From assembly GCA_927405585.1 (NCBI GenBank), contig CAKMJS010000101.1, positions 1 to 54,250 on the forward strand: a DNA stretch of 54,250 bases, written 5' to 3'. This DNA comes from an uncultured Desulfosporosinus sp. (lineage in GTDB: Bacteria; Bacillota; Desulfitobacteriia; Desulfitobacteriales; Desulfitobacteriaceae). The position numbers and the translations under genes were made by a program. This document shows positions 1 to 54,250 of this stretch, piece by piece. The notes below the pieces were generated by a model. That model saw only the letters and a list, made by a program, of their open reading frames with translations, was not told the DNA's origin and searched no databases. Position 1 is the first letter of the stretch. The number at the start of each line of letters is the position of its first letter.

Positions 1-18
1 TGCCAAATAGATACTCAT
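1..18 (-). CDS. 5' end of a gene running off the left edge
   Basis: An ATG at 16-18 on the minus strand is preceded by a strong GGGGAGGAA ribosome binding site (24-32) at 5-nt spacing. Only six codons (MSIYLA) fall inside the window, so no product can be named. The start is called on the binding site alone. Confidence 0.45.
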
Positions 19-286
19 AAAAATTCCTCCCCAAAATATGTACGGTTGCCTATCATAGGAATTAGGGAATTACAGACTACGCTGCCCTTGCTCTACTTCT
101 CTTGGGCATAAACTATTGCCCTAGACTTATGGATGACGCACATAAGACCTGAACCATCATAGTAGTTATCACATAATCAAGCTCTTCCCTACGATATTTT
201 TCGTGATAAGACAAAAACATATCCACCGGCTTTAAATAATTAAGTCGTTCCCTTTTAAACTGAAGTATGTATATTTAGGAAGACAT

Positions 287-388
287 ATGGCGTTAAAATT
301 CGGGTTTACAAATAAACAGTCTATTGTTGATGCAACTGTAGCAGTTTTGATCTTTTCTTCATATATTGGAGCCAATGTTTTTACCTAG
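287..388 (+). CDS. small hypothetical protein (33 aa)
   Basis: An ATG preceded by AGGAAG (278-283) opens 33 codons: MALKFGFTNK followed by a short hydrophobic stretch and a TAG. A second protein-like stretch continues in the +1 frame to about 480, so this may be the first half of a frameshifted small membrane protein. The opposite strand is also open here, so the coding strand is uncertain. I do not recognise it. Confidence 0.22.
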   Translation: MALKFGFTNKQSIVDATVAVLIFSSYIGANVFT

Positions 389-516
389 GTTTTTGTTGGA
401 GCGGATCGGGATGAGTGTACCGCTGGTTTCGAATTGGGTTAGGAGTGTGACAGGGGTTGAGAGGATTTTCATGATGTTTTGACTCCTTAGAGTTTCGGTC
501 ACTCGGCCCTTGTCAT

Positions 517-831
517 TCAAATTCTTGTTGCGGTTATTGGGGTGCATTTAAAATCTATAACTTCACCATTAAAATCACATTTACATTTTACAACTAAGTA
601 TCTTGTTTTAAGTGTAACCGTGAGAGTATTATCTTCTAACTTACTCAATTCTGATAAGTAAGCATCAATTAAGTTATTACCAGTTAGTACCTCAAGATTT
701 CTTATTAGAATGTCATAGTTGAATGTTACTATTTTAGTTTTAGCAATTTTCCTCCCCATAAAGTGGTTATTTAACTTTACCCCTAAATATTTCAGCGCCT
801 CAACTCCCAATCCAGTACCAAAGCCGATCAA
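517..831 (-). CDS. hypothetical protein, possibly a truncated remnant
   Basis: This 104-residue open frame has a balanced, protein-like composition (GFGTGLGVEALKYLGVKL near the N terminus, then mixed charged and hydrophobic residues with a CKC pair near the end). It would start at a TTG with no convincing ribosome binding site. The same frame stays open upstream through the repeated 18-mer at 840-857 to a stop at 901, so the real N terminus may be lost at that junction. I do not recognise the family. It may be gene debris rather than a working gene. Confidence 0.33.
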   Translation of the reverse strand: MIGFGTGLGVEALKYLGVKLNNHFMGRKIAKTKIVTFNYDILIRNLEVLTGNNLIDAYLSELSKLEDNTLTVTLKTRYLVVKCKCDFNGEVIDFKCTPITATRI

Positions 832-839
832 GAAGCGTG

Positions 840-857
840 CCCGTGCCTGACACCAAC
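840..857. repeat. 18-bp dispersed repeat, copy 1
   Basis: CCCGTGCCTGACACCAAC occurs here and again at 3917-3934 in the same orientation. The core TGCCTGACACC resembles a short motif I recall near REP/RAYT-type elements in Firmicutes; that link is recollection. Both copies lie beside broken genes. Confidence 0.6.
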
Positions 858-963
858 TTATGTAAACATAGACCGATTGGTACTTTGGTAAAGATTTAAT
901 CTACGATAGTTTCTGATATATCCTTCAAAGATGTTCATAAGATTAAATAGCTTTTCTACCACA

Positions 964-2367
964 TTAAGCCCTGCTTTCATCAATTAATACCTTCTTTGAA
1001 TAATCGTACTCCGCCTTATCAAAGTCAATGTCCATATTTGATAAGCCAGCACAAATCAAGGCTTCAACTCCGACGTCGAACAATGGGTGATATTTCTCAG
1101 CCAAGATATGTGTAAATAATCGTTTGAATTTGTTGCCACCATTTTTAATTGCAACCATGTCTTTGGTGTCAGGCGCTTTACCGTATTTACCGAAAGAAAA
1201 GAGACTTTTTTCTCTTATGCATGTATCGTAAATGACGGCAGCGTAAAAGAGCATCTCGCTAATAACACCCATACCTTTATTTCCCCCGCATTTAAGTTCA
1301 ATCAAATGTAGGGTCTGTTCGTCATTTCCAATACCCCATAAATCAATTGCACTTGCGCCTCGAGTAAGAATTGCATTCTTCGAAGCTATTTTTTCAAAGA
1401 AAACCCCTATCGGCAATTGATTAAAAATTTTATCCTTACTGATACTCCAACGATTACATAGCAGATCTTTTCCCTCTTCAAAGACAAACCACGACTCGAT
1501 TTGCCTTTCAAGCTTATCGGTTTCTATGACAGATTTCCTTTCTTGTAAAGAATGATTAAGCAGGCAGGTACTTGAATCCAGCCATCGCATAAAATTAAAT
1601 ACAATTTCCATTTTGCTTTCATGCAAGAAAAACCAATTGGGAAACATCCTTAACATGTTATTTAGTCTGTAAAGAAGGCGATTGTAATGACAGGCTTCAG
1701 AATTTCCATATTGCCTTGATACGTCTGTGGGAACCACAAAATCAAGCTCCACATATTTAACTTCATCAGACAGCCACGCCTTTAATGCCAAAATCCATCC
1801 TTCAAAAGCGGCACTATCTACCTGCATATTCTGAGTAACGTTATTTATCAAAACTTTTAGAACACCATTTTTTATGGAAAAGCCGATGTCTCTTGGTAGG
1901 CCCACACCTGAAGCCTTGCTGTATTCTTTAAGTCGCTTTATGATTCCATTCCTGTCAATTATTTCAGAGTCCCTGTCGTCTATATTAAGCAGATAAGATG
2001 CATAAGCTTCGAAAACTTCACTTATTTTATAAAAGTTCTCATCGTCAAAAATAGTCCGAATATCTCTATATGCTTTTATGGCATTTGAGGCCACTTCCAA
2101 CTGTCGTATCGCACCCGCTGAATCCTGGTTTTTAATAGCCTGCATGGAATTTATAATTAATTCATTCACACTGGAAGCCCATATAGCATATCTCGAATGT
2201 ACTACCTGACCATCAGCCTCATCTTTTGCAGCGCGTTCCAGTCTTGGTAATACCCATTTTTCAGAATTATCTTCTTTGAAAAAACTGTTATCAAACCCAC
2301 TGTTGAGTTTTTGATTTTTATAGAAGTCCAGTATTTGGTTTACATGTTCAAAGTGTTTCTTCTGCAT
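964..2367 (-). CDS. hypothetical protein with PD-(D/E)XK nuclease-like C-terminal part
   Basis: This is a 467-residue soluble protein whose family I do not recognise. ATG follows GGAGATAGAAT at good distance. The N-terminal three quarters are mixed helical sequence. Around residues 340-375 the order GASAIDLWGI, about nine residues, then LHLIELKCGG and EMLFYAAVI matches the restriction-nuclease-like fold signature: an Asp, then Glu-x-Lys on the next strand, then a helix. A DNA- or RNA-cleaving role is inferred from that motif. It is the distal gene of a minus-strand unit with 2513-3253. It could be an anti-phage effector or a restriction component; no methylase or helicase partner is visible. 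Confidence 0.7.
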   Translation of the reverse strand: MQKKHFEHVNQILDFYKNQKLNSGFDNSFFKEDNSEKWVLPRLERAAKDEADGQVVHSRYAIWASSVNELIINSMQAIKNQDSAGAIRQLEVASNAIKAYRDIRTIFDDENFYKISEVFEAYASYLLNIDDRDSEIIDRNGIIKRLKEYSKASGVGLPRDIGFSIKNGVLKVLINNVTQNMQVDSAAFEGWILALKAWLSDEVKYVELDFVVPTDVSRQYGNSEACHYNRLLYRLNNMLRMFPNWFFLHESKMEIVFNFMRWLDSSTCLLNHSLQERKSVIETDKLERQIESWFVFEEGKDLLCNRWSISKDKIFNQLPIGVFFEKIASKNAILTRGASAIDLWGIGNDEQTLHLIELKCGGNKGMGVISEMLFYAAVIYDTCIREKSLFSFGKYGKAPDTKDMVAIKNGGNKFKRLFTHILAEKYHPLFDVGVEALICAGLSNMDIDFDKAEYDYSKKVLIDESRA

Positions 2368-2486
2368 ATTCTATCTCCTAATATCTCCCACCGTTTTATT
2401 AACCACATGAGGCGACTTATTAATTTATGTGGTCCTTTGGGGTCATTCTTATGCATATGGGGGGGCCAGAGTCCTTGCTCTACCAT
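2340..2486 (-). CDS. possible small protein between two accessory genes (48 aa)
   Basis: ATG at 2484-2486 opens a 48-codon frame (begins MVEQGLWPPH) with many basic and tryptophan residues, ending inside the start of the 467-residue gene (28-bp overlap). It fills most of the gap to the upstream 246-residue gene. No clear ribosome binding site is present and the frame crosses a 7-C run, so it could be chance. If real, it is a small basic protein translationally linked to the nuclease-like gene. Confidence 0.3.
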   Translation of the reverse strand: MVEQGLWPPHMHKNDPKGPHKLISRLMWLIKRWEILGDRICRRNTLNM

Positions 2487-2512
2487 AACTGACGAACTCT
2501 TCTATTAATCTA

Positions 2513-3253
2513 TTAAAAAGTAAGCTGTGAAAAATTTGCTTTCCAAGCCGTTTTAAGCAGTGCGTCGAATTGCATCATTATAGTAGCGAAGTGTTTTGGT
2601 TGGAGTATAAAAATGTAATCCCTAGTTGTTCCCCTTATGAATTTAAGTCCAGCCCATTCAGATCCATTAAAAGCAGGATCATCCTTTAGTTTTCTGAATT
2701 TATCAAGGTACTCTTCTTCCTGTTTGCGCTCCCTATGGTTGTAAAAAATAATACTCTTACCGTGTTTGTAGTAATCCTTTAACTCATCCAATCCAATATA
2801 CTTGATTCCCTTTTGTCCTGTTAGAGAAACGCTTTTAACTTGCAAACCGTTGTCCGGATCTAGAAAAATTATTTCACATTCTTGTAGCCTATTTAAAGCA
2901 GCCTTGTGCCAAGACCGCCTGATAATACGGCGCTTCATGGGATCAGATTCACCGGTTAAATCCAATGTATTGTCATAAAAAACCGTGCTAATCGGAAGAA
3001 TACCCGATTCTTGCACACTATGCACGTTCCTTTTACGGCTGACGATAATATTCTTCAGAATGCTATAAAGGTCATCATCATAGCCTCTATAGCTGTCATT
3101 ATGTAAATACGTAGTGTGTTTACCGTCCAAATTATGACTTTCGTCAGGCGTCAGATACCAATTCACTCCTAATGTCAGATCTGTTTTCGCAATGATTCTT
3201 AGCAGAGCATATTTCCCAAAATCGCCGACATCAGCAACATATCTGTTCTGCAT
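2513..3253 (-). CDS. conserved-looking protein of unknown function, methyltransferase-like motif
   Basis: This 246-residue protein begins MQNRYVADVGDFGKYALLR, an N terminus I associate with a recurring but uncharacterised bacterial family. GVNWYLTPDE follows near residue 30. IIFLDPDNGL (about 130-139) is placed like the motif IV acidic/proline loop of Rossmann methyltransferases, and SIIFYNHRER follows about 30 residues later. It may be a nucleic-acid methyltransferase relative or a TcmP-like partner; a glycine-rich SAM motif is not obvious. ATG follows AAAGGAGAAAAAT. It lies 145 bp upstream of the PD-(D/E)XK-like gene in the same direction, probably one transcript. Confidence 0.6.
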   Translation of the reverse strand: MQNRYVADVGDFGKYALLRIIAKTDLTLGVNWYLTPDESHNLDGKHTTYLHNDSYRGYDDDLYSILKNIIVSRKRNVHSVQESGILPISTVFYDNTLDLTGESDPMKRRIIRRSWHKAALNRLQECEIIFLDPDNGLQVKSVSLTGQKGIKYIGLDELKDYYKHGKSIIFYNHRERKQEEEYLDKFRKLKDDPAFNGSEWAGLKFIRGTTRDYIFILQPKHFATIMMQFDALLKTAWKANFSQLTF

Positions 3254-3498
3254 ATTTTTCTCCTTTCTTTTAATTAACTTTTAAAGGGTAACCCATTCCT
3301 GTCTAGTCATCAGCCCAAGATATCATAAACGTCAACATCTTCGGATCATCAGTGTCTATATGTACTGTACTACCTACCTTGGACAAAAATTTGTTACCAA
3401 TACATTTTCCCAAGTTTACAAATGGATTGTACTTACGATAACTATATTCCAGTTTGGTGGCGAAACATGTCGATAAAGTGAATTGCTGACAAAAAATA
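3254..3498. other. intergenic stretch without a recognised gene
   Basis: Between the 246-residue gene and the terminator at 3499-3523 I see no ORF with a start and ribosome binding site and no recognisable RNA. It is AT-rich; any promoter for the 3253 gene would lie here, but I could not pick a convincing -35/-10 pair. Confidence 0.4.
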
Positions 3499-3523
3499 CC
3501 CCTACACTATAAAAGTGTAGGGG
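3499..3523 (-). terminator. rho-independent terminator (minus strand)
   Basis: A perfect 10-bp stem, CCCCTACACT (3499-3508) with AGTGTAGGGG (3514-3523), closes a 5-nt loop. On the minus strand it is followed by TATTTTTT. The stop of the decayed frame at 3502-3712 lies inside the stem, so the terminator belonged to that gene. Confidence 0.75.
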
Positions 3524-3712
3524 AGAGTGGTTACAGTTACGGACATTTTGCCCACGGTATAAGTATGACTTACAAACTCAAACCCCTCCAGCAAATCACC
3601 CAACCCGCCTCAGTTCTTCTTTACCAAGCAACGGGACACCCTTCCCTAATATGGGAATGGGCGGGGCGAGTAGATAGGAAATGGGGATGTTGTACTGGGG
3701 GGCTTTAAATAT
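3502..3712 (-). pseudogene. decayed small gene with an internal frameshift
   Basis: Two adjacent minus-strand frames read as one broken protein. The first, from about 3712, encodes a proline-rich stretch ending VPLLGKEELRRVG then TGA. The second, shifted by one base, encodes GDLLEGFEFVSHTYTVGKM and ends TLPYTFIV before TAG in the terminator stem. No start codon is preserved. I do not recognise the family; the reading rests on protein-like composition, the natural joining point and the terminator. Confidence 0.4.
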
Positions 3713-3916
3713 TTACTAGCAAATTAACCTTTAGCTTCCAATGTTGCGGCTCTCTAAAAGGAAATGGTTTTAATCATAACTACTGTCAGCCAAGTCCTTT
3801 TCACCCTAATCCCCCAGTTGTTTAAAAGTGTTTACAATACTAGAAAGCATTAGATTTCCCGGCTTGCCCTTTCCTTGGGGATGAGGCATTACCACGAATT
3901 GAGATTTTAGGGGGCT

Positions 3917-3934
3917 CCCGTGCCTGACACCAAC
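3917..3934. repeat. 18-bp dispersed repeat, copy 2
   Basis: Second exact copy of CCCGTGCCTGACACCAAC, 3.06 kb from copy 1 and in the same orientation. The surrounding 3713-4080 interval has no supported gene. Confidence 0.6.
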
Positions 3935-4118
3935 ATATCAAGTTATTGTTGAGCTTGTGAAAACCTTCTGACCATAGGTAATTTCTAAGACTTCCGCACC
4001 TATAGACTGCACCATCCACCGATGGACAGGTTCCCCGGTTCATGCAAATAGTTGCCATTGCCTGACCATCTTCATAAATCGACGTTCGTCTGCCGGCGAA
4101 GTTCTGCCTAGTTCAGCT

Positions 4119-4756
4119 ATGCAGGTACAGGAAGAACATATCCGGCGCCGTATCGTCCATACCAGTCCGATTGGGAAGAACAGAACGTTTAGTAGCAATC
4201 ACTGCTTTGCTCAGATGATTATCTGCGGTAACTGTGGCGAGGTATTCCGCAGGGTGCACTGGAACAACCGTGGCAAGAAATCCATTGTCTGGCGATGCGT
4301 CAACCGATTGGAGAAAACTGGCCTATTCTGCGATGCACGAACAGTCTTAGAAAGCCAGATTGAGCAAGTCCTTGTCACTGCGATCAACCAGGCACTATGT
4401 GATAAGGACTCCAAACTAGTCACACTGCAGAATAACATCGAAACCGTCCTGAACCGTGAAAATAATCAGACTTTAGCTGGTATCGACAAGCGGCTGGAGG
4501 AAATTCAAATTAAGCTTCTGAAATTGGCCAGCGCAAAAGCCGATTACGAATATGTCGCCGATGAGATTTACCGCGTACGTGAAGAAAGACAAAAGGTACA
4601 GTTGGAGAGTGCCAGTCGGGATGAACTGAAAAGGCAGATTTCCAATACAATTACGGAATATGACGAGCCGCTTGTCCGGTGATTGATTGAAGCGGACAAC
4701 ATCTATGAAGACAAATTTACCGGGGATTTAAGTCAGGCGTGACGGTGGATGTTTAA
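4119..4756 (+). pseudogene. C-terminal remnant of a large serine recombinase
   Basis: The frame 4119-4682 encodes the zinc-ribbon and coiled-coil end of a large serine integrase: EEHIRRR, then ICGNCG, WRCVNR and FCDAR (Cys pairs of the recombinase zinc beta ribbon), then a leucine/glutamate-rich helical arm. The resolvase catalytic and recombinase domains are missing. The end is broken twice. A TGA (4681-4683) sits where family members have an Arg codon, suggesting CGA to TGA. The next frame reads LIEADNIYEDKFTG, then a one-base loss shifts to FKSGVTVDV and TAA at 4754-4756, the usual ending of this family. It is probably a relic of a lost element. Confidence 0.8.
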
Positions 4757-4764
4757 AATATGTG

Positions 4765-4807
4765 CAAAAAAAGGAAAGGCACTCTACGTAATTTGACGTA
4801 GGGTGCC
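4765..4807 (-). terminator. rho-independent terminator of the 793-residue gene
   Basis: A 12-bp stem with one G.T pair, GGCACTCTACGT (4778-4789) and ACGTAGGGTGCC (4796-4807), is followed on the minus strand by TTTCCTTTTTTT. It lies just after the stop of the gene at 4834-7215 and before the convergent recombinase remnant. Confidence 0.75.
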
Positions 4808-4833
4808 ACTTCGGTTTGCGAGCATACGCAACT

Positions 4834-7215
4834 CTATGCTTGGGCTAATCCCACTTCGAAAGAACTCATAAATTTTCTCAAATTCTTTCTTGCGATTTTC
4901 ATAGCCTCAACGGACTCTTCGGCTTTCTTTATCTTGCCTTGGAGCTCCTTCTTTTCTTTGCCGTTCGCCACATCTGCTTGAAGTCTTAATTCGACGATAC
5001 CTTTTTCGATGTCCATAATGTTCTGCACATACTTCTCATATACGCTGTTTGAATAAACAGTATCGTGTTCGTCATTGAGGAATATTTCTCTGACTGAAAC
5101 AAGGAGCTTTGCAGATTGTAAAATGGTATTTTGCTTTCCAATCAAGCCCACAGCGCCGACAGCACCGCCTACACCAGCACCGACACCTAATCCTAGAATA
5201 GCGCCTCCGCCAACAATAGCTATTATGCCACCAGCCATTCCGGCACCACCGATAGCAATTGCACCTCCGCCAAGATAGGCAAGACAAGCACCTGTTAAGG
5301 CGGCTCCGCTAAGTCCGGCAAAATTCCAACCTACCAACGCAACGGCAATTGCTGGAGCAAATGCACCTGCTGTCGCAATAGCGACAATCGCTATTATTGC
5401 CGAGATAGACAACGAAGTAATTACTGTTTTGAGAACCTCATTAAGTTCACGCAGAATTTTGCCATAGCACTTTCGAAGCCTCTTGATGTAGCCTTTCGAA
5501 TAATAGCTTCCGGAGAAAAACGAATCAATGTAGTCGTCGCCTTTGCCTTTCTTATATCTGTTAATGATGTTTTGCAGATTTTTATATTTCTTGCTCGGTA
5601 TGTCATTGCCTTTTTTGTCTTTTTCAAGTCCCAGAGGATAATTGGGTTCGAAAAGCATTGCTTCAAGCAGAACCAAACGAAACCACGTGTTCTGTGGCTC
5701 GTTTTCCTCAATTTTATGAATTAACTCTTGCTCTGTATACCAGTGAATTTCAGCACCCTCAATTTGCAAGAAACTTGAAAAGCCTTTTGAGATGTACTCT
5801 TTCCACTCATCAAGCCAGTCCTGTTTCAGACGCTTTACGCCTTCGTTATTAATAAGTAATTTTGTGGCTCGTATGTCATTTTGGGTTTTGTAGTATTCGA
5901 GATTGTACAGAATCTCTATTTGCTCAACGGTTAAGCCGAGTTTATCGATATTCATATCGGCACCTATCCTTTTATAAATGTTTTCATCGGATTGCGTGTA
6001 TCCAAACCGTTTAATGTCCTCGTACATTTGCTTTATTTTCTTAACGTTTCTAGCTTTCAAACACCAAGTAACATCCTCGCCGATAGCAACGGCGAACCGT
6101 CCGACGCCAACGTAATTGATAGACACCCAGTATTTTTGAGTGATAATTGCTTCACCGACATCAACGGTAGTAAACACGCCTGTTGCAATCGTCAGCATTC
6201 TGGTTATGGTGGGATTATTCAGCGGCCTTACTTTATCCCAGTCAATCAGTTTTAAGTCTGCGAGCGAGCGAATATCCTTTTCTTGTATTTCGAGAGCAAG
6301 GCGGCGTATGGAATAGAAACATCTGACAATACACTCATTTGCGACAACTGGAATCGCCTGTCGCACGATTTCAATTCCGACACCAAGTTCGCCACGCAAA
6401 TCAAACTTTAGGACTGTGTCTTTGATAATCGCGCCGGATTCATCGTGCTTTGCAAGCAAAGTGCCATTAAAGAGTTTTGACAAAAACACGGATAGGGAAT
6501 TGTCGCCGACATTTATGTTCTTAAAAATTGGAAGCACAGACAGTGCTTTTGCTAACGCAAGCAAGGGTCCGGGTATTCCGGTTCCACCACTCCTACTTAC
6601 AGAGTTACTTGAACCCGCCATATCGCTCACGAGGTGAAAGAACCAAGTAATCGTTCCAAAGAGTATTTTTGATGGCACGTCATTACCGATGAAGGCTTTG
6701 CTCACTTCCGGAACGTCTACAATCATAAAAACCCCGTTGACATCTGTACCATATGACTTGTAAGTAAATTGCGTAAAAAGCGAAAACATCAGCCCGACAA
6801 TCGTTGGATGGTGAGCAAAATCACGCAAATGGTGCTGCAATCCGCCACCAAAGCCGGGTGTATTGCCGTCGCTCGGTATCGGGAATTTCTTTTCGAGAAA
6901 TTTGACAGCTGACTCTAAATCATCGTTTTTGCAACCCAGTAACTTCGCCGTTTTTATGACAAAGTTTTCTATTTCATCGCTCGCAATATTACGACCGCGT
7001 TCCAAGCTGAAGTTACCAACCCAAAGAATGTCGAGCAACCCGCACAGCACCCCACTACCGATAGCAACCAAGTAGTCGAGTTTATCCGCTCGGCTTGACA
7101 GCAAATCTATATGACTGTCCAAGTCATAGATTATCCTATCGAGATCATACTCTAAATTAAACGCACTCTCGTTGTATTGTTGAAGTTCGACTTGCAGATT
7201 ATCCATTTCTCTCAT
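4834..7215 (-). CDS. large glycine-rich membrane protein of unknown function
   Basis: This protein has about 790 residues. A better start may be the ATG at 7206 (MDNLQVELQQYN), two codons on. The N-terminal part has an acidic amphipathic segment, then GSGVLCGLLDILWVG and the unusual HHLRDFAHHP, followed by hydrophobic stretches. Residues about 610-705 are a long Ala/Gly-rich hydrophobic region with repeated GGGA/GxGxG patterns, able to form several tightly packed membrane helices. The last 80 residues are charged and probably coiled coil. I do not recognise a named family. Such a layout suits a membrane pore or abortive-infection effector, but that is speculation. It stands alone with its own terminator beside phage debris. 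Confidence 0.7.
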   Translation of the reverse strand: MREMDNLQVELQQYNESAFNLEYDLDRIIYDLDSHIDLLSSRADKLDYLVAIGSGVLCGLLDILWVGNFSLERGRNIASDEIENFVIKTAKLLGCKNDDLESAVKFLEKKFPIPSDGNTPGFGGGLQHHLRDFAHHPTIVGLMFSLFTQFTYKSYGTDVNGVFMIVDVPEVSKAFIGNDVPSKILFGTITWFFHLVSDMAGSSNSVSRSGGTGIPGPLLALAKALSVLPIFKNINVGDNSLSVFLSKLFNGTLLAKHDESGAIIKDTVLKFDLRGELGVGIEIVRQAIPVVANECIVRCFYSIRRLALEIQEKDIRSLADLKLIDWDKVRPLNNPTITRMLTIATGVFTTVDVGEAIITQKYWVSINYVGVGRFAVAIGEDVTWCLKARNVKKIKQMYEDIKRFGYTQSDENIYKRIGADMNIDKLGLTVEQIEILYNLEYYKTQNDIRATKLLINNEGVKRLKQDWLDEWKEYISKGFSSFLQIEGAEIHWYTEQELIHKIEENEPQNTWFRLVLLEAMLFEPNYPLGLEKDKKGNDIPSKKYKNLQNIINRYKKGKGDDYIDSFFSGSYYSKGYIKRLRKCYGKILRELNEVLKTVITSLSISAIIAIVAIATAGAFAPAIAVALVGWNFAGLSGAALTGACLAYLGGGAIAIGGAGMAGGIIAIVGGGAILGLGVGAGVGGAVGAVGLIGKQNTILQSAKLLVSVREIFLNDEHDTVYSNSVYEKYVQNIMDIEKGIVELRLQADVANGKEKKELQGKIKKAEESVEAMKIARKNLRKFMSSFEVGLAQA

Positions 7216-7275
7216 TTTAAGTAACCTTCCTGTTTCTAAGATTTAAACGTTGCAATTAGAGCCCTTGAAGTCAAA

Positions 7276-7428
7276 CTAATATGGCATCTTCTCCAATTTG
7301 CTGAAATAATTCTGCTTTTTTCTCCGCGTATACAGCTCCGATAGTTCATCTTGCGCATGAGCCATATACTCCTGCAAATACAATCGACTCCCTTGATCTG
7401 CTTTACCCGATTTCGTATTCGTACTCAT
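7276..7428 (-). CDS. small phage-type hypothetical protein (50 aa)
   Basis: The start ATG (7426-7428) overlaps the stop of the upstream HD-like frame as ATGA, the usual sign of translational coupling, and GGAG lies just upstream. The 50 residues are hydrophilic (MSTNTKSGKA, then QDELSELYTRRKKQ). I do not recognise a family. Its coupling suggests it was part of the same phage operon. Confidence 0.5.
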   Translation of the reverse strand: MSTNTKSGKADQGSRLYLQEYMAHAQDELSELYTRRKKQNYFSKLEKMPY

Positions 7429-7694
7429 TTATACACTCCATCTCTAGTCTTTAAAGATTTTACCTCTCCAGGAAATTGTCCATGTATTACCTCTCCCTTA
7501 TTCTGTATAACATTACAATAATCCTCCTCTGTTACCATTTTTCTCATGTTGTCATCTTCATAAATATGAGCCGTCCAATAATCTGCATAGTGAACCAGTA
7601 ACGTTAAGGGACTTTCTCGATGCGCAACAATCATATTTTCATTAATATATTGACCATCATGGTACCACCTCTCTAGATTTGATAGTAGCCCGTG
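7425..7694 (-). pseudogene. C-terminal remnant of an HD-domain phage protein
   Basis: The in-frame sequence is open from a TAA at 7695-7697 and reads LERWYHDGQYINEN, then VAHRESPLTLLVHYADYW. This resembles the C-terminal half of HD-superfamily hydrolases carried by phages (His-Asp pair, later HxADxW helix). The conserved segment starts before the first possible ATG (7634) and has no start of its own, so the N-terminal half with the first metal ligands is missing. The downstream 50-residue gene overlaps its stop. Confidence 0.55.
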
Positions 7695-7970
7695 TTATCT
7701 CACTTATGTTACATTCAATTATCCGGTATTCTTCCCTACTGTCCCTTGAGCTTGACTAAGAAGCGCACTCATTAGTCACTTCGGCTTCATAGTCTGCTTT
7801 AATCATAACATTGAGCATAGACTAAATTATGTTGCCCCGGGCTGCGCGATTAGCAAGGGCATTCTTGGGGATCACAACGAGCGTTAGACTGTCGCTTCTG
7901 CTTCAGGACCCAAGGTTAAAGCCCGGAGAGGTCATCCCTAACGAGTCCCCGAAGCTTCCTGGTCGTTAAA
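7695..7970. other. stretch without a recognised gene
   Basis: No supported ORF. It contains CATAACATTGAG followed by AGACTA (about 7807-7828), which is echoed at 9245-9264 (CATAACATTGAG, CAGACTA). That is perhaps a short duplicated non-coding element of the prophage. No standard RNA family is recognised. Confidence 0.35.
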
Positions 7971-7994
7971 AAACATACGAAAATTCGTGTGTTT
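7971..7994 (-). terminator. rho-independent terminator (possibly bidirectional)
   Basis: An 11-bp stem with one mismatch, AAACATACGAA (7971-7981) and TTCGTGTGTTT (7984-7994), is flanked by A-runs and T-runs, so it could work both ways. On the minus strand it directly follows the stop of the gene fragment at 7994-8089. Confidence 0.6.
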
Positions 7995-8089
7995 TAATCA
8001 TCAATGTAAAGTTCAATACGGCTCCGCAGGTCTTTAAGCGGTACAATATAATGGTCAATAGTTTTAAGGGTGTGATGGATTCTCCCGCT
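7994..8089 (-). pseudogene. C-terminal scrap of an unidentified protein
   Basis: The minus-strand frame reads RIHHTLKTIDHYIVPLKDL and ends RSRIELYIDD then TAA, a convincing protein C terminus directly before a terminator. An in-frame TGA precedes it at 8090-8092 and there is no start. It is probably the end of a truncated gene; the family is not recognised. The opposite-strand frame 8051-8302 is taken as its shadow. Confidence 0.35.
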
Positions 8090-8280
8090 TCAGGATCGAT
8101 CTTATTTAGAAAATACTCGCTAGCAAGTTTTCTGTCTCCCTGGCAGCGGGCGGGCGGCTACCCACGCAGCTGCTACAACTCTTCCAGTAGCCTAAGTGCC
8201 AAACAAAAATACAAAAAAACGAGTGCGGTAACTGTGTCACCTTACCCGTCCAATAGACTCAAGCTATTATTCGATTCAAT

Positions 8281-8949
8281 TCAAGCTAACGGCAACACTT
8301 GACAGGCATACCCCATAGACTGTATTTGCTTGACTAATCCTTCCGACTTTGACTGTAGAACTCGTACGCTCAGGTATATATCGCGATCATCAGCAGGCAC
8401 AAATGCAGGTTCTTCACCAGCCAAAGCACGGTACTCATAGCCATAATAATCACAGATCCCACGATAAACTGCCTCAGCAATTGACGCTGTACTCCGCACG
8501 ATCCACTCTGCATCCCTGGCATTGTCATGGAAGCCTAGCTCGATCAGTGCCGAGGTGGCTGAGACACGATCCCCTACTTCAATCAGCATAGGATTATACT
8601 TTATGCCTCGGTCCACACCTCGAGAAAGTGGTGCGATCTGCTTATAGAGTGCCTGAGCTAAACGCTCGCTGTTGGTCTTCGGCGCATAGGCGTAGACTTC
8701 GGTCCCCACTCCGCCGCCTGCGTTACTGTGTAGCGCGATATGGAGATCCGCTTTAAAGGTATTTGAATCCTTAGCCATTTGATTGACGGTCATATCGGGC
8801 GTATTTCTCTTAATGTCAAAGCGACCATCGTGCGTAAGCATGGGTATCAGGACATCGGCAATCTTGTTCATTTCCACCTCTTCTGTTCCAAATGGCCCTA
8901 TGCCTAGGTTATGCTCCTGACTGCTTGGGCTGATGTATATCCTCTTCAA
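8281..8949 (-). CDS. N-acetylmuramoyl-L-alanine amidase (phage endolysin type)
   Basis: This is a zinc amidase of the Amidase_3 type, cleaving the bond between muramic acid and the peptide stem. Of 222 residues, metal ligands and catalytic residues can be placed at SQEHN (near residue 13), EEVEMN (about 25), HIALHSNAGG (about 71-80) and ALIELGFHDN (about 138), where Glu is the general base. The last 45 residues form a small extra segment, perhaps wall binding. There is no signal peptide, as is normal for holin-released endolysins. TTG start with GGGGG seven bases upstream. It is the last gene of the LexA-controlled cassette DUF1659-DUF2922-YvrJ-amidase. Confidence 0.88.
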   Translation of the reverse strand: MKRIYISPSSQEHNLGIGPFGTEEVEMNKIADVLIPMLTHDGRFDIKRNTPDMTVNQMAKDSNTFKADLHIALHSNAGGGVGTEVYAYAPKTNSERLAQALYKQIAPLSRGVDRGIKYNPMLIEVGDRVSATSALIELGFHDNARDAEWIVRSTASIAEAVYRGICDYYGYEYRALAGEEPAFVPADDRDIYLSVRVLQSKSEGLVKQIQSMGYACQVLPLA

Positions 8950-8989
8950 ATAGATACCCCCTAGTCAAAAATTTGTAGATTAAACAAAA

Positions 8990-9022
8990 GAGCCCATCAT
9001 CCGGTGGATACCGGCAGGGCTC
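8990..9022 (-). terminator. terminator/attenuator between yvrJ-like gene and amidase
   Basis: GAGCCC (8990-8995) pairs with GGGCTC (9017-9022), with an inner CCGG/CCGG stem (9001-9004, 9011-9014). On the minus strand it is followed by TTTTGTTT. It sits between the YvrJ-like gene and the amidase, so amidase expression may depend on read-through. Confidence 0.65.
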
Positions 9023-9057
9023 GCTGAGTCGAAGCGTTGACAGCGCTGATCAGGGCA

Positions 9058-9204
9058 TTATGCCTTCATAACAGCAATGGCCTTGGCAAGTTCCGTGATA
9101 CTGAGCGTGAGATCGCTTAATTTTCCTTCTATTCGCACCAACAAATATGCACTCACGACGATTGGGAAACCAAAATTAGCGACCAGCTTTAACATCTCAT
9201 CCAT
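9058..9204 (-). CDS. YvrJ family small membrane protein
   Basis: A 48-residue protein: MDEMLKLVANFGFPIVVSAY, then LLVRIEGKL and a short amphipathic tail. FGFPIVVxxYLLxRxExKL is the signature of the YvrJ family (PF12841), single-pass proteins encoded by Bacillus and Clostridia, often near phage lysis genes. The ATG follows GGAGAGAGGTTCGT. Position before the amidase suggests a holin-like or accessory lysis role, but YvrJ function is not established. Confidence 0.85.
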   Translation of the reverse strand: MDEMLKLVANFGFPIVVSAYLLVRIEGKLSDLTLSITELAKAIAVMKA

Positions 9205-9377
9205 ACGAACCTCTCTCCTTTCTGCGACGTTTCATTTATGGACCATAACATTGAGTTCAGACTAGTGGCTATAATGCGATATGGAGAGGCGAATTCGCCT
9301 CTCCACCTACGTCCTGCACTCGTCTTTTAATAACCCAATTCGAACGATATCCCTGCCCGAGTTATCACTCTGTGATT

Positions 9378-9623
9378 CTAGACGATCGGTGCATCATACA
9401 AATCCTGAGTCGTGGTATCGACGATCGAGATATCTTTAATACCAATGAGATCGCCGCTGGTGGATGTGAAAAGATTCTTCGCAATCACCAGATTCATATA
9501 CGCCTGGACCGTTGCAGCCGTCAAATCTGGCAACGGTTTGTTCAAGGTGTAACTTACCGAACCTCCTACATCGGTGATAAAGGTCATTCGCAGAACTTTT
9601 TTAGATACTGTACCAACTGCCAT
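9378..9623 (-). CDS. DUF2922 family protein
   Basis: The 81-residue protein contains KKVLRMTFITDVGG and TAATVQAYMNLVIAKNLF, ending with ISIVDTTTQDLYDAPIV, which fits the small DUF2922 family usually encoded beside DUF1659 and YvrJ genes in Firmicutes. ATG follows AAAGGAGGATAACT. Function is unknown; it is soluble and acidic. It is the second gene of the SOS-controlled cassette. Confidence 0.82.
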   Translation of the reverse strand: MAVGTVSKKVLRMTFITDVGGSVSYTLNKPLPDLTAATVQAYMNLVIAKNLFTSTSGDLIGIKDISIVDTTTQDLYDAPIV

Positions 9624-9671
9624 AGTTATCCTCCTTTCCTTTCGGCTTTAGTAGCTTTAATGCGTTCTGAA

Positions 9672-9902
9672 TTATAGCCCGTCGTCCACTAAATCAATGC
9701 GATTGTCTCGGCGTACATTGATCAAAGGGTCTTCGGAAAGGGCTTGCATAGCAGTTGCCACATCCAAGATATCTTGATCTGGAGTTTCGAATTTAACATT
9801 TGGATAACTGCGAGTCGAAAAGATCGGAGATCCTTCTGGAGTCGAGTCAATTTGAACATCTAGTACCATAACGGTGTCTTTTGTTGAAGCAAGAACAGCC
9901 AT
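9672..9902 (-). CDS. DUF1659 family protein
   Basis: The 76-residue protein ends QALSEDPLINVRRDNRIDL, where the 'RRDN..L' ending is typical of the DUF1659 family, the usual neighbour of DUF2922 and YvrJ. ATG follows GGAGGTGATATGA. It is the first gene after a promoter with a LexA box, so the cassette is probably DNA-damage inducible. Function unknown. Confidence 0.78.
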   Translation of the reverse strand: MAVLASTKDTVMVLDVQIDSTPEGSPIFSTRSYPNVKFETPDQDILDVATAMQALSEDPLINVRRDNRIDLVDDGL

Positions 9903-9975
9903 TCATATCACCTCCCTTCGGTCAAGGTTTACTAAAAAGGTAAAACTATTCGTTAAAGATCTGCCCTTCTCTATA

Positions 9976-9988
9976 CGAACATATGTTC
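9976..9988. promoter_or_regulatory. LexA (DinR) SOS box
   Basis: CGAACATATGTTC is a perfect palindrome matching the Firmicutes LexA consensus GAAC-N4-GTTC. It sits about a dozen bases downstream of the -10 hexamer of the promoter at 10001-10030, where bound LexA would block transcription of the DUF1659-amidase cassette. Confidence 0.82.
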
Positions 9989-10000
9989 TACTTTTGTTCT

Positions 10001-10030
10001 ATTATAACACGTCCATTACAATATTATCAA
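10001..10030 (-). promoter_or_regulatory. sigma-A promoter of the DUF1659-amidase cassette
   Basis: Minus strand TTGATA (10025-10030), 18-bp spacer, TATAAT (10001-10006). It points at the DUF1659 gene and is followed by the LexA box. Confidence 0.7.
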
Positions 10031-10065
10031 GACATATTTATTAAACTATTGAGATTATTTTAAGT

Positions 10066-10764
10066 TCACTGTCCCACCATCTGTGTATTCTGCCTGGGCT
10101 CGGGCGTTTGCAGCCGGCTAGTTATAACGGCCCTGGCTAACAACTCCCTGATTTGGTTCGATCTAGATTCAATGTCTTCCATGTCTTCCATGTCTTCAAG
10201 TTCCTCGTCGTCGGCCACTCGAACATTACGGTTGCTTAACGAAGGCTTTGGAAGTTCCAGAACTGGACTATTTCCCAATCCTGCCATGAGATCCCTTAGC
10301 TTTTGCGGGGTTTTGGCGTCCATCATCTCACGCTTTGCTAAGGTTTCATAAGCCATGCGGAACTGTGCTCTGTTCATATCATTCTCCTCGTTGAGACAGA
10401 AGGCTTGAAATCCTCCCAACGCTTTCATGGCTGCCCTATTCAGCGGCGTGAGTGATTCGAGGGCTTCTTCGCCTCGATGCACGCCGAAGTTCCTGACTGC
10501 CCTTAAGACTTGTTCGTAGGCTTCCGGCCAGGGAAGCGTTTCCCGCCCGGTCACCTCTAGGCCTGCCTTTCGAAAGACCGCCGGCATCGGCAAGAAGGGA
10601 TTTTCAAGAGTGGCAATAATTCGTTGTCCACCCACCATTGCCACTTCAAACTCTAAGTCGTTCAACATGTCCCAGTAGACTTGCGTTCTCTCGGGAGAAG
10701 GATTTATGTCTGTAGTCACACTGGTAATGTATCGGAAGAATTTCTGAAATTCTGCCTGGTTCAT
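10066..10764 (-). CDS. G39P-like phage replication protein (helicase-loader type)
   Basis: Residues 1-65 follow the pattern of the phage SPP1 G39P/DnaI-like N-terminal domain: a helical segment with YWDMLNDLEFEVAM, then RIIATLENPFLPMPAVFRKA, which resembles the usual 'FPPTIAEIR' element. WPEAYEQVLRAVRNFGVHRG and ALGGFQAFCLNEE follow, common in replisome-organiser partners. The C-terminal part is acidic and low complexity (EDMEDMEDIE) and probably disordered. ATG follows AAGGGGATGGACGA. Gene order after the BRO and DUF4373 genes supports a replication role; inference from pattern, not alignment. Confidence 0.6.
   Translation of the reverse strand: MNQAEFQKFFRYITSVTTDINPSPERTQVYWDMLNDLEFEVAMVGGQRIIATLENPFLPMPAVFRKAGLEVTGRETLPWPEAYEQVLRAVRNFGVHRGEEALESLTPLNRAAMKALGGFQAFCLNEENDMNRAQFRMAYETLAKREMMDAKTPQKLRDLMAGLGNSPVLELPKPSLSNRNVRVADDEELEDMEDMEDIESRSNQIRELLARAVITSRLQTPEPRQNTQMVGQ
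10172..10198. repeat. three tandem 9-bp repeats in the G39P-like gene
   Basis: ATGTCTTCC occurs twice and is followed by ATGTCTTCA (10172-10198), encoding an acidic Glu-Asp-Met repeat on the minus strand. Copy number could change by slippage. Confidence 0.8.
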
Positions 10765-10837
10765 TCGTCCATCCCCTTTAGCATTGCTGGGTTTAATGAC
10801 AGCATAAGATTTTGTTAAATTTAATAATGTATCTCTC

Positions 10838-11521
10838 TTAATGAATTCTTGGCGACCACCATCGGATAAACTCGAAGGCCTTGGTCAGATCGGATCTCTT
10901 CAGATCCCGGTAGCTTGGAATCCCGAACTGCTTTTTCAGCGCTCCATAAATCGGTCGATACAGATCGAGACGACCTAGGGTGTGTGCTCTGGAATTAACG
11001 GCCCCTTGGATCTGCTTTTGCTCCCGGGTGGTTAGCGTGATTTCTTGGGTAACCCTTTGGTCGAGGGCAGTCAGCGCGAATTCATGCTCCACCAAGGCTG
11101 CTTGGCTTTCATATTGGGCATGCTTTACTTCATTCAGTTCGCGCTCTTGCTGGGCTAGGAGTTGGACCGATTGCAACAAGGCTTCGACGGTCGTGAGCCC
11201 AGTTGAATAAGAGCCAGTCTTTCGGATGGTGGGAATTACTTCATGGATAATCCAACGCTTGAAGACTTTTGCTTCGGGCTTACGACTTGCCAAGACCAGA
11301 GAGTAGATGCCATATTCGTTCACAACTTGCATCTTTTGTTTACCACCAGGGGTGTCAGTTAAAGCGACACTCTTTTCATCGTGATCGAGCTTGGAGTAAG
11401 CCTCGCGATTGTTGAGTATTTCAAGAATGTCGCAGATGTCTTTCACGACAAACCAGGGCATACCATCCCTGACCTCGGTTCTAATTGGGTGACCTTCGTA
11501 GTTAAATAATTGAGGAAGCAT
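10838..11521 (-). CDS. BRO-N domain phage antirepressor
   Basis: A 227-residue protein. Residues 1-100 are a Bro-N DNA-binding domain: FNYEGHPIRTEVRDGMPWFV, VKDICDILEI, VVNEYGIYSLVLASRKPEAK and FKRWIIHEVIPTIRKTGSY are classic family motifs. The middle is a coiled coil. The C-terminal part (GAVNSRAHTLGR to SYRDLKRSDL) resembles the ORF6C/KilA-type C-terminal domain. Antirepressors of this type bind phage repressors or operators during induction. ATG follows GGAGGTAAAACC. It lies in the middle of the prophage replication block rather than next to the repressor. Confidence 0.88.
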   Translation of the reverse strand: MLPQLFNYEGHPIRTEVRDGMPWFVVKDICDILEILNNREAYSKLDHDEKSVALTDTPGGKQKMQVVNEYGIYSLVLASRKPEAKVFKRWIIHEVIPTIRKTGSYSTGLTTVEALLQSVQLLAQQERELNEVKHAQYESQAALVEHEFALTALDQRVTQEITLTTREQKQIQGAVNSRAHTLGRLDLYRPIYGALKKQFGIPSYRDLKRSDLTKAFEFIRWWSPRIH

Positions 11522-11558
11522 GGTTTTACCTCCTTAAACTCAATCTTCACAGGGTTCC

Positions 11559-12380
11559 TCATTCGTACATCCCCTTCGTCATGGCTGCCCATTGATCGAT
11601 GGCATCAAAGGATCTTGGTCTGTTGGTTTGCTTCCCCGGGCTTCCTCGCAGTCTTTGCTTATCTTCATTGAGTCGCTTCAGCACCCAGCCAACTCCGACC
11701 ATCGTGTGGTAATCAGACGTGTTCGGCTTGTTGCCTTTGGTGAGGTACCAGTTATCCAGGATGGAGATCATCTGCTTCGTTTCTGCTTCCCCATGTTGAG
11801 CGATTAACTTACCGTATTCCGATTCGAGTAAGCGCACCTTTTCACCATAGACATTTTTCACGACTTCCAGCTTCGCGCCTTTCTCTTCTTTACGTCCCTG
11901 TAATCTCTCCTCTTCTCTTCTTTCCTTTCCTTTACTCTCCTTTCCTTTACTTTGTGGCGTTTCTGTCCTAGTTTCTGGAGTAGTTTCCGGGGTAGTTTCT
12001 GAAGCTTTTCTGTACTTTGATCGCATGCTTTCACGATTTCCAATCACAACTGAGGCCCTTTTCTTAATGCCTGAGCTGGTTAAAACCCCTCGTTGTTCAT
12101 AGGCTTCTCGATCAAAACACCTGCGTTTTAAAGCTGTTTCAAGCATTCTGTTGAATTGCTCTTCCGTTACTGCTACTTTCTTACAGAGTATCTGGATCGT
12201 TTCTGCGTCAGATATGTCGAGCTCAAACTCTGCCGTTCTGTAAATCCTTTCTAGGAGGATAAAGTAAAAAGCATAGCCATCGTTCCCATATAAAACTCTG
12301 AGCGCTTCAATCTTCTCATCATTCACCGCATCGTTATCGTGTGGGAAATAATCCATTCCTTCCTTTTGGGGTCTTGCCAT
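11559..12380 (-). CDS. DUF4373 (Lin1244/Lin1753-like) phage replication protein
   Basis: A 273-residue protein. The N terminus MARPQKEGMDYFPHD, then EALRVLYGNDGYAFYFILLERIY is the hallmark of the DUF4373/Lin1244 N-terminal domain, a winged-helix-like domain of phage replication initiators. A Lys/Glu-rich low-complexity linker (about residues 130-170) leads to a C-terminal segment with WYLTKGNKPNTSDYHTMVGV. It probably binds the phage origin; no iteron-like repeats were spotted within the gene. It precedes the BRO gene by 37 bp. Confidence 0.8.
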   Translation of the reverse strand: MARPQKEGMDYFPHDNDAVNDEKIEALRVLYGNDGYAFYFILLERIYRTAEFELDISDAETIQILCKKVAVTEEQFNRMLETALKRRCFDREAYEQRGVLTSSGIKKRASVVIGNRESMRSKYRKASETTPETTPETRTETPQSKGKESKGKERREEERLQGRKEEKGAKLEVVKNVYGEKVRLLESEYGKLIAQHGEAETKQMISILDNWYLTKGNKPNTSDYHTMVGVGWVLKRLNEDKQRLRGSPGKQTNRPRSFDAIDQWAAMTKGMYE

Positions 12381-12436
12381 GTAAGTACAACACTCCCTTC
12401 CCTAAAACTTACCTAGAACCATGTTCCTAGGTATAA

Positions 12437-13237
12437 TTAATCGGCTACTTCCAAGTAGTGAACAGCTCCCGTTAAGACTTTAGTCGCTCGACAGTAGTCG
12501 CACCTCTCGCACCTAATCGGCTCAGCGAGCCCTGTTTTGAGTGCGATGAGTCTGGGCATATTTCGCTCCACCTCTGTCAGTTCTGTGACCCATCTCGCCG
12601 GGTCTGTCAAGCGAATTAAGGCTTTATCGGGATACTTCTCCTTACTGACCGCTACGAGCAGATACTCTGACCAGTCCCCGAAGGCTCTTCCCCTGGCGAT
12701 TCGCTCAACCTCGGTATAGATTGCAGCTTTGAGGGGATATTTGTAGAGTTCAAGGAAAGATACGTGGTGCCGAGTCCCCTCATCCCACACCTTCTCTGTG
12801 ATACTCCTCGTGGTTGCTAGGTCAATTATCTGGCGGCGATCACTGCTCAGGACATTGGCCATAACCTTCCATGTTACACCATATAGTTCCGCCGTCAGGA
12901 TTCTGTCCTTTTCCCCTTCGAGGGTAGACATCACCAACGGATCTTCCTCAAGGCAGTCAATCATCGTATTCGCGACGAGATAGTCCGCTCTCAAGGTAAG
13001 CGCTTTGGTAAACATGGTTCGGTGCTTTAGCATAAATTCAAATTGCTTGCCGGCATTCCAGCTATGCACATATTGACCCACCTGCTGGGCAGTCGTTGGC
13101 ACGTCCACCCAGACATCGGCTAACTTGGCCATTTCTTTGGCCTCGCACTCGTATACAAAGCCCACATACTGGCTGCGCGATAGATAGTCCAGATTGGCTT
13201 GGATACTATGATAATTGTCCTGCGTCAATACAAGCAT
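12437..13237 (-). CDS. DUF3799 phage exonuclease (PD-(D/E)XK fold), catalytic residues altered
   Basis: A 266-residue protein of the phage exonuclease family that opens LTxxNYxS and shows SQYVGFVYECEAKEMAKLAD, VGQYVHSWNAG, VSFLELYKYPLKAAIYTEVE and a terminal CERCDYC iron/zinc-type cluster. As I recall the family, the catalytic block reads W-K-x-K-I-D ... V-D-L-K-T. Here it is TWKVMANVL and IIDLATTRS, so the catalytic Asp is Asn and the Lys is Ala. It is probably inactive as a nuclease or repurposed. Its ATG overlaps the stop of the upstream ATPase gene (TAATG), indicating coupling to that protein. Confidence 0.78.
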   Translation of the reverse strand: MLVLTQDNYHSIQANLDYLSRSQYVGFVYECEAKEMAKLADVWVDVPTTAQQVGQYVHSWNAGKQFEFMLKHRTMFTKALTLRADYLVANTMIDCLEEDPLVMSTLEGEKDRILTAELYGVTWKVMANVLSSDRRQIIDLATTRSITEKVWDEGTRHHVSFLELYKYPLKAAIYTEVERIARGRAFGDWSEYLLVAVSKEKYPDKALIRLTDPARWVTELTEVERNMPRLIALKTGLAEPIRCERCDYCRATKVLTGAVHYLEVAD

Positions 13238-14886
13238 TACTCGCCCTCCTTGACAGTTCCCTCCGAGACGTTCATGGTCAGGTCCCCATCCTCGGTCGAT
13301 ACCACGACGTATTGAAACTCATCCTCCTGGATTTCCTTTTCAATCCAGGTTCGCGCCGACGGGTTGATCTTGTTCCAGCCATCGAGGCAGATCAATTTTA
13401 ATTGCCCGGCTTGAGCTTTGGCGACTCGGAAGGCGAGTTCTAGTTGTTCTCCTTCGCTCAGCCCGTCAATCAGCGTCTTCCCAATTCGGATTTGCCCCTC
13501 CCCGTCTACGGAGATTCCTGGAATCGGCAGCGCAGCGATCTTCAGTAACTCCGTGGGCATCTTGCGGCCCTTTTCGATTCGAGCCGTCAAGAGCTTGGAG
13601 AGTTCCTCGAGTGGCGCTAATTTCTCACGAATTAGAGAAGCCATCAGGTCGTAATCGCGCAGGAAGCTCTGCATGTGCGCAACCTCGGCGGCAGCTCGGC
13701 TTAAGGGCTCAACGTCGACTTCTACTGTCTCGGCAAGGACTTTTCGTGAGCTCTCGATCTTGGCCTCGACCGTCTTGATCCGCTCGTCTGCTTTTTCTCC
13801 AATGCTGAGCAGCGCGTTCTCTTCGATCCCTACGAGGGACGCCAGTTCCAAGTCCTTCCCATAGATTGTTTTTTCATAGTCGGCGACCTGTTGTTCTAGC
13901 TCCTTGACTCCACGTTGGATCTCCTGCCTGGCCCGGTCTTTCTTAATCGCATATTCATCCCTAAGCTCTAGATACTTGCGTTCCAGCTCGAGGGTATAGG
14001 CATCATCGGACTGCTGGATCAAGAGGTCCTGCTGAGAAATAGAGCTGTTCGCTCGCTCCATCTTGTGGGTCATAGCTTGTCGGTCTTCCTCTATCTCGTG
14101 TCGCCTTTGGTTCATCTCGTTCCGTTTGGTTTGCTTTTCAGCCTCGGCCTCAGCCTTTACTGTAGCAATACGCTCCTCTTGTCCTTCGATCATGGCCTTA
14201 GCATTTTCTCTCTGCTGATTGAGGTGCTCGGCATCCGAGACCGCTTTATAAAACTCAGAGACTTTTTTCGATCGCCATTCTTCCCCGTCGTAATGGGCTG
14301 GAAGTTCGTTTTTGTAGCCGGTCACTTGAGCTTTAACGACCACGATGTCACGATTGACCACTTCCCGGTGGTTGAAGTAATTCTTCACAATCTGGCCAAG
14401 GACTTGCAGAATATGCTCCTCGTAATTCACGTCGGTCGGGATCTCACCGAACCAGTTCGAGATGTCGTCCATTGTCCAGGGGATCTCCAACATGTTCAGA
14501 ATGATTTTGGCCTGCTCCACGGAAGTTTTCGTACAAAATTCCAAAGGTTTAAAAAGCTCGCCACTTAAGAATTGCTTCAAAAATCTCTCCGTGCTCGGGA
14601 CGGCTTGACCGGCCTTTCGAACTTTCAAATAGTCCGCTTTGTTCGCCCGCAGTTTACGATCGATCTCCAGACCATCATCGGTCTTAATAAAGATCGTTGC
14701 ATCGTCTGTACCGTGGCGGATGACTTCCATCCGTTGGCTTTTATTGCTGAAGCCTTTTTCGATGGCTTCGATGATACTGGTTTTACCAGACCCCATCCGG
14801 CCGGTTAGGATATTGATTTTACCGAGATCAACCTTAAATTCCGAGATTCCCACAAAATTACTGACCTCTAGTCTTGAGATTTTCAA
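13237..14886 (-). CDS. SbcC/Rad50-like AAA ATPase of phage type
   Basis: A 549-residue SMC-type ATPase. N-terminal SNFVGISEFKVDLGKINILT leads to the Walker A GRMGSGKTSI (about residues 30-39). A long coiled coil rich in Glu/Lys/Arg (about 215-430) follows. The C-terminal lobe holds the ABC signature LSEGEQLELAFRVAKAQ (about 480) and the Walker B-like LKLICLDGWNKI (about 500). Phages pair such ATPases with exonucleases for recombination, matching the coupled downstream DUF3799 gene. TTG start, with GGGGAGG upstream; its start overlaps the stop of a 26-residue frame. Confidence 0.85.
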   Translation of the reverse strand: MKISRLEVSNFVGISEFKVDLGKINILTGRMGSGKTSIIEAIEKGFSNKSQRMEVIRHGTDDATIFIKTDDGLEIDRKLRANKADYLKVRKAGQAVPSTERFLKQFLSGELFKPLEFCTKTSVEQAKIILNMLEIPWTMDDISNWFGEIPTDVNYEEHILQVLGQIVKNYFNHREVVNRDIVVVKAQVTGYKNELPAHYDGEEWRSKKVSEFYKAVSDAEHLNQQRENAKAMIEGQEERIATVKAEAEAEKQTKRNEMNQRRHEIEEDRQAMTHKMERANSSISQQDLLIQQSDDAYTLELERKYLELRDEYAIKKDRARQEIQRGVKELEQQVADYEKTIYGKDLELASLVGIEENALLSIGEKADERIKTVEAKIESSRKVLAETVEVDVEPLSRAAAEVAHMQSFLRDYDLMASLIREKLAPLEELSKLLTARIEKGRKMPTELLKIAALPIPGISVDGEGQIRIGKTLIDGLSEGEQLELAFRVAKAQAGQLKLICLDGWNKINPSARTWIEKEIQEDEFQYVVVSTEDGDLTMNVSEGTVKEGE

Positions 14887-14963
14887 TCTAACTCATCCTC
14901 CCCATCGTATTCATCCTTGTAGAATTCTTCCAAGGTTCGTTTCAAGTAGCATCTATCCTCCAC
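14883..14963 (-). CDS. small acidic protein coupled to the ATPase gene (26 aa)
   Basis: GTG at 14961-14963 lies eight bases after GGGGTG; the frame encodes EDRCYLKRTLEEFYKDEYDG and further acidic residues. Its TGA overlaps the TTG start of the ATPase (TTGA). The family is not recognised; it could be a translated leader. Just upstream another frame (WFEEIVTINPEGVKGLWRID, 14926-15000) also looks protein-like but lacks a start. Confidence 0.42.
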   Translation of the reverse strand: MEDRCYLKRTLEEFYKDEYDGEDELD

Positions 14964-15043
14964 AATCCTTTCACCCCTTCAGGATTGATCGTGACGATTT
15001 CCTCGAACCATGGTACAATCTAAGTGATTTCTTTTCTCTTAGG

Positions 15044-15070
15044 CTCTCCGTTGGCGCGGAGGGCTTTTTC
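15044..15070 (+). terminator. possible plus-strand terminator
   Basis: GCTCTCCG (15044-15051) pairs with CGGAGGGC (15058-15065) with one G.T pair, followed on the plus strand by TTTTTC. No plus-strand gene leads into it, so it may end an antisense transcript or be a structure in the minus-strand leader. Confidence 0.4.
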
Positions 15071-15100
15071 TTGTCCTGAGCATGTTACCACCTCCCACAG

Positions 15101-15217
15101 TTATTCAGCTTTAGCTCGGTAAGGTATCTCCGCTCCACAATACGGACAGACCCATAGGTTCGCGGGATCAGTTGAGTAGGCCGAGTTATGGCATGCTGGG
15201 CATACGCGTTTTTCCAT
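15101..15217 (-). CDS. small zinc-ribbon protein (38 aa)
   Basis: ATG (15215-15217) follows a perfect AGGAGGTGAGAACT. The 38 residues contain two CxxC pairs, VCPACHN and VCPYCGAEIPY, a minimal zinc ribbon. Such tiny proteins occur in phage early regions, possibly as transcription or replication modulators; no specific function is known. It lies between the minus-strand XRE gene and the ATPase block, in the same direction. Confidence 0.75.
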   Translation of the reverse strand: MEKRVCPACHNSAYSTDPANLWVCPYCGAEIPYRAKAE

Positions 15218-15255
15218 AGTTCTCACCTCCTTTCGTTCAAGGGACTCTCCATGGT

Positions 15256-15507
15256 TTAGGCGTCCTCTATGCTATATTGTATTTCCGTCATCTTGAGCAA
15301 AAAATTAAGATCGCTCTTGAGGGCTTTGGCAATCTTATACAAAGAATTTAAGGACGGTGTGTATCGTCCAGCCTCCGTATCCGCGATGAAGCTTCTCGAT
15401 AAACCAGTCTTGATACTAAGTCCTTCCTGCGTTAGGCCAAGCTTTTTCCGCTTACTAGAAATTGCTTCGCCTAACTTTCGTTTGTCGATCACCTTCTTGC
15501 TCGTCAT
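15256..15507 (-). CDS. XRE-family HTH regulator (Cro-like position)
   Basis: An 83-residue one-domain regulator. The helix-turn-helix is seen in GEAISSKRKKLGLTQEGLSI, TGLSRSFIADTEAGRYTPSL and YKIAKALKSDL. It is the first gene of the minus-strand early block and is divergent from the larger XRE gene at 15740, the arrangement of Cro and CI. ATG follows AAAGGAGAGAAGAT. The promoter at 15540-15568 carries an operator copy in its spacer, so it is probably repressed by the divergent protein and by itself. Confidence 0.85.
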   Translation of the reverse strand: MTSKKVIDKRKLGEAISSKRKKLGLTQEGLSIKTGLSRSFIADTEAGRYTPSLNSLYKIAKALKSDLNFLLKMTEIQYSIEDA

Positions 15508-15539
15508 ATCTTCTCTCCTTTCGTTAACGATCTAAGGCA

Positions 15540-15568
15540 ATTATATTGCATGTCCGTCATTGCCTCAA
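15540..15568 (-). promoter_or_regulatory. early (lytic-side) promoter
   Basis: Minus strand TTGAGG (15563-15568), 17-bp spacer, perfect TATAAT (15540-15545). The operator-like AATGACGGACA lies within the spacer, so a bound repressor would exclude RNA polymerase. Confidence 0.75.
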
Positions 15569-15706
15569 GGCCGCTATTCCCTGTATTGACCGGATTAGCT
15601 AATAAGCTCTTGCATTTACGACACATTACTTGTTCATCCGTCCATTATTACAAATTTTTATACTTGTAATTCCGACTATTAAGTCTTATACTATAAATGA
15701 CGGACA
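15551..15706. promoter_or_regulatory. repressor operator sites
   Basis: TGTCCGTCATT at 15551-15561 is the exact inverted counterpart of AATGACGGACA at 15696-15706. A related ATCCGTCCATT occurs at 15636-15646. The outer copies overlap the minus-strand promoter spacer and the start region of the plus-strand promoter, as expected for a phage repressor switch. Confidence 0.65.
15664..15692 (+). promoter_or_regulatory. promoter of the XRE repressor gene
   Basis: TTGTAA (15664-15669), 17-bp spacer, TATACT (15687-15692). The operator copy at 15696-15706 covers the probable transcription start, suggesting autoregulation. Confidence 0.7.
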
Positions 15707-15739
15707 GACAAACCAAAATCAGGGAGGTTAGATACTACC

Positions 15740-16333
15740 ATGAGTATAGGTGCTCGCCTTAAACGATTCAGAAATCAGAAAGGTCTTACGCAAGTTAAGC
15801 TTGCGACAAACGCTGGTATTTCGAGGTCATATCTTGCTGACGTGGAAGCTAACCGGTATAACCCAAGCTTGTCCACGCTCATGGATCTTGCTCAAGCTTT
15901 AGGTATTGCTGTGAGTTGCTTGTTAGATGATCATGAGATAGATTTTCGTAATCTCCAGCAGGCCTGCAAGGCTAAGGGTGTATCCCTAGAAGCTCTTAGC
16001 GAATCCTTAAAACTATCTAACGATTCGATGGAGCGTATACGCACCAATAAGTTACCTGATGAAAATACTATGTTTAAGCTTTGCGATTACTTTAACTGTA
16101 CGTGGGATTACATCATTGGAAAAACAAATTCGCCAGACGACATTGTCTTTGGCAATAAAGCAATCTCCATTCCAGACACAAGCTCTAACTCTGTAAAGCC
16201 TATTGAACCAAAGCACATCCCTACTACAATTGCAGCGCATTTTGAAAATACGGAGTTTACTGAGGAAGAAATGGAAGAAATCGATCATTTTATTAGCTTC
16301 CTGACTTCTAGAAGAAAGAAACAGCAATCGTAG
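15740..16333 (+). CDS. XRE-family phage repressor with two HTH segments
   Basis: A 197-residue protein. Residues 1-62 hold a canonical HTH (RLKRFRNQKGLTQVKLA, AGISRSYLADVEANRYNPSL). Residues about 72-125 look like a second HTH-like unit ending CDYFNCTWDYIIGKTN, and the C-terminal tail is acidic then basic (TEEEMEEIDHFISFL). There is no peptidase S24 domain, so inactivation is probably by the neighbouring ImmA-like protein rather than RecA-stimulated self-cleavage. GGGAGG lies upstream. It is followed by the ImmA-like gene after 16 bp, a lysogeny module. Confidence 0.87.
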   Translation: MSIGARLKRFRNQKGLTQVKLATNAGISRSYLADVEANRYNPSLSTLMDLAQALGIAVSCLLDDHEIDFRNLQQACKAKGVSLEALSESLKLSNDSMERIRTNKLPDENTMFKLCDYFNCTWDYIIGKTNSPDDIVFGNKAISIPDTSSNSVKPIEPKHIPTTIAAHFENTEFTEEEMEEIDHFISFLTSRRKKQQS

Positions 16334-16349
16334 CACGAGGAGTTGTCGT

Positions 16350-16820
16350 ATGACGTATGACAGTTTAGTTTTAGAACTGGCAAAAGAAGGCGTTGAGGTC
16401 ATTGAACATAGCTTCTGTAGCCGTGCACTGAAGGGACTTTGCGTTGATAACGTAATAGCAATTAACTACAAGTCGATTGCAACGGATAAAGAAAAAGCCT
16501 GTATCCTCGCTGAAGAATACGGGCATTATCGTACAACCTCCGGAAATATTTTGAACCAAAAAAACGTCACCAATATCCAGCAAGAAAAAAGAGCTAGAAA
16601 TTGGGCCTATGAAAAATTAGTATCCCTAGAAAAACTGATTAAAGCCTACAAGGCCGGGGTACAGAACTGTTATGACTTAGCTGATTTTCTATTTGTGACG
16701 GAAGATTTTCTACAGGATGCACTAAAACACTACCAAGAGAAATACGGTCTATGCGTTAGCCAAGAAGACTACATAATTTATTTCAATCCCCTTGGCATCT
16801 TTCACGAACTTAATTCGTGA
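16350..16820 (+). CDS. ImmA/IrrE-type metallopeptidase-like protein
   Basis: A 156-residue protein with CILAEEYGHYRTTSGNI near residue 50, the metal-binding helix of phage ImmA/IrrE-like proteins. The first His of the usual HExxH is replaced by Glu (EEYGH), a variant I recall in this phage subfamily, so peptidase activity is uncertain. ALKHYQEKYG lies near the C terminus. In ICEBs1-type systems ImmA cleaves the XRE repressor encoded next to it; gene order here matches. ATG follows GAGGAGTTGTCGT. Confidence 0.78.
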   Translation: MTYDSLVLELAKEGVEVIEHSFCSRALKGLCVDNVIAINYKSIATDKEKACILAEEYGHYRTTSGNILNQKNVTNIQQEKRARNWAYEKLVSLEKLIKAYKAGVQNCYDLADFLFVTEDFLQDALKHYQEKYGLCVSQEDYIIYFNPLGIFHELNS

Positions 16821-16880
16821 TACTAAAATAGTACGAAAAATATCCTCCCACGAAGGAAGGATACCCGATCATAATGATTG

Positions 16881-17063
16881 CTATGGGTCCAGGCGTTGCG
16901 ATGCCCATGCTACTATTTGAGCTTTGGGAAAAGGTTTTTCGTTCATAAATATGGCCCTTGGGAAGCCCGGAATATTTGCTATGTCCATCGCCTTGTCATA
17001 GCTAATACGGAAGTATTTACCCAACTCTATGATATTCGAACATCGCTCGGTACTCTTACTCAC
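16881..17063 (-). CDS. small excisionase-like HTH protein
   Basis: About 60 residues: IIELGKYFRISYDKAMDIAN, then FPRAIFMNEKPFPKAQIVAW, which has the spacing of small winged HTH (Xis/AlpA-like) proteins. I chose GTG at 17061-17063 because GAGGAG lies seven bases upstream; the farther ATG (17078) contains that binding site. It could be an excisionase or a plasmid/phage regulator. It lies close to tRNA-Pro, where an integrase gene would be expected but is not found. Confidence 0.55.
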   Translation of the reverse strand: MSKSTERCSNIIELGKYFRISYDKAMDIANIPGFPRAIFMNEKPFPKAQIVAWASQRLDP

Positions 17064-17312
17064 ATTACCACTCCTCATAATTCGCTTATCGTAAGAGGGT
17101 ATCAGGATATATCAAAATCGAAATCCTGAGAATTCGCTGAGAAAATCATTACCAAACTGATCCTCGGTCTGCTTGTTTGCTTCTGTATTCTCAGAATTCA
17201 GCCCCTCTTGCAGAACGCTTGTCTTTATATATTAGAACATATGTTCTTGCCGACTTCAAGGGGAATATTGTCGAATTGATCAAGTTACCAGAATAAAGAA
17301 TTGTTAAAAACA
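17064..17312. other. stretch with SOS box and possible integrase scrap
   Basis: No complete gene. A minus-strand frame ending at 17112 reads SVLQEGLNSENTEANKQTED then FLSEFSGFRF without a start; its composition would suit the tail of a tyrosine integrase, but this is a guess. The LexA box at 17234-17247 is inside. Confidence 0.35.
17234..17247. promoter_or_regulatory. second LexA (DinR) SOS box
   Basis: AGAACATATGTTCT is a perfect palindrome with the same 12-bp core (GAACATATGTTC) as the box at 9976. On the minus strand it overlaps weak promoter-like hexamers (TTGAAG ... TAATAT) upstream of the excisionase-like gene, suggesting damage-induced excision functions. Confidence 0.75.
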
Positions 17313-17352
17313 CAAAAAAAAGAGACCCGCCTATCTTCCGATTAAGCGAGTC
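17313..17352 (-). terminator. rho-independent terminator after tRNA-Pro
   Basis: GACCCGC (17324-17330) pairs with GCGAGTC (17346-17352) with one G.T pair; on the minus strand a run of eight T follows. It lies about 85 bp downstream of tRNA-Pro and probably ends its transcript. Confidence 0.75.
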
Positions 17353-17437
17353 ACTATGATGCAAAGGTTTGTAGGGCATTTGTTGGGCATTTCGTTTTTT
17401 CGTGCCTAACTAAAAACCCTAGGACCGTCGAATTTAC

Positions 17438-17514
17438 TGGTCGGAGCGGCGAGATTCGAACTCACGGCCTCTACCACCCCAAGGTAGCGCTCTGCCAAAC
17501 TGAGCCACGCCCCG
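17438..17514 (-). tRNA. tRNA-Pro (anticodon GGG)
   Basis: A 77-nt cloverleaf with encoded CCA. Acceptor CGGGGCG pairs with CGCTCCG (one G.T), followed by ACCA. The anticodon arm is CTACC-TTGGGGT-GGTAG with anticodon GGG, and the T-arm contains GTTCGAATC. It is the likely integration landmark of the adjacent prophage, though I found no second copy of its 3' end in the window. Confidence 0.95.
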
Positions 17515-17594
17515 ACTAAGTCCTTCACGAAGAAGGCTTTTAAAGGATATCATATTAGATCTTCCAACGCAACCCTAACTTGTCCTAATTTGTT

Positions 17595-18092
17595 CTAACT
17601 TTGTCCGATTAATTCAATCTTTCTTACCCCATCAATCTCGCCAAGCCCAGACAATAAATTTTCTGGGGTATCAACCATTCCAGCGGTTTCTAGGGAGACG
17701 GAGACATTGGCAATTCCTTGCAGTGGAATCCCTTGATTAATGGTTAGGACGTTCCCTTTGACGGAGGCAATGAAATTAAGAACATGAGAGAGCACGCCTG
17801 CTTTATTTTCTAAGGTCAGAGAAATCGTAATAATCCTTTCCCTGCTCGCCTCATAAAACGGGAACACACCATCCTTATATTTATAATAAGCGCTTCGACT
17901 AAGCCCGACCCGCTCTACTGCGTCGTTGATCGTATAAACCTCCCCTTTAACAAGGAGTTCTTTGGCTTGTGCAGTCTTTAAAATGGCTTCCGGCAAAATA
18001 TTCTTACTGACAATTAGAAAATCATGGGTCTTCTTGCCAACCACCCTATCGCTCCAATCTATCTCATGATTATTTATGTAATCTTCAGACAT
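17595..18092 (-). CDS. pheB: ACT domain protein PheB (UPF0735)
   Basis: A 165-residue protein. The middle segment VYTINDAVERVGLSRSAYYK, then YKDGVFPFYE is typical of the PheB/UPF0735 family, with an HTH-like helix pair. Residues about 88-165 are an ACT domain (TISLTLENKAGVLSHVLNFI, TINQGIPLQGIANVSVSLET). Such proteins are thought to sense amino acids, often near threonine/homoserine genes; none is nearby here. It is a single gene between tRNA-Pro and the catabolic block, with a weak ribosome binding site. Confidence 0.88.
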   Translation of the reverse strand: MSEDYINNHEIDWSDRVVGKKTHDFLIVSKNILPEAILKTAQAKELLVKGEVYTINDAVERVGLSRSAYYKYKDGVFPFYEASRERIITISLTLENKAGVLSHVLNFIASVKGNVLTINQGIPLQGIANVSVSLETAGMVDTPENLLSGLGEIDGVRKIELIGQS

Positions 18093-18136
18093 ATTATAAG
18101 CTAATTAAGGTGAGTTTGGCAAGAATGAACGAAAAG

Positions 18137-18174
18137 AACGCTGGATGCCACACAATAAAGGAAACTCCAGCGTT
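18137..18174. terminator. terminator at the end of unit A
   Basis: AACGCTGGA (18137-18145) and TCCAGCGTT (18166-18174) form a perfect 9-bp stem. T-rich tracts flank it on both strands (TCTTTTT on plus, CTTTTC on minus). It lies downstream of the GldA-like gene and upstream of pheB. Confidence 0.65.
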
Positions 18175-18361
18175 TCTTTTTAAATTATACTTCCCTAATT
18201 TCCAGCTTGATTATTTTTAGATGATGATGCAGATTAACCCTTCGCTACCGTCATGTCTCAGCTAGTTTAGGCCAGATGTTATCTACAGGACGAATATGCC
18301 CCATAATCCCACTATTTTTCAACCACACACCCTCCTTTTTTAAAATATAAGTCTTAATTAT

Positions 18362-19450
18362 TTACGTTTCTAAAAATTTCCTGCCTTTTTTATCAATTGC
18401 ATACATTGCCTTTAAAGTCATCTCTTCATCTATCTTTATAGGCATAAAACCCATTGCCCTTGAATTGGTAGCAGCTCTTGCGGCCAATTTAATATCTTCC
18501 TCAGTTAATGTACCAATCTGCTTAAAGGTAATAGGAACATTAATAGAGTTAGCCAGCTTAATTGCCTGCGTAATCTCCTTTTCTGGACGTCCTTCCATTT
18601 CTATTAAACACAGATTTCCAAACCCAACCAATTCTCCATGATACATTTTATGGGCTTCCTTGATATTGGTCAAGCCTGAATAAACAGCATGGGCTGCCGC
18701 ACCTCTACATTTTTCTCCACCTAAAATGCTTGATATCCCAGCAAGCCAAATAATAGCCTCCACTACTTGTTCCAGGGCCTCACTAACTTCTTTTTTGTCC
18801 ACTGAGATTATTGCCTTACTACCGAACTCAGTTATTATTTCAAGGCATGCATGCCCCAAAGCTAGAGCACCCGTATTCAAGCTAGTTCTTGGAATAGCAC
18901 TGGCAATTGCCCGCAACTCATACCACTTTGCTAGCGTATCGCCCATTCCTGAACACAATAAACGACTAGGTGCTTTGGCAATTATATCTGTATCAACAAA
19001 AATCGCTGCTGGTAATGCTGACTCAGGAGAACTTATTAAATGAGACCCTTGAGGAGTATGAATTATCGATAATGGAGTAAAAGCTGCGCAAGTGCCTGCG
19101 ATCGTAGGCACTGTAACAATTGGAAGTTCACTTTTATATGCAGCAGCTTTCCCTGTGTCAAGTGACTTACCCCCACCTATGCTAACTATCAAATCTGCTT
19201 TTAACTCACTTACCTTTTGAGTGAGCTTATTTACATTATCCCATGTACATTCTTCCCCATACAATAATAAATCAACAATCTCTACCTGCGATCTGGCCAA
19301 TGAATCACTAATTTTTTGTTTAGTTACTTGCAGTGCTGTTTTGCCCCCAATTAAGACTGCCCGTTTGCCCAGCTTTCTACAAATATCGCCCAACTGGCTA
19401 ATCACATTGCTACTTTGGTAATACTCAGGTGGAACAAATAACTGACTCAT
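18362..19450 (-). CDS. GldA-like iron-containing alcohol dehydrogenase
   Basis: A 362-residue NAD-dependent dehydrogenase of the glycerol dehydrogenase branch. Visible are LIGGKTAL near residue 35, the NAD-binding SIGGGKSLDTGKAAAY (about 91-106), TVPTIAGTCAAFTPLSII, and metal-binding Asp/His candidates in CSGMGDTLAKW, GALALGHACLE and MYHGELVGFGNL. Length is normal. The substrate cannot be read from sequence; as last gene of unit A, it may oxidise a hydroxy acid or alcohol to the keto acid used by IorAB. ATG follows GAAGGAGTAATATGT. Confidence 0.85.
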   Translation of the reverse strand: MSQLFVPPEYYQSSNVISQLGDICRKLGKRAVLIGGKTALQVTKQKISDSLARSQVEIVDLLLYGEECTWDNVNKLTQKVSELKADLIVSIGGGKSLDTGKAAAYKSELPIVTVPTIAGTCAAFTPLSIIHTPQGSHLISSPESALPAAIFVDTDIIAKAPSRLLCSGMGDTLAKWYELRAIASAIPRTSLNTGALALGHACLEIITEFGSKAIISVDKKEVSEALEQVVEAIIWLAGISSILGGEKCRGAAAHAVYSGLTNIKEAHKMYHGELVGFGNLCLIEMEGRPEKEITQAIKLANSINVPITFKQIGTLTEEDIKLAARAATNSRAMGFMPIKIDEEMTLKAMYAIDKKGRKFLET

Positions 19451-19495
19451 ACATATTACTCCTTCAAATATATTTAGATTTTATAGCATAATTTT

Positions 19496-20800
19496 TCAAA
19501 ACAACAAGGAAGGCTTTACTAATAAGTTACCTTGTACATCGAAACCAATATCTTTTGCCTCGCCTAATACTTCTATGTCGCTCCTAGTCTTTATATCTTC
19601 TAAGGCAGATTCCGAGACAAGAATTCTATCTAATTCTAGAGTATTTTTTATTAAGACTATCTTGGCTTGAGAAATTGTAATCCGATTACACGTCCTTAAA
19701 GCAACTATAATTGCTTCCTTTTCAGTATTCATCACAATGGGTATTTTTGCAGCATTTAAAGATGTTGATGTAATTGCATTTGCATAGACATAGCTAAAGT
19801 TGATTTTATTTACCAATTTCCTTGTGGTTACATCAGCCAACCCTATTCCCAAGCCGTTCCCATTTGTTTTATCTGTTAAGTCTAACACAACTATTTTTTG
19901 GAAATTCGGGGCATCAAAACCTGCGGAATTCACGCCTCGCCTTCCCACAATATTGGGATCCATGCCTGCTCCGCTAATCTCTTTTCCAATTTCTTCTATT
20001 ACTAATACGTCAAAATTTCGCAGAATAATTCTTGGCATATACTCTTTTGCCTCTTGAAGCAATTCTGGTTCCCTGTCAATAATTCGGCTAGCTGAGACTA
20101 ATTCAATTCGAGCCGTTTCATCATAAGCATTTTCTAAAATAGCTACTCCAAATAAAACCTTCGTCTTTTCCAAAACTAGTTTGCCTACCTCTGGAATGAC
20201 TTGGTTAAACTCCTCAAAGCCTAAAGAATGGATATAGGACGCTCCTTTATGATTTCCCAATCCAATTGCTAGCATTTTCATTAATCCGCTTTCAATAGGA
20301 CCTTTAAAACTTGTATGTGGTTTAACCCGGTTGATTATCACAATTCCATCAGCCTGATAGGCTACTTTATCAAAGAAAACGGGTATATCTGTGATAGTTG
20401 TAGCAATTCTTACAGTGTCCATGGATGAAACTATCGGTACGCCTATTTGTTCTTCTGTAATTCCATATCTAGCCAGTACCTGAGCTTGCCCTTCTTGCGT
20501 TGCGCCACCATGGCTACCCATCGCAGGAATAATAAAAGGATTTGTTCCTGCCGCTTTAAGGTTTAATATTGTTTCTATTATAATTTCTTTTAAATTCGCT
20601 ATTCCACGGCTACCAACAGCAACTGCAATTTTCTGACCAGGTTTAATTAGCTGCTTTATTTCCTCCCTGCTAAATTCCAGCTTAATTGCTTCACTGATAT
20701 TTTTCACCTTCGTTGTTTTAAATTTCTGCCGCACATAAAATAACCTTGGTAGATCAATGTCATACCCACCATCAATCTTTACATCTATCGGTTCAAACAT
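19496..20800 (-). CDS. LarA-like (lactate racemase domain, DUF2088) protein
   Basis: A 434-residue protein of the nickel-pincer racemase family. Candidate cofactor and catalytic residues are conserved in order: Arg in VGSRGI, His97 in MGSHGGAT, His162 in KPHTSF, Lys175 in SGLMKMLAIG and His184 in GNHKGA. Spacing differs slightly from lactate racemase, so the substrate is probably another 2-hydroxy acid. LarA homologues need a cofactor made by LarB, LarC and LarE; these are not in the window. It lies between an SDR and a GldA-like dehydrogenase, suggesting stereo-inversion of the substrate before oxidation. ATG follows GGAGGAATATCA. Confidence 0.82.
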   Translation of the reverse strand: MFEPIDVKIDGGYDIDLPRLFYVRQKFKTTKVKNISEAIKLEFSREEIKQLIKPGQKIAVAVGSRGIANLKEIIIETILNLKAAGTNPFIIPAMGSHGGATQEGQAQVLARYGITEEQIGVPIVSSMDTVRIATTITDIPVFFDKVAYQADGIVIINRVKPHTSFKGPIESGLMKMLAIGLGNHKGASYIHSLGFEEFNQVIPEVGKLVLEKTKVLFGVAILENAYDETARIELVSASRIIDREPELLQEAKEYMPRIILRNFDVLVIEEIGKEISGAGMDPNIVGRRGVNSAGFDAPNFQKIVVLDLTDKTNGNGLGIGLADVTTRKLVNKINFSYVYANAITSTSLNAAKIPIVMNTEKEAIIVALRTCNRITISQAKIVLIKNTLELDRILVSESALEDIKTRSDIEVLGEAKDIGFDVQGNLLVKPSLLF

Positions 20801-20845
20801 TGATATTCCTCCACTTAGAATCTAATTAAAAATAGTATACAATAC

Positions 20846-21616
20846 CTATATGGTACTACCTCCATCTACTGAAAGGATATGACCCGTCACAAAATCACTG
20901 GCTTCAGAAGCAAGATATAAAGCTGCTCCTTTTAGAGCATTGTTATCTCCAATTTTTTTAAGGGGAATACTGAACGTGATTTTATCTAACCGATTTTCTA
21001 AAACGGCTTTTGTCATTTTAGTGGGGAAAATTCCAGGTGCTATTGCATTAACATAAATACCATGTCGAGCCCACTTCATAGCCAAATCTTTGGTGAAATG
21101 AATTACTGCCGCCTTACTTGTACTGTAACCTATCGCATTAAGCGCTTCAGCAGGTCTGGCTCTTATACCAGCGGCTGAGGCAATATTAATAATTTTGCCA
21201 TATTTATTCTGGATCATTGCTTTACCCACTTTTTGTGACATTAAAAAAGTTCCAGTTACATTAACATTCATAACCTTTTGCCAGGCTTCCAAGGGCATTT
21301 CCTCTACAGGTGCTCCCCAGGTAGCTCCGCTATTATTAACCAAAATATCTATTTTTCCAAATTCAGCCAATACTTGATCGACTACTTTTTCAACATTTGA
21401 CTTTTGAGTAACGTCACAAGCAAGCGCCATGGTCTTAATGTCATTTTTACTTAATTGTTGGGCCACTTCCTCGCAATTTTCCAGGTTGCGAGAACAGACA
21501 ACAATATTGCATCCAGCTTCAGCAAAAGCTTCAGCAATTTGTTGCCCAAGTCCTGCTCCTCCTCCAGTAATCAGTGCCACCTTACCCCTTAAGCTAAATA
21601 AGTCAAATACGTTCAT
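20846..21616 (-). CDS. short-chain dehydrogenase/reductase (SDR)
   Basis: A 256-residue classical SDR. NAD(P) motif TGGGAGLGQQIA (about 17-28), NNSGA, and the catalytic Ser/Tyr/Lys in INIASAAGIRAR and IGYSTSKAAV. CDVTQ near residue 65 fits cofactor binding of either type. It resembles gluconate 5-dehydrogenase-type enzymes, but specificity cannot be set. It could oxidise the hydroxy acid handled by the LarA-like protein downstream. ATG follows GGGAGGGAGAAA; 17 bp after iorB. Confidence 0.87.
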   Translation of the reverse strand: MNVFDLFSLRGKVALITGGGAGLGQQIAEAFAEAGCNIVVCSRNLENCEEVAQQLSKNDIKTMALACDVTQKSNVEKVVDQVLAEFGKIDILVNNSGATWGAPVEEMPLEAWQKVMNVNVTGTFLMSQKVGKAMIQNKYGKIINIASAAGIRARPAEALNAIGYSTSKAAVIHFTKDLAMKWARHGIYVNAIAPGIFPTKMTKAVLENRLDKITFSIPLKKIGDNNALKGAALYLASEASDFVTGHILSVDGGSTI

Positions 21617-21633
21617 TTTCTCCCTCCCGATAC

Positions 21634-22251
21634 TTACTTAATCCTTTGCACCACATTATTTAAGCCCAAAAAGAAAGCCTTTTCATTCATCTCGAGCAAT
21701 TTCTCACCAAAATGATTCTTAATAACTTTAAGAAAATGCTCCTGTTTTATTGGTACAAAGCCAGTTCCGGATAGAGCTCCTACCATAACCATGTTTGCCA
21801 CAACTGCTTTACCTACTTCTAAGGCTATGTCAGTGGCATTTATAGACACCATAATAGCAACGTGTTCTTTAATACCTTGAAGGATAGTATTTAAATTAGG
21901 ATACACTTGTTCGCCAGCTAATACTTTAATGGGGTAGACAGGACGAGTGTTAACTAATACTTTTGTCCTCGGATTTCCGTATACTCCTAGAATACGTAAA
22001 GTTTCCATGGGTTCAAAGCCAACAATAACATCTGCCATTCCTTTAGGTATTAGTGGTCCTAAACTATTCTTACTATTTAAACGAACATGACTCATAACCG
22101 AACCACCCCGTTGTGAAGCACCGAAAGTCTCTCCTACTGTAACTTCATAACCCGCCTCGACAGCCGCCAAAGCAATCAGTTGAGATGCCAGCACATTTCC
22201 CTGTCCGCCTACACCTGCTATAATTACGTTTAATTTATCAAACACCATCAT
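21634..22251 (-). CDS. iorB: indolepyruvate ferredoxin oxidoreductase beta subunit
   Basis: A 205-residue gamma-type domain of 2-oxoacid:ferredoxin oxidoreductases: VIIAGVGGQGNVLASQLIA, then GETFGASQRGGSVMSHVR are signature segments. It pairs with IorA to oxidise aryl or other 2-oxoacids to acyl-CoA, CO2 and reduced ferredoxin in the cytoplasm. The start ATG directly abuts the iorA stop (TGAATG). ATGATG gives two alternative starts three bases apart. Substrate could be aromatic, as in IorAB, or another keto acid. Confidence 0.92.
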   Translation of the reverse strand: MMVFDKLNVIIAGVGGQGNVLASQLIALAAVEAGYEVTVGETFGASQRGGSVMSHVRLNSKNSLGPLIPKGMADVIVGFEPMETLRILGVYGNPRTKVLVNTRPVYPIKVLAGEQVYPNLNTILQGIKEHVAIMVSINATDIALEVGKAVVANMVMVGALSGTGFVPIKQEHFLKVIKNHFGEKLLEMNEKAFFLGLNNVVQRIK

Positions 22252-24168
22252 TCAGCTCCCCTCTACCAATTTGATAGCATGAGTAGGACATAATGTGGCA
22301 CAAACACCACAACCAACACAAAGTGCCTGGTCAATCATCTTGCCTTGCTCTGGGGCATTAATATTAGCCGGGCAGTTAAATGCTCTGCTGCAGAGATCAC
22401 CACAACCACACTTACTGCCAAGACATAACGTTTGATCAATATACATCTTTTGATTTTTCCCAACCTTTGATTTTAATAAAACACACTCTTGCCTTAATAT
22501 TAAAACTTTAGGCCCAGGCTCAGGGAGTTTTGCTAAAATAACGTCGATTGTATCGTTTACGTCGTAGGGGTCGGCAATTGTATACGGTATTTCAATTCCT
22601 GAAATAATTTTTTCAATGCTCAAAGCAGGGGCATCAACCCCTCTGGCATCGATGACTGAACCGGAGTGTGGTTGATGACCAGTCATAGCTGTAGTAGAAT
22701 TATCCAATATTACACACAGGAATTTAGCACTGTTGTGTTTTGCATTAATAAGGGCAGGAATCACTGCATGGTAAAAGGTAGAATCCCCTACTACCGCTAT
22801 TACCGGTTGCTTAAAATCGAACCTTTGCATTGTTCCAAATCCATTAGCAAGACCTACACCAGAACCCATAGAATGAACGGTGCTCAACATATTGTAGCCT
22901 GTTGGCCCTCTGCCCATTGCATAGCAACCAATATCCCCAAGGACAAACCCATTATTACCATCAAGACTCAAGGCTGCTTTTATAGCCCAATAAGATGCAC
23001 GATGAGGACACCCTGCACAAAAGGCCCTGTCTCTTAAAGGTATGCTACCACAGACATGCTCAACACAGCTTGCCGTTGACCCTGAATAGTCTGGTCGTTT
23101 AATTCCTTTGATTTCTGCCAAAGTGTCTATTAAAATATCTGTGTTTAACTCGCCAATCCCAGCTCCCATCGGTCCTTTCACGTATTCATTACGCTTTCCA
23201 AAAAACTTAATTGGTCCGATTTCTGACCCGTGATAAGCTACTAAGCTAGTAATGCCTTCTTCAATAAAAGGGTCTGTTTCCTCAGCAAAAATAACTTCTT
23301 TTGTGCCTTTTAGATAGCCAAGTAAAGTTTTATCTGGTAAGGGCCAGCTCATTTTTAAGCGCAAGACTCCTATCTCATCTGTTAATCCGAGCTCAATTAA
23401 AGCTTCTTTTGCGTATAGAGCACAAGGACCAGTAGCAATAACAATACTTTCCGCATTCGCTGGGCCTGAGTACTCTATGGTATTATTATTTTCAGCCCAA
23501 AGGGCAGCTTTCTTAACTTTTTGCTCTAATTCGGGATGTGCTAGGGGTTGACATAAAAACTTTTCCTTTAATTCTGCTTTTACAGGCGCCTTAGCTTTTT
23601 CTATGTCACCTAGGGTTACCAATCCACTAGCATGGCAGATACGGGTTACACCTCTTAATACTACCGGTAAGCCTATGAATTCAGATAATTCAAAGGCTTT
23701 AATCGTCAAATCCTTAGCTTCTTGAATGTTCATAGGTTCCAGAATAGGTAATCGTGAAAGCTTAGCTAGATAACGGGAATCTTCCTCTTTGATACTAGAA
23801 TGAGCAGAAGGGTCATCACCAAGTACTACTACCATCCCCGCATTAATACCTGAATAGGCTAAGCTGGTAAAGAAGTCGATAGCTACGTTCAAACCATCCG
23901 GCTTCATAATAGTCATTGAACGTATTCCCGCAAAGGAAGCAGCTGCCGCCGCTTCACTAGCTACCTTTTCGTTGGTTGACCATTCAGCGTAAATGCCAAA
24001 CGGGTTTCCCACTTTGGCAAGTACATCTAGTACTTCTGCTGACGGTGAACCAGGGTAGGAGGTTGCATACTTCATTCCAGCTTCAATTGCCCCACGGGCT
24101 ATTGCTTCATTACCGGTGAGTAATACTTTCTTCCCCGGCTGCTCTATTTTTACACTATCGATGCTCAT
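22252..24168 (-). CDS. iorA: indolepyruvate ferredoxin oxidoreductase alpha subunit
   Basis: About 638 residues. I place the start at ATG 24166-24168 (MSIDSVKIEQ), nine bases after AAAGGGG and one base after the upstream stop; the longer frame overlaps that gene. N-terminal PFOR-type domain (GAIEAGMKYATSYPGSPSAE). The TPP-binding domain contains GDIGCYAMGRGP, HSMGSGVGLANG and VGDSTFYHAV. The C-terminal two-cluster ferredoxin domain has CLGSKCGCGDLC and CVGCGVCATLCP. It converts 2-oxoacid plus CoA to acyl-CoA. It is complete, with all cluster cysteines in place. Confidence 0.93.
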   Translation of the reverse strand: MSIDSVKIEQPGKKVLLTGNEAIARGAIEAGMKYATSYPGSPSAEVLDVLAKVGNPFGIYAEWSTNEKVASEAAAAASFAGIRSMTIMKPDGLNVAIDFFTSLAYSGINAGMVVVLGDDPSAHSSIKEEDSRYLAKLSRLPILEPMNIQEAKDLTIKAFELSEFIGLPVVLRGVTRICHASGLVTLGDIEKAKAPVKAELKEKFLCQPLAHPELEQKVKKAALWAENNNTIEYSGPANAESIVIATGPCALYAKEALIELGLTDEIGVLRLKMSWPLPDKTLLGYLKGTKEVIFAEETDPFIEEGITSLVAYHGSEIGPIKFFGKRNEYVKGPMGAGIGELNTDILIDTLAEIKGIKRPDYSGSTASCVEHVCGSIPLRDRAFCAGCPHRASYWAIKAALSLDGNNGFVLGDIGCYAMGRGPTGYNMLSTVHSMGSGVGLANGFGTMQRFDFKQPVIAVVGDSTFYHAVIPALINAKHNSAKFLCVILDNSTTAMTGHQPHSGSVIDARGVDAPALSIEKIISGIEIPYTIADPYDVNDTIDVILAKLPEPGPKVLILRQECVLLKSKVGKNQKMYIDQTLCLGSKCGCGDLCSRAFNCPANINAPEQGKMIDQALCVGCGVCATLCPTHAIKLVEGS

Positions 24169-24169
24169 C

Positions 24170-25252
24170 TTACATACCCCTTTCCACGGCTCTGTGGTAG
24201 CTTTCATTAAGCTTTAAATACGTCGGCTCCCACTCCTCCAGAACTCGTTTTTTCTTATTACCAACTGCCTGTAGTAATAGAGGAATCCGCTCTGCTGGAT
24301 ATGTATATACCTCGATGATACCGTCTTTGATAGACTGTTCTATCAGTTCCCGACCTTTATCCGTCCTGATAATTAAGGTATTCCAACCAGGATCAAATTC
24401 GGTAGAGCCTATCGACAAATCAGCAAATTCAGAAGTAGGGTCAAAGCACTGTTGACAAGTAGGACAAATAAAGCGCCGGATATTTTCCACCGGCAGTTTT
24501 AACTCTTCACCATTTGTTCTAACTACTAAGTCTTCAGTGGTAATATCAAGACTGGCAATATTGGCTCCTTTTGTTTTTTCAGCTAGGAACTCATAAAACT
24601 CCGGTGATAGAGCCCAAAAACAGAACAGACCGATTATCAACTTTATTTTATTTCCTGGTAAATCACTTGGATTATTATAACGAAGTTGCATTTTGCGTGC
24701 AGCCAGCACCTGGCACGGTCTTCCAACCACCCCAAGGTTTTTAAACCCTTCTTCAATTGCCTTGTTTAGGCTCAATAATGTTGGTACAGCTGAGTATTTT
24801 GAACCTGCAGCAGCTAGGACATCATCTCTAGTAGTCGCCAAGGTGGGTTCCGGCATTTTACCTGGCTCCCCTCCTGACAGTACCGCTCCGTCAATTTCCC
24901 CTATGCTTAAGGCATAGCTTACTAATGCTGAGGTTAGTCCACTGTATTGGCCTTTTTGAGAGAAATCAGATTCCTTTGCTCTGGCAAATAGTAATTGATT
25001 GTAGTTACCTAAAACATGATCCGTTCGCTGTTTTCCAAAGATCTCCTGATCCATCTGAGGCCAGTCAGTCTCTCCTCGGGGGCATATGTTATAGCATTTA
25101 CCATCGTCAACTTGACACTGGTGAATGAACGCAGTTTTCTCTTTAAAGCTTTTGATATATGGACAAAGCCCAATACACATGCCACAAGAAGTACATAGTT
25201 CAGTTTGAATAACCTCTTGCTGCAGTCTTTTTGAGGAAATAGTTATTTCCAT
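24170..25252 (-). CDS. FrhB-like iron-sulfur flavoprotein (F420 dehydrogenase beta-subunit family)
   Basis: A 360-residue protein. The N terminus has a 4Fe-4S motif (CTSCGMCIGLCPY) and further cysteines (CQVDDGKCYNICPRG). QYSGLTSALVSYAL and VGRPCQVLAARKM are typical of the FrhB/FdhB family. RRFICPTCQQCFDPTSEFAD, then ADLSIGSTEF is the C-terminal cluster site. Members bind FAD and pass electrons between iron-sulfur proteins and F420 or other carriers. With iorAB directly downstream, it probably takes electrons from ferredoxin; F420 use in this organism is not implied. ATG follows GAGGAGTTGATTTA. Confidence 0.85.
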   Translation of the reverse strand: MEITISSKRLQQEVIQTELCTSCGMCIGLCPYIKSFKEKTAFIHQCQVDDGKCYNICPRGETDWPQMDQEIFGKQRTDHVLGNYNQLLFARAKESDFSQKGQYSGLTSALVSYALSIGEIDGAVLSGGEPGKMPEPTLATTRDDVLAAAGSKYSAVPTLLSLNKAIEEGFKNLGVVGRPCQVLAARKMQLRYNNPSDLPGNKIKLIIGLFCFWALSPEFYEFLAEKTKGANIASLDITTEDLVVRTNGEELKLPVENIRRFICPTCQQCFDPTSEFADLSIGSTEFDPGWNTLIIRTDKGRELIEQSIKDGIIEVYTYPAERIPLLLQAVGNKKKRVLEEWEPTYLKLNESYHRAVERGM

Positions 25253-25319
25253 TAAATCAACTCCTCATTATACTCATCCACAATATTGAGCGGTCTAACT
25301 CTCCCCTTGGGCTAAATTT

Positions 25320-25354
25320 ATATCCAGGATGTTTTTCGATAGCATCCTGGATAT
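25320..25354. repeat. perfect 12-bp inverted repeat in the permease-frhB gap
   Basis: ATATCCAGGATG (25320-25331) and CATCCTGGATAT (25343-25354). There is no T-run, so it is not a simple terminator. It may be an RNA processing or stability hairpin in the unit A transcript. A protein-like minus-strand frame (DIQDAIEKHPGYKFSPRGEL) runs through it without a start, so it may be a gene scrap instead. No other supported feature lies in 25253-25485. Confidence 0.5.
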
Positions 25355-25485
25355 CAGCTTTTGGAAAGCCATTGATACAGGCATATTTACTTCCGTTATC
25401 CCAACGACAACAAGATTTACTGCGTTAAGTGTCTTGCTAGTATAGTTGAACTATCACTAACTAGTGCTAATTAGAGCAATACGAT

Positions 25486-27588
25486 TTAGTTTCCTGACGT
25501 ATTAAGAGGTAAATCATAGTTCGCCTTAGACTTCTGGTTACGCCACTGAATAAATAGCACTAATGCCAGTAACGAAACACCTATTATATCTGTCACTAAT
25601 CCCTGATCAACCAATGCCAAAGCTGACACCAACAGCATAGCCCTTTGCCAAATAGGTGTTGCCGATATTAAGTATCCCTGGATGAAGCCAGCAAAAGCTG
25701 TTAAACCTATTATAGAAGTGATCGTGGCAAGGATAATGTCTGGTACGCTACCTTGTAACATCAGTGCTGGAGTATACACCATAATAAAAGGTAATATAAA
25801 TCCTGCTAATCCAAGCCGCATGGACTCTATTGATGTTTTAAATGGGTTAGCTCCGGCTATCCCCGCCGTAATGTACGAGGTTATGGCTACCGGGGGTGTA
25901 ATTCCAGAGAATATTCCAAAATAAAATACAAAGAAGTGAGCTGTTATAACCGGTACCTCTAGTTTTATTAATGAACCCACTGCTACTGTTGCCAGGATAA
26001 CATAGGCAGAAACTGTGGGCATGCCCATGCCTAATATTATTGATGCGAGCATAATCAGTAATAACATCGGCAGGAGTTCACCGCCGGACAAATCAATGGC
26101 CATCCGAGAAAAACGTATTCCTAATCCTGTCATAATTACTGATCCGGTAATGATCCCTGCCCCCGCACAAGCCATGACTGTTCCAATGGAACTTCGCACT
26201 CCATCCTCGAGTGCTGCAAGAGTTACCATGAAGCTCATTCTTGTTGCTTTTTTCAGCAAACTTATAAAATAAACCGCAATAATAGCCCAAAGACCTGCCA
26301 TCATTGGGCTATAGCCTACGACCATAAAGCCAACGATAACTAGCAAGGGTAGTAGTAAATAGCCTCGCTTCTTCATAACATCCCTAAAGACTGGCAATTG
26401 TTCCTTAGGCAGACCTTGTAACCCTAGTTTTCGAGCCTCCAGGTAGATTACAACAGCCGCTACCAAAAAATAGAGTGTAGCAGGTATTAGGGCATATCCC
26501 GCAATTTTGATAAACGGAATACCTGTATATTCGGCCATAATAAAGGCTGCTGCTCCCATGATAGGCGGCATTATCTGCCCCCCCTGGGAGGCCACTGCTT
26601 CTACTGCTCCGGCAAATTCCCTCTTGTAGCCAACTTTTTTCATTAGAGGTATGGTAAAGGATCCAGTCATGGTGGCATTAGCTGCACCGTTGCCAGTAAT
26701 AGTAGCCATCAAAGCGCTGGACAAAACTGCTGCCAGTGCAGGTCCACCTCGGGCTCTTCCGGTTAAAGCAAAGGCTAACTCGATGAATAAATGCCCAGCT
26801 CCTGTTTTTAACAACAAAGAACAGAATATCAAAAAGAGAATCAGCACTGTGGATGCGATGTATATCGGAGCGGTAAAAATCCCATTAGTGGTAATAAACA
26901 TAGTATCAATGCTTTTTGCGTAGCTAAACCCCGGGTGCGCTAATAGCCCGGGAAAGTACGGACCAACAAAAATATACGCCCAAAAAATAACAACCATAAT
27001 TGCCATAGAAGCTCCAACAGTTCTTCGGACGCCTTCGATGATGAGAAGAATCATGATTGTACCTACGACCATATCACTTGTTGAAGGATCCCCCTGTCTT
27101 AAAGATACTTCAGGGAAAGCAGTAAGGGAAAAAACCATGACTCCCAGCGAAAGTATCAGGGGAACAAAATCAAACAGCCAATGCAATTTATTCCTATTCT
27201 TCTTACTATACGGAACATAGCTATAGCATAAAACTAATACCGCCGATGTAAAAAAAGCTCTATGCTGCCAGGAAGGTAGTCCTCCAAAGGCAGCTGATTT
27301 GATTACATAAAGCGCTAATCCAATAGCTAAAAGAGAAACCAACATTCTTCCAATTCTGACAATAGTGGTCACTTGATCAGGGTTATAAATAGCTTTTTCA
27401 AAGTTGCAAACTGGGTACTCCGTTTCTAGTACCAAATTAAGCTTTTCTATTTTGTCTTCTTGTTTTTTGTCTTCGGTTGCCAATATATTCACCGCCCGCA
27501 AAAGATTGTAAGCGTCAAATAACGCCCTCCTATTAACTGCTCCAAAATCATGAGACAATACTCCGAAGTCAATCCCCGATTCGTGCAT
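25486..27588 (-). CDS. TRAP transporter fused permease (4TM/12TM, TAXI type)
   Basis: A 700-residue integral membrane protein combining the small DctQ-like and large DctM-like TRAP subunits. A soluble N-terminal segment of about 75 residues leads to four helices, then the large subunit with many hydrophobic helices. Landmarks are VVGTIMILLIIEGVRRTVG, GNGAANATMTGSFTIPLMKK, GGQIMPPIMGAAAFIMAEY, GMGMPTVSAYVILA and FSGITPPVAITSYITAGIAG, all typical of fused TAXI permeases. It drives uptake of carboxylates with an ion gradient, using the binding protein encoded upstream. The start region has only a weak ribosome binding site. Confidence 0.92.
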   Translation of the reverse strand: MHESGIDFGVLSHDFGAVNRRALFDAYNLLRAVNILATEDKKQEDKIEKLNLVLETEYPVCNFEKAIYNPDQVTTIVRIGRMLVSLLAIGLALYVIKSAAFGGLPSWQHRAFFTSAVLVLCYSYVPYSKKNRNKLHWLFDFVPLILSLGVMVFSLTAFPEVSLRQGDPSTSDMVVGTIMILLIIEGVRRTVGASMAIMVVIFWAYIFVGPYFPGLLAHPGFSYAKSIDTMFITTNGIFTAPIYIASTVLILFLIFCSLLLKTGAGHLFIELAFALTGRARGGPALAAVLSSALMATITGNGAANATMTGSFTIPLMKKVGYKREFAGAVEAVASQGGQIMPPIMGAAAFIMAEYTGIPFIKIAGYALIPATLYFLVAAVVIYLEARKLGLQGLPKEQLPVFRDVMKKRGYLLLPLLVIVGFMVVGYSPMMAGLWAIIAVYFISLLKKATRMSFMVTLAALEDGVRSSIGTVMACAGAGIITGSVIMTGLGIRFSRMAIDLSGGELLPMLLLIMLASIILGMGMPTVSAYVILATVAVGSLIKLEVPVITAHFFVFYFGIFSGITPPVAITSYITAGIAGANPFKTSIESMRLGLAGFILPFIMVYTPALMLQGSVPDIILATITSIIGLTAFAGFIQGYLISATPIWQRAMLLVSALALVDQGLVTDIIGVSLLALVLFIQWRNQKSKANYDLPLNTSGN

Positions 27589-27611
27589 TGTACCATCAAA
27601 ACGATGATGTC

Positions 27612-27643
27612 ATCGCCCTCACCTAATTCAAGGTGGGGGCGAT
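27612..27643 (-). promoter_or_regulatory. intercistronic hairpin between binding protein and permease
   Basis: ATCGCCCTCACCT (27612-27624) and AGGTGGGGGCGAT (27631-27643) form a 13-bp stem with one G.T pair and a 6-nt loop. No T-run follows on the minus strand. Such hairpins commonly protect the upstream message, giving more binding protein than permease; that role is inferred. Confidence 0.6.
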
Positions 27644-27694
27644 TTGACGCTTACAAAAGATTGCTCCTTGACTGATACTTTTTTGCTAATAAAA

Positions 27695-28738
27695 TTATTT
27701 TGCTAAGCCAACTTCTTTGTAGTAACGTAAAGCACCGGGATGGAAATGTGTTGGATCGGTAATTCCGGTATAGCCAATTCCCTTGTCCATCATAGCCCCG
27801 CGAGCAGGTTGCTCTTTCTTAATTCTGTCAAAATTTTCCCATATCGCTTTTGTCATTTGATATACTGTTTCCTCATCCATGTTTTTGTTAACGACATTGA
27901 TACTCATAGTTACAATTGTTGGAACAGCTTCAGTCTGTTTCTTGTATGTTCCTTTAGGATGGGGCACATTAGTTGTATATCCATAGCCTTTCTCATCAAT
28001 TTTCTTTAGCACATCAAGTGGTATCGGTAGCAGCCTGATTGGATTCGATGCATCAACTTCCGCAAGGCCTGGTACACTTGGTGAGCCACCTTGAGTTACC
28101 ATGTCGATAATGCCGTCTTTAAGTTGGTTAGCTGCATCTGCATAACCGCCGTAAGCAATTTTTACTCCATTCTTTTTAAGCTCTGCTTCTCCGTAGCCCA
28201 TAGCTTCTAGCACTCTTCGAGTTGCCAGCTCACTGGCATCGCCTGGGTTACCCGGAATAGCATATCCTCCCTTCTTGACAAAATCTTCTAAGCTTTTGAT
28301 AGGACTTTTATCCAAAACGGCAAATTGCCACCATGTCGGATATAGGGCAGTCATAGCTAAAACATTTTCCTGCTTGTTTCCCGCAAAAACTCCTTTACCA
28401 TTTATAGCATCTGATAAATCCGAGGCAAAAGCAAAACCTGATTGGGCATCCTTCCCTTTATTAACCTCTTTAATATTCCCGATGGCGCCACCTTCAACCA
28501 CCGTTATGTTCATGCCAGGAATGTCATCCATCCAAATGTCTGAAAACAATACTGACATCGGGTACCAGCCAGACGCTGTAGGACCACTAATATGAGAATG
28601 CATTGTAGTAGTAGGTTTAGTAGGTTTAGTCGGTTCTCCACCACCTGCAACGGTACTACTTTTACCACACCCACTTACCACTAATGCTAAAGCTGTAAAT
28701 AGAATCACTATAATCATAATACTTTTATTATTCTTCAA
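27695..28738 (-). CDS. TAXI-family TRAP solute-binding lipoprotein
   Basis: About 347 residues. The TTG at 28736-28738 is chosen: GGGGG lies eight bases upstream and it places a basic KNNKS directly before the hydrophobic signal core, ending at the lipobox VVSGC. The longer frame from 28786 would put 16 extra charged residues before the signal. The mature protein begins with a Thr/Pro linker, then HSHISGPTASGWYPMSVLFS, GGAIGNIKEVNKGKDAQSGF and YAIPGNPGDASELATRRVLE, features of TAXI binding proteins. It captures a carboxylate outside the membrane and delivers it to the permease encoded next. Confidence 0.9.
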   Translation of the reverse strand: MKNNKSIMIIVILFTALALVVSGCGKSSTVAGGGEPTKPTKPTTTMHSHISGPTASGWYPMSVLFSDIWMDDIPGMNITVVEGGAIGNIKEVNKGKDAQSGFAFASDLSDAINGKGVFAGNKQENVLAMTALYPTWWQFAVLDKSPIKSLEDFVKKGGYAIPGNPGDASELATRRVLEAMGYGEAELKKNGVKIAYGGYADAANQLKDGIIDMVTQGGSPSVPGLAEVDASNPIRLLPIPLDVLKKIDEKGYGYTTNVPHPKGTYKKQTEAVPTIVTMSINVVNKNMDEETVYQMTKAIWENFDRIKKEQPARGAMMDKGIGYTGITDPTHFHPGALRYYKEVGLAK

Positions 28739-28789
28739 CTTTTCTTCCCCCTTTTCATTTGTAGTCTCTCCAACACTTAAGTTCATATA

Positions 28790-28867
28790 TTATTTATTGC
28801 TTTTAGCCTTGGCTCTCACCTTAATAGTCGCAAGAAGGCATATTTGCCATTCTGCTAAAGGCTCAAT
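28790..28867 (-). CDS. possible 25-residue leader protein with ATT start
   Basis: A strong GGAGGT sits seven bases before ATT (28865-28867), which opens EPLAEWQICLLATIKVRAKA and KSNK, ending in TAA four bases before an ATG. In the other frames the same binding site gives only a 4-7 codon peptide (GTG or TTG). The composition (hydrophobic WQICLLATIKV followed by a basic tail) looks like a small membrane-associated peptide. Start at ATT is rare, so this stays tentative. It lies in the leader of unit A downstream of the sigma-54 promoter. Confidence 0.4.
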   Translation of the reverse strand: MEPLAEWQICLLATIKVRAKAKSNK

Positions 28868-28923
28868 CTTTTCACCTCCAATTAGAATTGCTCTTTTTTA
28901 TACAAATTTAATATTATTAATAT

Positions 28924-28940
28924 TGCAATTATTATACCAA
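28924..28940 (-). promoter_or_regulatory. sigma-54 promoter of unit A
   Basis: Minus strand TTGGTATAATAATTGCA: GG (-24) and GC (-12) separated by exactly ten bases, TTGCA intact; the -24 box TTGGTAT departs from TTGGCAC at two positions. It would drive the small leader ORF, TRAP genes and probably through to the GldA-like gene. Confidence 0.75.
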
Positions 28941-29039
28941 TTCAGAACAATTCAACAATTACTGCTTTTTATCCCTTATTATTATGAACGGTATATTAAT
29001 TTTGCAATAACCAACTAGGTGTTTTAACTGGAATTCAAA

Positions 29040-29098
29040 TATCTCAATCATAATATGCTATGGCAAAATTACGATAGCTTTGTCCAAAAATTGAGATA
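29040..29098. promoter_or_regulatory. nested inverted repeats, candidate activator site for unit A
   Basis: TATCTCAAT (29040-29048) pairs with ATTGAGATA (29090-29098), enclosing GCTAT (29057-29061) and ATAGC (29074-29078). They lie roughly 100-170 bp upstream of the sigma-54 promoter, where enhancer-binding activators bind. The rest of 28941-29262 shows no gene. Confidence 0.4.
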
Positions 29099-29262
29099 GC
29101 TAAGTTACCAAGTGAATTAGATTAAGATTTTAAGTTCTTAATACTTTAATGTTGCCTCTATTAGAAATATTTCGACAATTTAAGTTACACAATCCTCAAT
29201 TAACTCTTTCTTCATTACTCTTACCTAAATGGTTCCACCATCCACACTCTCGCTTGCTTGGT

Positions 29263-31407
29263 CTACTTAGTTTTTTTTATTATTATAGAATCAACTACTT
29301 TAACGCCTTGACCTGTAGGTAAAACTAATAACGGATTAATATCTAGTTCTGCTATGTTATCCTTAAAATCACCAGCCAATTGCCCTACCTTAAACAGAGT
29401 ATCCACTATAGCATTGATGTCCATTTTTTCTCTACCCCGAGCACCTACCAATAATGGATAAGCTTTTATTTCTTTTACCATTTCATAAGCACCTTCTTTA
29501 GTTAACGGAAGAACACGACGGGAAACGTCCTTTAATATTTCCACAAAAATTCCTCCTAAGCCAAAAAGGATTACCGGCCCAAATTGAGGATCATTATTTA
29601 TTCCAATAATTACTTCCTGACCACCAGTAATCATTTCTTGTACTAATACTCCATTTATCCAAGCATTAGAATTGTAGTTGTTGGCATTGTTCATTATCTC
29701 ATTGAAAGCACTTATTATTTCATCATCTGACTTTAAGTTTAATCTTATAGCTTTGGCTTCTGATTTATGCAGAATGTCAGGTGATTCAATTTTTAAACAA
29801 ACAGGTCCTCCAATTTTCCGAGCAATAGATACTGCTTCTTCAGCATTTTTTGCTATTTCTTCTTTTGTAACACTAATGCCATATTGCTTTAATACCCGCT
29901 TAGCAGTGTACTCACCTATAGTCTGAGGAGCTTGCTCCAAAATTTCGAGTACTAAATTCAAATCAATAGGTTGGTCATTTATCAAAGGCTCCTTATGCTT
30001 GCTGTCTAGAAAATCCTGATATCTCTTCATAGCAGCTAAAACTCGACAAGCCTTACTAGGCACTTGATAACATGGGACTTTTCGCTCTGCCAAGATTTGT
30101 TTTCCGTTGTCGCCAAATCTAGCACCACTACTCCAAATAACCATTACGGGCTTATCGGTACTATCCGCCACATCAGCAATATCGTTTGCCATTTGTTCTG
30201 CCAAGCTTCCTGTTGCCGTCGATAACATTACTACTACCATGTGGATTTCAGGATCTTTCAGCAAGATGTTTATACACCTCTTAAACATTGTGGTATCATT
30301 TAAGATTTGCCCTGTTACATCAACAGGATTCATCGATGAGCCAAAGGCAGGAATAATCTCCTCAAGTTGACTCCTTGTTTCAGGTTTAAGCTCAGGAACA
30401 CTTAAGCCGTACTCCTCAGCCTTATCCGCCATCAGAATACCAGCCCCTCCGGAGGCAGTAACGATAGCTAATCCACTTCCCTTAGGATATTTTTTAGAAC
30501 GGAAGCCTACTGCGTAATCAACAAGTTCATCTATATCTTGAGCCTCAATAATTCCTGTCTGCCTAAATACCGTATTATAGATAGCGCTAGAGCCAGTTAG
30601 AGCAGCAGTATGAGACATAGCAGCCTTTTGCCCTACCTGGCTTTTCCCTACTTTAAGTATTATGATAGGCTTACTATTTTCCCGCGCCTTACTTCCGATG
30701 TTATAAATCCTATTAGCATCACGAAATCCTTCGACATAACCTAGAATCATTTCTGTCTCTGGATCCTGTACTAAAAATTCCAGATAATCCTCTGTTGTTA
30801 AGCCTGCTTCGTTACCAGAACTGATTATAAAATTGAAGCCAATTCCTGCTTCACTAGCAATGGTAACCATGGCGTGCCCTAAGGCACCGCTTTGAGAAAC
30901 TAAAGCTACATTTCCTTCGGCAAAGGAGTGATTTTCAAAAATCGGACTAAAAGTGGTAATAGCTTTTAGTGGAAGATTAACCATCCCTATACAGTTGGGA
31001 CCACATACCAGCATCCCCGTACGCTCAATAAAATCTTTTAGCTGTTTTTGATATACTGCTCCTGTTTCGTCGCTCACCTCCGCAAAACCAGACGTAACTA
31101 TGATACAGCTTTTGACTTCTTTCTCAGCGCATTCTTCTAAAATTGCAAACAACCTATCAATTGATACTGCAATTAAAGCCGTATCAACTGCTTCAGGTAC
31201 ATCTTTAATTGATGGATAGCATTTTAAACCTTGAATTTCTTCATACCGGGGATTAACAGGGTAAATCCCACCTTTGAATTCCCGTCTAAGGTATTTTAAA
31301 GGACGACCACTCACAGAAAATTCATTGTTTGATGCACCTATAATAGCAACACTTCTCGGTCGAGCTATAGGACTTAAGTCTTTAATATCAGCTGACTTAC
31401 TAGTCAT
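29263..31407 (-). CDS. ADP-forming acyl-CoA synthetase (acetate-CoA ligase family, fused)
   Basis: About 714 residues. ATG 31405-31407 (MTSKSADIKD) is preferred because AGGAGAT lies upstream; the longer frame lacks this. The CoA-binding domain opens PRSVAIIGASNN; ligase domains include VSQSGALGHAMV and the phosphohistidine loop AAMSHTAALTGS. The C-terminal ATP-grasp domain is complete: KIESPDILHKSEAKAIRLNL, GLGGIFVEILKDVSRRVLPL, ELDINPLLVLP. It converts acyl-CoA, ADP and phosphate to the acid, CoA and ATP, or the reverse. It is the last gene of the beta-oxidation unit, probably recovering ATP from its products. Confidence 0.92.
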   Translation of the reverse strand: MTSKSADIKDLSPIARPRSVAIIGASNNEFSVSGRPLKYLRREFKGGIYPVNPRYEEIQGLKCYPSIKDVPEAVDTALIAVSIDRLFAILEECAEKEVKSCIIVTSGFAEVSDETGAVYQKQLKDFIERTGMLVCGPNCIGMVNLPLKAITTFSPIFENHSFAEGNVALVSQSGALGHAMVTIASEAGIGFNFIISSGNEAGLTTEDYLEFLVQDPETEMILGYVEGFRDANRIYNIGSKARENSKPIIILKVGKSQVGQKAAMSHTAALTGSSAIYNTVFRQTGIIEAQDIDELVDYAVGFRSKKYPKGSGLAIVTASGGAGILMADKAEEYGLSVPELKPETRSQLEEIIPAFGSSMNPVDVTGQILNDTTMFKRCINILLKDPEIHMVVVMLSTATGSLAEQMANDIADVADSTDKPVMVIWSSGARFGDNGKQILAERKVPCYQVPSKACRVLAAMKRYQDFLDSKHKEPLINDQPIDLNLVLEILEQAPQTIGEYTAKRVLKQYGISVTKEEIAKNAEEAVSIARKIGGPVCLKIESPDILHKSEAKAIRLNLKSDDEIISAFNEIMNNANNYNSNAWINGVLVQEMITGGQEVIIGINNDPQFGPVILFGLGGIFVEILKDVSRRVLPLTKEGAYEMVKEIKAYPLLVGARGREKMDINAIVDTLFKVGQLAGDFKDNIAELDINPLLVLPTGQGVKVVDSIIIKKTK

Positions 31408-31494
31408 TAAATTTATCTCCTCCGTTCTCATAAACCAATTCATCCTCTAACCATAAGCACAAGTAATTTTTCAAATCCAATCTGTATATTATTT

Positions 31495-32316
31495 TTAATA
31501 CCTCCCGCGTAAGCTAAGCATCTCTCGGGCTTCATCTGGGCTTGCAACCGGTCGTCCAAATTCTTTAGCTAACCTGACTACTCTCTTGACTAATTGGGCA
31601 TTAGATTTTGCCAACTCTCCTCTAGCATAATAAATATTGTCTTCTAAGCCAGTTCTCACATGTCCTCCCATGGCTAAACCTACCATGTTCATTGCCAGTT
31701 GACCTCTACCAACGCCAATAACAGACCAGGTGCTTTCTTTGGGGATTATCTCCAGCATATGCACTATCCACTTTGCTTCTGCAGTTAGCCCTCCTTTTAC
31801 CCCTAAAACAAACTGAAAGTGTAGTGGTGGTTCAAGCAGGCCTCCTTCCAACAAACGAATAGTATTATAAATCATCCCTATATCAAAAACTTCAATTTCA
31901 GGTTTTACATTATAGTCCAGACACTTGCGAGCAAGCTTTGCAAGGAAATCTGGCGAGTTAGGGAAAATACTATCACCGAAATTCATAGTCCCTGCATCCA
32001 GCGAAACCATTTCAGGTTGCAGTTCTATTGGTCCAAGTCGTTCTTCCTCGCTCAAATCACTACCACTGGTAGTAAGACAAACGACTAGGTTAGTCTTAGC
32101 CTTTATATTTTCGTATATTTCCCGGTAAACATTTATGTCTCCAGTTTGTACGCCCGTATTATCTCGAGCATGAATATGTACAACTGCAGCTCCAGCTTCC
32201 CAGGCCTCTACTGCAGCAGTTATTATTTCTCTAGGCTTAATTGGGATATATGGTGTTTGTTCTTGGCTAATCCGTCCACCGGTTAAAGCCGCAGTTATAA
32301 TGACTTTATCTGACAT
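31495..32316 (-). CDS. beta-keto acid cleavage enzyme (BKACE, DUF849)
   Basis: A 273-residue TIM-barrel zinc enzyme. The N terminus VIITAALTGG, the metal motif VVHIHARDNTG (about 45-55), MVSLDAGTMNFGD and EIEVFDIGMI, and VIGVGRGQLAMN are family features. BKACEs react a beta-keto acid with acetyl-CoA to give acetoacetate and a new acyl-CoA; the founding member is Kce of lysine fermentation. The exact keto acid is not evident. Context between a transporter and an acyl-CoA synthetase in a beta-oxidation operon suggests handling of a keto acid intermediate. ATG follows AAAGGAGGAAGTAAGAA. Confidence 0.9.
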   Translation of the reverse strand: MSDKVIITAALTGGRISQEQTPYIPIKPREIITAAVEAWEAGAAVVHIHARDNTGVQTGDINVYREIYENIKAKTNLVVCLTTSGSDLSEEERLGPIELQPEMVSLDAGTMNFGDSIFPNSPDFLAKLARKCLDYNVKPEIEVFDIGMIYNTIRLLEGGLLEPPLHFQFVLGVKGGLTAEAKWIVHMLEIIPKESTWSVIGVGRGQLAMNMVGLAMGGHVRTGLEDNIYYARGELAKSNAQLVKRVVRLAKEFGRPVASPDEAREMLSLRGRY

Positions 32317-32358
32317 TTCTTACTTCCTCCTTTCGAAAAATTGTATCCAACACCAACT

Positions 32359-33792
32359 CTAATATTTAAAAAATATTGCCATTAATCCCCAAATTATTGG
32401 AAACATTAGCGTTGCATAAAGCCAATTATTTTTTATTCCCACTTCAAAAGGAGTTTTGTTCAGAAAGATACCTACTACTAAGTTAAGAGCGGCAAACGGT
32501 GCTAACACAATACCTAATGCCCAACCTATTATTAATCCCAAGGCTAGAAATAGTGGATCCCATATAACAGAAAACATCTGCAAGCTGGCTACAAAAAGAG
32601 TAATTGTAATAATGGGGCTAATTCCTATTACAAATAGAATTGCAATAGCCAAAGAAATCACCATCATGGTAATAAATGAGTCATAGGCTACCAATTTTTC
32701 AAGTGCTGCTACCATGTAAAGTCCAACTTCAGAGTAACTTAAAGCTGAGCTCAATAGCCCGATACTGGTGAATAACACGATTTCATTATGATGCTTTGGC
32801 AATTCGACTTGATAATACATTCTAAATATTGTAGGTAACACAGTAATTTTCTTTAAGAAAATCAGCCAAACAAGAGGAAAACTAATGGCAACAGTAGGTA
32901 CTAGTACTAGAATGCTAATACCATATAATGTATTTAATAAGATAGTTGTAATCAGTACTAAAAAACCTATCAACAATAATTCCCATATTTTTTTATAATT
33001 TACTTCTTCGTACTGCGTTTGGGAATCTTCAAGATCCATCTTGGTTTCCATTACTTCCGGAAAATCTTTTCTCCTTTTATCTATAACGTCTATGATCAAC
33101 CCTAAGACTAGAATAGCTAAACTTATAGTGAATCCATAAGGAAACATTTCTATCCAGCGGACTCCCGTCATGCTTAATACAAGTCCTACTGAAAAAAAAG
33201 TAGGTGACCAAAATATACAAGCAGTAAAACCTCTATGGGCAGCTAATAAAATCAGTTCCTTACGTTCCTTGCTACCGTTTTGACAAAAAAGCTGATAAAT
33301 GATGTGCATAGTGGCCAGATTAAACACTGCTCCCATTAGAAAAGAAATGATCATACTAAAACAATAAACCTGGTAGTTTTTCTTAACTTTTATTATGAAT
33401 AATCTCTCTACTGAGGATAGGTAATTCCCATAGATAAGAGGCATGCTCAAAAATGGCACTGTTAAGAAAAGACTTACTAAGTCAATGTTTTTTGCTATAC
33501 CCTCTCCCCAATGCTGTAATTCACTACCCGAATAAACAAGTATAAGTACAGATAAACTTATTAAACAATAGCCTAATATTCTAGAGGATCCTGTAGCCTT
33601 TGGTAAGCTAAGTATCAAAACAATAGCCATAACAATTATAGTAACCGTCATGAGTTTGTCTAAAGTCAGATACGTAGCTACCAAAAATAGTAAGGGTAAA
33701 ACTGCACATAAACTTGTTCTAATATGGTGAATCACAGAATTATTTGCTCGGGTTCCAATTTCTAAATTAACACCTGCTGATTGAGGTTTCAC
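32359..33792 (-). CDS. polytopic membrane transporter, ion-transporter-like
   Basis: A 477-residue protein with about 12 hydrophobic helices and a charged central loop near residues 240-270 (KRRKDFPEVMETKMDLEDSQ). Two loosely similar halves and the stretch VIGISPIITITLFVASLQMF resemble members of the ion-transporter (citrate/dicarboxylate) superfamily, but I do not recognise a named family. GTG start with a weak upstream site. Encoded between a thiolase and the BKACE, it may carry the fatty or keto acid degraded by this unit. Confidence 0.65.
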   Translation of the reverse strand: MKPQSAGVNLEIGTRANNSVIHHIRTSLCAVLPLLFLVATYLTLDKLMTVTIIVMAIVLILSLPKATGSSRILGYCLISLSVLILVYSGSELQHWGEGIAKNIDLVSLFLTVPFLSMPLIYGNYLSSVERLFIIKVKKNYQVYCFSMIISFLMGAVFNLATMHIIYQLFCQNGSKERKELILLAAHRGFTACIFWSPTFFSVGLVLSMTGVRWIEMFPYGFTISLAILVLGLIIDVIDKRRKDFPEVMETKMDLEDSQTQYEEVNYKKIWELLLIGFLVLITTILLNTLYGISILVLVPTVAISFPLVWLIFLKKITVLPTIFRMYYQVELPKHHNEIVLFTSIGLLSSALSYSEVGLYMVAALEKLVAYDSFITMMVISLAIAILFVIGISPIITITLFVASLQMFSVIWDPLFLALGLIIGWALGIVLAPFAALNLVVGIFLNKTPFEVGIKNNWLYATLMFPIIWGLMAIFFKY

Positions 33793-33891
33793 TATCCCAC
33801 GACCTTTTCGCCAATAAAAAAGGAAGAACCTCCTAAGATTAATTCTGAATGATTTCTATGTATGTATAATAGTAGACCAGATCTAGTTTTA

Positions 33892-35082
33892 TTAGAGGCA
33901 TTCTATCATGATCGCCATTCCCTGACCGCCGCCTACACATAATGTTGCTATTCCGAACTGTTCTTTGCGTCGGAGCATTTCGTAAAGAAGGGTAATTGTT
34001 ATTCTAGCTCCGGTAGCACCTAATGGATGACCAAGAGCAATAGCACCACCGTTTACATTGACTTTATTAACATCAAGACCGCATTCTCTAATAACAGCTA
34101 GTGCTTGAGATGCAAAGGCTTCATTGAGCTCTATCAACCCGATATCTGATATTTGTTTACCAGTTCTTTTCAATAGTTTTTGAATGGCTGGAACTGGGCC
34201 AACCCCCATTATTTCAGGAGAAACACCCGCTTGCGACCAATCCACTATTCGAGCTAGGGGTTTAAGTCCTAATAACTTAGCTTTGTCTGCAGACATAATT
34301 AACATTGCTGCAGCACCGTCATTCCTTCCACAAGCATTTCCTGCCGTAACTGTACCAGTCTCTTTAAAGGCTGGACGTAGTTTTGCAAGAGCTTCGATTG
34401 TAGTGTTTGGTCTAGGGAATTCATCAGTTTCAAAAAGAACTGTTTGCTTCTTTTGCTTTATTTCTACAGGGATTATTTCATCTTTAAATTTGCCATCAAG
34501 TATGGCTTTATGGGCTCTCTTTTGGCTTTCTAGAGCAAAGGCATCCTGGTCTTCTCTGTTAATATTGTACCTGGAAGCTACATTTTCAGCCGTGATCCCC
34601 ATACCCAGGTGAGCACCAAAGATTTCAGTAGGCTGCTGGGCATTTTCAAGATTAGAATCCACCAAGACCGGATTTCCTTCACCAAAACGAGCACTACGCA
34701 GATAAATGGGGGCTCTGCTCATATTTTCAACGCCACCAACTATTGCTACCTCAGCTTGATTAAATACAATCTGCTGTACTCCTGAAGCAATTGCCTGCAT
34801 AGCAGAAGCACATAGTCGGTTAACTGTATAGGCCGGTGTAGTATCAGGAATACCTGCCCTAAGAGCTGCTACTCTGGCCACGTTTGAGGACTCTGAGGTC
34901 TGTCTTACTTCCCCCATAATTACGTCCTCCACTAGATCAGCAGAAATCCCAGCTCTGTTAATTACTTCTTTCATAACAAGACTAGCAAGAACACCAGCAG
35001 GAATATCTTTAAGTGATCCTCCTGAGCGACCAATTGGTGTACGAGCCGCACTGACAATTACAACATCTCTATTTGTTACCAT
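33892..35082 (-). CDS. acetyl-CoA acetyltransferase (thiolase) 1
   Basis: A 396-residue thiolase. N terminus [18 protein letters not shown], nucleophilic Cys in [14 protein letters not shown] (about 88-92), active-site His in [17 protein letters not shown] (about 350) and the second Cys in [11 protein letters not shown]. All catalytic residues are present, so it can cleave or condense beta-ketoacyl-CoA. Two thiolases in a row suggest different chain lengths or opposite directions. ATG follows GGAGAGAAATTT. Confidence 0.93.
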
Positions 35083-35123
35083 AAATTTCTCTCCTTCTAC
35101 TTTTGAAGTAAGTTTTTGGGTTA

Positions 35124-36290
35124 TCAGAATGCCCTTTCAATAATTACAGCGATTCCTTGCCCTCCACCAATACAGGCCGTAACAAGTCCTTTTTTCAGGT
35201 TTCTTCTTTTAAGCTCATATATAAGCTTAGTTATCAACATCCCTCCAGTGGCAGCTATTGGATGCCCATGGGCTATTGCTCCCCCTGTTACATTTACCTT
35301 TTCCATATCAAAGTGAAGTTCTCGATCACAAGCTAGCACTTGGGCGGCAAATGCTTCATTTAATTCAACTAATTCTATATCGTCAAGCTTTATTAATGCT
35401 TTCTTTAAAACCTTTTGTGTGGCTGGCACTGGGCCGATTCCCATAATATTCGGATCAACTCCAGCTACTGCCCAGTGGGTTACTCTGGCGAGAGGTTCTA
35501 TGCCTCTTTTTTCTGCCTCTTTAGCCGACATCAACACCAAGGCACATGCCCCATCATTAACACCTGAGGAGTTGCCAGCTGTGACACTACCTCCATGTTT
35601 GAATACAGAAGGTAATTTAGATAGAGCTTCTAACGTTGTGCTACGGGGATGCTCATCCTTATCAAATAAGATGATCTCACCCTTTTTACCTCTTAAGGAC
35701 ACAGGAAGAATCTGTTCGTGGAATAACCCAGCTTCCATTGCTGCTTGCATCTTTTCTTGGCTTTTTAAGGCAAATTGATCCTGATCCTCTCGTGAAATAT
35801 TATATTTTTCAGCTAGATTTTCTGCGGTGATCCCCATTGGAGGATTGCCAATATGTTCTGGAGATAATTGACGCTTTATAAATATTGGTGGCGTTCTATC
35901 AAAAGCAATTGAGGGAGGAGGCATCAGATACGGTGATGTGGTCATGCTCTCTGTACCACCAGCCACAATAATATCCGCACTGCCCACCATAATTGCTTGA
36001 GCAGCAAGAACTACAGTATTCATCCCAGATCCACATTGTCTATCAATTGTTACTCCTGGGACAGATAATGGTAACCCTGCTTGTAACAAGGACAACCTTG
36101 CCACATTTCCTCCACCAGCTAAGCAGTTTCCAAAAATCACATCATCTACTTCTACTTCATCAATTCCAGCCCGCCTTATAGCTTCCTTAATTACAAGTCC
36201 TCCATAAATAGAGGGGTGTAAGTCTTTTAAAGCTCCTTTAAGTTTAGCAATTGGCGTTCTTACAGCTGAAACAATAACTACTTCATTCAT
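35124..36290 (-). CDS. acetyl-CoA acetyltransferase (thiolase) 2
   Basis: About 388 residues. ATG 36288-36290 (MNEVVIVSAVRTP) is chosen because AAAGGAAG lies eight bases upstream; a GTG three codons earlier is too close to it. Catalytic residues are intact: TIDRQCGSGMNT, NVTGGAIAHGHPIAATGGM, VTACIGGGQGIA. It differs clearly from the thiolase encoded 41 bp downstream, so this is not a recent duplication. It acts in the final step of beta-oxidation. Confidence 0.93.
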   Translation of the reverse strand: MNEVVIVSAVRTPIAKLKGALKDLHPSIYGGLVIKEAIRRAGIDEVEVDDVIFGNCLAGGGNVARLSLLQAGLPLSVPGVTIDRQCGSGMNTVVLAAQAIMVGSADIIVAGGTESMTTSPYLMPPPSIAFDRTPPIFIKRQLSPEHIGNPPMGITAENLAEKYNISREDQDQFALKSQEKMQAAMEAGLFHEQILPVSLRGKKGEIILFDKDEHPRSTTLEALSKLPSVFKHGGSVTAGNSSGVNDGACALVLMSAKEAEKRGIEPLARVTHWAVAGVDPNIMGIGPVPATQKVLKKALIKLDDIELVELNEAFAAQVLACDRELHFDMEKVNVTGGAIAHGHPIAATGGMLITKLIYELKRRNLKKGLVTACIGGGQGIAVIIERAF

Positions 36291-36330
36291 TTTATCCACT
36301 TCCTTTCTCGCACATTATGTCATAATTTAA

Positions 36331-37212
36331 TTACTTTTCTTTATCCTTATTGTAATCGTAAAAACCTTTACCAGTTTTACGACCCCATTCCTTTTTGTGG
36401 AATTTTTCCACTATTATGGGGGAAGGTTTAAATTTGGAATCACCTGTATCCTGGTATCTTTCTAAAGCAATATAATAGGAAAGATCTATCCCCGTTAAAT
36501 CCATTAGTTTAAAGGGACCCATTGGGTGACCTAAAGCATTGACAACAGCAGTATCGATGTCCTCGTAAGATGCGATACCCATATCATATAAATACATTGC
36601 TTCGTTTTTATTAGCTGCTACAATTCGATTCACTAAGAAACCGTAAATCTCTTTGTGCAACAAAACAGGCGTTTTACCCATCTTTTTAGCTATTTCCATT
36701 ACTGAATTAGCGGTCTCGTCAGAAGTATGTGGACCTTTCACAACTTCAACTAGCTTCATTACCAACGCAGGGACAAAAAAGTGCATATTGCAAACTTTTT
36801 CCGGCCTCTTAGTAACATCTGCTAATTTAGAGCTCACAATATAAGAGCTGTTAGTAGCTAAGATAGTATGAGGAGGGCAAACCTCATCTAACTGAGCAAA
36901 GACTTTTCTTTTTATCTCTAATTTTTCAATAACAGCCTCAATGACCAAATCAGCATCCTTTGCGGCCTCTGCTAGATCATTTGTGAAGGAAATTCGGGCA
37001 TGGGCTGCGTTTGCTTCCTCTTGTGTTAACCTTCCCTTACTCACCCGCTCCGGTAGGTATGAGTCCACAAAGCTCTTTGCCTTAACTAAAATCTCTTCAT
37101 TTAAATCAATACAAGTTACCTTAAATCCCGCGATAGCAGAGGATAGGGCAATCTGGTGACCCATATTCCCTGCACCTACAACGCAAATATTTTCGATTTG
37201 ATTTTCTGACAT
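36331..37212 (-). CDS. hbd: 3-hydroxybutyryl-CoA dehydrogenase
   Basis: A 293-residue protein of normal length. NAD-binding GAGNMGHQIALSSAIAGFKV (about 12-31), catalytic region NSSYIVSSKLAD and MHFFVPALVMKLVEVV with the catalytic His, and C-terminal helical domain (MGPFKLMDLTGIDLSYY). It oxidises 3-hydroxyacyl-CoA to the 3-keto form with NAD. Thirty-one bp upstream of the second thiolase in reading direction, part of the unit B transcript. Confidence 0.94.
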   Translation of the reverse strand: MSENQIENICVVGAGNMGHQIALSSAIAGFKVTCIDLNEEILVKAKSFVDSYLPERVSKGRLTQEEANAAHARISFTNDLAEAAKDADLVIEAVIEKLEIKRKVFAQLDEVCPPHTILATNSSYIVSSKLADVTKRPEKVCNMHFFVPALVMKLVEVVKGPHTSDETANSVMEIAKKMGKTPVLLHKEIYGFLVNRIVAANKNEAMYLYDMGIASYEDIDTAVVNALGHPMGPFKLMDLTGIDLSYYIALERYQDTGDSKFKPSPIIVEKFHKKEWGRKTGKGFYDYNKDKEK

Positions 37213-37243
37213 TTTTAATCAATCCTCTCTCTATCTTTATAAA

Positions 37244-39079
37244 TTAGCTTATGATTAGCGCCTCTTCAGGACAGTCCAAGACACTTTGGTCTGCATTTTT
37301 TATAATGGTAGCTAACATAATTGCATTAGGCAAAATATTATTAACATAATATTTTGCACTAGCTATTTTGCCCTTGTAATAATTAAGATCATAGTGATCT
37401 TCTGGTAATTCACTAATTTTCTTCTGGGCAATCAGAGCTTGCTCCATCAAGCATTCTGCTACTTGTACCTGGCTACAAACAAAAAGTGTTCTTAAAGCAT
37501 AAAGTGGTATCAATTCTTTTTTCTCGTTAAAGTTTTCATACCATGAATCATATAACGACTTTACTTCTTCCACACATTGGTATGCCTTTTTCAATAGTGA
37601 AAACTCTTTTTCGAGAACACTAGCCTTTCTGTCTTGATATATAAAGTCTTTAATCAATGCCATCCAATTAGCAAAGGGGACCCCATCTTCCATTCTAAAT
37701 TTACGTCCAACAAGGTCATTAGCCTGAATAAAGGATGTTCCTTCCCATATCGTTAAGATTTTTGAGTCTCTCATATACTGTTCAACTGGGTATTCTTTGG
37801 TATAACCTACACCACCAAGAACTTGTATTGCTTCTGCTGTTAGAATTGCAGCGGTTTCACTCCCATAGCATTTTACCAATGGGGTAAAGATTTCTGCTAT
37901 CCCTTTGAATTTCTTTGCTTTTTCTTTATCACCAGAATTTTCAGCAACATCGAGAAGATAATATCCTTTGAAAATCATTGCTCTAATACCTTCTGTCCTT
38001 GCTTTCATATCTAATAGCATCCGTTTAATATCTGTGTGCTTGACTAACTCGACCCTTTCCCCCTTGCTCTGTCCAAATGGTCGCCCCTGAATGCGTTCAG
38101 TTGCATATTGTGATGCAAAGGAATAGGCCGCTGAGGCTTGAGAATTAGCATTGTGACCAGTTCCAATCCGCGATTCATTCATCATGTGAAACATCATAGC
38201 AAGTCCCTTAGATCTACCTTTTTCATCCGGGGCTGCTCCTAGCATTATGCCGTAGCATTCATCATTTTCACCAAAATTCAACATAGTGGTTGCGGAACCA
38301 TGTAGCCCCATTTTCTCTTCTAAACCAATAGTTATAACATCGTTACCTTTAATCATAGTTCCATCTTCTTCAACCCATAGTTTAGGAACTATATAAAGTC
38401 CTAATCCACTAGAACCAGCGGCCCCACCTTGCGGACGGGCTAACACCATATGAATTGTATTTTCGCAACATCCCGTGTCTCCAGCAGAGATAAACATTTT
38501 TGAGCCTTTTATTTTGTATATCATTGGGTCATCCGTAGGATATGACCTAGTGATGGCATCCCCAACATCAGAACCAGCATTAGGCTCTGTTAAACACATA
38601 GTACCTTGCCAGTCTCCATTTAATAGCTTTGGTAAAAATCTCTTTTTAATTTCTTCTTTGCCAAATTTGATTAACAAATTGGCAACCCCTGTTGTTAACT
38701 TTACATTAGAAGCAACTGCGGGACATGCAGCGGAGTTTAGCTCATTTATTGCTTTAAAGATTATTAGTGGCAAACCCTCTTCTAGTTCAACACATTCAGC
38801 ACTAGATCCCCAGCCGTTTTGCTGTAAAAATCTGTACACTTCCTTATAACCTGGAGGCGGAGTTACTACACCGTTTTCAAATTTATTGCCGATCTTATCT
38901 CCTTGGGCATTAATAGGATTTACGATTTCCTTAGCTATTTTGTATGCTTCCTGCAACAAAGGGTCTATAGAACTCATATCTAAATAGTCTTTAAATCTGT
39001 CATACTGAAGCACTTCATCTGTAGGAAGCCATTCCTTTAGGATAAATTTCAATTCTCTGATGTTATATTTAAACTCCAT
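37244..39079 (-). CDS. acyl-CoA dehydrogenase, long (about 610-residue) type
   Basis: A 611-residue flavoprotein, longer than the usual 380 because of N- and C-terminal extensions found in the AidB/DmdC-like branch. Visible: CLTEPNAGSDVGDA (FAD contact), KMFISAGDTG, MGLHGSATTMLNFG, QVLGGVGYTKEYPVEQYMRD and KILTIWEGTSFIQANDLVGR, the terminal family motif. It oxidises acyl-CoA to 2-enoyl-CoA and needs ETF; no etfAB lies in the window. ATG follows GGGGGAGAGAAA. Confidence 0.92.
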   Translation of the reverse strand: MEFKYNIRELKFILKEWLPTDEVLQYDRFKDYLDMSSIDPLLQEAYKIAKEIVNPINAQGDKIGNKFENGVVTPPPGYKEVYRFLQQNGWGSSAECVELEEGLPLIIFKAINELNSAACPAVASNVKLTTGVANLLIKFGKEEIKKRFLPKLLNGDWQGTMCLTEPNAGSDVGDAITRSYPTDDPMIYKIKGSKMFISAGDTGCCENTIHMVLARPQGGAAGSSGLGLYIVPKLWVEEDGTMIKGNDVITIGLEEKMGLHGSATTMLNFGENDECYGIMLGAAPDEKGRSKGLAMMFHMMNESRIGTGHNANSQASAAYSFASQYATERIQGRPFGQSKGERVELVKHTDIKRMLLDMKARTEGIRAMIFKGYYLLDVAENSGDKEKAKKFKGIAEIFTPLVKCYGSETAAILTAEAIQVLGGVGYTKEYPVEQYMRDSKILTIWEGTSFIQANDLVGRKFRMEDGVPFANWMALIKDFIYQDRKASVLEKEFSLLKKAYQCVEEVKSLYDSWYENFNEKKELIPLYALRTLFVCSQVQVAECLMEQALIAQKKISELPEDHYDLNYYKGKIASAKYYVNNILPNAIMLATIIKNADQSVLDCPEEALIIS

Positions 39080-39116
39080 TTTCTCTCCCCCTAGTCAGTT
39101 CATAGAAAGTTCATAT

Positions 39117-39896
39117 TTATTTTCCCTTAAAAATAGGTTTTCTTTTCTCTTTAAATGCTTCTACACCCTCGAGGTGATCTTCTGTTGTAATTATCATAGC
39201 TTGAGTAGTTCTTTCTATCTCTAAAGTTTCTGCTAAATCAATTGTTAAAGCTCGGTTGGCGATCTTTTTAATCATTCCATAAGCCTTACTTGGACCACTG
39301 GCTAATTTTTTAGCATATTTCAACACTTCACTGTGCAGCTCATCTGCCGGATATAACCGATTAACCATGCCCCAATCCAGCGCTTTAGCTGCGCTAATTG
39401 GCTCTGCATTAAACAAAAGCTCTTTCGACCTTAACAATCCTAAAGTACGGGGTAAGAAAAATAATCCTCCCCCATCAGAAATTAGTCCCACTTTGGAAAA
39501 ACTTAACACAAACTTACTATTATCCGCTGCTAATACTTGGTCACATGCCATGGCCAAGCATACGCCAACGCCTGCTGCATAGCCATGAACGGCCGCAATT
39601 ATTGGTTTATCTAATTCTGTCATAGTTAGAATTAACTTATTAATACCTTCTAGACGATTATACGTCTTCAGAGGTGTGGAATTGCCCATACCTTTAACAT
39701 CCCCGCCGGCGCAAAAAGAGCTGCCTGCACCAGATAGAATAACCGCCCTTACTTGATCGTTATTTTCTGCAGTTTTCAGTGCTTCAATAAGAGCTTGGCG
39801 CATTTCAATACTAAGTGCATTTAATGACTTAGGACGATTTAAGGTAAGGGACATTATCCCCTCTTCAACTTTAACCAATAAGTGTTGCTCTTCCAT
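39117..39896 (-). CDS. enoyl-CoA hydratase/isomerase, PaaG-like
   Basis: A 259-residue crotonase-fold protein with oxyanion-hole segments SSFCAGGDVKGMG and HGYAAGVGVCLAMACDQVLA. The hydratase Glu of GGGCELA is absent (GVGVCLA). Instead KVGLISDGGGLFFLPR keeps the Asp used by PaaG-type isomerases. It is therefore more likely a double-bond isomerase, for instance for unsaturated acyl-CoA, than a second hydratase. Its ATG shares one base with the stop of the upstream SDR gene (TAATG). Confidence 0.85.
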   Translation of the reverse strand: MEEQHLLVKVEEGIMSLTLNRPKSLNALSIEMRQALIEALKTAENNDQVRAVILSGAGSSFCAGGDVKGMGNSTPLKTYNRLEGINKLILTMTELDKPIIAAVHGYAAGVGVCLAMACDQVLAADNSKFVLSFSKVGLISDGGGLFFLPRTLGLLRSKELLFNAEPISAAKALDWGMVNRLYPADELHSEVLKYAKKLASGPSKAYGMIKKIANRALTIDLAETLEIERTTQAMIITTEDHLEGVEAFKEKRKPIFKGK

Positions 39897-40657
39897 TATG
39901 CCTTTGGCCCCCCAGCAACGTATATAACTTGCCCATTTACAAACCCTGCATCATCACCAGCAAAGAATAACACTGTATTGGCAACGTCTTCTGGTTTTCC
40001 TGATCTTCCAACCGGAATAGTTGTAATTCTTGCTTTGACCATGTCCTCAAAATCCATTCCTAGTCTTTCGGCAGTTGCTTTGGTCATTTCTGTCTCAATA
40101 AAACCCGGTGCAACCGAATTACAGGTAATCCCATGCTTGCCCAATTCAATTGCAAGGGTTTTTGTAAACCCTTGCAGCCCTGCTTTAGCGGTTGCATAAT
40201 TAGCCTGACCACGATTTCCTAAAGCTGATGTTGACGAGATGTTGATGATTCTTCCATATTTTTTTGTTACCATGTATTTTTGGACAGCACGACTACAGAA
40301 AAATGCCCCTTTCAGATGCACATCCATGACCATTTCCCAATCATCATCCGTCATTTTAAAGAGTAGGTTATCTCTTGTGACACCCGCATTGTTGACTAGA
40401 ATATCAACTCGTCCCCACTGCTGCACAGTGTCTGCAACCATTTTCTCTACTTGACTTTTTTCAGTTACGTCAGTTAAACACTCTATTACATCAAATCCTT
40501 GTTCCTTGAATTCCTTCACTGTCTCCACAAGCGCTTTTTCATCTATATCAGAGATACATACCTTTGCTCCTTCCTGAGTGAAGCGCCGAGCTATAGCTTT
40601 ACCAATTCCTCTACTTGAACCTGTTACGATGGCAACTTTCCCTTCCAGCATACTCAT
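39896..40657 (-). CDS. SDR of the FabG / 3-hydroxyacyl-CoA dehydrogenase type
   Basis: A 253-residue SDR. TGSSRGIGKAIARRF (NAD(P) motif), NNAGVTRDNLLFKM, then ISSTSALGNRGQANYATAKA with Ser/Tyr/Lys, and the C-terminal AGFVNGQVIYVAGG. It closely fits FabG/PhaB-type 3-oxoacyl reductases; in a beta-oxidation operon it may oxidise a 3-hydroxyacyl-CoA of opposite stereochemistry to the Hbd protein. ATG follows AGAGAGGTTATTGC. Translationally coupled to the next gene. Confidence 0.88.
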   Translation of the reverse strand: MSMLEGKVAIVTGSSRGIGKAIARRFTQEGAKVCISDIDEKALVETVKEFKEQGFDVIECLTDVTEKSQVEKMVADTVQQWGRVDILVNNAGVTRDNLLFKMTDDDWEMVMDVHLKGAFFCSRAVQKYMVTKKYGRIINISSTSALGNRGQANYATAKAGLQGFTKTLAIELGKHGITCNSVAPGFIETEMTKATAERLGMDFEDMVKARITTIPVGRSGKPEDVANTVLFFAGDDAGFVNGQVIYVAGGPKA

Positions 40658-40691
40658 GCAATAACCTCTCTCTTTTATTAAATTTTATATA

Positions 40692-41471
40692 TTACTTACC
40701 TTTAAAATCAGGTTTTCTCTTTTCTATAAAAGCCTTTGTTCCCTCTTGTTTATCTTCAGTACTAAGTAAGATAGCAAAGGACAGTTTTTCAAGCATTAAA
40801 CCTGTCTTTATATCAGTTTCAGTACCCATTTGTACTGAGAGTTTTGCTAGCCTTACAGCCAGTGGTCCTTTAGACAAAATTTGGTTTGCAATTTCCTCCA
40901 CTCTTTGCTGGAGTTGGTCCGCCTCGACAACTTCACTTACTAAACCAATCCGTTCCATTTCTTCCCATTGTATGATTTTTCCTGTCAATATCATTTCTAA
41001 GGCCTTACCCTTGCCTACTAGTCGAGCTAATCTCTGTGTGCCACCTGCACCAGGGATAATTGAAAGATTCAACTCTGGTAGTCCTAGTTTGGCATTTTTT
41101 GATGCCACCCTGATGTCACAAGCCATTGCGAGCTCACAACCCCCACCGAGGGCAAATCCATTTATCATGGCGATAGTCGGCTTATCATAACCCTCAATAT
41201 AGTCATAAAACTCCTGCATTCCTCCACCCTTCAAGACTTCTAGCATAGTTCTATTTTGTAACTGAGTAATATCAGCTCCTGCAGCGAAAGACTTATCTCC
41301 AGCTCCTGTAAAGACTACACAACCAATACTTTCATCATTTCTTAATTCCTCTAAAGCATGTTTCATTTCATTCAAAGTTTGCTTATTTAAGGCGTTGCGT
41401 ACCTCAGGTCGATTAATAATTACATAAGCTAATTTATTTTTTATTTCTAGTTTAATGTATTTGTAATCCAT
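40692..41471 (-). CDS. enoyl-CoA hydratase (crotonase)
   Basis: A 259-residue crotonase with both catalytic Glu residues: GFALGGGCELAMACDIRVAS and LGLPELNLSIIPGAGGTQRL. KSFAAGADITQL is the first oxyanion-hole element. It hydrates 2-enoyl-CoA. First gene of unit B, with GGAGGTAAATA before ATG and the sigma-54 promoter about 95 bp upstream. Confidence 0.94.
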   Translation of the reverse strand: MDYKYIKLEIKNKLAYVIINRPEVRNALNKQTLNEMKHALEELRNDESIGCVVFTGAGDKSFAAGADITQLQNRTMLEVLKGGGMQEFYDYIEGYDKPTIAMINGFALGGGCELAMACDIRVASKNAKLGLPELNLSIIPGAGGTQRLARLVGKGKALEMILTGKIIQWEEMERIGLVSEVVEADQLQQRVEEIANQILSKGPLAVRLAKLSVQMGTETDIKTGLMLEKLSFAILLSTEDKQEGTKAFIEKRKPDFKGK

Positions 41472-41564
41472 TATTTACCTCCAATCTTTTGTGACAAATA
41501 TTATACTTCAAATAAAGTCTATATCGCCCCTCTCATATCAAACAATTATTTCTATTTGGAATAT

Positions 41565-41581
41565 TGCAATAATTATGCCAA
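41565..41581 (-). promoter_or_regulatory. sigma-54 promoter of unit B
   Basis: Minus strand TTGGCATAATTATTGCA, one mismatch from the -24/-12 consensus TTGGCAC-N5-TTGCA, with ten bases between GG and GC. It precedes the whole beta-oxidation operon. The remaining 41582-41873 has no gene; it holds AT-rich sequence suited to DNA bending. Confidence 0.85.
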
Positions 41582-41873
41582 TTAATGATTTTGCTCACAT
41601 CAATAGAAAATTGTCTAATTATTAATGATAAAGTAGCGAAAAATGAACGTGGTATAGTTTCGTTAATCGATATGCCTAAAATTTACTATTACTATGTTAC
41701 ATAATTAATAATGTGAAAAAGTATCCATGCATTTTTAGGACAACATTGTGGCATTATGGCCATAAGACAATTGGAGACTAATCGTAAGACTATTCACGGT
41801 TTAATATGAAGACACTATTGCAAATTTAAAACTATAAGTTTCACAACCAAGTTAATCAACTTGCGTGGCGCAC

Positions 41874-41911
41874 CAAAAAAAGCCTTATGGATTTATATCC
41901 ATAAGGCTTTT
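41874..41911 (-). terminator. rho-independent terminator of the activator gene
   Basis: AAGCCTTATGGAT (41880-41892) pairs perfectly with ATCCATAAGGCTT (41897-41909) around a 4-nt loop, and on the minus strand T-run follows. It ends unit C and insulates unit B. Confidence 0.9.
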
Positions 41912-41929
41912 GTACCAAGGTAACAAAAG

Positions 41930-43972
41930 CTATGCTCTGAGTTTTCTAAAGAGGGTAGATGGGTTGATACCTAGAATAGCTGCCGCTCTATGAGTAGAAC
42001 CATGCTTATTGATAGCTTTATTAATAAGTGATTTTTCGAATCCAACAACAGCATCTTTAAGATTTTTAATTTTACTTCCAAAGATTTTATCCTCGTTATA
42101 TGCTAAATCCAGAATATTCTTTGGCAGGTGATAAGGTTTTACCATTTCTTCAGGTGTAGTAACAATTAACCTTTCAATCATATTCGATAGTTCTCTGACA
42201 TTACCTGGCCAATCATACTCTACTAACAGGTTGATAGTTTCCGGGGATAAGGTCTTGCTTATACTATATTTCTCAGAGAACTTCTTTAAGAAATAATGCA
42301 AGAGAGGAATACAATCTTCTTTACGTTCTCTTAAGGAAGGGACCTCAAGTGGAATTACATTTAGCCTAAAGTACAAATCTTCTCTAAATTTCCCTTCAGC
42401 TATTAATGAATTTAAATTTCTGTTGGTAGCTGCTATTATGCGTACGTCTACTTTTATAGGTTCCAGTCCACCCACCCTAACAAATTCCTGTTCTTGAAGC
42501 ACTCGTAGCAGCTTAACTTGTAAGCCAATGGGCAGTTCCCCAATCTCATCTAAAAAGATTGTACCCTTATCGGCTAGTTCAAACATACCAGGTTTTCCGC
42601 CTTTTTTGGCACCTGTAAAAGCACCTGATTCGTAGCCATATAATTCCGATTCCAGTAACTGTTCAGGAATCGCACCGCAATTAATTCTAATGAATGGACC
42701 CTTATATCGTTTGCTCTTTTCAAAGATGTATTTAGCAAATAATTCTTTCCCTACACCTGACTCTCCTTTAATTAAAATGGTAGAGTCTACCTGTGCAATT
42801 CTCCAGGATAAATCTAATAGATCCTTCATTTTTTGAGAATTCATTATTATATCGGAGTCTTTAGAGTTATTGTCTTTTCCAGAAAACCGTTCAACCAACT
42901 CTTTTGTGCCTATCAGCTCTTTTCGCAGTTCTAACAGTTCGCTTATGTCTCTGACATTTATCACTATTTGAATTATTTCCCCGTTTTTCATATAGACTGG
43001 ATTACCAGTGATCATCAGTTTATCACCTTTGGGGGACGTTTCCATAGCTGTAACAGGGCCTCCACGTAGAATAACTAATTTAGAGACATCTTGCTTTAAT
43101 ACACCATTTTTAACCCACTCTTCTATTTTTCTCCCTACGATAAGCTCAGTAGGAAGACCAGTTAACCGTTCAAATGCTTTATTGTTTTGTAAAACTGTGC
43201 CGTCTCTATCTGTAATTAAAAATCCATCATAAGAAGACTCTAGTATTGCCTGCAAGTGGTTAAAAGCTTCCTTAGACAACTTCAATTTTTCTGTTATACT
43301 TTCAATTTTCGAGATATCCTGAAATATGCCAATAGCGCCGACAATTCTACCGTTTTCTATTATAGGACTACGGTTTGTTAGAAAAGTAGTTTGATTGTAT
43401 TGCTGCCGTTTGCTTATTTCTGACGTTCCTGTCTTAAGTACATCTAAGAGACCAACTGGTAAGTTTACTTCAGCAAGATGTTTACCTAATACCTTTTCTC
43501 GCTGAAATTTACTGATTCTTTCTGCGGCAGAGTTAAACGATACAATTATCCCCCGATGATTAATTATTAAAATGCCACTTTGGTTAGAGGAAAAAATAAT
43601 ATCAAGCCTTGAATCCAAAATAAACTTGTTATTGTCTTCTGTTTTCTTCTTTATTAATCCCAAATAGTTATTGTTTTTGTCTGTAACAGGTAATATTTTG
43701 TGCTCAGCCCACACTATTTCTTTGATGGGAGTGTGTACATGAACAGTAGGCAGGTTATGTATAATAAAGTTTTTTATTAATTTTTCTGACGCGAAAACAT
43801 TCTGTAAAATAGAATGAGTGGTAATAATCCCTACTAATTTACTATCCTGTGTTACAACTGGCAAGCCCTCTTCATTAGTCGTCAGGAGGCGTTGGGTTAC
43901 TATTTCTATGTCCTCGTTTTCAACTACTGGTTTTACCATCTCCATTACTTCATTAGCAGATATAATACTCAC
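41930..43972 (-). CDS. sigma-54-dependent activator with CBS and PAS domains
   Basis: About 680 residues. I place the start at GTG 43970-43972 (then SIISANEVME), with GAGGGG seven bases upstream; a longer frame to 44029 has no binding site. Two CBS repeats (about 5-110) precede PAS domains (about 130-220, 240-345). The AAA+ domain has Walker A GESGVGKE, the sigma-54 contact loop GAFTGA, Walker B GTIFLDEIGEL and the arginine region FREDLYFRLN. A Fis-type HTH (STHRAAAILGINPSTLFRKL) ends it. It lacks a receiver domain; CBS may sense adenine nucleotides or CoA esters (inference). It is the only such activator seen and probably controls the four sigma-54 promoters. Confidence 0.93.
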   Translation of the reverse strand: MSIISANEVMEMVKPVVENEDIEIVTQRLLTTNEEGLPVVTQDSKLVGIITTHSILQNVFASEKLIKNFIIHNLPTVHVHTPIKEIVWAEHKILPVTDKNNNYLGLIKKKTEDNNKFILDSRLDIIFSSNQSGILIINHRGIIVSFNSAAERISKFQREKVLGKHLAEVNLPVGLLDVLKTGTSEISKRQQYNQTTFLTNRSPIIENGRIVGAIGIFQDISKIESITEKLKLSKEAFNHLQAILESSYDGFLITDRDGTVLQNNKAFERLTGLPTELIVGRKIEEWVKNGVLKQDVSKLVILRGGPVTAMETSPKGDKLMITGNPVYMKNGEIIQIVINVRDISELLELRKELIGTKELVERFSGKDNNSKDSDIIMNSQKMKDLLDLSWRIAQVDSTILIKGESGVGKELFAKYIFEKSKRYKGPFIRINCGAIPEQLLESELYGYESGAFTGAKKGGKPGMFELADKGTIFLDEIGELPIGLQVKLLRVLQEQEFVRVGGLEPIKVDVRIIAATNRNLNSLIAEGKFREDLYFRLNVIPLEVPSLRERKEDCIPLLHYFLKKFSEKYSISKTLSPETINLLVEYDWPGNVRELSNMIERLIVTTPEEMVKPYHLPKNILDLAYNEDKIFGSKIKNLKDAVVGFEKSLINKAINKHGSTHRAAAILGINPSTLFRKLRA

Positions 43973-44072
43973 ATCATCGCCCCTCACTACCATGTTTTGT
44001 GGATAGATTATACTTCCGTATTCTATCACTGAGGGGATTTATCCTTCATTCTTAGAAAATTGCAAAATTAAA

Positions 44073-44684
44073 TTATACTTTCCCTAAAAAAATATCTTCT
44101 AGTGGGATTCTAGGCCGGACATTTGGTTCTTGATCAGGGTACCCAAAAGGCACTAATGCGGTTACATGAAGTCTCTCCGGTAACTCTAATAACTCTTTCA
44201 CCTTTTTTTGATCAAACATCAATAACCAACAACTACCTAGACCGAGATCGGTAGCCCTTAGAACCATATGCTCAATTGCAATTGCTACATTCATATTCAA
44301 ATAGGCAAGTTTTGCAGCATCATCTCTCTGCACTCTCTTTTGGTAATCCTCTAGCGAAATATTCTCTAAATCAGTTCCTACAAAAGCTCCTGCTTCCCGT
44401 AATTCTTTTCTCCGCTGATCTCTTGATGCCAGAGCAGTTAAGTCTGCACAACAAACCATTACAACTGGAGCTTGTATGATAAAGTTTAGATTAAATGTAC
44501 AGTCTGCTAGCTTAGTTTTCATGTCCTTAGTAGTAACAGCCAAAAATCTCCACGGTTGAATATTGGTGCCTGATGGCGCCAACCGAGCAGCTTCTAGTAA
44601 TTCTAATAATAGATTTTCTTCTATTGGATCCTGTTTGAATCTTCGGATACTTCTTCTCCTCTTTACTGCTTCCACTAATTCCAT
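44073..44684 (-). CDS. nitroreductase-family flavoprotein
   Basis: A 203-residue FMN protein: RRRSIRRFKQDPI, LLEAARLAPSGTNIQPWRFL and a C-terminal LGLGSCWLLMFD and VPFGYPDQEP. It reduces an unidentified substrate with NAD(P)H. The CADLTAL region is normal for the family. It lies 12 bp after the synthetase-like gene and about 100 bp before the activator start, so it is probably co-transcribed in unit C. ATG follows AAGGGGGTTATTAA. Confidence 0.9.
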   Translation of the reverse strand: MELVEAVKRRRSIRRFKQDPIEENLLLELLEAARLAPSGTNIQPWRFLAVTTKDMKTKLADCTFNLNFIIQAPVVMVCCADLTALASRDQRRKELREAGAFVGTDLENISLEDYQKRVQRDDAAKLAYLNMNVAIAIEHMVLRATDLGLGSCWLLMFDQKKVKELLELPERLHVTALVPFGYPDQEPNVRPRIPLEDIFLGKV

Positions 44685-44696
44685 TTAATAACCCCC

Positions 44697-46637
44697 TTAA
44701 AATCCATGAACAACAGCCTCGGCGAGTAGCGAGAATTTATTTAGGTATATAGAAACATCTGTCAAGCTAACCTCTGTATCCTTGCAGGATAGTAAAATTT
44801 CCAGCTCAGTTAATTCTTCTTTAAAATCAGAAGAAAGTTGTACGATCGATACTAATGAACCTATTAACGCTTCACTATTTACTGATAGAATTTTTTCAGT
44901 TTGGATCGGTATGTTCATCGATTTTATCTCATCAATCATTTCCCTAGCCTCTAACTCAGAAATAGGTGCTAATCTTAATGAGTAAATCTCGCCTTCTCTT
45001 CTATTGTCTTTTATTCCCATTAATATCATCTGACCAAAGGTGGGGTCAATCTGCATAGCAATATTTACAATAAGTTCTGAGTTAAGATTTTCACTGAGAG
45101 AGTTTGTTTGAGAATTAACATTATAAAAGGATAATAGTTTATTCGCTTGATCTTTCGTCAGTATACACTCTTCTGAGCTTCGTATTAAGGTTAAATATTC
45201 TCTGGCATTTTTTGTTCTAGCAAGATCATGCAACGTGCTAGTTAATACTTCTGCTTTCTTTTTATAAGAGGTAGAAAGAAAATTCATGGCACTTAATGCC
45301 TTTACAGATCTCCCTGCATCCGGATATGCTGGCACACCTAAGCTATTCAATTTATGAATAATTCCTTCTTTTGCTGCGGCCCATGCTACAATAATTGGTT
45401 TATTGGTTTTTTCATTAACTCTTCCAATAATCTCGACCAGCTTCTCTGCAACATGATCAAACAAACTAATAAATATTATTAAACTATCAATTCCTTCATA
45501 TTCTAAGAATATTTCTAGACATTCCTCCATAGACTCATGGTTATTGATTAATTCAGCTGTCACATCAATTGGGTTCATTGCTGAGCCAAACTTGGGAATT
45601 AAGTTCTTTATTCTTTCAAAGATTTCCCCAGTTAGTTCCGGAACCTTTAGCCCTTGTTCTTCGCAAACATCAGCCAATAAGATACCGGCCCCACCTGAAA
45701 TAGTAAAAATTCCAACCCTGTTGCTTGCAGGCAATTTATTATTAGATGTTATAGTCAATACATCTAATAAATCATTCAAGTCTTTTACTCGAATTATTCC
45801 TTTTTGTTTAAAAACAGCATTATAAACTTTGTCTGAGCCTACAATTGAACCAGTATGTTTAGAAGCTGCCTTAGCACCTACAGCTGATTGGCCTACCTTT
45901 AAAATAGCAATCGCCTTTCCTGCTTCTCTGGCAGCATCCGCAGCTTTTATAAATTTTTCACCGTCTCTAATTCCTTCACAGTATCCACCTATCACTTTTA
46001 TACTTTCATCTTCTACCATATATTGCAAGCAATCTGCAAAATCTACATCTACTTCGTTCCCTGTATTAATAAAATACCTAAAAAAATTGCTATTCTCACG
46101 GGCCAATGCATAAATTATTACTCCGAAGGCACCGCTTTGAGTTATAAAACCCAGATTGCCTGGTATATCTTCCTTGACACGTTCTACTAGTGAAGAGAAT
46201 GTTGCAGTCACCTTCTTAATTAGATTAGTAAACCCTATACTGTTAGGTCCACATACCCTTATATCAGCTTTATTAATTAATCCTTTAAGCTCTTGTTGCA
46301 TTTTTTCACCCTTTTCACCAATCTCAGCGAAGCCAGAGCTAAAAATCACAACAGACTTGACACCGTATTTAACACACTGCTCCATTATCTCCTGAACACT
46401 TACAGCTGGCACTCCTACGATAGCTAAATCAACCGGCTTTCCGATAGACTCTAGGGAAGGATAGCACTTGATTCCTGCAATTTCTTTATACTTTGGATTG
46501 ATAGGATAAATTTCACCTTCATAATTAAACTCTTTCAAATAGCGCAGTGGTCGCCCGCTTATTTTATTCAAATTGCTTGATGCACCAAAAATTGCAATCG
46601 AAGTAGGATTTAATAGTGGATTTAAGTTCTTCCTCAT
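44697..46637 (-). CDS. acyl-CoA synthetase-like protein with degenerate ATP-grasp domain
   Basis: A 646-residue relative of ADP-forming synthetases. The CoA-binding domain (TSIAIFGASSNLNKISGRPL) and ligase domains with the His loop KAASKHTGSIVGSDK are well kept. Where the unit B homologue has HKSEAKAI, GLGGIFVE and ELDINP, this protein has a shortened sequence (IDPTFGQMILMGIKDNRREG, LTELEILLS) lacking the ATP-binding lysines, glycine loop and metal ligands. ATP/ADP chemistry is probably lost. Placed directly after a sigma-54 promoter and before the activator, it might bind acyl-CoA as a sensor; that is speculation. ATG follows GAGGTGCGAAA. Confidence 0.85.
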   Translation of the reverse strand: MRKNLNPLLNPTSIAIFGASSNLNKISGRPLRYLKEFNYEGEIYPINPKYKEIAGIKCYPSLESIGKPVDLAIVGVPAVSVQEIMEQCVKYGVKSVVIFSSGFAEIGEKGEKMQQELKGLINKADIRVCGPNSIGFTNLIKKVTATFSSLVERVKEDIPGNLGFITQSGAFGVIIYALARENSNFFRYFINTGNEVDVDFADCLQYMVEDESIKVIGGYCEGIRDGEKFIKAADAAREAGKAIAILKVGQSAVGAKAASKHTGSIVGSDKVYNAVFKQKGIIRVKDLNDLLDVLTITSNNKLPASNRVGIFTISGGAGILLADVCEEQGLKVPELTGEIFERIKNLIPKFGSAMNPIDVTAELINNHESMEECLEIFLEYEGIDSLIIFISLFDHVAEKLVEIIGRVNEKTNKPIIVAWAAAKEGIIHKLNSLGVPAYPDAGRSVKALSAMNFLSTSYKKKAEVLTSTLHDLARTKNAREYLTLIRSSEECILTKDQANKLLSFYNVNSQTNSLSENLNSELIVNIAMQIDPTFGQMILMGIKDNRREGEIYSLRLAPISELEAREMIDEIKSMNIPIQTEKILSVNSEALIGSLVSIVQLSSDFKEELTELEILLSCKDTEVSLTDVSIYLNKFSLLAEAVVHGF

Positions 46638-46710
46638 TTTCGCACCTCATTTATTATTTGTCATTAGCGGCAGTAGTTTCTATATTGGAAACATCTTATA
46701 TTCATAATAT

Positions 46711-46727
46711 TGCAATAACTATGCCAG
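46711..46727 (-). promoter_or_regulatory. sigma-54 promoter of unit C
   Basis: Minus strand CTGGCATAGTTATTGCA, with GG and GC ten bases apart. It stands about 75 bp upstream of the synthetase-like gene, so the activator may be in its own regulon. Confidence 0.83.
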
Positions 46728-46751
46728 TAAATTAGTTAGTGTGATTTTCAG

Positions 46752-46771
46752 ATAGTTAAATGGATAACTAT
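46752..46771. promoter_or_regulatory. inverted repeat upstream of the unit C promoter
   Basis: ATAGTTA (46752-46758) and TAACTAT (46765-46771), a 7-bp inverted repeat with 6-bp spacer. A second pair, GTATGG (46839-46844) and CCATAC (46861-46866), lies farther upstream at a typical activator distance. Either may bind the enhancer-binding protein. Confidence 0.35.
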
Positions 46772-46887
46772 AGTTTTATTCTCTCAAATTTGCAACAGCA
46801 ATTTGTTGAATTTTCTTAATATTCACTCCAGTAGAGAAGTATGGACATGTAGCAAAATCGCCATACCGCTATTGCAATTTCAATAAG

Positions 46888-48561
46888 CTATTCTAACACT
46901 GCTCCCCTACTAGCAGATGTAACTGATTTTATATAGCGTTGTAAATACCCTTTGAAATGTTCATGTTCAGGACGTTGCCAAGTGGACCTTCTTTTCTCAA
47001 TTACGAAGGAATCAACTTCCAAGCTAATCACCCTGCCGGGAATATCAATGCTAATTATGTCACCTTCTTCTACCAAGGCAATAAGGCCTCCCTCATATGC
47101 TTCCGGGGATATATGACCGATGCAAGGACCTCTAGTAGCCCCAGAAAATCGCCCATCTGTTATTAAAGCAACGGAATTGCCTAAATCCATTCCCACGAGA
47201 GCGGAAGTGGCTGTTAGCATTTCTCTCATCCCTGGTCCTCCTTTGGGTCCTTCGAAGCGGATCACAATAACGTCGCCCATTTTTATTTTCTCCATAAAAA
47301 TTGCTTCAGTAGCTTCTTCTTCTGAGTTAAATACTTTAGCTGGCCCCCGGTGAGTTAGCATTTCTTTTGCAACAGCGTGTTGTTTAACTACTGAACCTTC
47401 AGTAGCTATGTTTCCGTACAGGATAGCAATACTACCCTCTTCACTATAACAATTCTCTCTTGTTCGGATTACATCCTGATCATAGTTTTCTGTGTTAGCT
47501 ATAATGTCTCGCCATGATATACCATTGACAGTTAACTCATCAGCATAGAAAAGCTCACCAAGTTCTTTTATAACTACAGGTATTCCGCCTGCTTCATCTA
47601 AGTCTTTTAGAGAGTGTTCTCCTGAAGGGCGAATTTTTGTAAGATATGGAGTCATTCGGCTTATTATTTCTATATCATCTAATAACAGGGGCATGTTTGC
47701 CTCTTTTGCGATAGCAGGAAGATGCAATAAAGTGTTTGAGGATCCACCTACAGCCATGGCTACTCGAACGGCATTAAAAAGTGATTGCTGGCTCAAAATA
47801 TCTAAGGGTCTCAAGTTTTCTTCAACAAGTTTAACTGCCAAACGTCCACTTTCTTTTGCCATTTGAAGTTTTCTTCCTTCTACCGCATGGCAGGTTGAAC
47901 ATCCCGGTACTGTGAAACCTAATGCTTCAGCCACGATAGACATAGTGTTTGCTGTCCCCATCATAGAGCAAGAGCCAGGACCCGGGGAAAGACGATCCTC
48001 CATTTCAAAAAATTCTTTTTCACTGAGCAAATTACGTTTAAAGAGCCCTGCTGCTTCTTTTAGATTATAAGAAGAATACACTTTACCTTTATAACGGGCA
48101 GGCATCTGAGGACCCCCAGTTAGAAAGACTGCAGGTATATTTAAGCGGATAAGTGCCATGAGCATCCCCGGAACTATTTTGTCGCAGGCACCGATGAAAA
48201 CTAAACCGTCCAGTCTATGAGCTTCGACTACTAACTCAATGGAGTCTGCTATTACCTCCCTACTCGGCAATACGTAACACATGCCCTTATGAGCTTGAGC
48301 TAATCCATCACAAATTGCTATTGTATTGAATTCAAAAGGGACTCCCCCTGCTGCGTTTACACCATCCCGCACATATTTGGCCAAATTTTGCAGATGCATA
48401 TGCCCTGGAAAAATCTCATTATATGAATTAACTATTCCTATAAATGGTTTGGTTAAATCTTCTTGAGTTACACCAACAGCTTTGAGGTGGGCTCTGCAGT
48501 TTGCATGTTCAATTCCTTCAACTACTTCCCAGCTCCTGTATTTTCTATCTTTTTTGATCAT
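46888..48561 (-). CDS. IlvD/Edd-family dehydratase
   Basis: A 557-residue iron-sulfur dehydratase of normal length. Cluster and active-site segments are visible: [50 protein letters not shown] and [12 protein letters not shown], and the C-terminal [20 protein letters not shown]. It dehydrates a dihydroxy acid to a 2-keto acid. Dihydroxy-acid dehydratase of branched amino acid synthesis is possible, but the operon with UxaA-type genes points to sugar-acid or hydroxy-acid catabolism. ATG follows TTAGGAGATGAAAGC. No ilv genes are nearby. Confidence 0.88.
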
Positions 48562-48593
48562 GCTTTCATCTCCTAATTGTTCACTAGCAATCT

Positions 48594-49757
48594 CTATAGC
48601 CTGCTTATAGCAAATAGTTCATCATGTTTAAGAATTTCTGCTTTAGTTAGTCTACCCGAAGAAACCTCAATAATAGAGTTGAAGATCTCTTCCCCCACCT
48701 CTTGAAGCGTCTGACTCCCATCTATTATTGTTCCAGCATTAATATCAATATTTTCCATCATCTTATTAAAAACATGGTTATTTCCCGTAACCTTTATTAC
48801 AGGTACAAAGGGAAACCCAGTAGGTGTTCCTCTACCGGTAGTAAAAACAACTACTTGGGCACCACCAGCCACCATACTCGTTACTACCTCATTATCTTGA
48901 CCGGGAGAATCCATTAAATAAAGACCTTTACTCGGAATTCTCTCAGCATACCCTACCACTCCCCTAAAGGGCATGGTTCCTGATTTATGCATACCTCCTA
49001 GAGCTTTTTCTGCAACAGAGCTTACCCCCCCATCATAATTTCCTTTTGAAACCAATGCTCCTCTAATACTAGTTCTTTCAATATTTTTAGTCTTTTCCAT
49101 TAGCCTTGCTTCAGCAGCATTAATTACATCTAACATCGCCTGGGCTACTTTTTCGTTTATTGCCCTTTTGACAAGTACATGTTCAGCTCCAATTAATTCA
49201 GTTACCTCTGAAAGTATAGCTGATCCACCATTATTAATTAGTATGTCTGATGCTACCCCTAAGGCAGGATTTGCAGTAATACCCGATGTAGCGTCTGTAC
49301 CTCCGCACTTTAATCCAAGGGTAAGGTGGCTAAGATCAAATTCTTCCTTCTTTTGGGCAAATAAAGTTTGAGCCCATGTACTAACAATTCTTGTGCCCTT
49401 TTCGATTGCTTTTATAGAGCCGCCAACTTCCTGAATATTAAGTATTTCTACGGGTTTACCACTTTTCTTAATCTCCTCATAAAGCTCATTAGGCGGAAGC
49501 TTTTCACATCCAAGGCTTACAATTAAAACTGCCCCTAAATTAGGATGTAGACCCATCCCTATAAGTGTTCTTATGGTTTGCTCTAAGTCAGCTCCATGCT
49601 GGCCACATCCTAAAGGATGCGAAAGGACGACAGTATTTTCAATACTCTGAGTAATTGCTTTTGCGACATGATTTGCACAAAAAACTGAAGGGATAATACC
49701 GATATAATTTCTTGTGCCAACACTACCATCAGGTCGGCCATAACCTAAAAATTTCAT
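48594..49757 (-). CDS. UxaA-type dehydratase large subunit (altronate/galactarate family)
   Basis: About 387 residues, taking the second ATG (49755-49757, [17 protein letters not shown]), the usual family N terminus; an ATG at 49769 is also possible. Motifs: [45 protein letters not shown] and [20 protein letters not shown]. These carry the cluster cysteines of the C-terminal UxaA domain. It removes water from an aldonic- or hydroxy-acid. The small SAF-domain subunit is encoded separately just upstream, so the enzyme is split as in several Clostridia. Confidence 0.9.
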
Positions 49758-49773
49758 ATTTAGTTCCATTCCT

Positions 49774-50052
49774 TCAAGACCTCCCCATTCTTCCTCGCTT
49801 ACAGTCTAGGTTATGCGTATGAATCCATTCGCCCTTATTTATTGGCCTTAGGGCATATCCTATTGCTTCACCGTATTTAGTTATTTCCTCACCAATATTA
49901 ATGTTTCTTACTGCAATTTTATGTGCAAATTCGATTTTTTCATTGGCAATTAGTTCTAAACCCTCAAACCCTACAAAGTCTCCTTGATTAACGTCTTCCA
50001 GTAAAACCCCAACATTATCTGTAGCATTAATTAATAGCATACGCTTTTTCAA
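49774..50052 (-). CDS. UxaA-type dehydratase small subunit (SAF domain)
   Basis: About 92 residues. I use TTG at 50050-50052 (MKKRMLLINATDNVGV), matching the family start, with GGGG five and GGAG eleven bases upstream; the frame continues eight codons farther. The SAF fold is seen in LLEDVNQGDFVGF, KIEFAHKIAVRNINIGEEIT and KYGEAIGYALRPINKGEWIH, with the terminal THNL. It forms the substrate-binding part of the split dehydratase. First gene of unit D. Confidence 0.88.
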   Translation of the reverse strand: MKKRMLLINATDNVGVLLEDVNQGDFVGFEGLELIANEKIEFAHKIAVRNINIGEEITKYGEAIGYALRPINKGEWIHTHNLDCKRGRMGRS

Positions 50053-50125
50053 CCTATCCCCATCTCCTTTAATCAAATTAAACTAGATTAACTTTAAAGC
50101 TATATTTTTAGCTTTTTTTGTTTAA

Positions 50126-50142
50126 TGCAAAGTTTGTGCCAA
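50126..50142 (-). promoter_or_regulatory. sigma-54 promoter of unit D (consensus match)
   Basis: Minus strand TTGGCACAAACTTTGCA, an exact match to TTGGCAC-N5-TTGCA, 74 bp upstream of the small dehydratase subunit start. It is the best of the four sigma-54 sites in the window. Confidence 0.92.
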
Positions 50143-50149
50143 ATAAATA

Positions 50150-50194
50150 ACCGACCCCAATGTTCTCTTTAGAAGGACAACACTTAAAGTCGGT
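50150..50194 (-). terminator. weak hairpin upstream of the unit D promoter
   Basis: ACCGAC (50150-50155) pairs with GTCGGT (50189-50194), with imperfect inner pairing; on the minus strand TTATTTATTT follows. It could end transcripts coming from the truncated reductase gene. Confidence 0.35.
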
Positions 50195-50280
50195 AGTTAC
50201 ATTGTTTCATTCTTGCTTGACATTTATAAATTTGGGGATAGAGTTTTCACAAGGTACCCCTACTTGACCATTTCAACAAA

Positions 50281-50706
50281 TCAATTACTCCCCTTTTCAT
50301 ACGGTGTTATGAGCCCGTAAAAGGTAGAAATTGTTGGTAGATCTAAACCATATCGGTTGGCTAATCGGATTGCTGCCCCTTGAAGGCTCTCAACTTCCAA
50401 GGGCAATCCTTTCCTTTGATCTTGGTTCATAGAAGACGTTGATCCTTTAGGATGCTTTCCAATGGCCGTGATATTTTGTTCAATAAAATTATCTGGTAGG
50501 GAGACTCCGTACGCTCTCGCTAAATTCTGCATTTCCCCTAAAGCCCGCATAAAAACTTCCTTGGTTGACTCAATACCCAATACCTGATCATTGGAAAGTC
50601 GACCAGCCGTTGTAACTCCAGACAATGAGGTGATAAACGCATATTTGGACCAAATATCATCCAAAACGTCTTTGGTATAAGTAATTTCCATAATGGCCTT
50701 GGACAT
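50281..50706 (-). pseudogene. C-terminal half of a ketopantoate reductase (PanE/ApbA)
   Basis: Only 141 residues, all from the C-terminal helical domain: DVLDDIWSKYAFITSLSGVT, TTAGRLSNDQVLG, KHPKGSTSSMNQDQRKGLPL, EVESLQGAAIRLANRYGLDL and PTISTFYGLI. The N-terminal NADPH-binding Rossmann domain (about 170 residues) is absent and no ribosome binding site precedes the ATG. It is most likely a truncated gene; a stand-alone role for the domain is possible but unlikely. Confidence 0.75.
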
Positions 50707-50832
50707 GATTAGAGTTAATTGGTTGCCCGTTCCAACCTACCTGGTTCATCAGACTTTTTTACTTCTGAACTCGATCAAATAGGATGTAAATTGTTTATTA
50801 TAAAAGTTATTCTTTATCGAAATCTATGACAC

Positions 50833-52083
50833 TTAATCCCCAGCTAAATAGGCCTCACTAAGCAATTCGATCGGGTGCATTACTTTTTGCGGCAGGTGAT
50901 TCTGACGAACTCCGTGCCCGATCTGCATTTCACAGGCCGGGCATGCAGTAGCCACCACGTCGGCTCCAGTCTCTGTAATATTCGTTAGTTTCTTAGCGAG
51001 GATCTGCATAGAGAGTTGATAATACGATAAATTAAAGGAACCCGCTGAACCACAGCATTGGTTCGCCCCATTCATTTCTTTGAGTATTAGTCCCGGGATT
51101 TTCTTCAGCAACTCACGTGGTTCTTTCTGAATTTTTAGCCCCCTGACGGCATGGCAGGGGTCATGATAGGTCACTGTGACTGGGATATTACTGGTTGGAA
51201 TCTTTAGTTCAATATCTTGCATAAGGAACTGGGTAATATCTTTGACTTTCGAACTAAATACTTGGGCCTCCTCCGTCCCTAATTTCTCTCCATACTCTTT
51301 GAGAGCCATCCCACAACTCGGGCAATCGGTAATAATCGCGTCAATCTCTAAACCAGAGAAAAATTTCACATTTTTCTCCGCCAAATGCAGCATAGTCTCC
51401 TCGTCCCCATTGGCCTCCGCTGGAACCCCACAACACAACTGGTCCGGAAGGAAGACTTCTACCTGGTTTTCTTTAAGCACGTTGAGTACCGATCTTCCGG
51501 TGTTTTGAAAAAAGTAATTCGTCATGCAACCTGTAAAATAGGCGATACGCTTTTGTGGATTCTCCACCGAAATTCTCTGGGCAACCTCACTGAGGAAAGG
51601 TTGCCCTCCTTGAATATCCGGGAGTAGCTTCTCCTTTGCTTCCAAGTCGGAGGGGAAAACCTTTAAGAGGCGGGACTTTCGCACTAACCACCGTAGTCCG
51701 GTGCGTTGGTAGACCGTTAATAGCCGGGCGGCCAGATTTAAGCGTCCATTGGACTTGAGCAAGTGATGGAAAACTGTCTTTTTAATGAGCGGTAAGCCAT
51801 ATTTACCGACCAGCTCTTTGCGAGCGGCCAAAACGAGTTGATCGGTCGCCACTCCATTTGGACAGGTCGCTGTACAATTTTTACACAATAAGCATAGAGA
51901 CATGATCTCTGCAAATTTTTTGCTTAGTTCTAAGTTTCCTTCTAAGTATTGACTGAAAAGAAAAACGCGCCCCCTAGACCCCATCGTTTCTACACCCAGT
52001 TCGCCATAAATAGGGCAAGCTACCAAACAACCTCCACATTTACTACAGTGATCAATTTCCTTTTGGAGATGTGAATAGTCCAT
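50833..52083 (-). CDS. glcF: GlcF-like iron-sulfur subunit of glycolate/lactate oxidase
   Basis: About 416 residues. ATG 52081-52083 is used, six bases after GAGG (eleven after GGAGG); a GTG four codons earlier sits on the binding site. Two 4Fe-4S motifs, CSKCGGCLVACP and CLLCKNCTATCP, then two CCG-type domains: YFTGCMTNYF with LCCGVPAEANG, and YHDPCHAVRG with QCCGSAGSFN. It passes electrons from the flavoprotein to the membrane chain. It overlaps the glcD end by 32 bp, implying coupling. Confidence 0.9.
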   Translation of the reverse strand: MDYSHLQKEIDHCSKCGGCLVACPIYGELGVETMGSRGRVFLFSQYLEGNLELSKKFAEIMSLCLLCKNCTATCPNGVATDQLVLAARKELVGKYGLPLIKKTVFHHLLKSNGRLNLAARLLTVYQRTGLRWLVRKSRLLKVFPSDLEAKEKLLPDIQGGQPFLSEVAQRISVENPQKRIAYFTGCMTNYFFQNTGRSVLNVLKENQVEVFLPDQLCCGVPAEANGDEETMLHLAEKNVKFFSGLEIDAIITDCPSCGMALKEYGEKLGTEEAQVFSSKVKDITQFLMQDIELKIPTSNIPVTVTYHDPCHAVRGLKIQKEPRELLKKIPGLILKEMNGANQCCGSAGSFNLSYYQLSMQILAKKLTNITETGADVVATACPACEMQIGHGVRQNHLPQKVMHPIELLSEAYLAGD

Positions 52084-53464
52084 CACTTTCCTCACCTCCG
52101 AAAATCTTTCCCGGATTGAGAAGGTTGTGGGGGTCGAAGGCCTTCTTGATTTCCCTGAAGTAGTGAAGTTCCTCGGGTGTGAATTGGAGTTTCATGAACG
52201 GCGCTTTCATGAGACCGATTCCATGTTCTCCCGACAGCGTCCCGCCAAGTTCCACCGTGTTTTTAAAAATTTCTTCAACCGCCTTCTCAACCCGCTCCAT
52301 TTCCTCCGAATTGCGTCGATCGGTGATAATATTCGGGTGCAAATTTCCGTCTCCAGCATGCCCATAAATTGGCATAAGTAAGTTATATTTAGAGGCAATC
52401 TTCTTCAAGCGTCGAATCATCTCCGGAACCTGAGTCCGAGGAACCGTAGCATCTTCCGCGATTTTGGTAGGATTCAATTGTACAATGGCGGCCGAAACTG
52501 CGCGCCGAGCTTTCCAAAGTTCTTCTGATTCCGCATCGTTACGGGCAACTCTTACTTCGGACGCTCCATTGTCTTGGCAAATTTGGGCAATAATCGGTGC
52601 CTGCTTTTCAACGACCTCCTTGTCTCCATCCAATTCGATCAAAAGAACGGCTTCTGAGTCCCTTGAAAGTCCCATATGCAGGTGATTTTCCACACAGTTA
52701 ATGGACAGATCATCCATGATTTCTAAAGTAGCTGGTATAATCCCTCTTGCAATAATTTGAGGAACGGTCTCAGCTGCCCCATTGAGTTTAGGAAACATAC
52801 TCAAAATTGTCTTTTTAGCTTCTGGTTTGGGAATGAGCCTTACAATAATCTGGGTAATCACGCCTAGTGTCCCCTCAGAACCCACAAAGAGCCGAGTTAA
52901 GTCATAACCGGCAACATTTTTAACCGTCCGACCTCCGAGATGAATTATTTCCCCTGCAGCAGTGACTACTTCTAACCCCATCACATAATCCCGCGTGACC
53001 CCGTATTTGATTGCCCTGGGGCCACCCGCACCTTCAGCGACATTGCCACCCATGGTACACGTTTTTAAACTCGCAGGATCAGGCGGATAGAATAACCCTA
53101 AGGCTTCAACTGCTTTATGGAGATCGCCCGTGACTACCCCCGGTTCAACGACCGCTAACAAGTTCTTCACATCGATCTCTACAATCTGATTTAAGCGGGT
53201 TAGATCCAAGACGATCCCCCCCTTAATGGGAACAGACCCTCCACTTAATCCTGTTCCTGCGCCTCTTGGGTAAAGGGGGATCTTATTAGCCACGGCCAAT
53301 TTTACAAGGCCTTGAATTTCTAGGGTACTTTTCGGTCTAACAATATAATCCGGCAAAAAGGTTCGGAAGGTGCCATCATAGGAATAGCACATCCGGTCCT
53401 CCAACGAGCAATGGATATTCTCCGGACCCAAAATCTTCGTCAGAGCCTGAATAATTTCTGACAT
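52052..53464 (-). CDS. glcD: GlcD-like FAD-linked 2-hydroxyacid oxidase
   Basis: About 470 residues. ATG 53462-53464 (MSEIIQALTKIL) follows GAGGAGGTTTAAGG; the longer frame lacks a site. FAD-binding PCMH domain: YPRGAGTGLSGGSVPIKGGI, VEPGVVTGDLHKAVEAL, GNVAEGAGGPRAIKYG, LFVGSEGTLGVITQI. The C-terminal domain has YGHAGDGNLHPNI and GGTLSGEHGIGLMKAPFM with metal/substrate His. It oxidises D-lactate or glycolate to the 2-keto acid. Forms a two-gene unit with glcF behind the synthetase gene at the right edge. Confidence 0.93.
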   Translation of the reverse strand: MSEIIQALTKILGPENIHCSLEDRMCYSYDGTFRTFLPDYIVRPKSTLEIQGLVKLAVANKIPLYPRGAGTGLSGGSVPIKGGIVLDLTRLNQIVEIDVKNLLAVVEPGVVTGDLHKAVEALGLFYPPDPASLKTCTMGGNVAEGAGGPRAIKYGVTRDYVMGLEVVTAAGEIIHLGGRTVKNVAGYDLTRLFVGSEGTLGVITQIIVRLIPKPEAKKTILSMFPKLNGAAETVPQIIARGIIPATLEIMDDLSINCVENHLHMGLSRDSEAVLLIELDGDKEVVEKQAPIIAQICQDNGASEVRVARNDAESEELWKARRAVSAAIVQLNPTKIAEDATVPRTQVPEMIRRLKKIASKYNLLMPIYGHAGDGNLHPNIITDRRNSEEMERVEKAVEEIFKNTVELGGTLSGEHGIGLMKAPFMKLQFTPEELHYFREIKKAFDPHNLLNPGKIFGGEESDGLFTSPKGN

Positions 53465-53506
53465 CCTTAAACCTCCTCGTTGTCTCAATCGCCTCGGCGA
53501 ATGTGA

Positions 53507-54250
53507 CTACACTCGTACCGGAAAATTCCCAACTAATACCCCATCTAAGATCTTGGCTCCTTTACCCTGTTCCAAAACCGTCACTGGATTAATATCTAAG
53601 CTGAGGAGGCTATCCCCAGCTTCCAAAGCCAATTGACTAACGCCTAGGAGTATTTCCAGCAAGGCTTCTTTATCAACGGCCATCCTTCCTCTGACCCCAT
53701 TCAAGAGAGCCGCCCCTTTAATATCCTGGAGCATAGCTTCAGCATCCTCACGACTTAACGGTACTGGTTTTAAGACTACGTCTTTAAGAACCTCGACAAA
53801 AATCCCACCAAGACCAAACATGATTTGCGTTCCTAAAATCGCATCTCGTTGCAGGCCGATGATGACTTCGACGCCTGGTGGAACTTGTTCTTGGATGAGT
53901 ATTCCGTTGATTTTGGCCTGGGGATTGTAGACCAAACCCTTTTCCATAATTTCCTGATACTTGTCTGCTACGGCCTGTGCCGAACTGACATTGACAGCAA
54001 CCCCTCCCGCTTCTGTCTTATGCAAAATATCGGGAGAATCAATCTTCATGACGACAGGGTAACCCATTTTATCCGCGAACGCTACCGCTTCTTCCGCGCT
54101 TTTGGCGACGTATTCTTTCGTCACGGGCAGCCCGTAGAGTTCTAATAATTGCTTGGTGGCATGTTCACTTAGGGATTGGTTACTTTCCCGAAGGGCGAGC
54201 TGAACTTTGGCTTGTCTGGCTACATTAATTTCGACTGAAGCGGGCTTTTT
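53507..54250 (-). CDS. ADP-forming acyl-CoA synthetase, C-terminal part (partial, runs off the right edge)
   Basis: The frame is open to the end of the window, so the 5' part lies outside; a GTG at 54122-54124 is internal. The visible 247 residues are the ATP-grasp beta domain: LLELYGLPVTKEYVAKSAEE, KIDSPDILHKTEAGGVAVNV, GVEVIIGLQRD, MFGLGGIFVEVLKDVVLKPV and LDINPVTVLEQG, all intact. It ends 42 bp before glcD and is probably co-transcribed, coupling acyl-CoA to ATP formation. Confidence 0.92.
   Translation of the reverse strand, partial: KKPASVEINVARQAKVQLALRESNQSLSEHATKQLLELYGLPVTKEYVAKSAEEAVAFADKMGYPVVMKIDSPDILHKTEAGGVAVNVSSAQAVADKYQEIMEKGLVYNPQAKINGILIQEQVPPGVEVIIGLQRDAILGTQIMFGLGGIFVEVLKDVVLKPVPLSREDAEAMLQDIKGAALLNGVRGRMAVDKEALLEILLGVSQLALEAGDSLLSLDINPVTVLEQGKGAKILDGVLVGNFPVRV

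Follow-up and report, generated by a model that had tools for sequence, protein, structure and literature searches.

Eight adjacent genes in a 54,250-nucleotide stretch of contig CAKMJS010000101.1 from an uncultured Desulfosporosinus sp. (the whole stretch is called the window below) appear, from their sequences, to serve uptake and 2-oxoacid oxidation within a catabolic island that spans about 18-50 kb of the window, is controlled by sigma-54 and has a sugar-acid-like substrate. We give this reading a probability of about 0.5. The host is a DsrA-bearing anaerobe and probably a sulfate reducer. The gene content, the intact motifs, the conserved linkage and the sigma-54 promoters were established directly, and from these we infer each enzymatic step, its direction, the co-regulation by one activator and the substrate. 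Linked subsets of the genes in distant genomes and a sigma-54 promoter at the head of the cassette show that the gene set exceeds chance.

The initial annotation had described a complete-looking cassette, running in one direction with small gaps, for the import of a 2-hydroxy acid and its conversion to acyl-CoA. ORF and profile analysis recovered all eight open reading frames with the claimed family identities, intact and on the minus strand, as are all features located below. The cassette edge had been placed at 28738, but the first gene starts at 28786. Most of the gaps are indeed small (about 1, 0, 17, 45 and 45 bp), but 106 bp separate the binding-protein gene from the permease gene, and 233 bp the permease gene from the FrhB-like gene. 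The latter gap contains a strong hairpin without a T-run (25309..25349; z of -3.8 for a 101-nt stretch), and the gap and hairpin could split the transport genes from the enzyme genes. A terminator-like hairpin (18130..18173; z of -3.6) lies 3' of the GldA-like gene. To call the cassette complete was generous, as a CoA ligase, beta-oxidation genes and a regulator fall beyond 18362-28738. It looks rather like one operon among four with sigma-54 promoters in a larger catabolic island, and like the union of two modules found apart in other genomes. The parts are known and their combination is undescribed as a pathway; literature on LarA, IorAB and TRAP sets or on FrhB and IorAB sets gave nothing relevant.

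The transport genes encode a TAXI-family TRAP solute-binding lipoprotein (27695..28786; TIGR02122, 173 bits against a cut-off of 84) and an adjoining TRAP fused permease (25486..27588; TIGR02123, 620 bits against 321), and therefore a TAXI-TRAP transporter. The binding protein has PDB relatives, including 8s4j and 1us4, and linked orthologues of 45-48% in genomes G113 and G159; the permease shows 53-69% to the linked loci of G113, G159 and G189. VcGluP/TtGluBP share the binding-protein fold, as judged by sequence, and the fused permease, but the window protein does not retain the two residues that are key to their glutamate binding (alignment with PMC11574862). The alignment places Trp and Phe there, which would allow an aromatic or hydrophobic ligand.

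Downstream of the permease lie genes for an FrhB-like Fe-S flavoprotein (24170..25252; PF04432, PF04422), an IorA-like subunit with TPP and Fe-S sites (22252..24168) and an IorB-like subunit (21634..22251). The FrhB-like protein matches Pfam FrhB_N and FrhB_C, and scores below TIGR03289, the F420-reducing hydrogenase beta subunit (159 bits against 331). A scan of the genome contigs with FrhB alone gave one poor match. The longest open reading frame of IorA begins at 24207, but all relatives begin at its M14 in the alignment, in which the TPP and Fe-S motifs are intact. The IorAB domains PF01855, PF02775 (TPP-binding C-terminal), PF00037 and PF01558 were found. The subunit architecture, the TPP and Fe-S motifs and the expected conversion of a 2-oxo acid to acyl-CoA are shared with IorAB. 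However, both subunits miss the curated indolepyruvate ferredoxin oxidoreductase cut-offs (TIGR03336, 527 bits against 651; TIGR03334, 185 against 206), and IorA belongs to a well-separated clade (968-1296 bits, with one partial at 626, against at most 543 for others) with FrhB directly upstream in nine of nine sampled copies. These comparisons identify FrhB-IorAB as a distinct OFOR clade, undescribed so far, in which the FrhB-like protein may be a third subunit of the IOR-like oxidoreductase or else its partner.

The aryl-lactate substrate suggested earlier would mean that phenyl-, hydroxyphenyl- or indole-lactate is imported, racemised and oxidised to an arylpyruvate, from which IorAB makes arylacetyl-CoA. 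Indolepyruvate oxidoreductase is indeed the best profile family of IorAB, and the Trp and Phe of the binding protein would suit such a ligand. Nevertheless we consider this route quite unlikely, given the missed cut-offs and the separate clade, the properties of the LarA homologue described below, and neighbouring genes that handle beta-oxidisable acyl-CoAs; phenylacetyl-CoA and benzoyl-CoA genes were absent among the window proteins examined. In addition, EdcC, an IOR-family enzyme of the estrogen 4,5-seco pathway, acts on a non-aryl 2-oxo acid (PMC12507874). As in the system proposed here, an OFOR of the IOR family thereby supplies a beta-oxidation-type pathway, although that pathway is an aerobic steroid pathway, and FrhB, LarA and TRAP are not reported in the passage on EdcC.

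The LarA homologue (19496..20800) belongs to NPN isomerase group 22 (NF052515, 553 bits against 400) and is predicted to be a 2-hydroxyacid C2 epimerase; we call it LarA22. Its two catalytic His and its NPN-binding Arg, Lys and His were mapped by their spacing, which is close to that of LarA (65, 13, 16, against 66, 10, 16 in LarA; LarA numbering from PMC11770544), and R65, H97, H162, K175 and H191 are invariant in 23 homologues. The NPN-type N-terminal domain and the catalytic and cofactor residues are shared with GntE1/GntE2, Plr and Hgr (PMC7583248, PMC11770544). The loop after His162 is Thr-Ser/Asp, which is polar, not hydrophobic, and resembles the small polar loop of the gluconate epimerase GntE2, unlike the Phe-Phe loop of LarA (PMC7583248); the loop residues of Plr differ as well. 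Against LarAH10, the phenyllactate/hydrophobic hydroxyacid racemase (NF052525), LarA22 scored 21 bits with a cut-off of 540. No tested group 22 member appears in PMC7583248 or PMC11770544. A phmmer search of the PDB gave no match, a profile search gave chance matches only plus a weak DUF2088 match, and a single-sequence AlphaFold model (pLDDT 31) was unusable. The genome contains larE, larB and larC1; LarC2 was searched for in the genome and not found, and NPN synthesis is thus not fully accounted for.

Two candidate dehydrogenases flank LarA22. The SDR (20846..21616) belongs to the gluconate 5-dehydrogenase subfamily PRK08213 (NF006070, 362 bits against 279), and carries the TGGGAGLG and YSTSK motifs; four genomes have homologues of 45-47% in the linked loci. 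The GldA-like iron-type (Fe/Zn) dehydrogenase (18362..19450; PF00465) has the metal-ligand motifs (D in GMGD, H in AHA and HGE) and scores below the glycerol dehydrogenase PRK09423 (287 bits against 336). Only four GldA homologues above 45% were found in 398 genomes of the phylum; three lie within 6 kb of a LarA22 gene, and the fourth, on a contig of 4.7 kb, has the neighbours seen in G165. The nearest LarA22 relatives (61-65%) are co-located with the nearest GldA relatives (58-60%), and since IlvD dehydratases and a KDPG-type aldolase adjoin them, they lie in sugar-acid operons. These operons and the polar loop make a polyhydroxy or 2,3-dihydroxy, sugar-acid-like substrate more likely than an aryl-lactate, though the neighbours may point to the substrates of the relatives and not to that of LarA22 in the window.

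The cassette joins a module of the FrhB-IorAB type, as judged by gene comparison, to one of the LarA22-GldA sugar-acid type. The search for the same gene set elsewhere found linked subsets in distant genomes, but there the two modules occur apart. FrhB-IorAB is linked to TAXI-TRAP, SDR, ADP-forming CoA ligase, thiolase and HBD in G113, G159, G154 and G189, from two other families; LarA22 and GldA are missing from the FrhB loci of G113 and G159, and IorAB from the GldA-LarA22 operons of G127, G165 and G032. The two modules may therefore serve different substrates. On such a view, TAXI-TRAP, FrhB-IorAB and SDR would belong to the acyl-CoA island and LarA22-GldA would act with the UxaA/IlvD operon on an unrelated sugar acid, their co-transcription being incidental; separate recruitment of LarA22 subclades to FrhB-IorAB loci would fit this too. 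We regard such an arrangement as doubtful, because the 17-45 bp gaps lie within one operon and because LarA22 entered FrhB-IorAB or IorAB loci on several independent occasions (L074/L076, L085/L087 and the window), which indicates a functional link. LarA22 adjoins FrhB-IorAB in G154 and G189 as well, and a LarA22 of another clade lies in LarA22-SDR-GlcDF-ACD-IorAB sets in G189 and G159. At least two further, independent LarA22 clades (L074/L076; L085/L087) have operons in which LarA22 is grouped with an OFOR and either a 2-hydroxyacid dehydrogenase or a dehydratase; in L058/L059/L120/L129 the OFOR is of the KorAB type. The LarA22-GlcDF-KorAB-SucCD operons of L058, L059 and L120 also combine epimerase, 2-hydroxyacid dehydrogenase, OFOR and CoA ligase, but they use KorAB and SucCD instead of FrhB-IorAB and ACD, and TAXI-TRAP is absent from the stretch examined. 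Such related sets support the general chemistry of the initial annotation, namely TRAP import, NPN-type C2 isomerisation, dehydrogenation and OFOR-dependent acyl-CoA formation.

A strict sigma-54 motif (TGGYAYN5TTGCW) occurred five times in the window against 0.4 expected, and four of the five matches lie just upstream of operon starts, at 65-153 bp. They precede the cassette (TGGTATAATAATTGCA, -24/-12, 28924..28939, 153 bp upstream of the TAXI gene), the beta-oxidation-type operon (41565..41580), the ACD2-nitroreductase-activator genes (46711..46726) and the SAF-UxaA-IlvD genes (50126..50141). Similar promoters precede FrhB or TAXI genes in L050, L052, L077 and L144. Among these operons is the gene for a CBS-PAS-sigma54 activator, a bacterial enhancer-binding protein (41930..44029; PF00158, PF00989, PF00571, PF02954), which likely regulates the island operons. 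The cassette is apparently switched on from its sigma-54 promoter along with the neighbouring beta-oxidation-type genes. Further sigma-54 activators encoded in the same genome, e.g. in L149 and L056, count against co-regulation by one activator; no upstream activating sequence shared by the four promoter regions rose above control, and the presence of TTGTCC/GGACAA at three of the four sites, no more than 163 bp away, was not significant.

The island continues with an ADP-forming acyl-CoA synthetase, ACD1 (29263..31443; 54-66% in loci with FrhB-IorAB), which, though in a neighbouring operon, probably acts in the same pathway. Next to it are encoded a beta-keto acid cleavage enzyme, BKACE (31495..32316; PF05853; 76% in the G159 FrhB-IorAB locus), and a polytopic putative permease (32359..33792; 53% to a linked gene in G159); the latter has no Pfam or NCBIfam match, and a DUF401 label was dropped. 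The beta-oxidation-type operon (33892..41471) encodes two thiolases, a 3-hydroxyacyl-CoA dehydrogenase, an acyl-CoA dehydrogenase, two enoyl-CoA hydratases and an SDR, with thiolase, HBD and ECH2 homologues in linked loci. An IlvD-type dihydroxy-acid dehydratase (46888..48561) shows 61% to the LarA22-GldA-linked IlvD of G032 and 50% to the LarA22-FrhB-IorAB-linked orthologue of G154/G189, which reaches the TIGR00110 cut-off. For the SAF/UxaA-like pair, SuyAB (sulfolactate lyase) was rejected; only a galactarate-dehydratase model matched, weakly. The IlvD pairing, the nearby ACAD, ECH, HBD and thiolase, and the racemisation of 2,3-dihydroxyisovalerate by LarA homologues (PMC11770544) would also fit an aliphatic acid with a branched or straight chain and 2,3-dihydroxy or 2-hydroxy substitution, such as a dihydroxyisovalerate-type acid or an alpha-hydroxy fatty acid, converted to a plain aliphatic acyl-CoA for beta-oxidation. 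This is unlikely, as GldA and the UxaA neighbours better suit polyols and sugar acids, and methylcrotonyl- or propionyl-CoA carboxylase was not seen in the cluster.

In the sugar-acid-like reading, TAXI-TRAP would take up a hydroxylated carboxylate, LarA22 would invert its C2 hydroxyl with the NPN cofactor, and the 2-oxo acid would come from GldA and/or SDR (NAD(P)-type) or from IlvD-type dehydration encoded upstream. FrhB-IorAB would then remove one carbon from this acid by oxidative decarboxylation and so form an acyl-CoA, with ferredoxin receiving the electrons either via the FrhB flavoprotein or jointly with it, and the acyl-CoA would proceed to the ADP-forming CoA ligase (ATP) and/or to hydratase, HBD, thiolase and BKACE. 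In principle, OFORs can work in both directions, and FrhB-IorAB might instead reductively carboxylate the acyl-CoA of an imported acid to a 2-oxo acid for biosynthesis; this is highly improbable in a context of catabolic CoA enzymes, dehydratases, dehydrogenases and a sigma-54 substrate-type regulator. A more specific scheme has a low probability: in a ferredoxin-linked, non-phosphorylative sugar-acid pathway, LarA22 would epimerise an aldonate-like acid, IlvD/UxaA-type dehydration would give a 2-keto-3-deoxy acid, and the three-part FrhB-IorAB would replace the aldolase, yielding a hydroxyacyl-CoA whose conversion HBD, thiolase/BKACE and ADP-forming CoA ligase would complete.

If true, the proposed reading would provide the first function for LarA group 22 and for the undescribed FrhB-associated 2-oxoacid oxidoreductase clade. 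It would also show how, in anaerobes, the isomerisation of hydroxy acids is linked to the reduction of ferredoxin and to ATP formation at the substrate level, and it brings the substrate of the island within reach of a direct test on a small set of acids.

The eight cassette genes, encoding the TAXI binding protein, TRAP permease, FrhB-like protein, IorA, IorB, SDR, LarA homologue and GldA-like protein, are intact minus-strand open reading frames from 28786 to 18362, and each family was confirmed by profile searches. The first gene starts at 28786, not at 28738 as the initial annotation had it. The start of IorA is probably at 24168, one base past the FrhB stop, because five of five aligned relatives begin at the equivalent of M14 in the longest open reading frame. 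The small gaps initially described hold for the enzyme genes (0–45 bp apart), but not between the permease and FrhB, where 233 bp contain a strong hairpin without a T-run. A terminator-like hairpin follows 3' of GldA. The parts are ordinary, but the observation is real and the set as a whole is undescribed. Prophage-like genes at 4119-16820 (integrase fragment, endolysin, anti-repressor, replication initiation, exonuclease, repressor and metallo-protease) adjoin the catabolic island and tRNA-Pro (17438-17514).

To place FrhB-IorAB, profiles were searched against 398 genomes drawn evenly from the phylum. The FrhB profile found nine copies, two of them in the source genome. The IorA profile matched the same nine places at 968–1296 bits (626 for one partial copy), so that FrhB precedes IorA in 9/9, while all other IorA proteins scored 543 bits or less. 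In the IorA tree, the window copy groups with G159, next with G113, G154 and G189, and a GlcD/GlcF-linked group including the second copy of the source genome stands apart. By sequence, FrhB-IorAB is a distinct clade. That second copy (L053/L149, contig 47) lies with GlcD, GlcF, a 4-hydroxybutyryl-CoA-dehydratase-like (HpaB-family) gene, beta-oxidation genes and branched-chain-type ABC transporter genes. In G113, G159, G154 and G189, from two other families, FrhB-IorAB is located within large clusters containing TAXI-TRAP genes, an SDR (45–47% identity to that of the window), ADP-forming CoA ligase (ACD; 54–66%), thiolase (60–63%) and 3-hydroxyacyl-CoA dehydrogenase (54–56%). The G159 cluster additionally has BKACE (76%) and a counterpart of the 32359-33792 permease (53%).

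The LarA homologue belongs to NPN isomerase group 22 (LarA22; 553 bits, cut-off 400), of which the superfamily papers PMC7583248 and PMC11770544 contain no tested member. Five residues invariant across 23 homologues match, by spacing, Arg75, His108, His174, Lys184 and His200 of LarA. The closest LarA22 relatives are in G127 (65%) and G165 (61%), and the closest GldA relatives (60% and 58%) adjoin them. Both loci also carry IlvD dehydratases and a DctPQM-type TRAP transporter, and that of G127 only, a KDPG-type aldolase and larB-larC. Above 45%, the sample contains four GldA homologues: three lie within 6 kb of LarA22, and the fourth, on a short contig, shares those neighbours. Therefore, the cassette is the union of a TAXI-TRAP/FrhB-IorAB/SDR module and a LarA22-GldA module. 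The source genome has dsrA, larE, larB and larC1; larC2 was not detected there, even though the genome encodes LarE and LarB as well as two LarA proteins of group 22. LarC is represented by LarC1 alone (L136, 1510-2286, contig 54), with a rhomboid-like gene next downstream. The second LarA22 (L056, contig 107) is in a sugar-acid-type operon, TctCBA-LarA22-IlvD-UxaA-DapA-like, kept in several species of the genus.

LarA22 also accompanies genes for 2-oxo acid-oxidising, acyl-CoA-forming enzymes (OFOR) elsewhere. Directly 3' of FrhB-IorAB in G154 and G189 are LarA22 and IlvD, and then a 4-hydroxybutyryl-CoA-dehydratase-like (HpaB-family) gene. Another LarA22 clade (G189, G159) lies beside SDR, GlcD, GlcF, a DapA-like gene, ACD and conventional IorAB, and still other loci neighbour KorAB and SucCD. 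Because the OFOR-linked loci fall in separate clades of the LarA22 tree, the coupling arose repeatedly. The linkage is judged, rather than calculated, to exceed chance. This recurrence in other genomes is the main support for the general chemistry initially proposed, from an imported 2-hydroxy acid to acyl-CoA.

Five strict sigma-54 promoter matches (TGGYAYN5TTGCW) occur in the window, versus 0.4 expected from a Markov model. Four are on the minus strand, 65–153 bp upstream of operon starts: 28924-28939 (TAXI), 41565-41580 (beta-oxidation operon), 46711-46726 (ACD2-nitroreductase-activator) and 50126-50141 (SAF-UxaA-IlvD). Such a match is likewise present upstream of FrhB or TAXI genes at four other loci (L050, L052, L077 and L144). 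A CBS-PAS-sigma54 activator gene (41930-44029, minus strand) lies among these operons and may be their sole controller; a shared upstream site was not found in the regions of the four promoters. Two further IlvD homologues exist elsewhere in the genome, and therefore, the window IlvD need not be biosynthetic. At 50281-50706 (minus strand), a 2-dehydropantoate 2-reductase (PanE/ApbA_C) is represented by its C-terminal part alone and is likely a remnant.

The initial suggestion of an aryl-lactate substrate is disfavoured. IorA (527 bits) and IorB (185 bits) have intact TPP and Fe-S motifs but fall under the curated indolepyruvate-oxidoreductase cut-offs (651 and 206), and the IorA tree sets the FrhB-associated clade apart. 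EdcC, described in PMC12507874 as an IOR-family enzyme acting on a non-aryl 2-oxo acid, also counts against it, as does the sugar-acid gene context. The LarA22 loop after the catalytic His162 reads Thr-Ser/Asp. It resembles that of GntE2, which is small and polar, more than that of LarA, which has Phe-Phe, and this again speaks against an aryl-lactate. The SDR passes the cut-off of the gluconate 5-dehydrogenase subfamily; the GldA-like protein is under that of glycerol dehydrogenase, with metal-ligand motifs present. Some hydrophobic ligand is suggested by the TAXI pocket, where, in our reading of the alignment, Trp and Phe occupy the positions of VcGluP Tyr45 and Gln93. On balance, a polyhydroxy or 2,3-dihydroxy acid seems the more probable substrate, and the general mechanism of the cassette is moderately supported.
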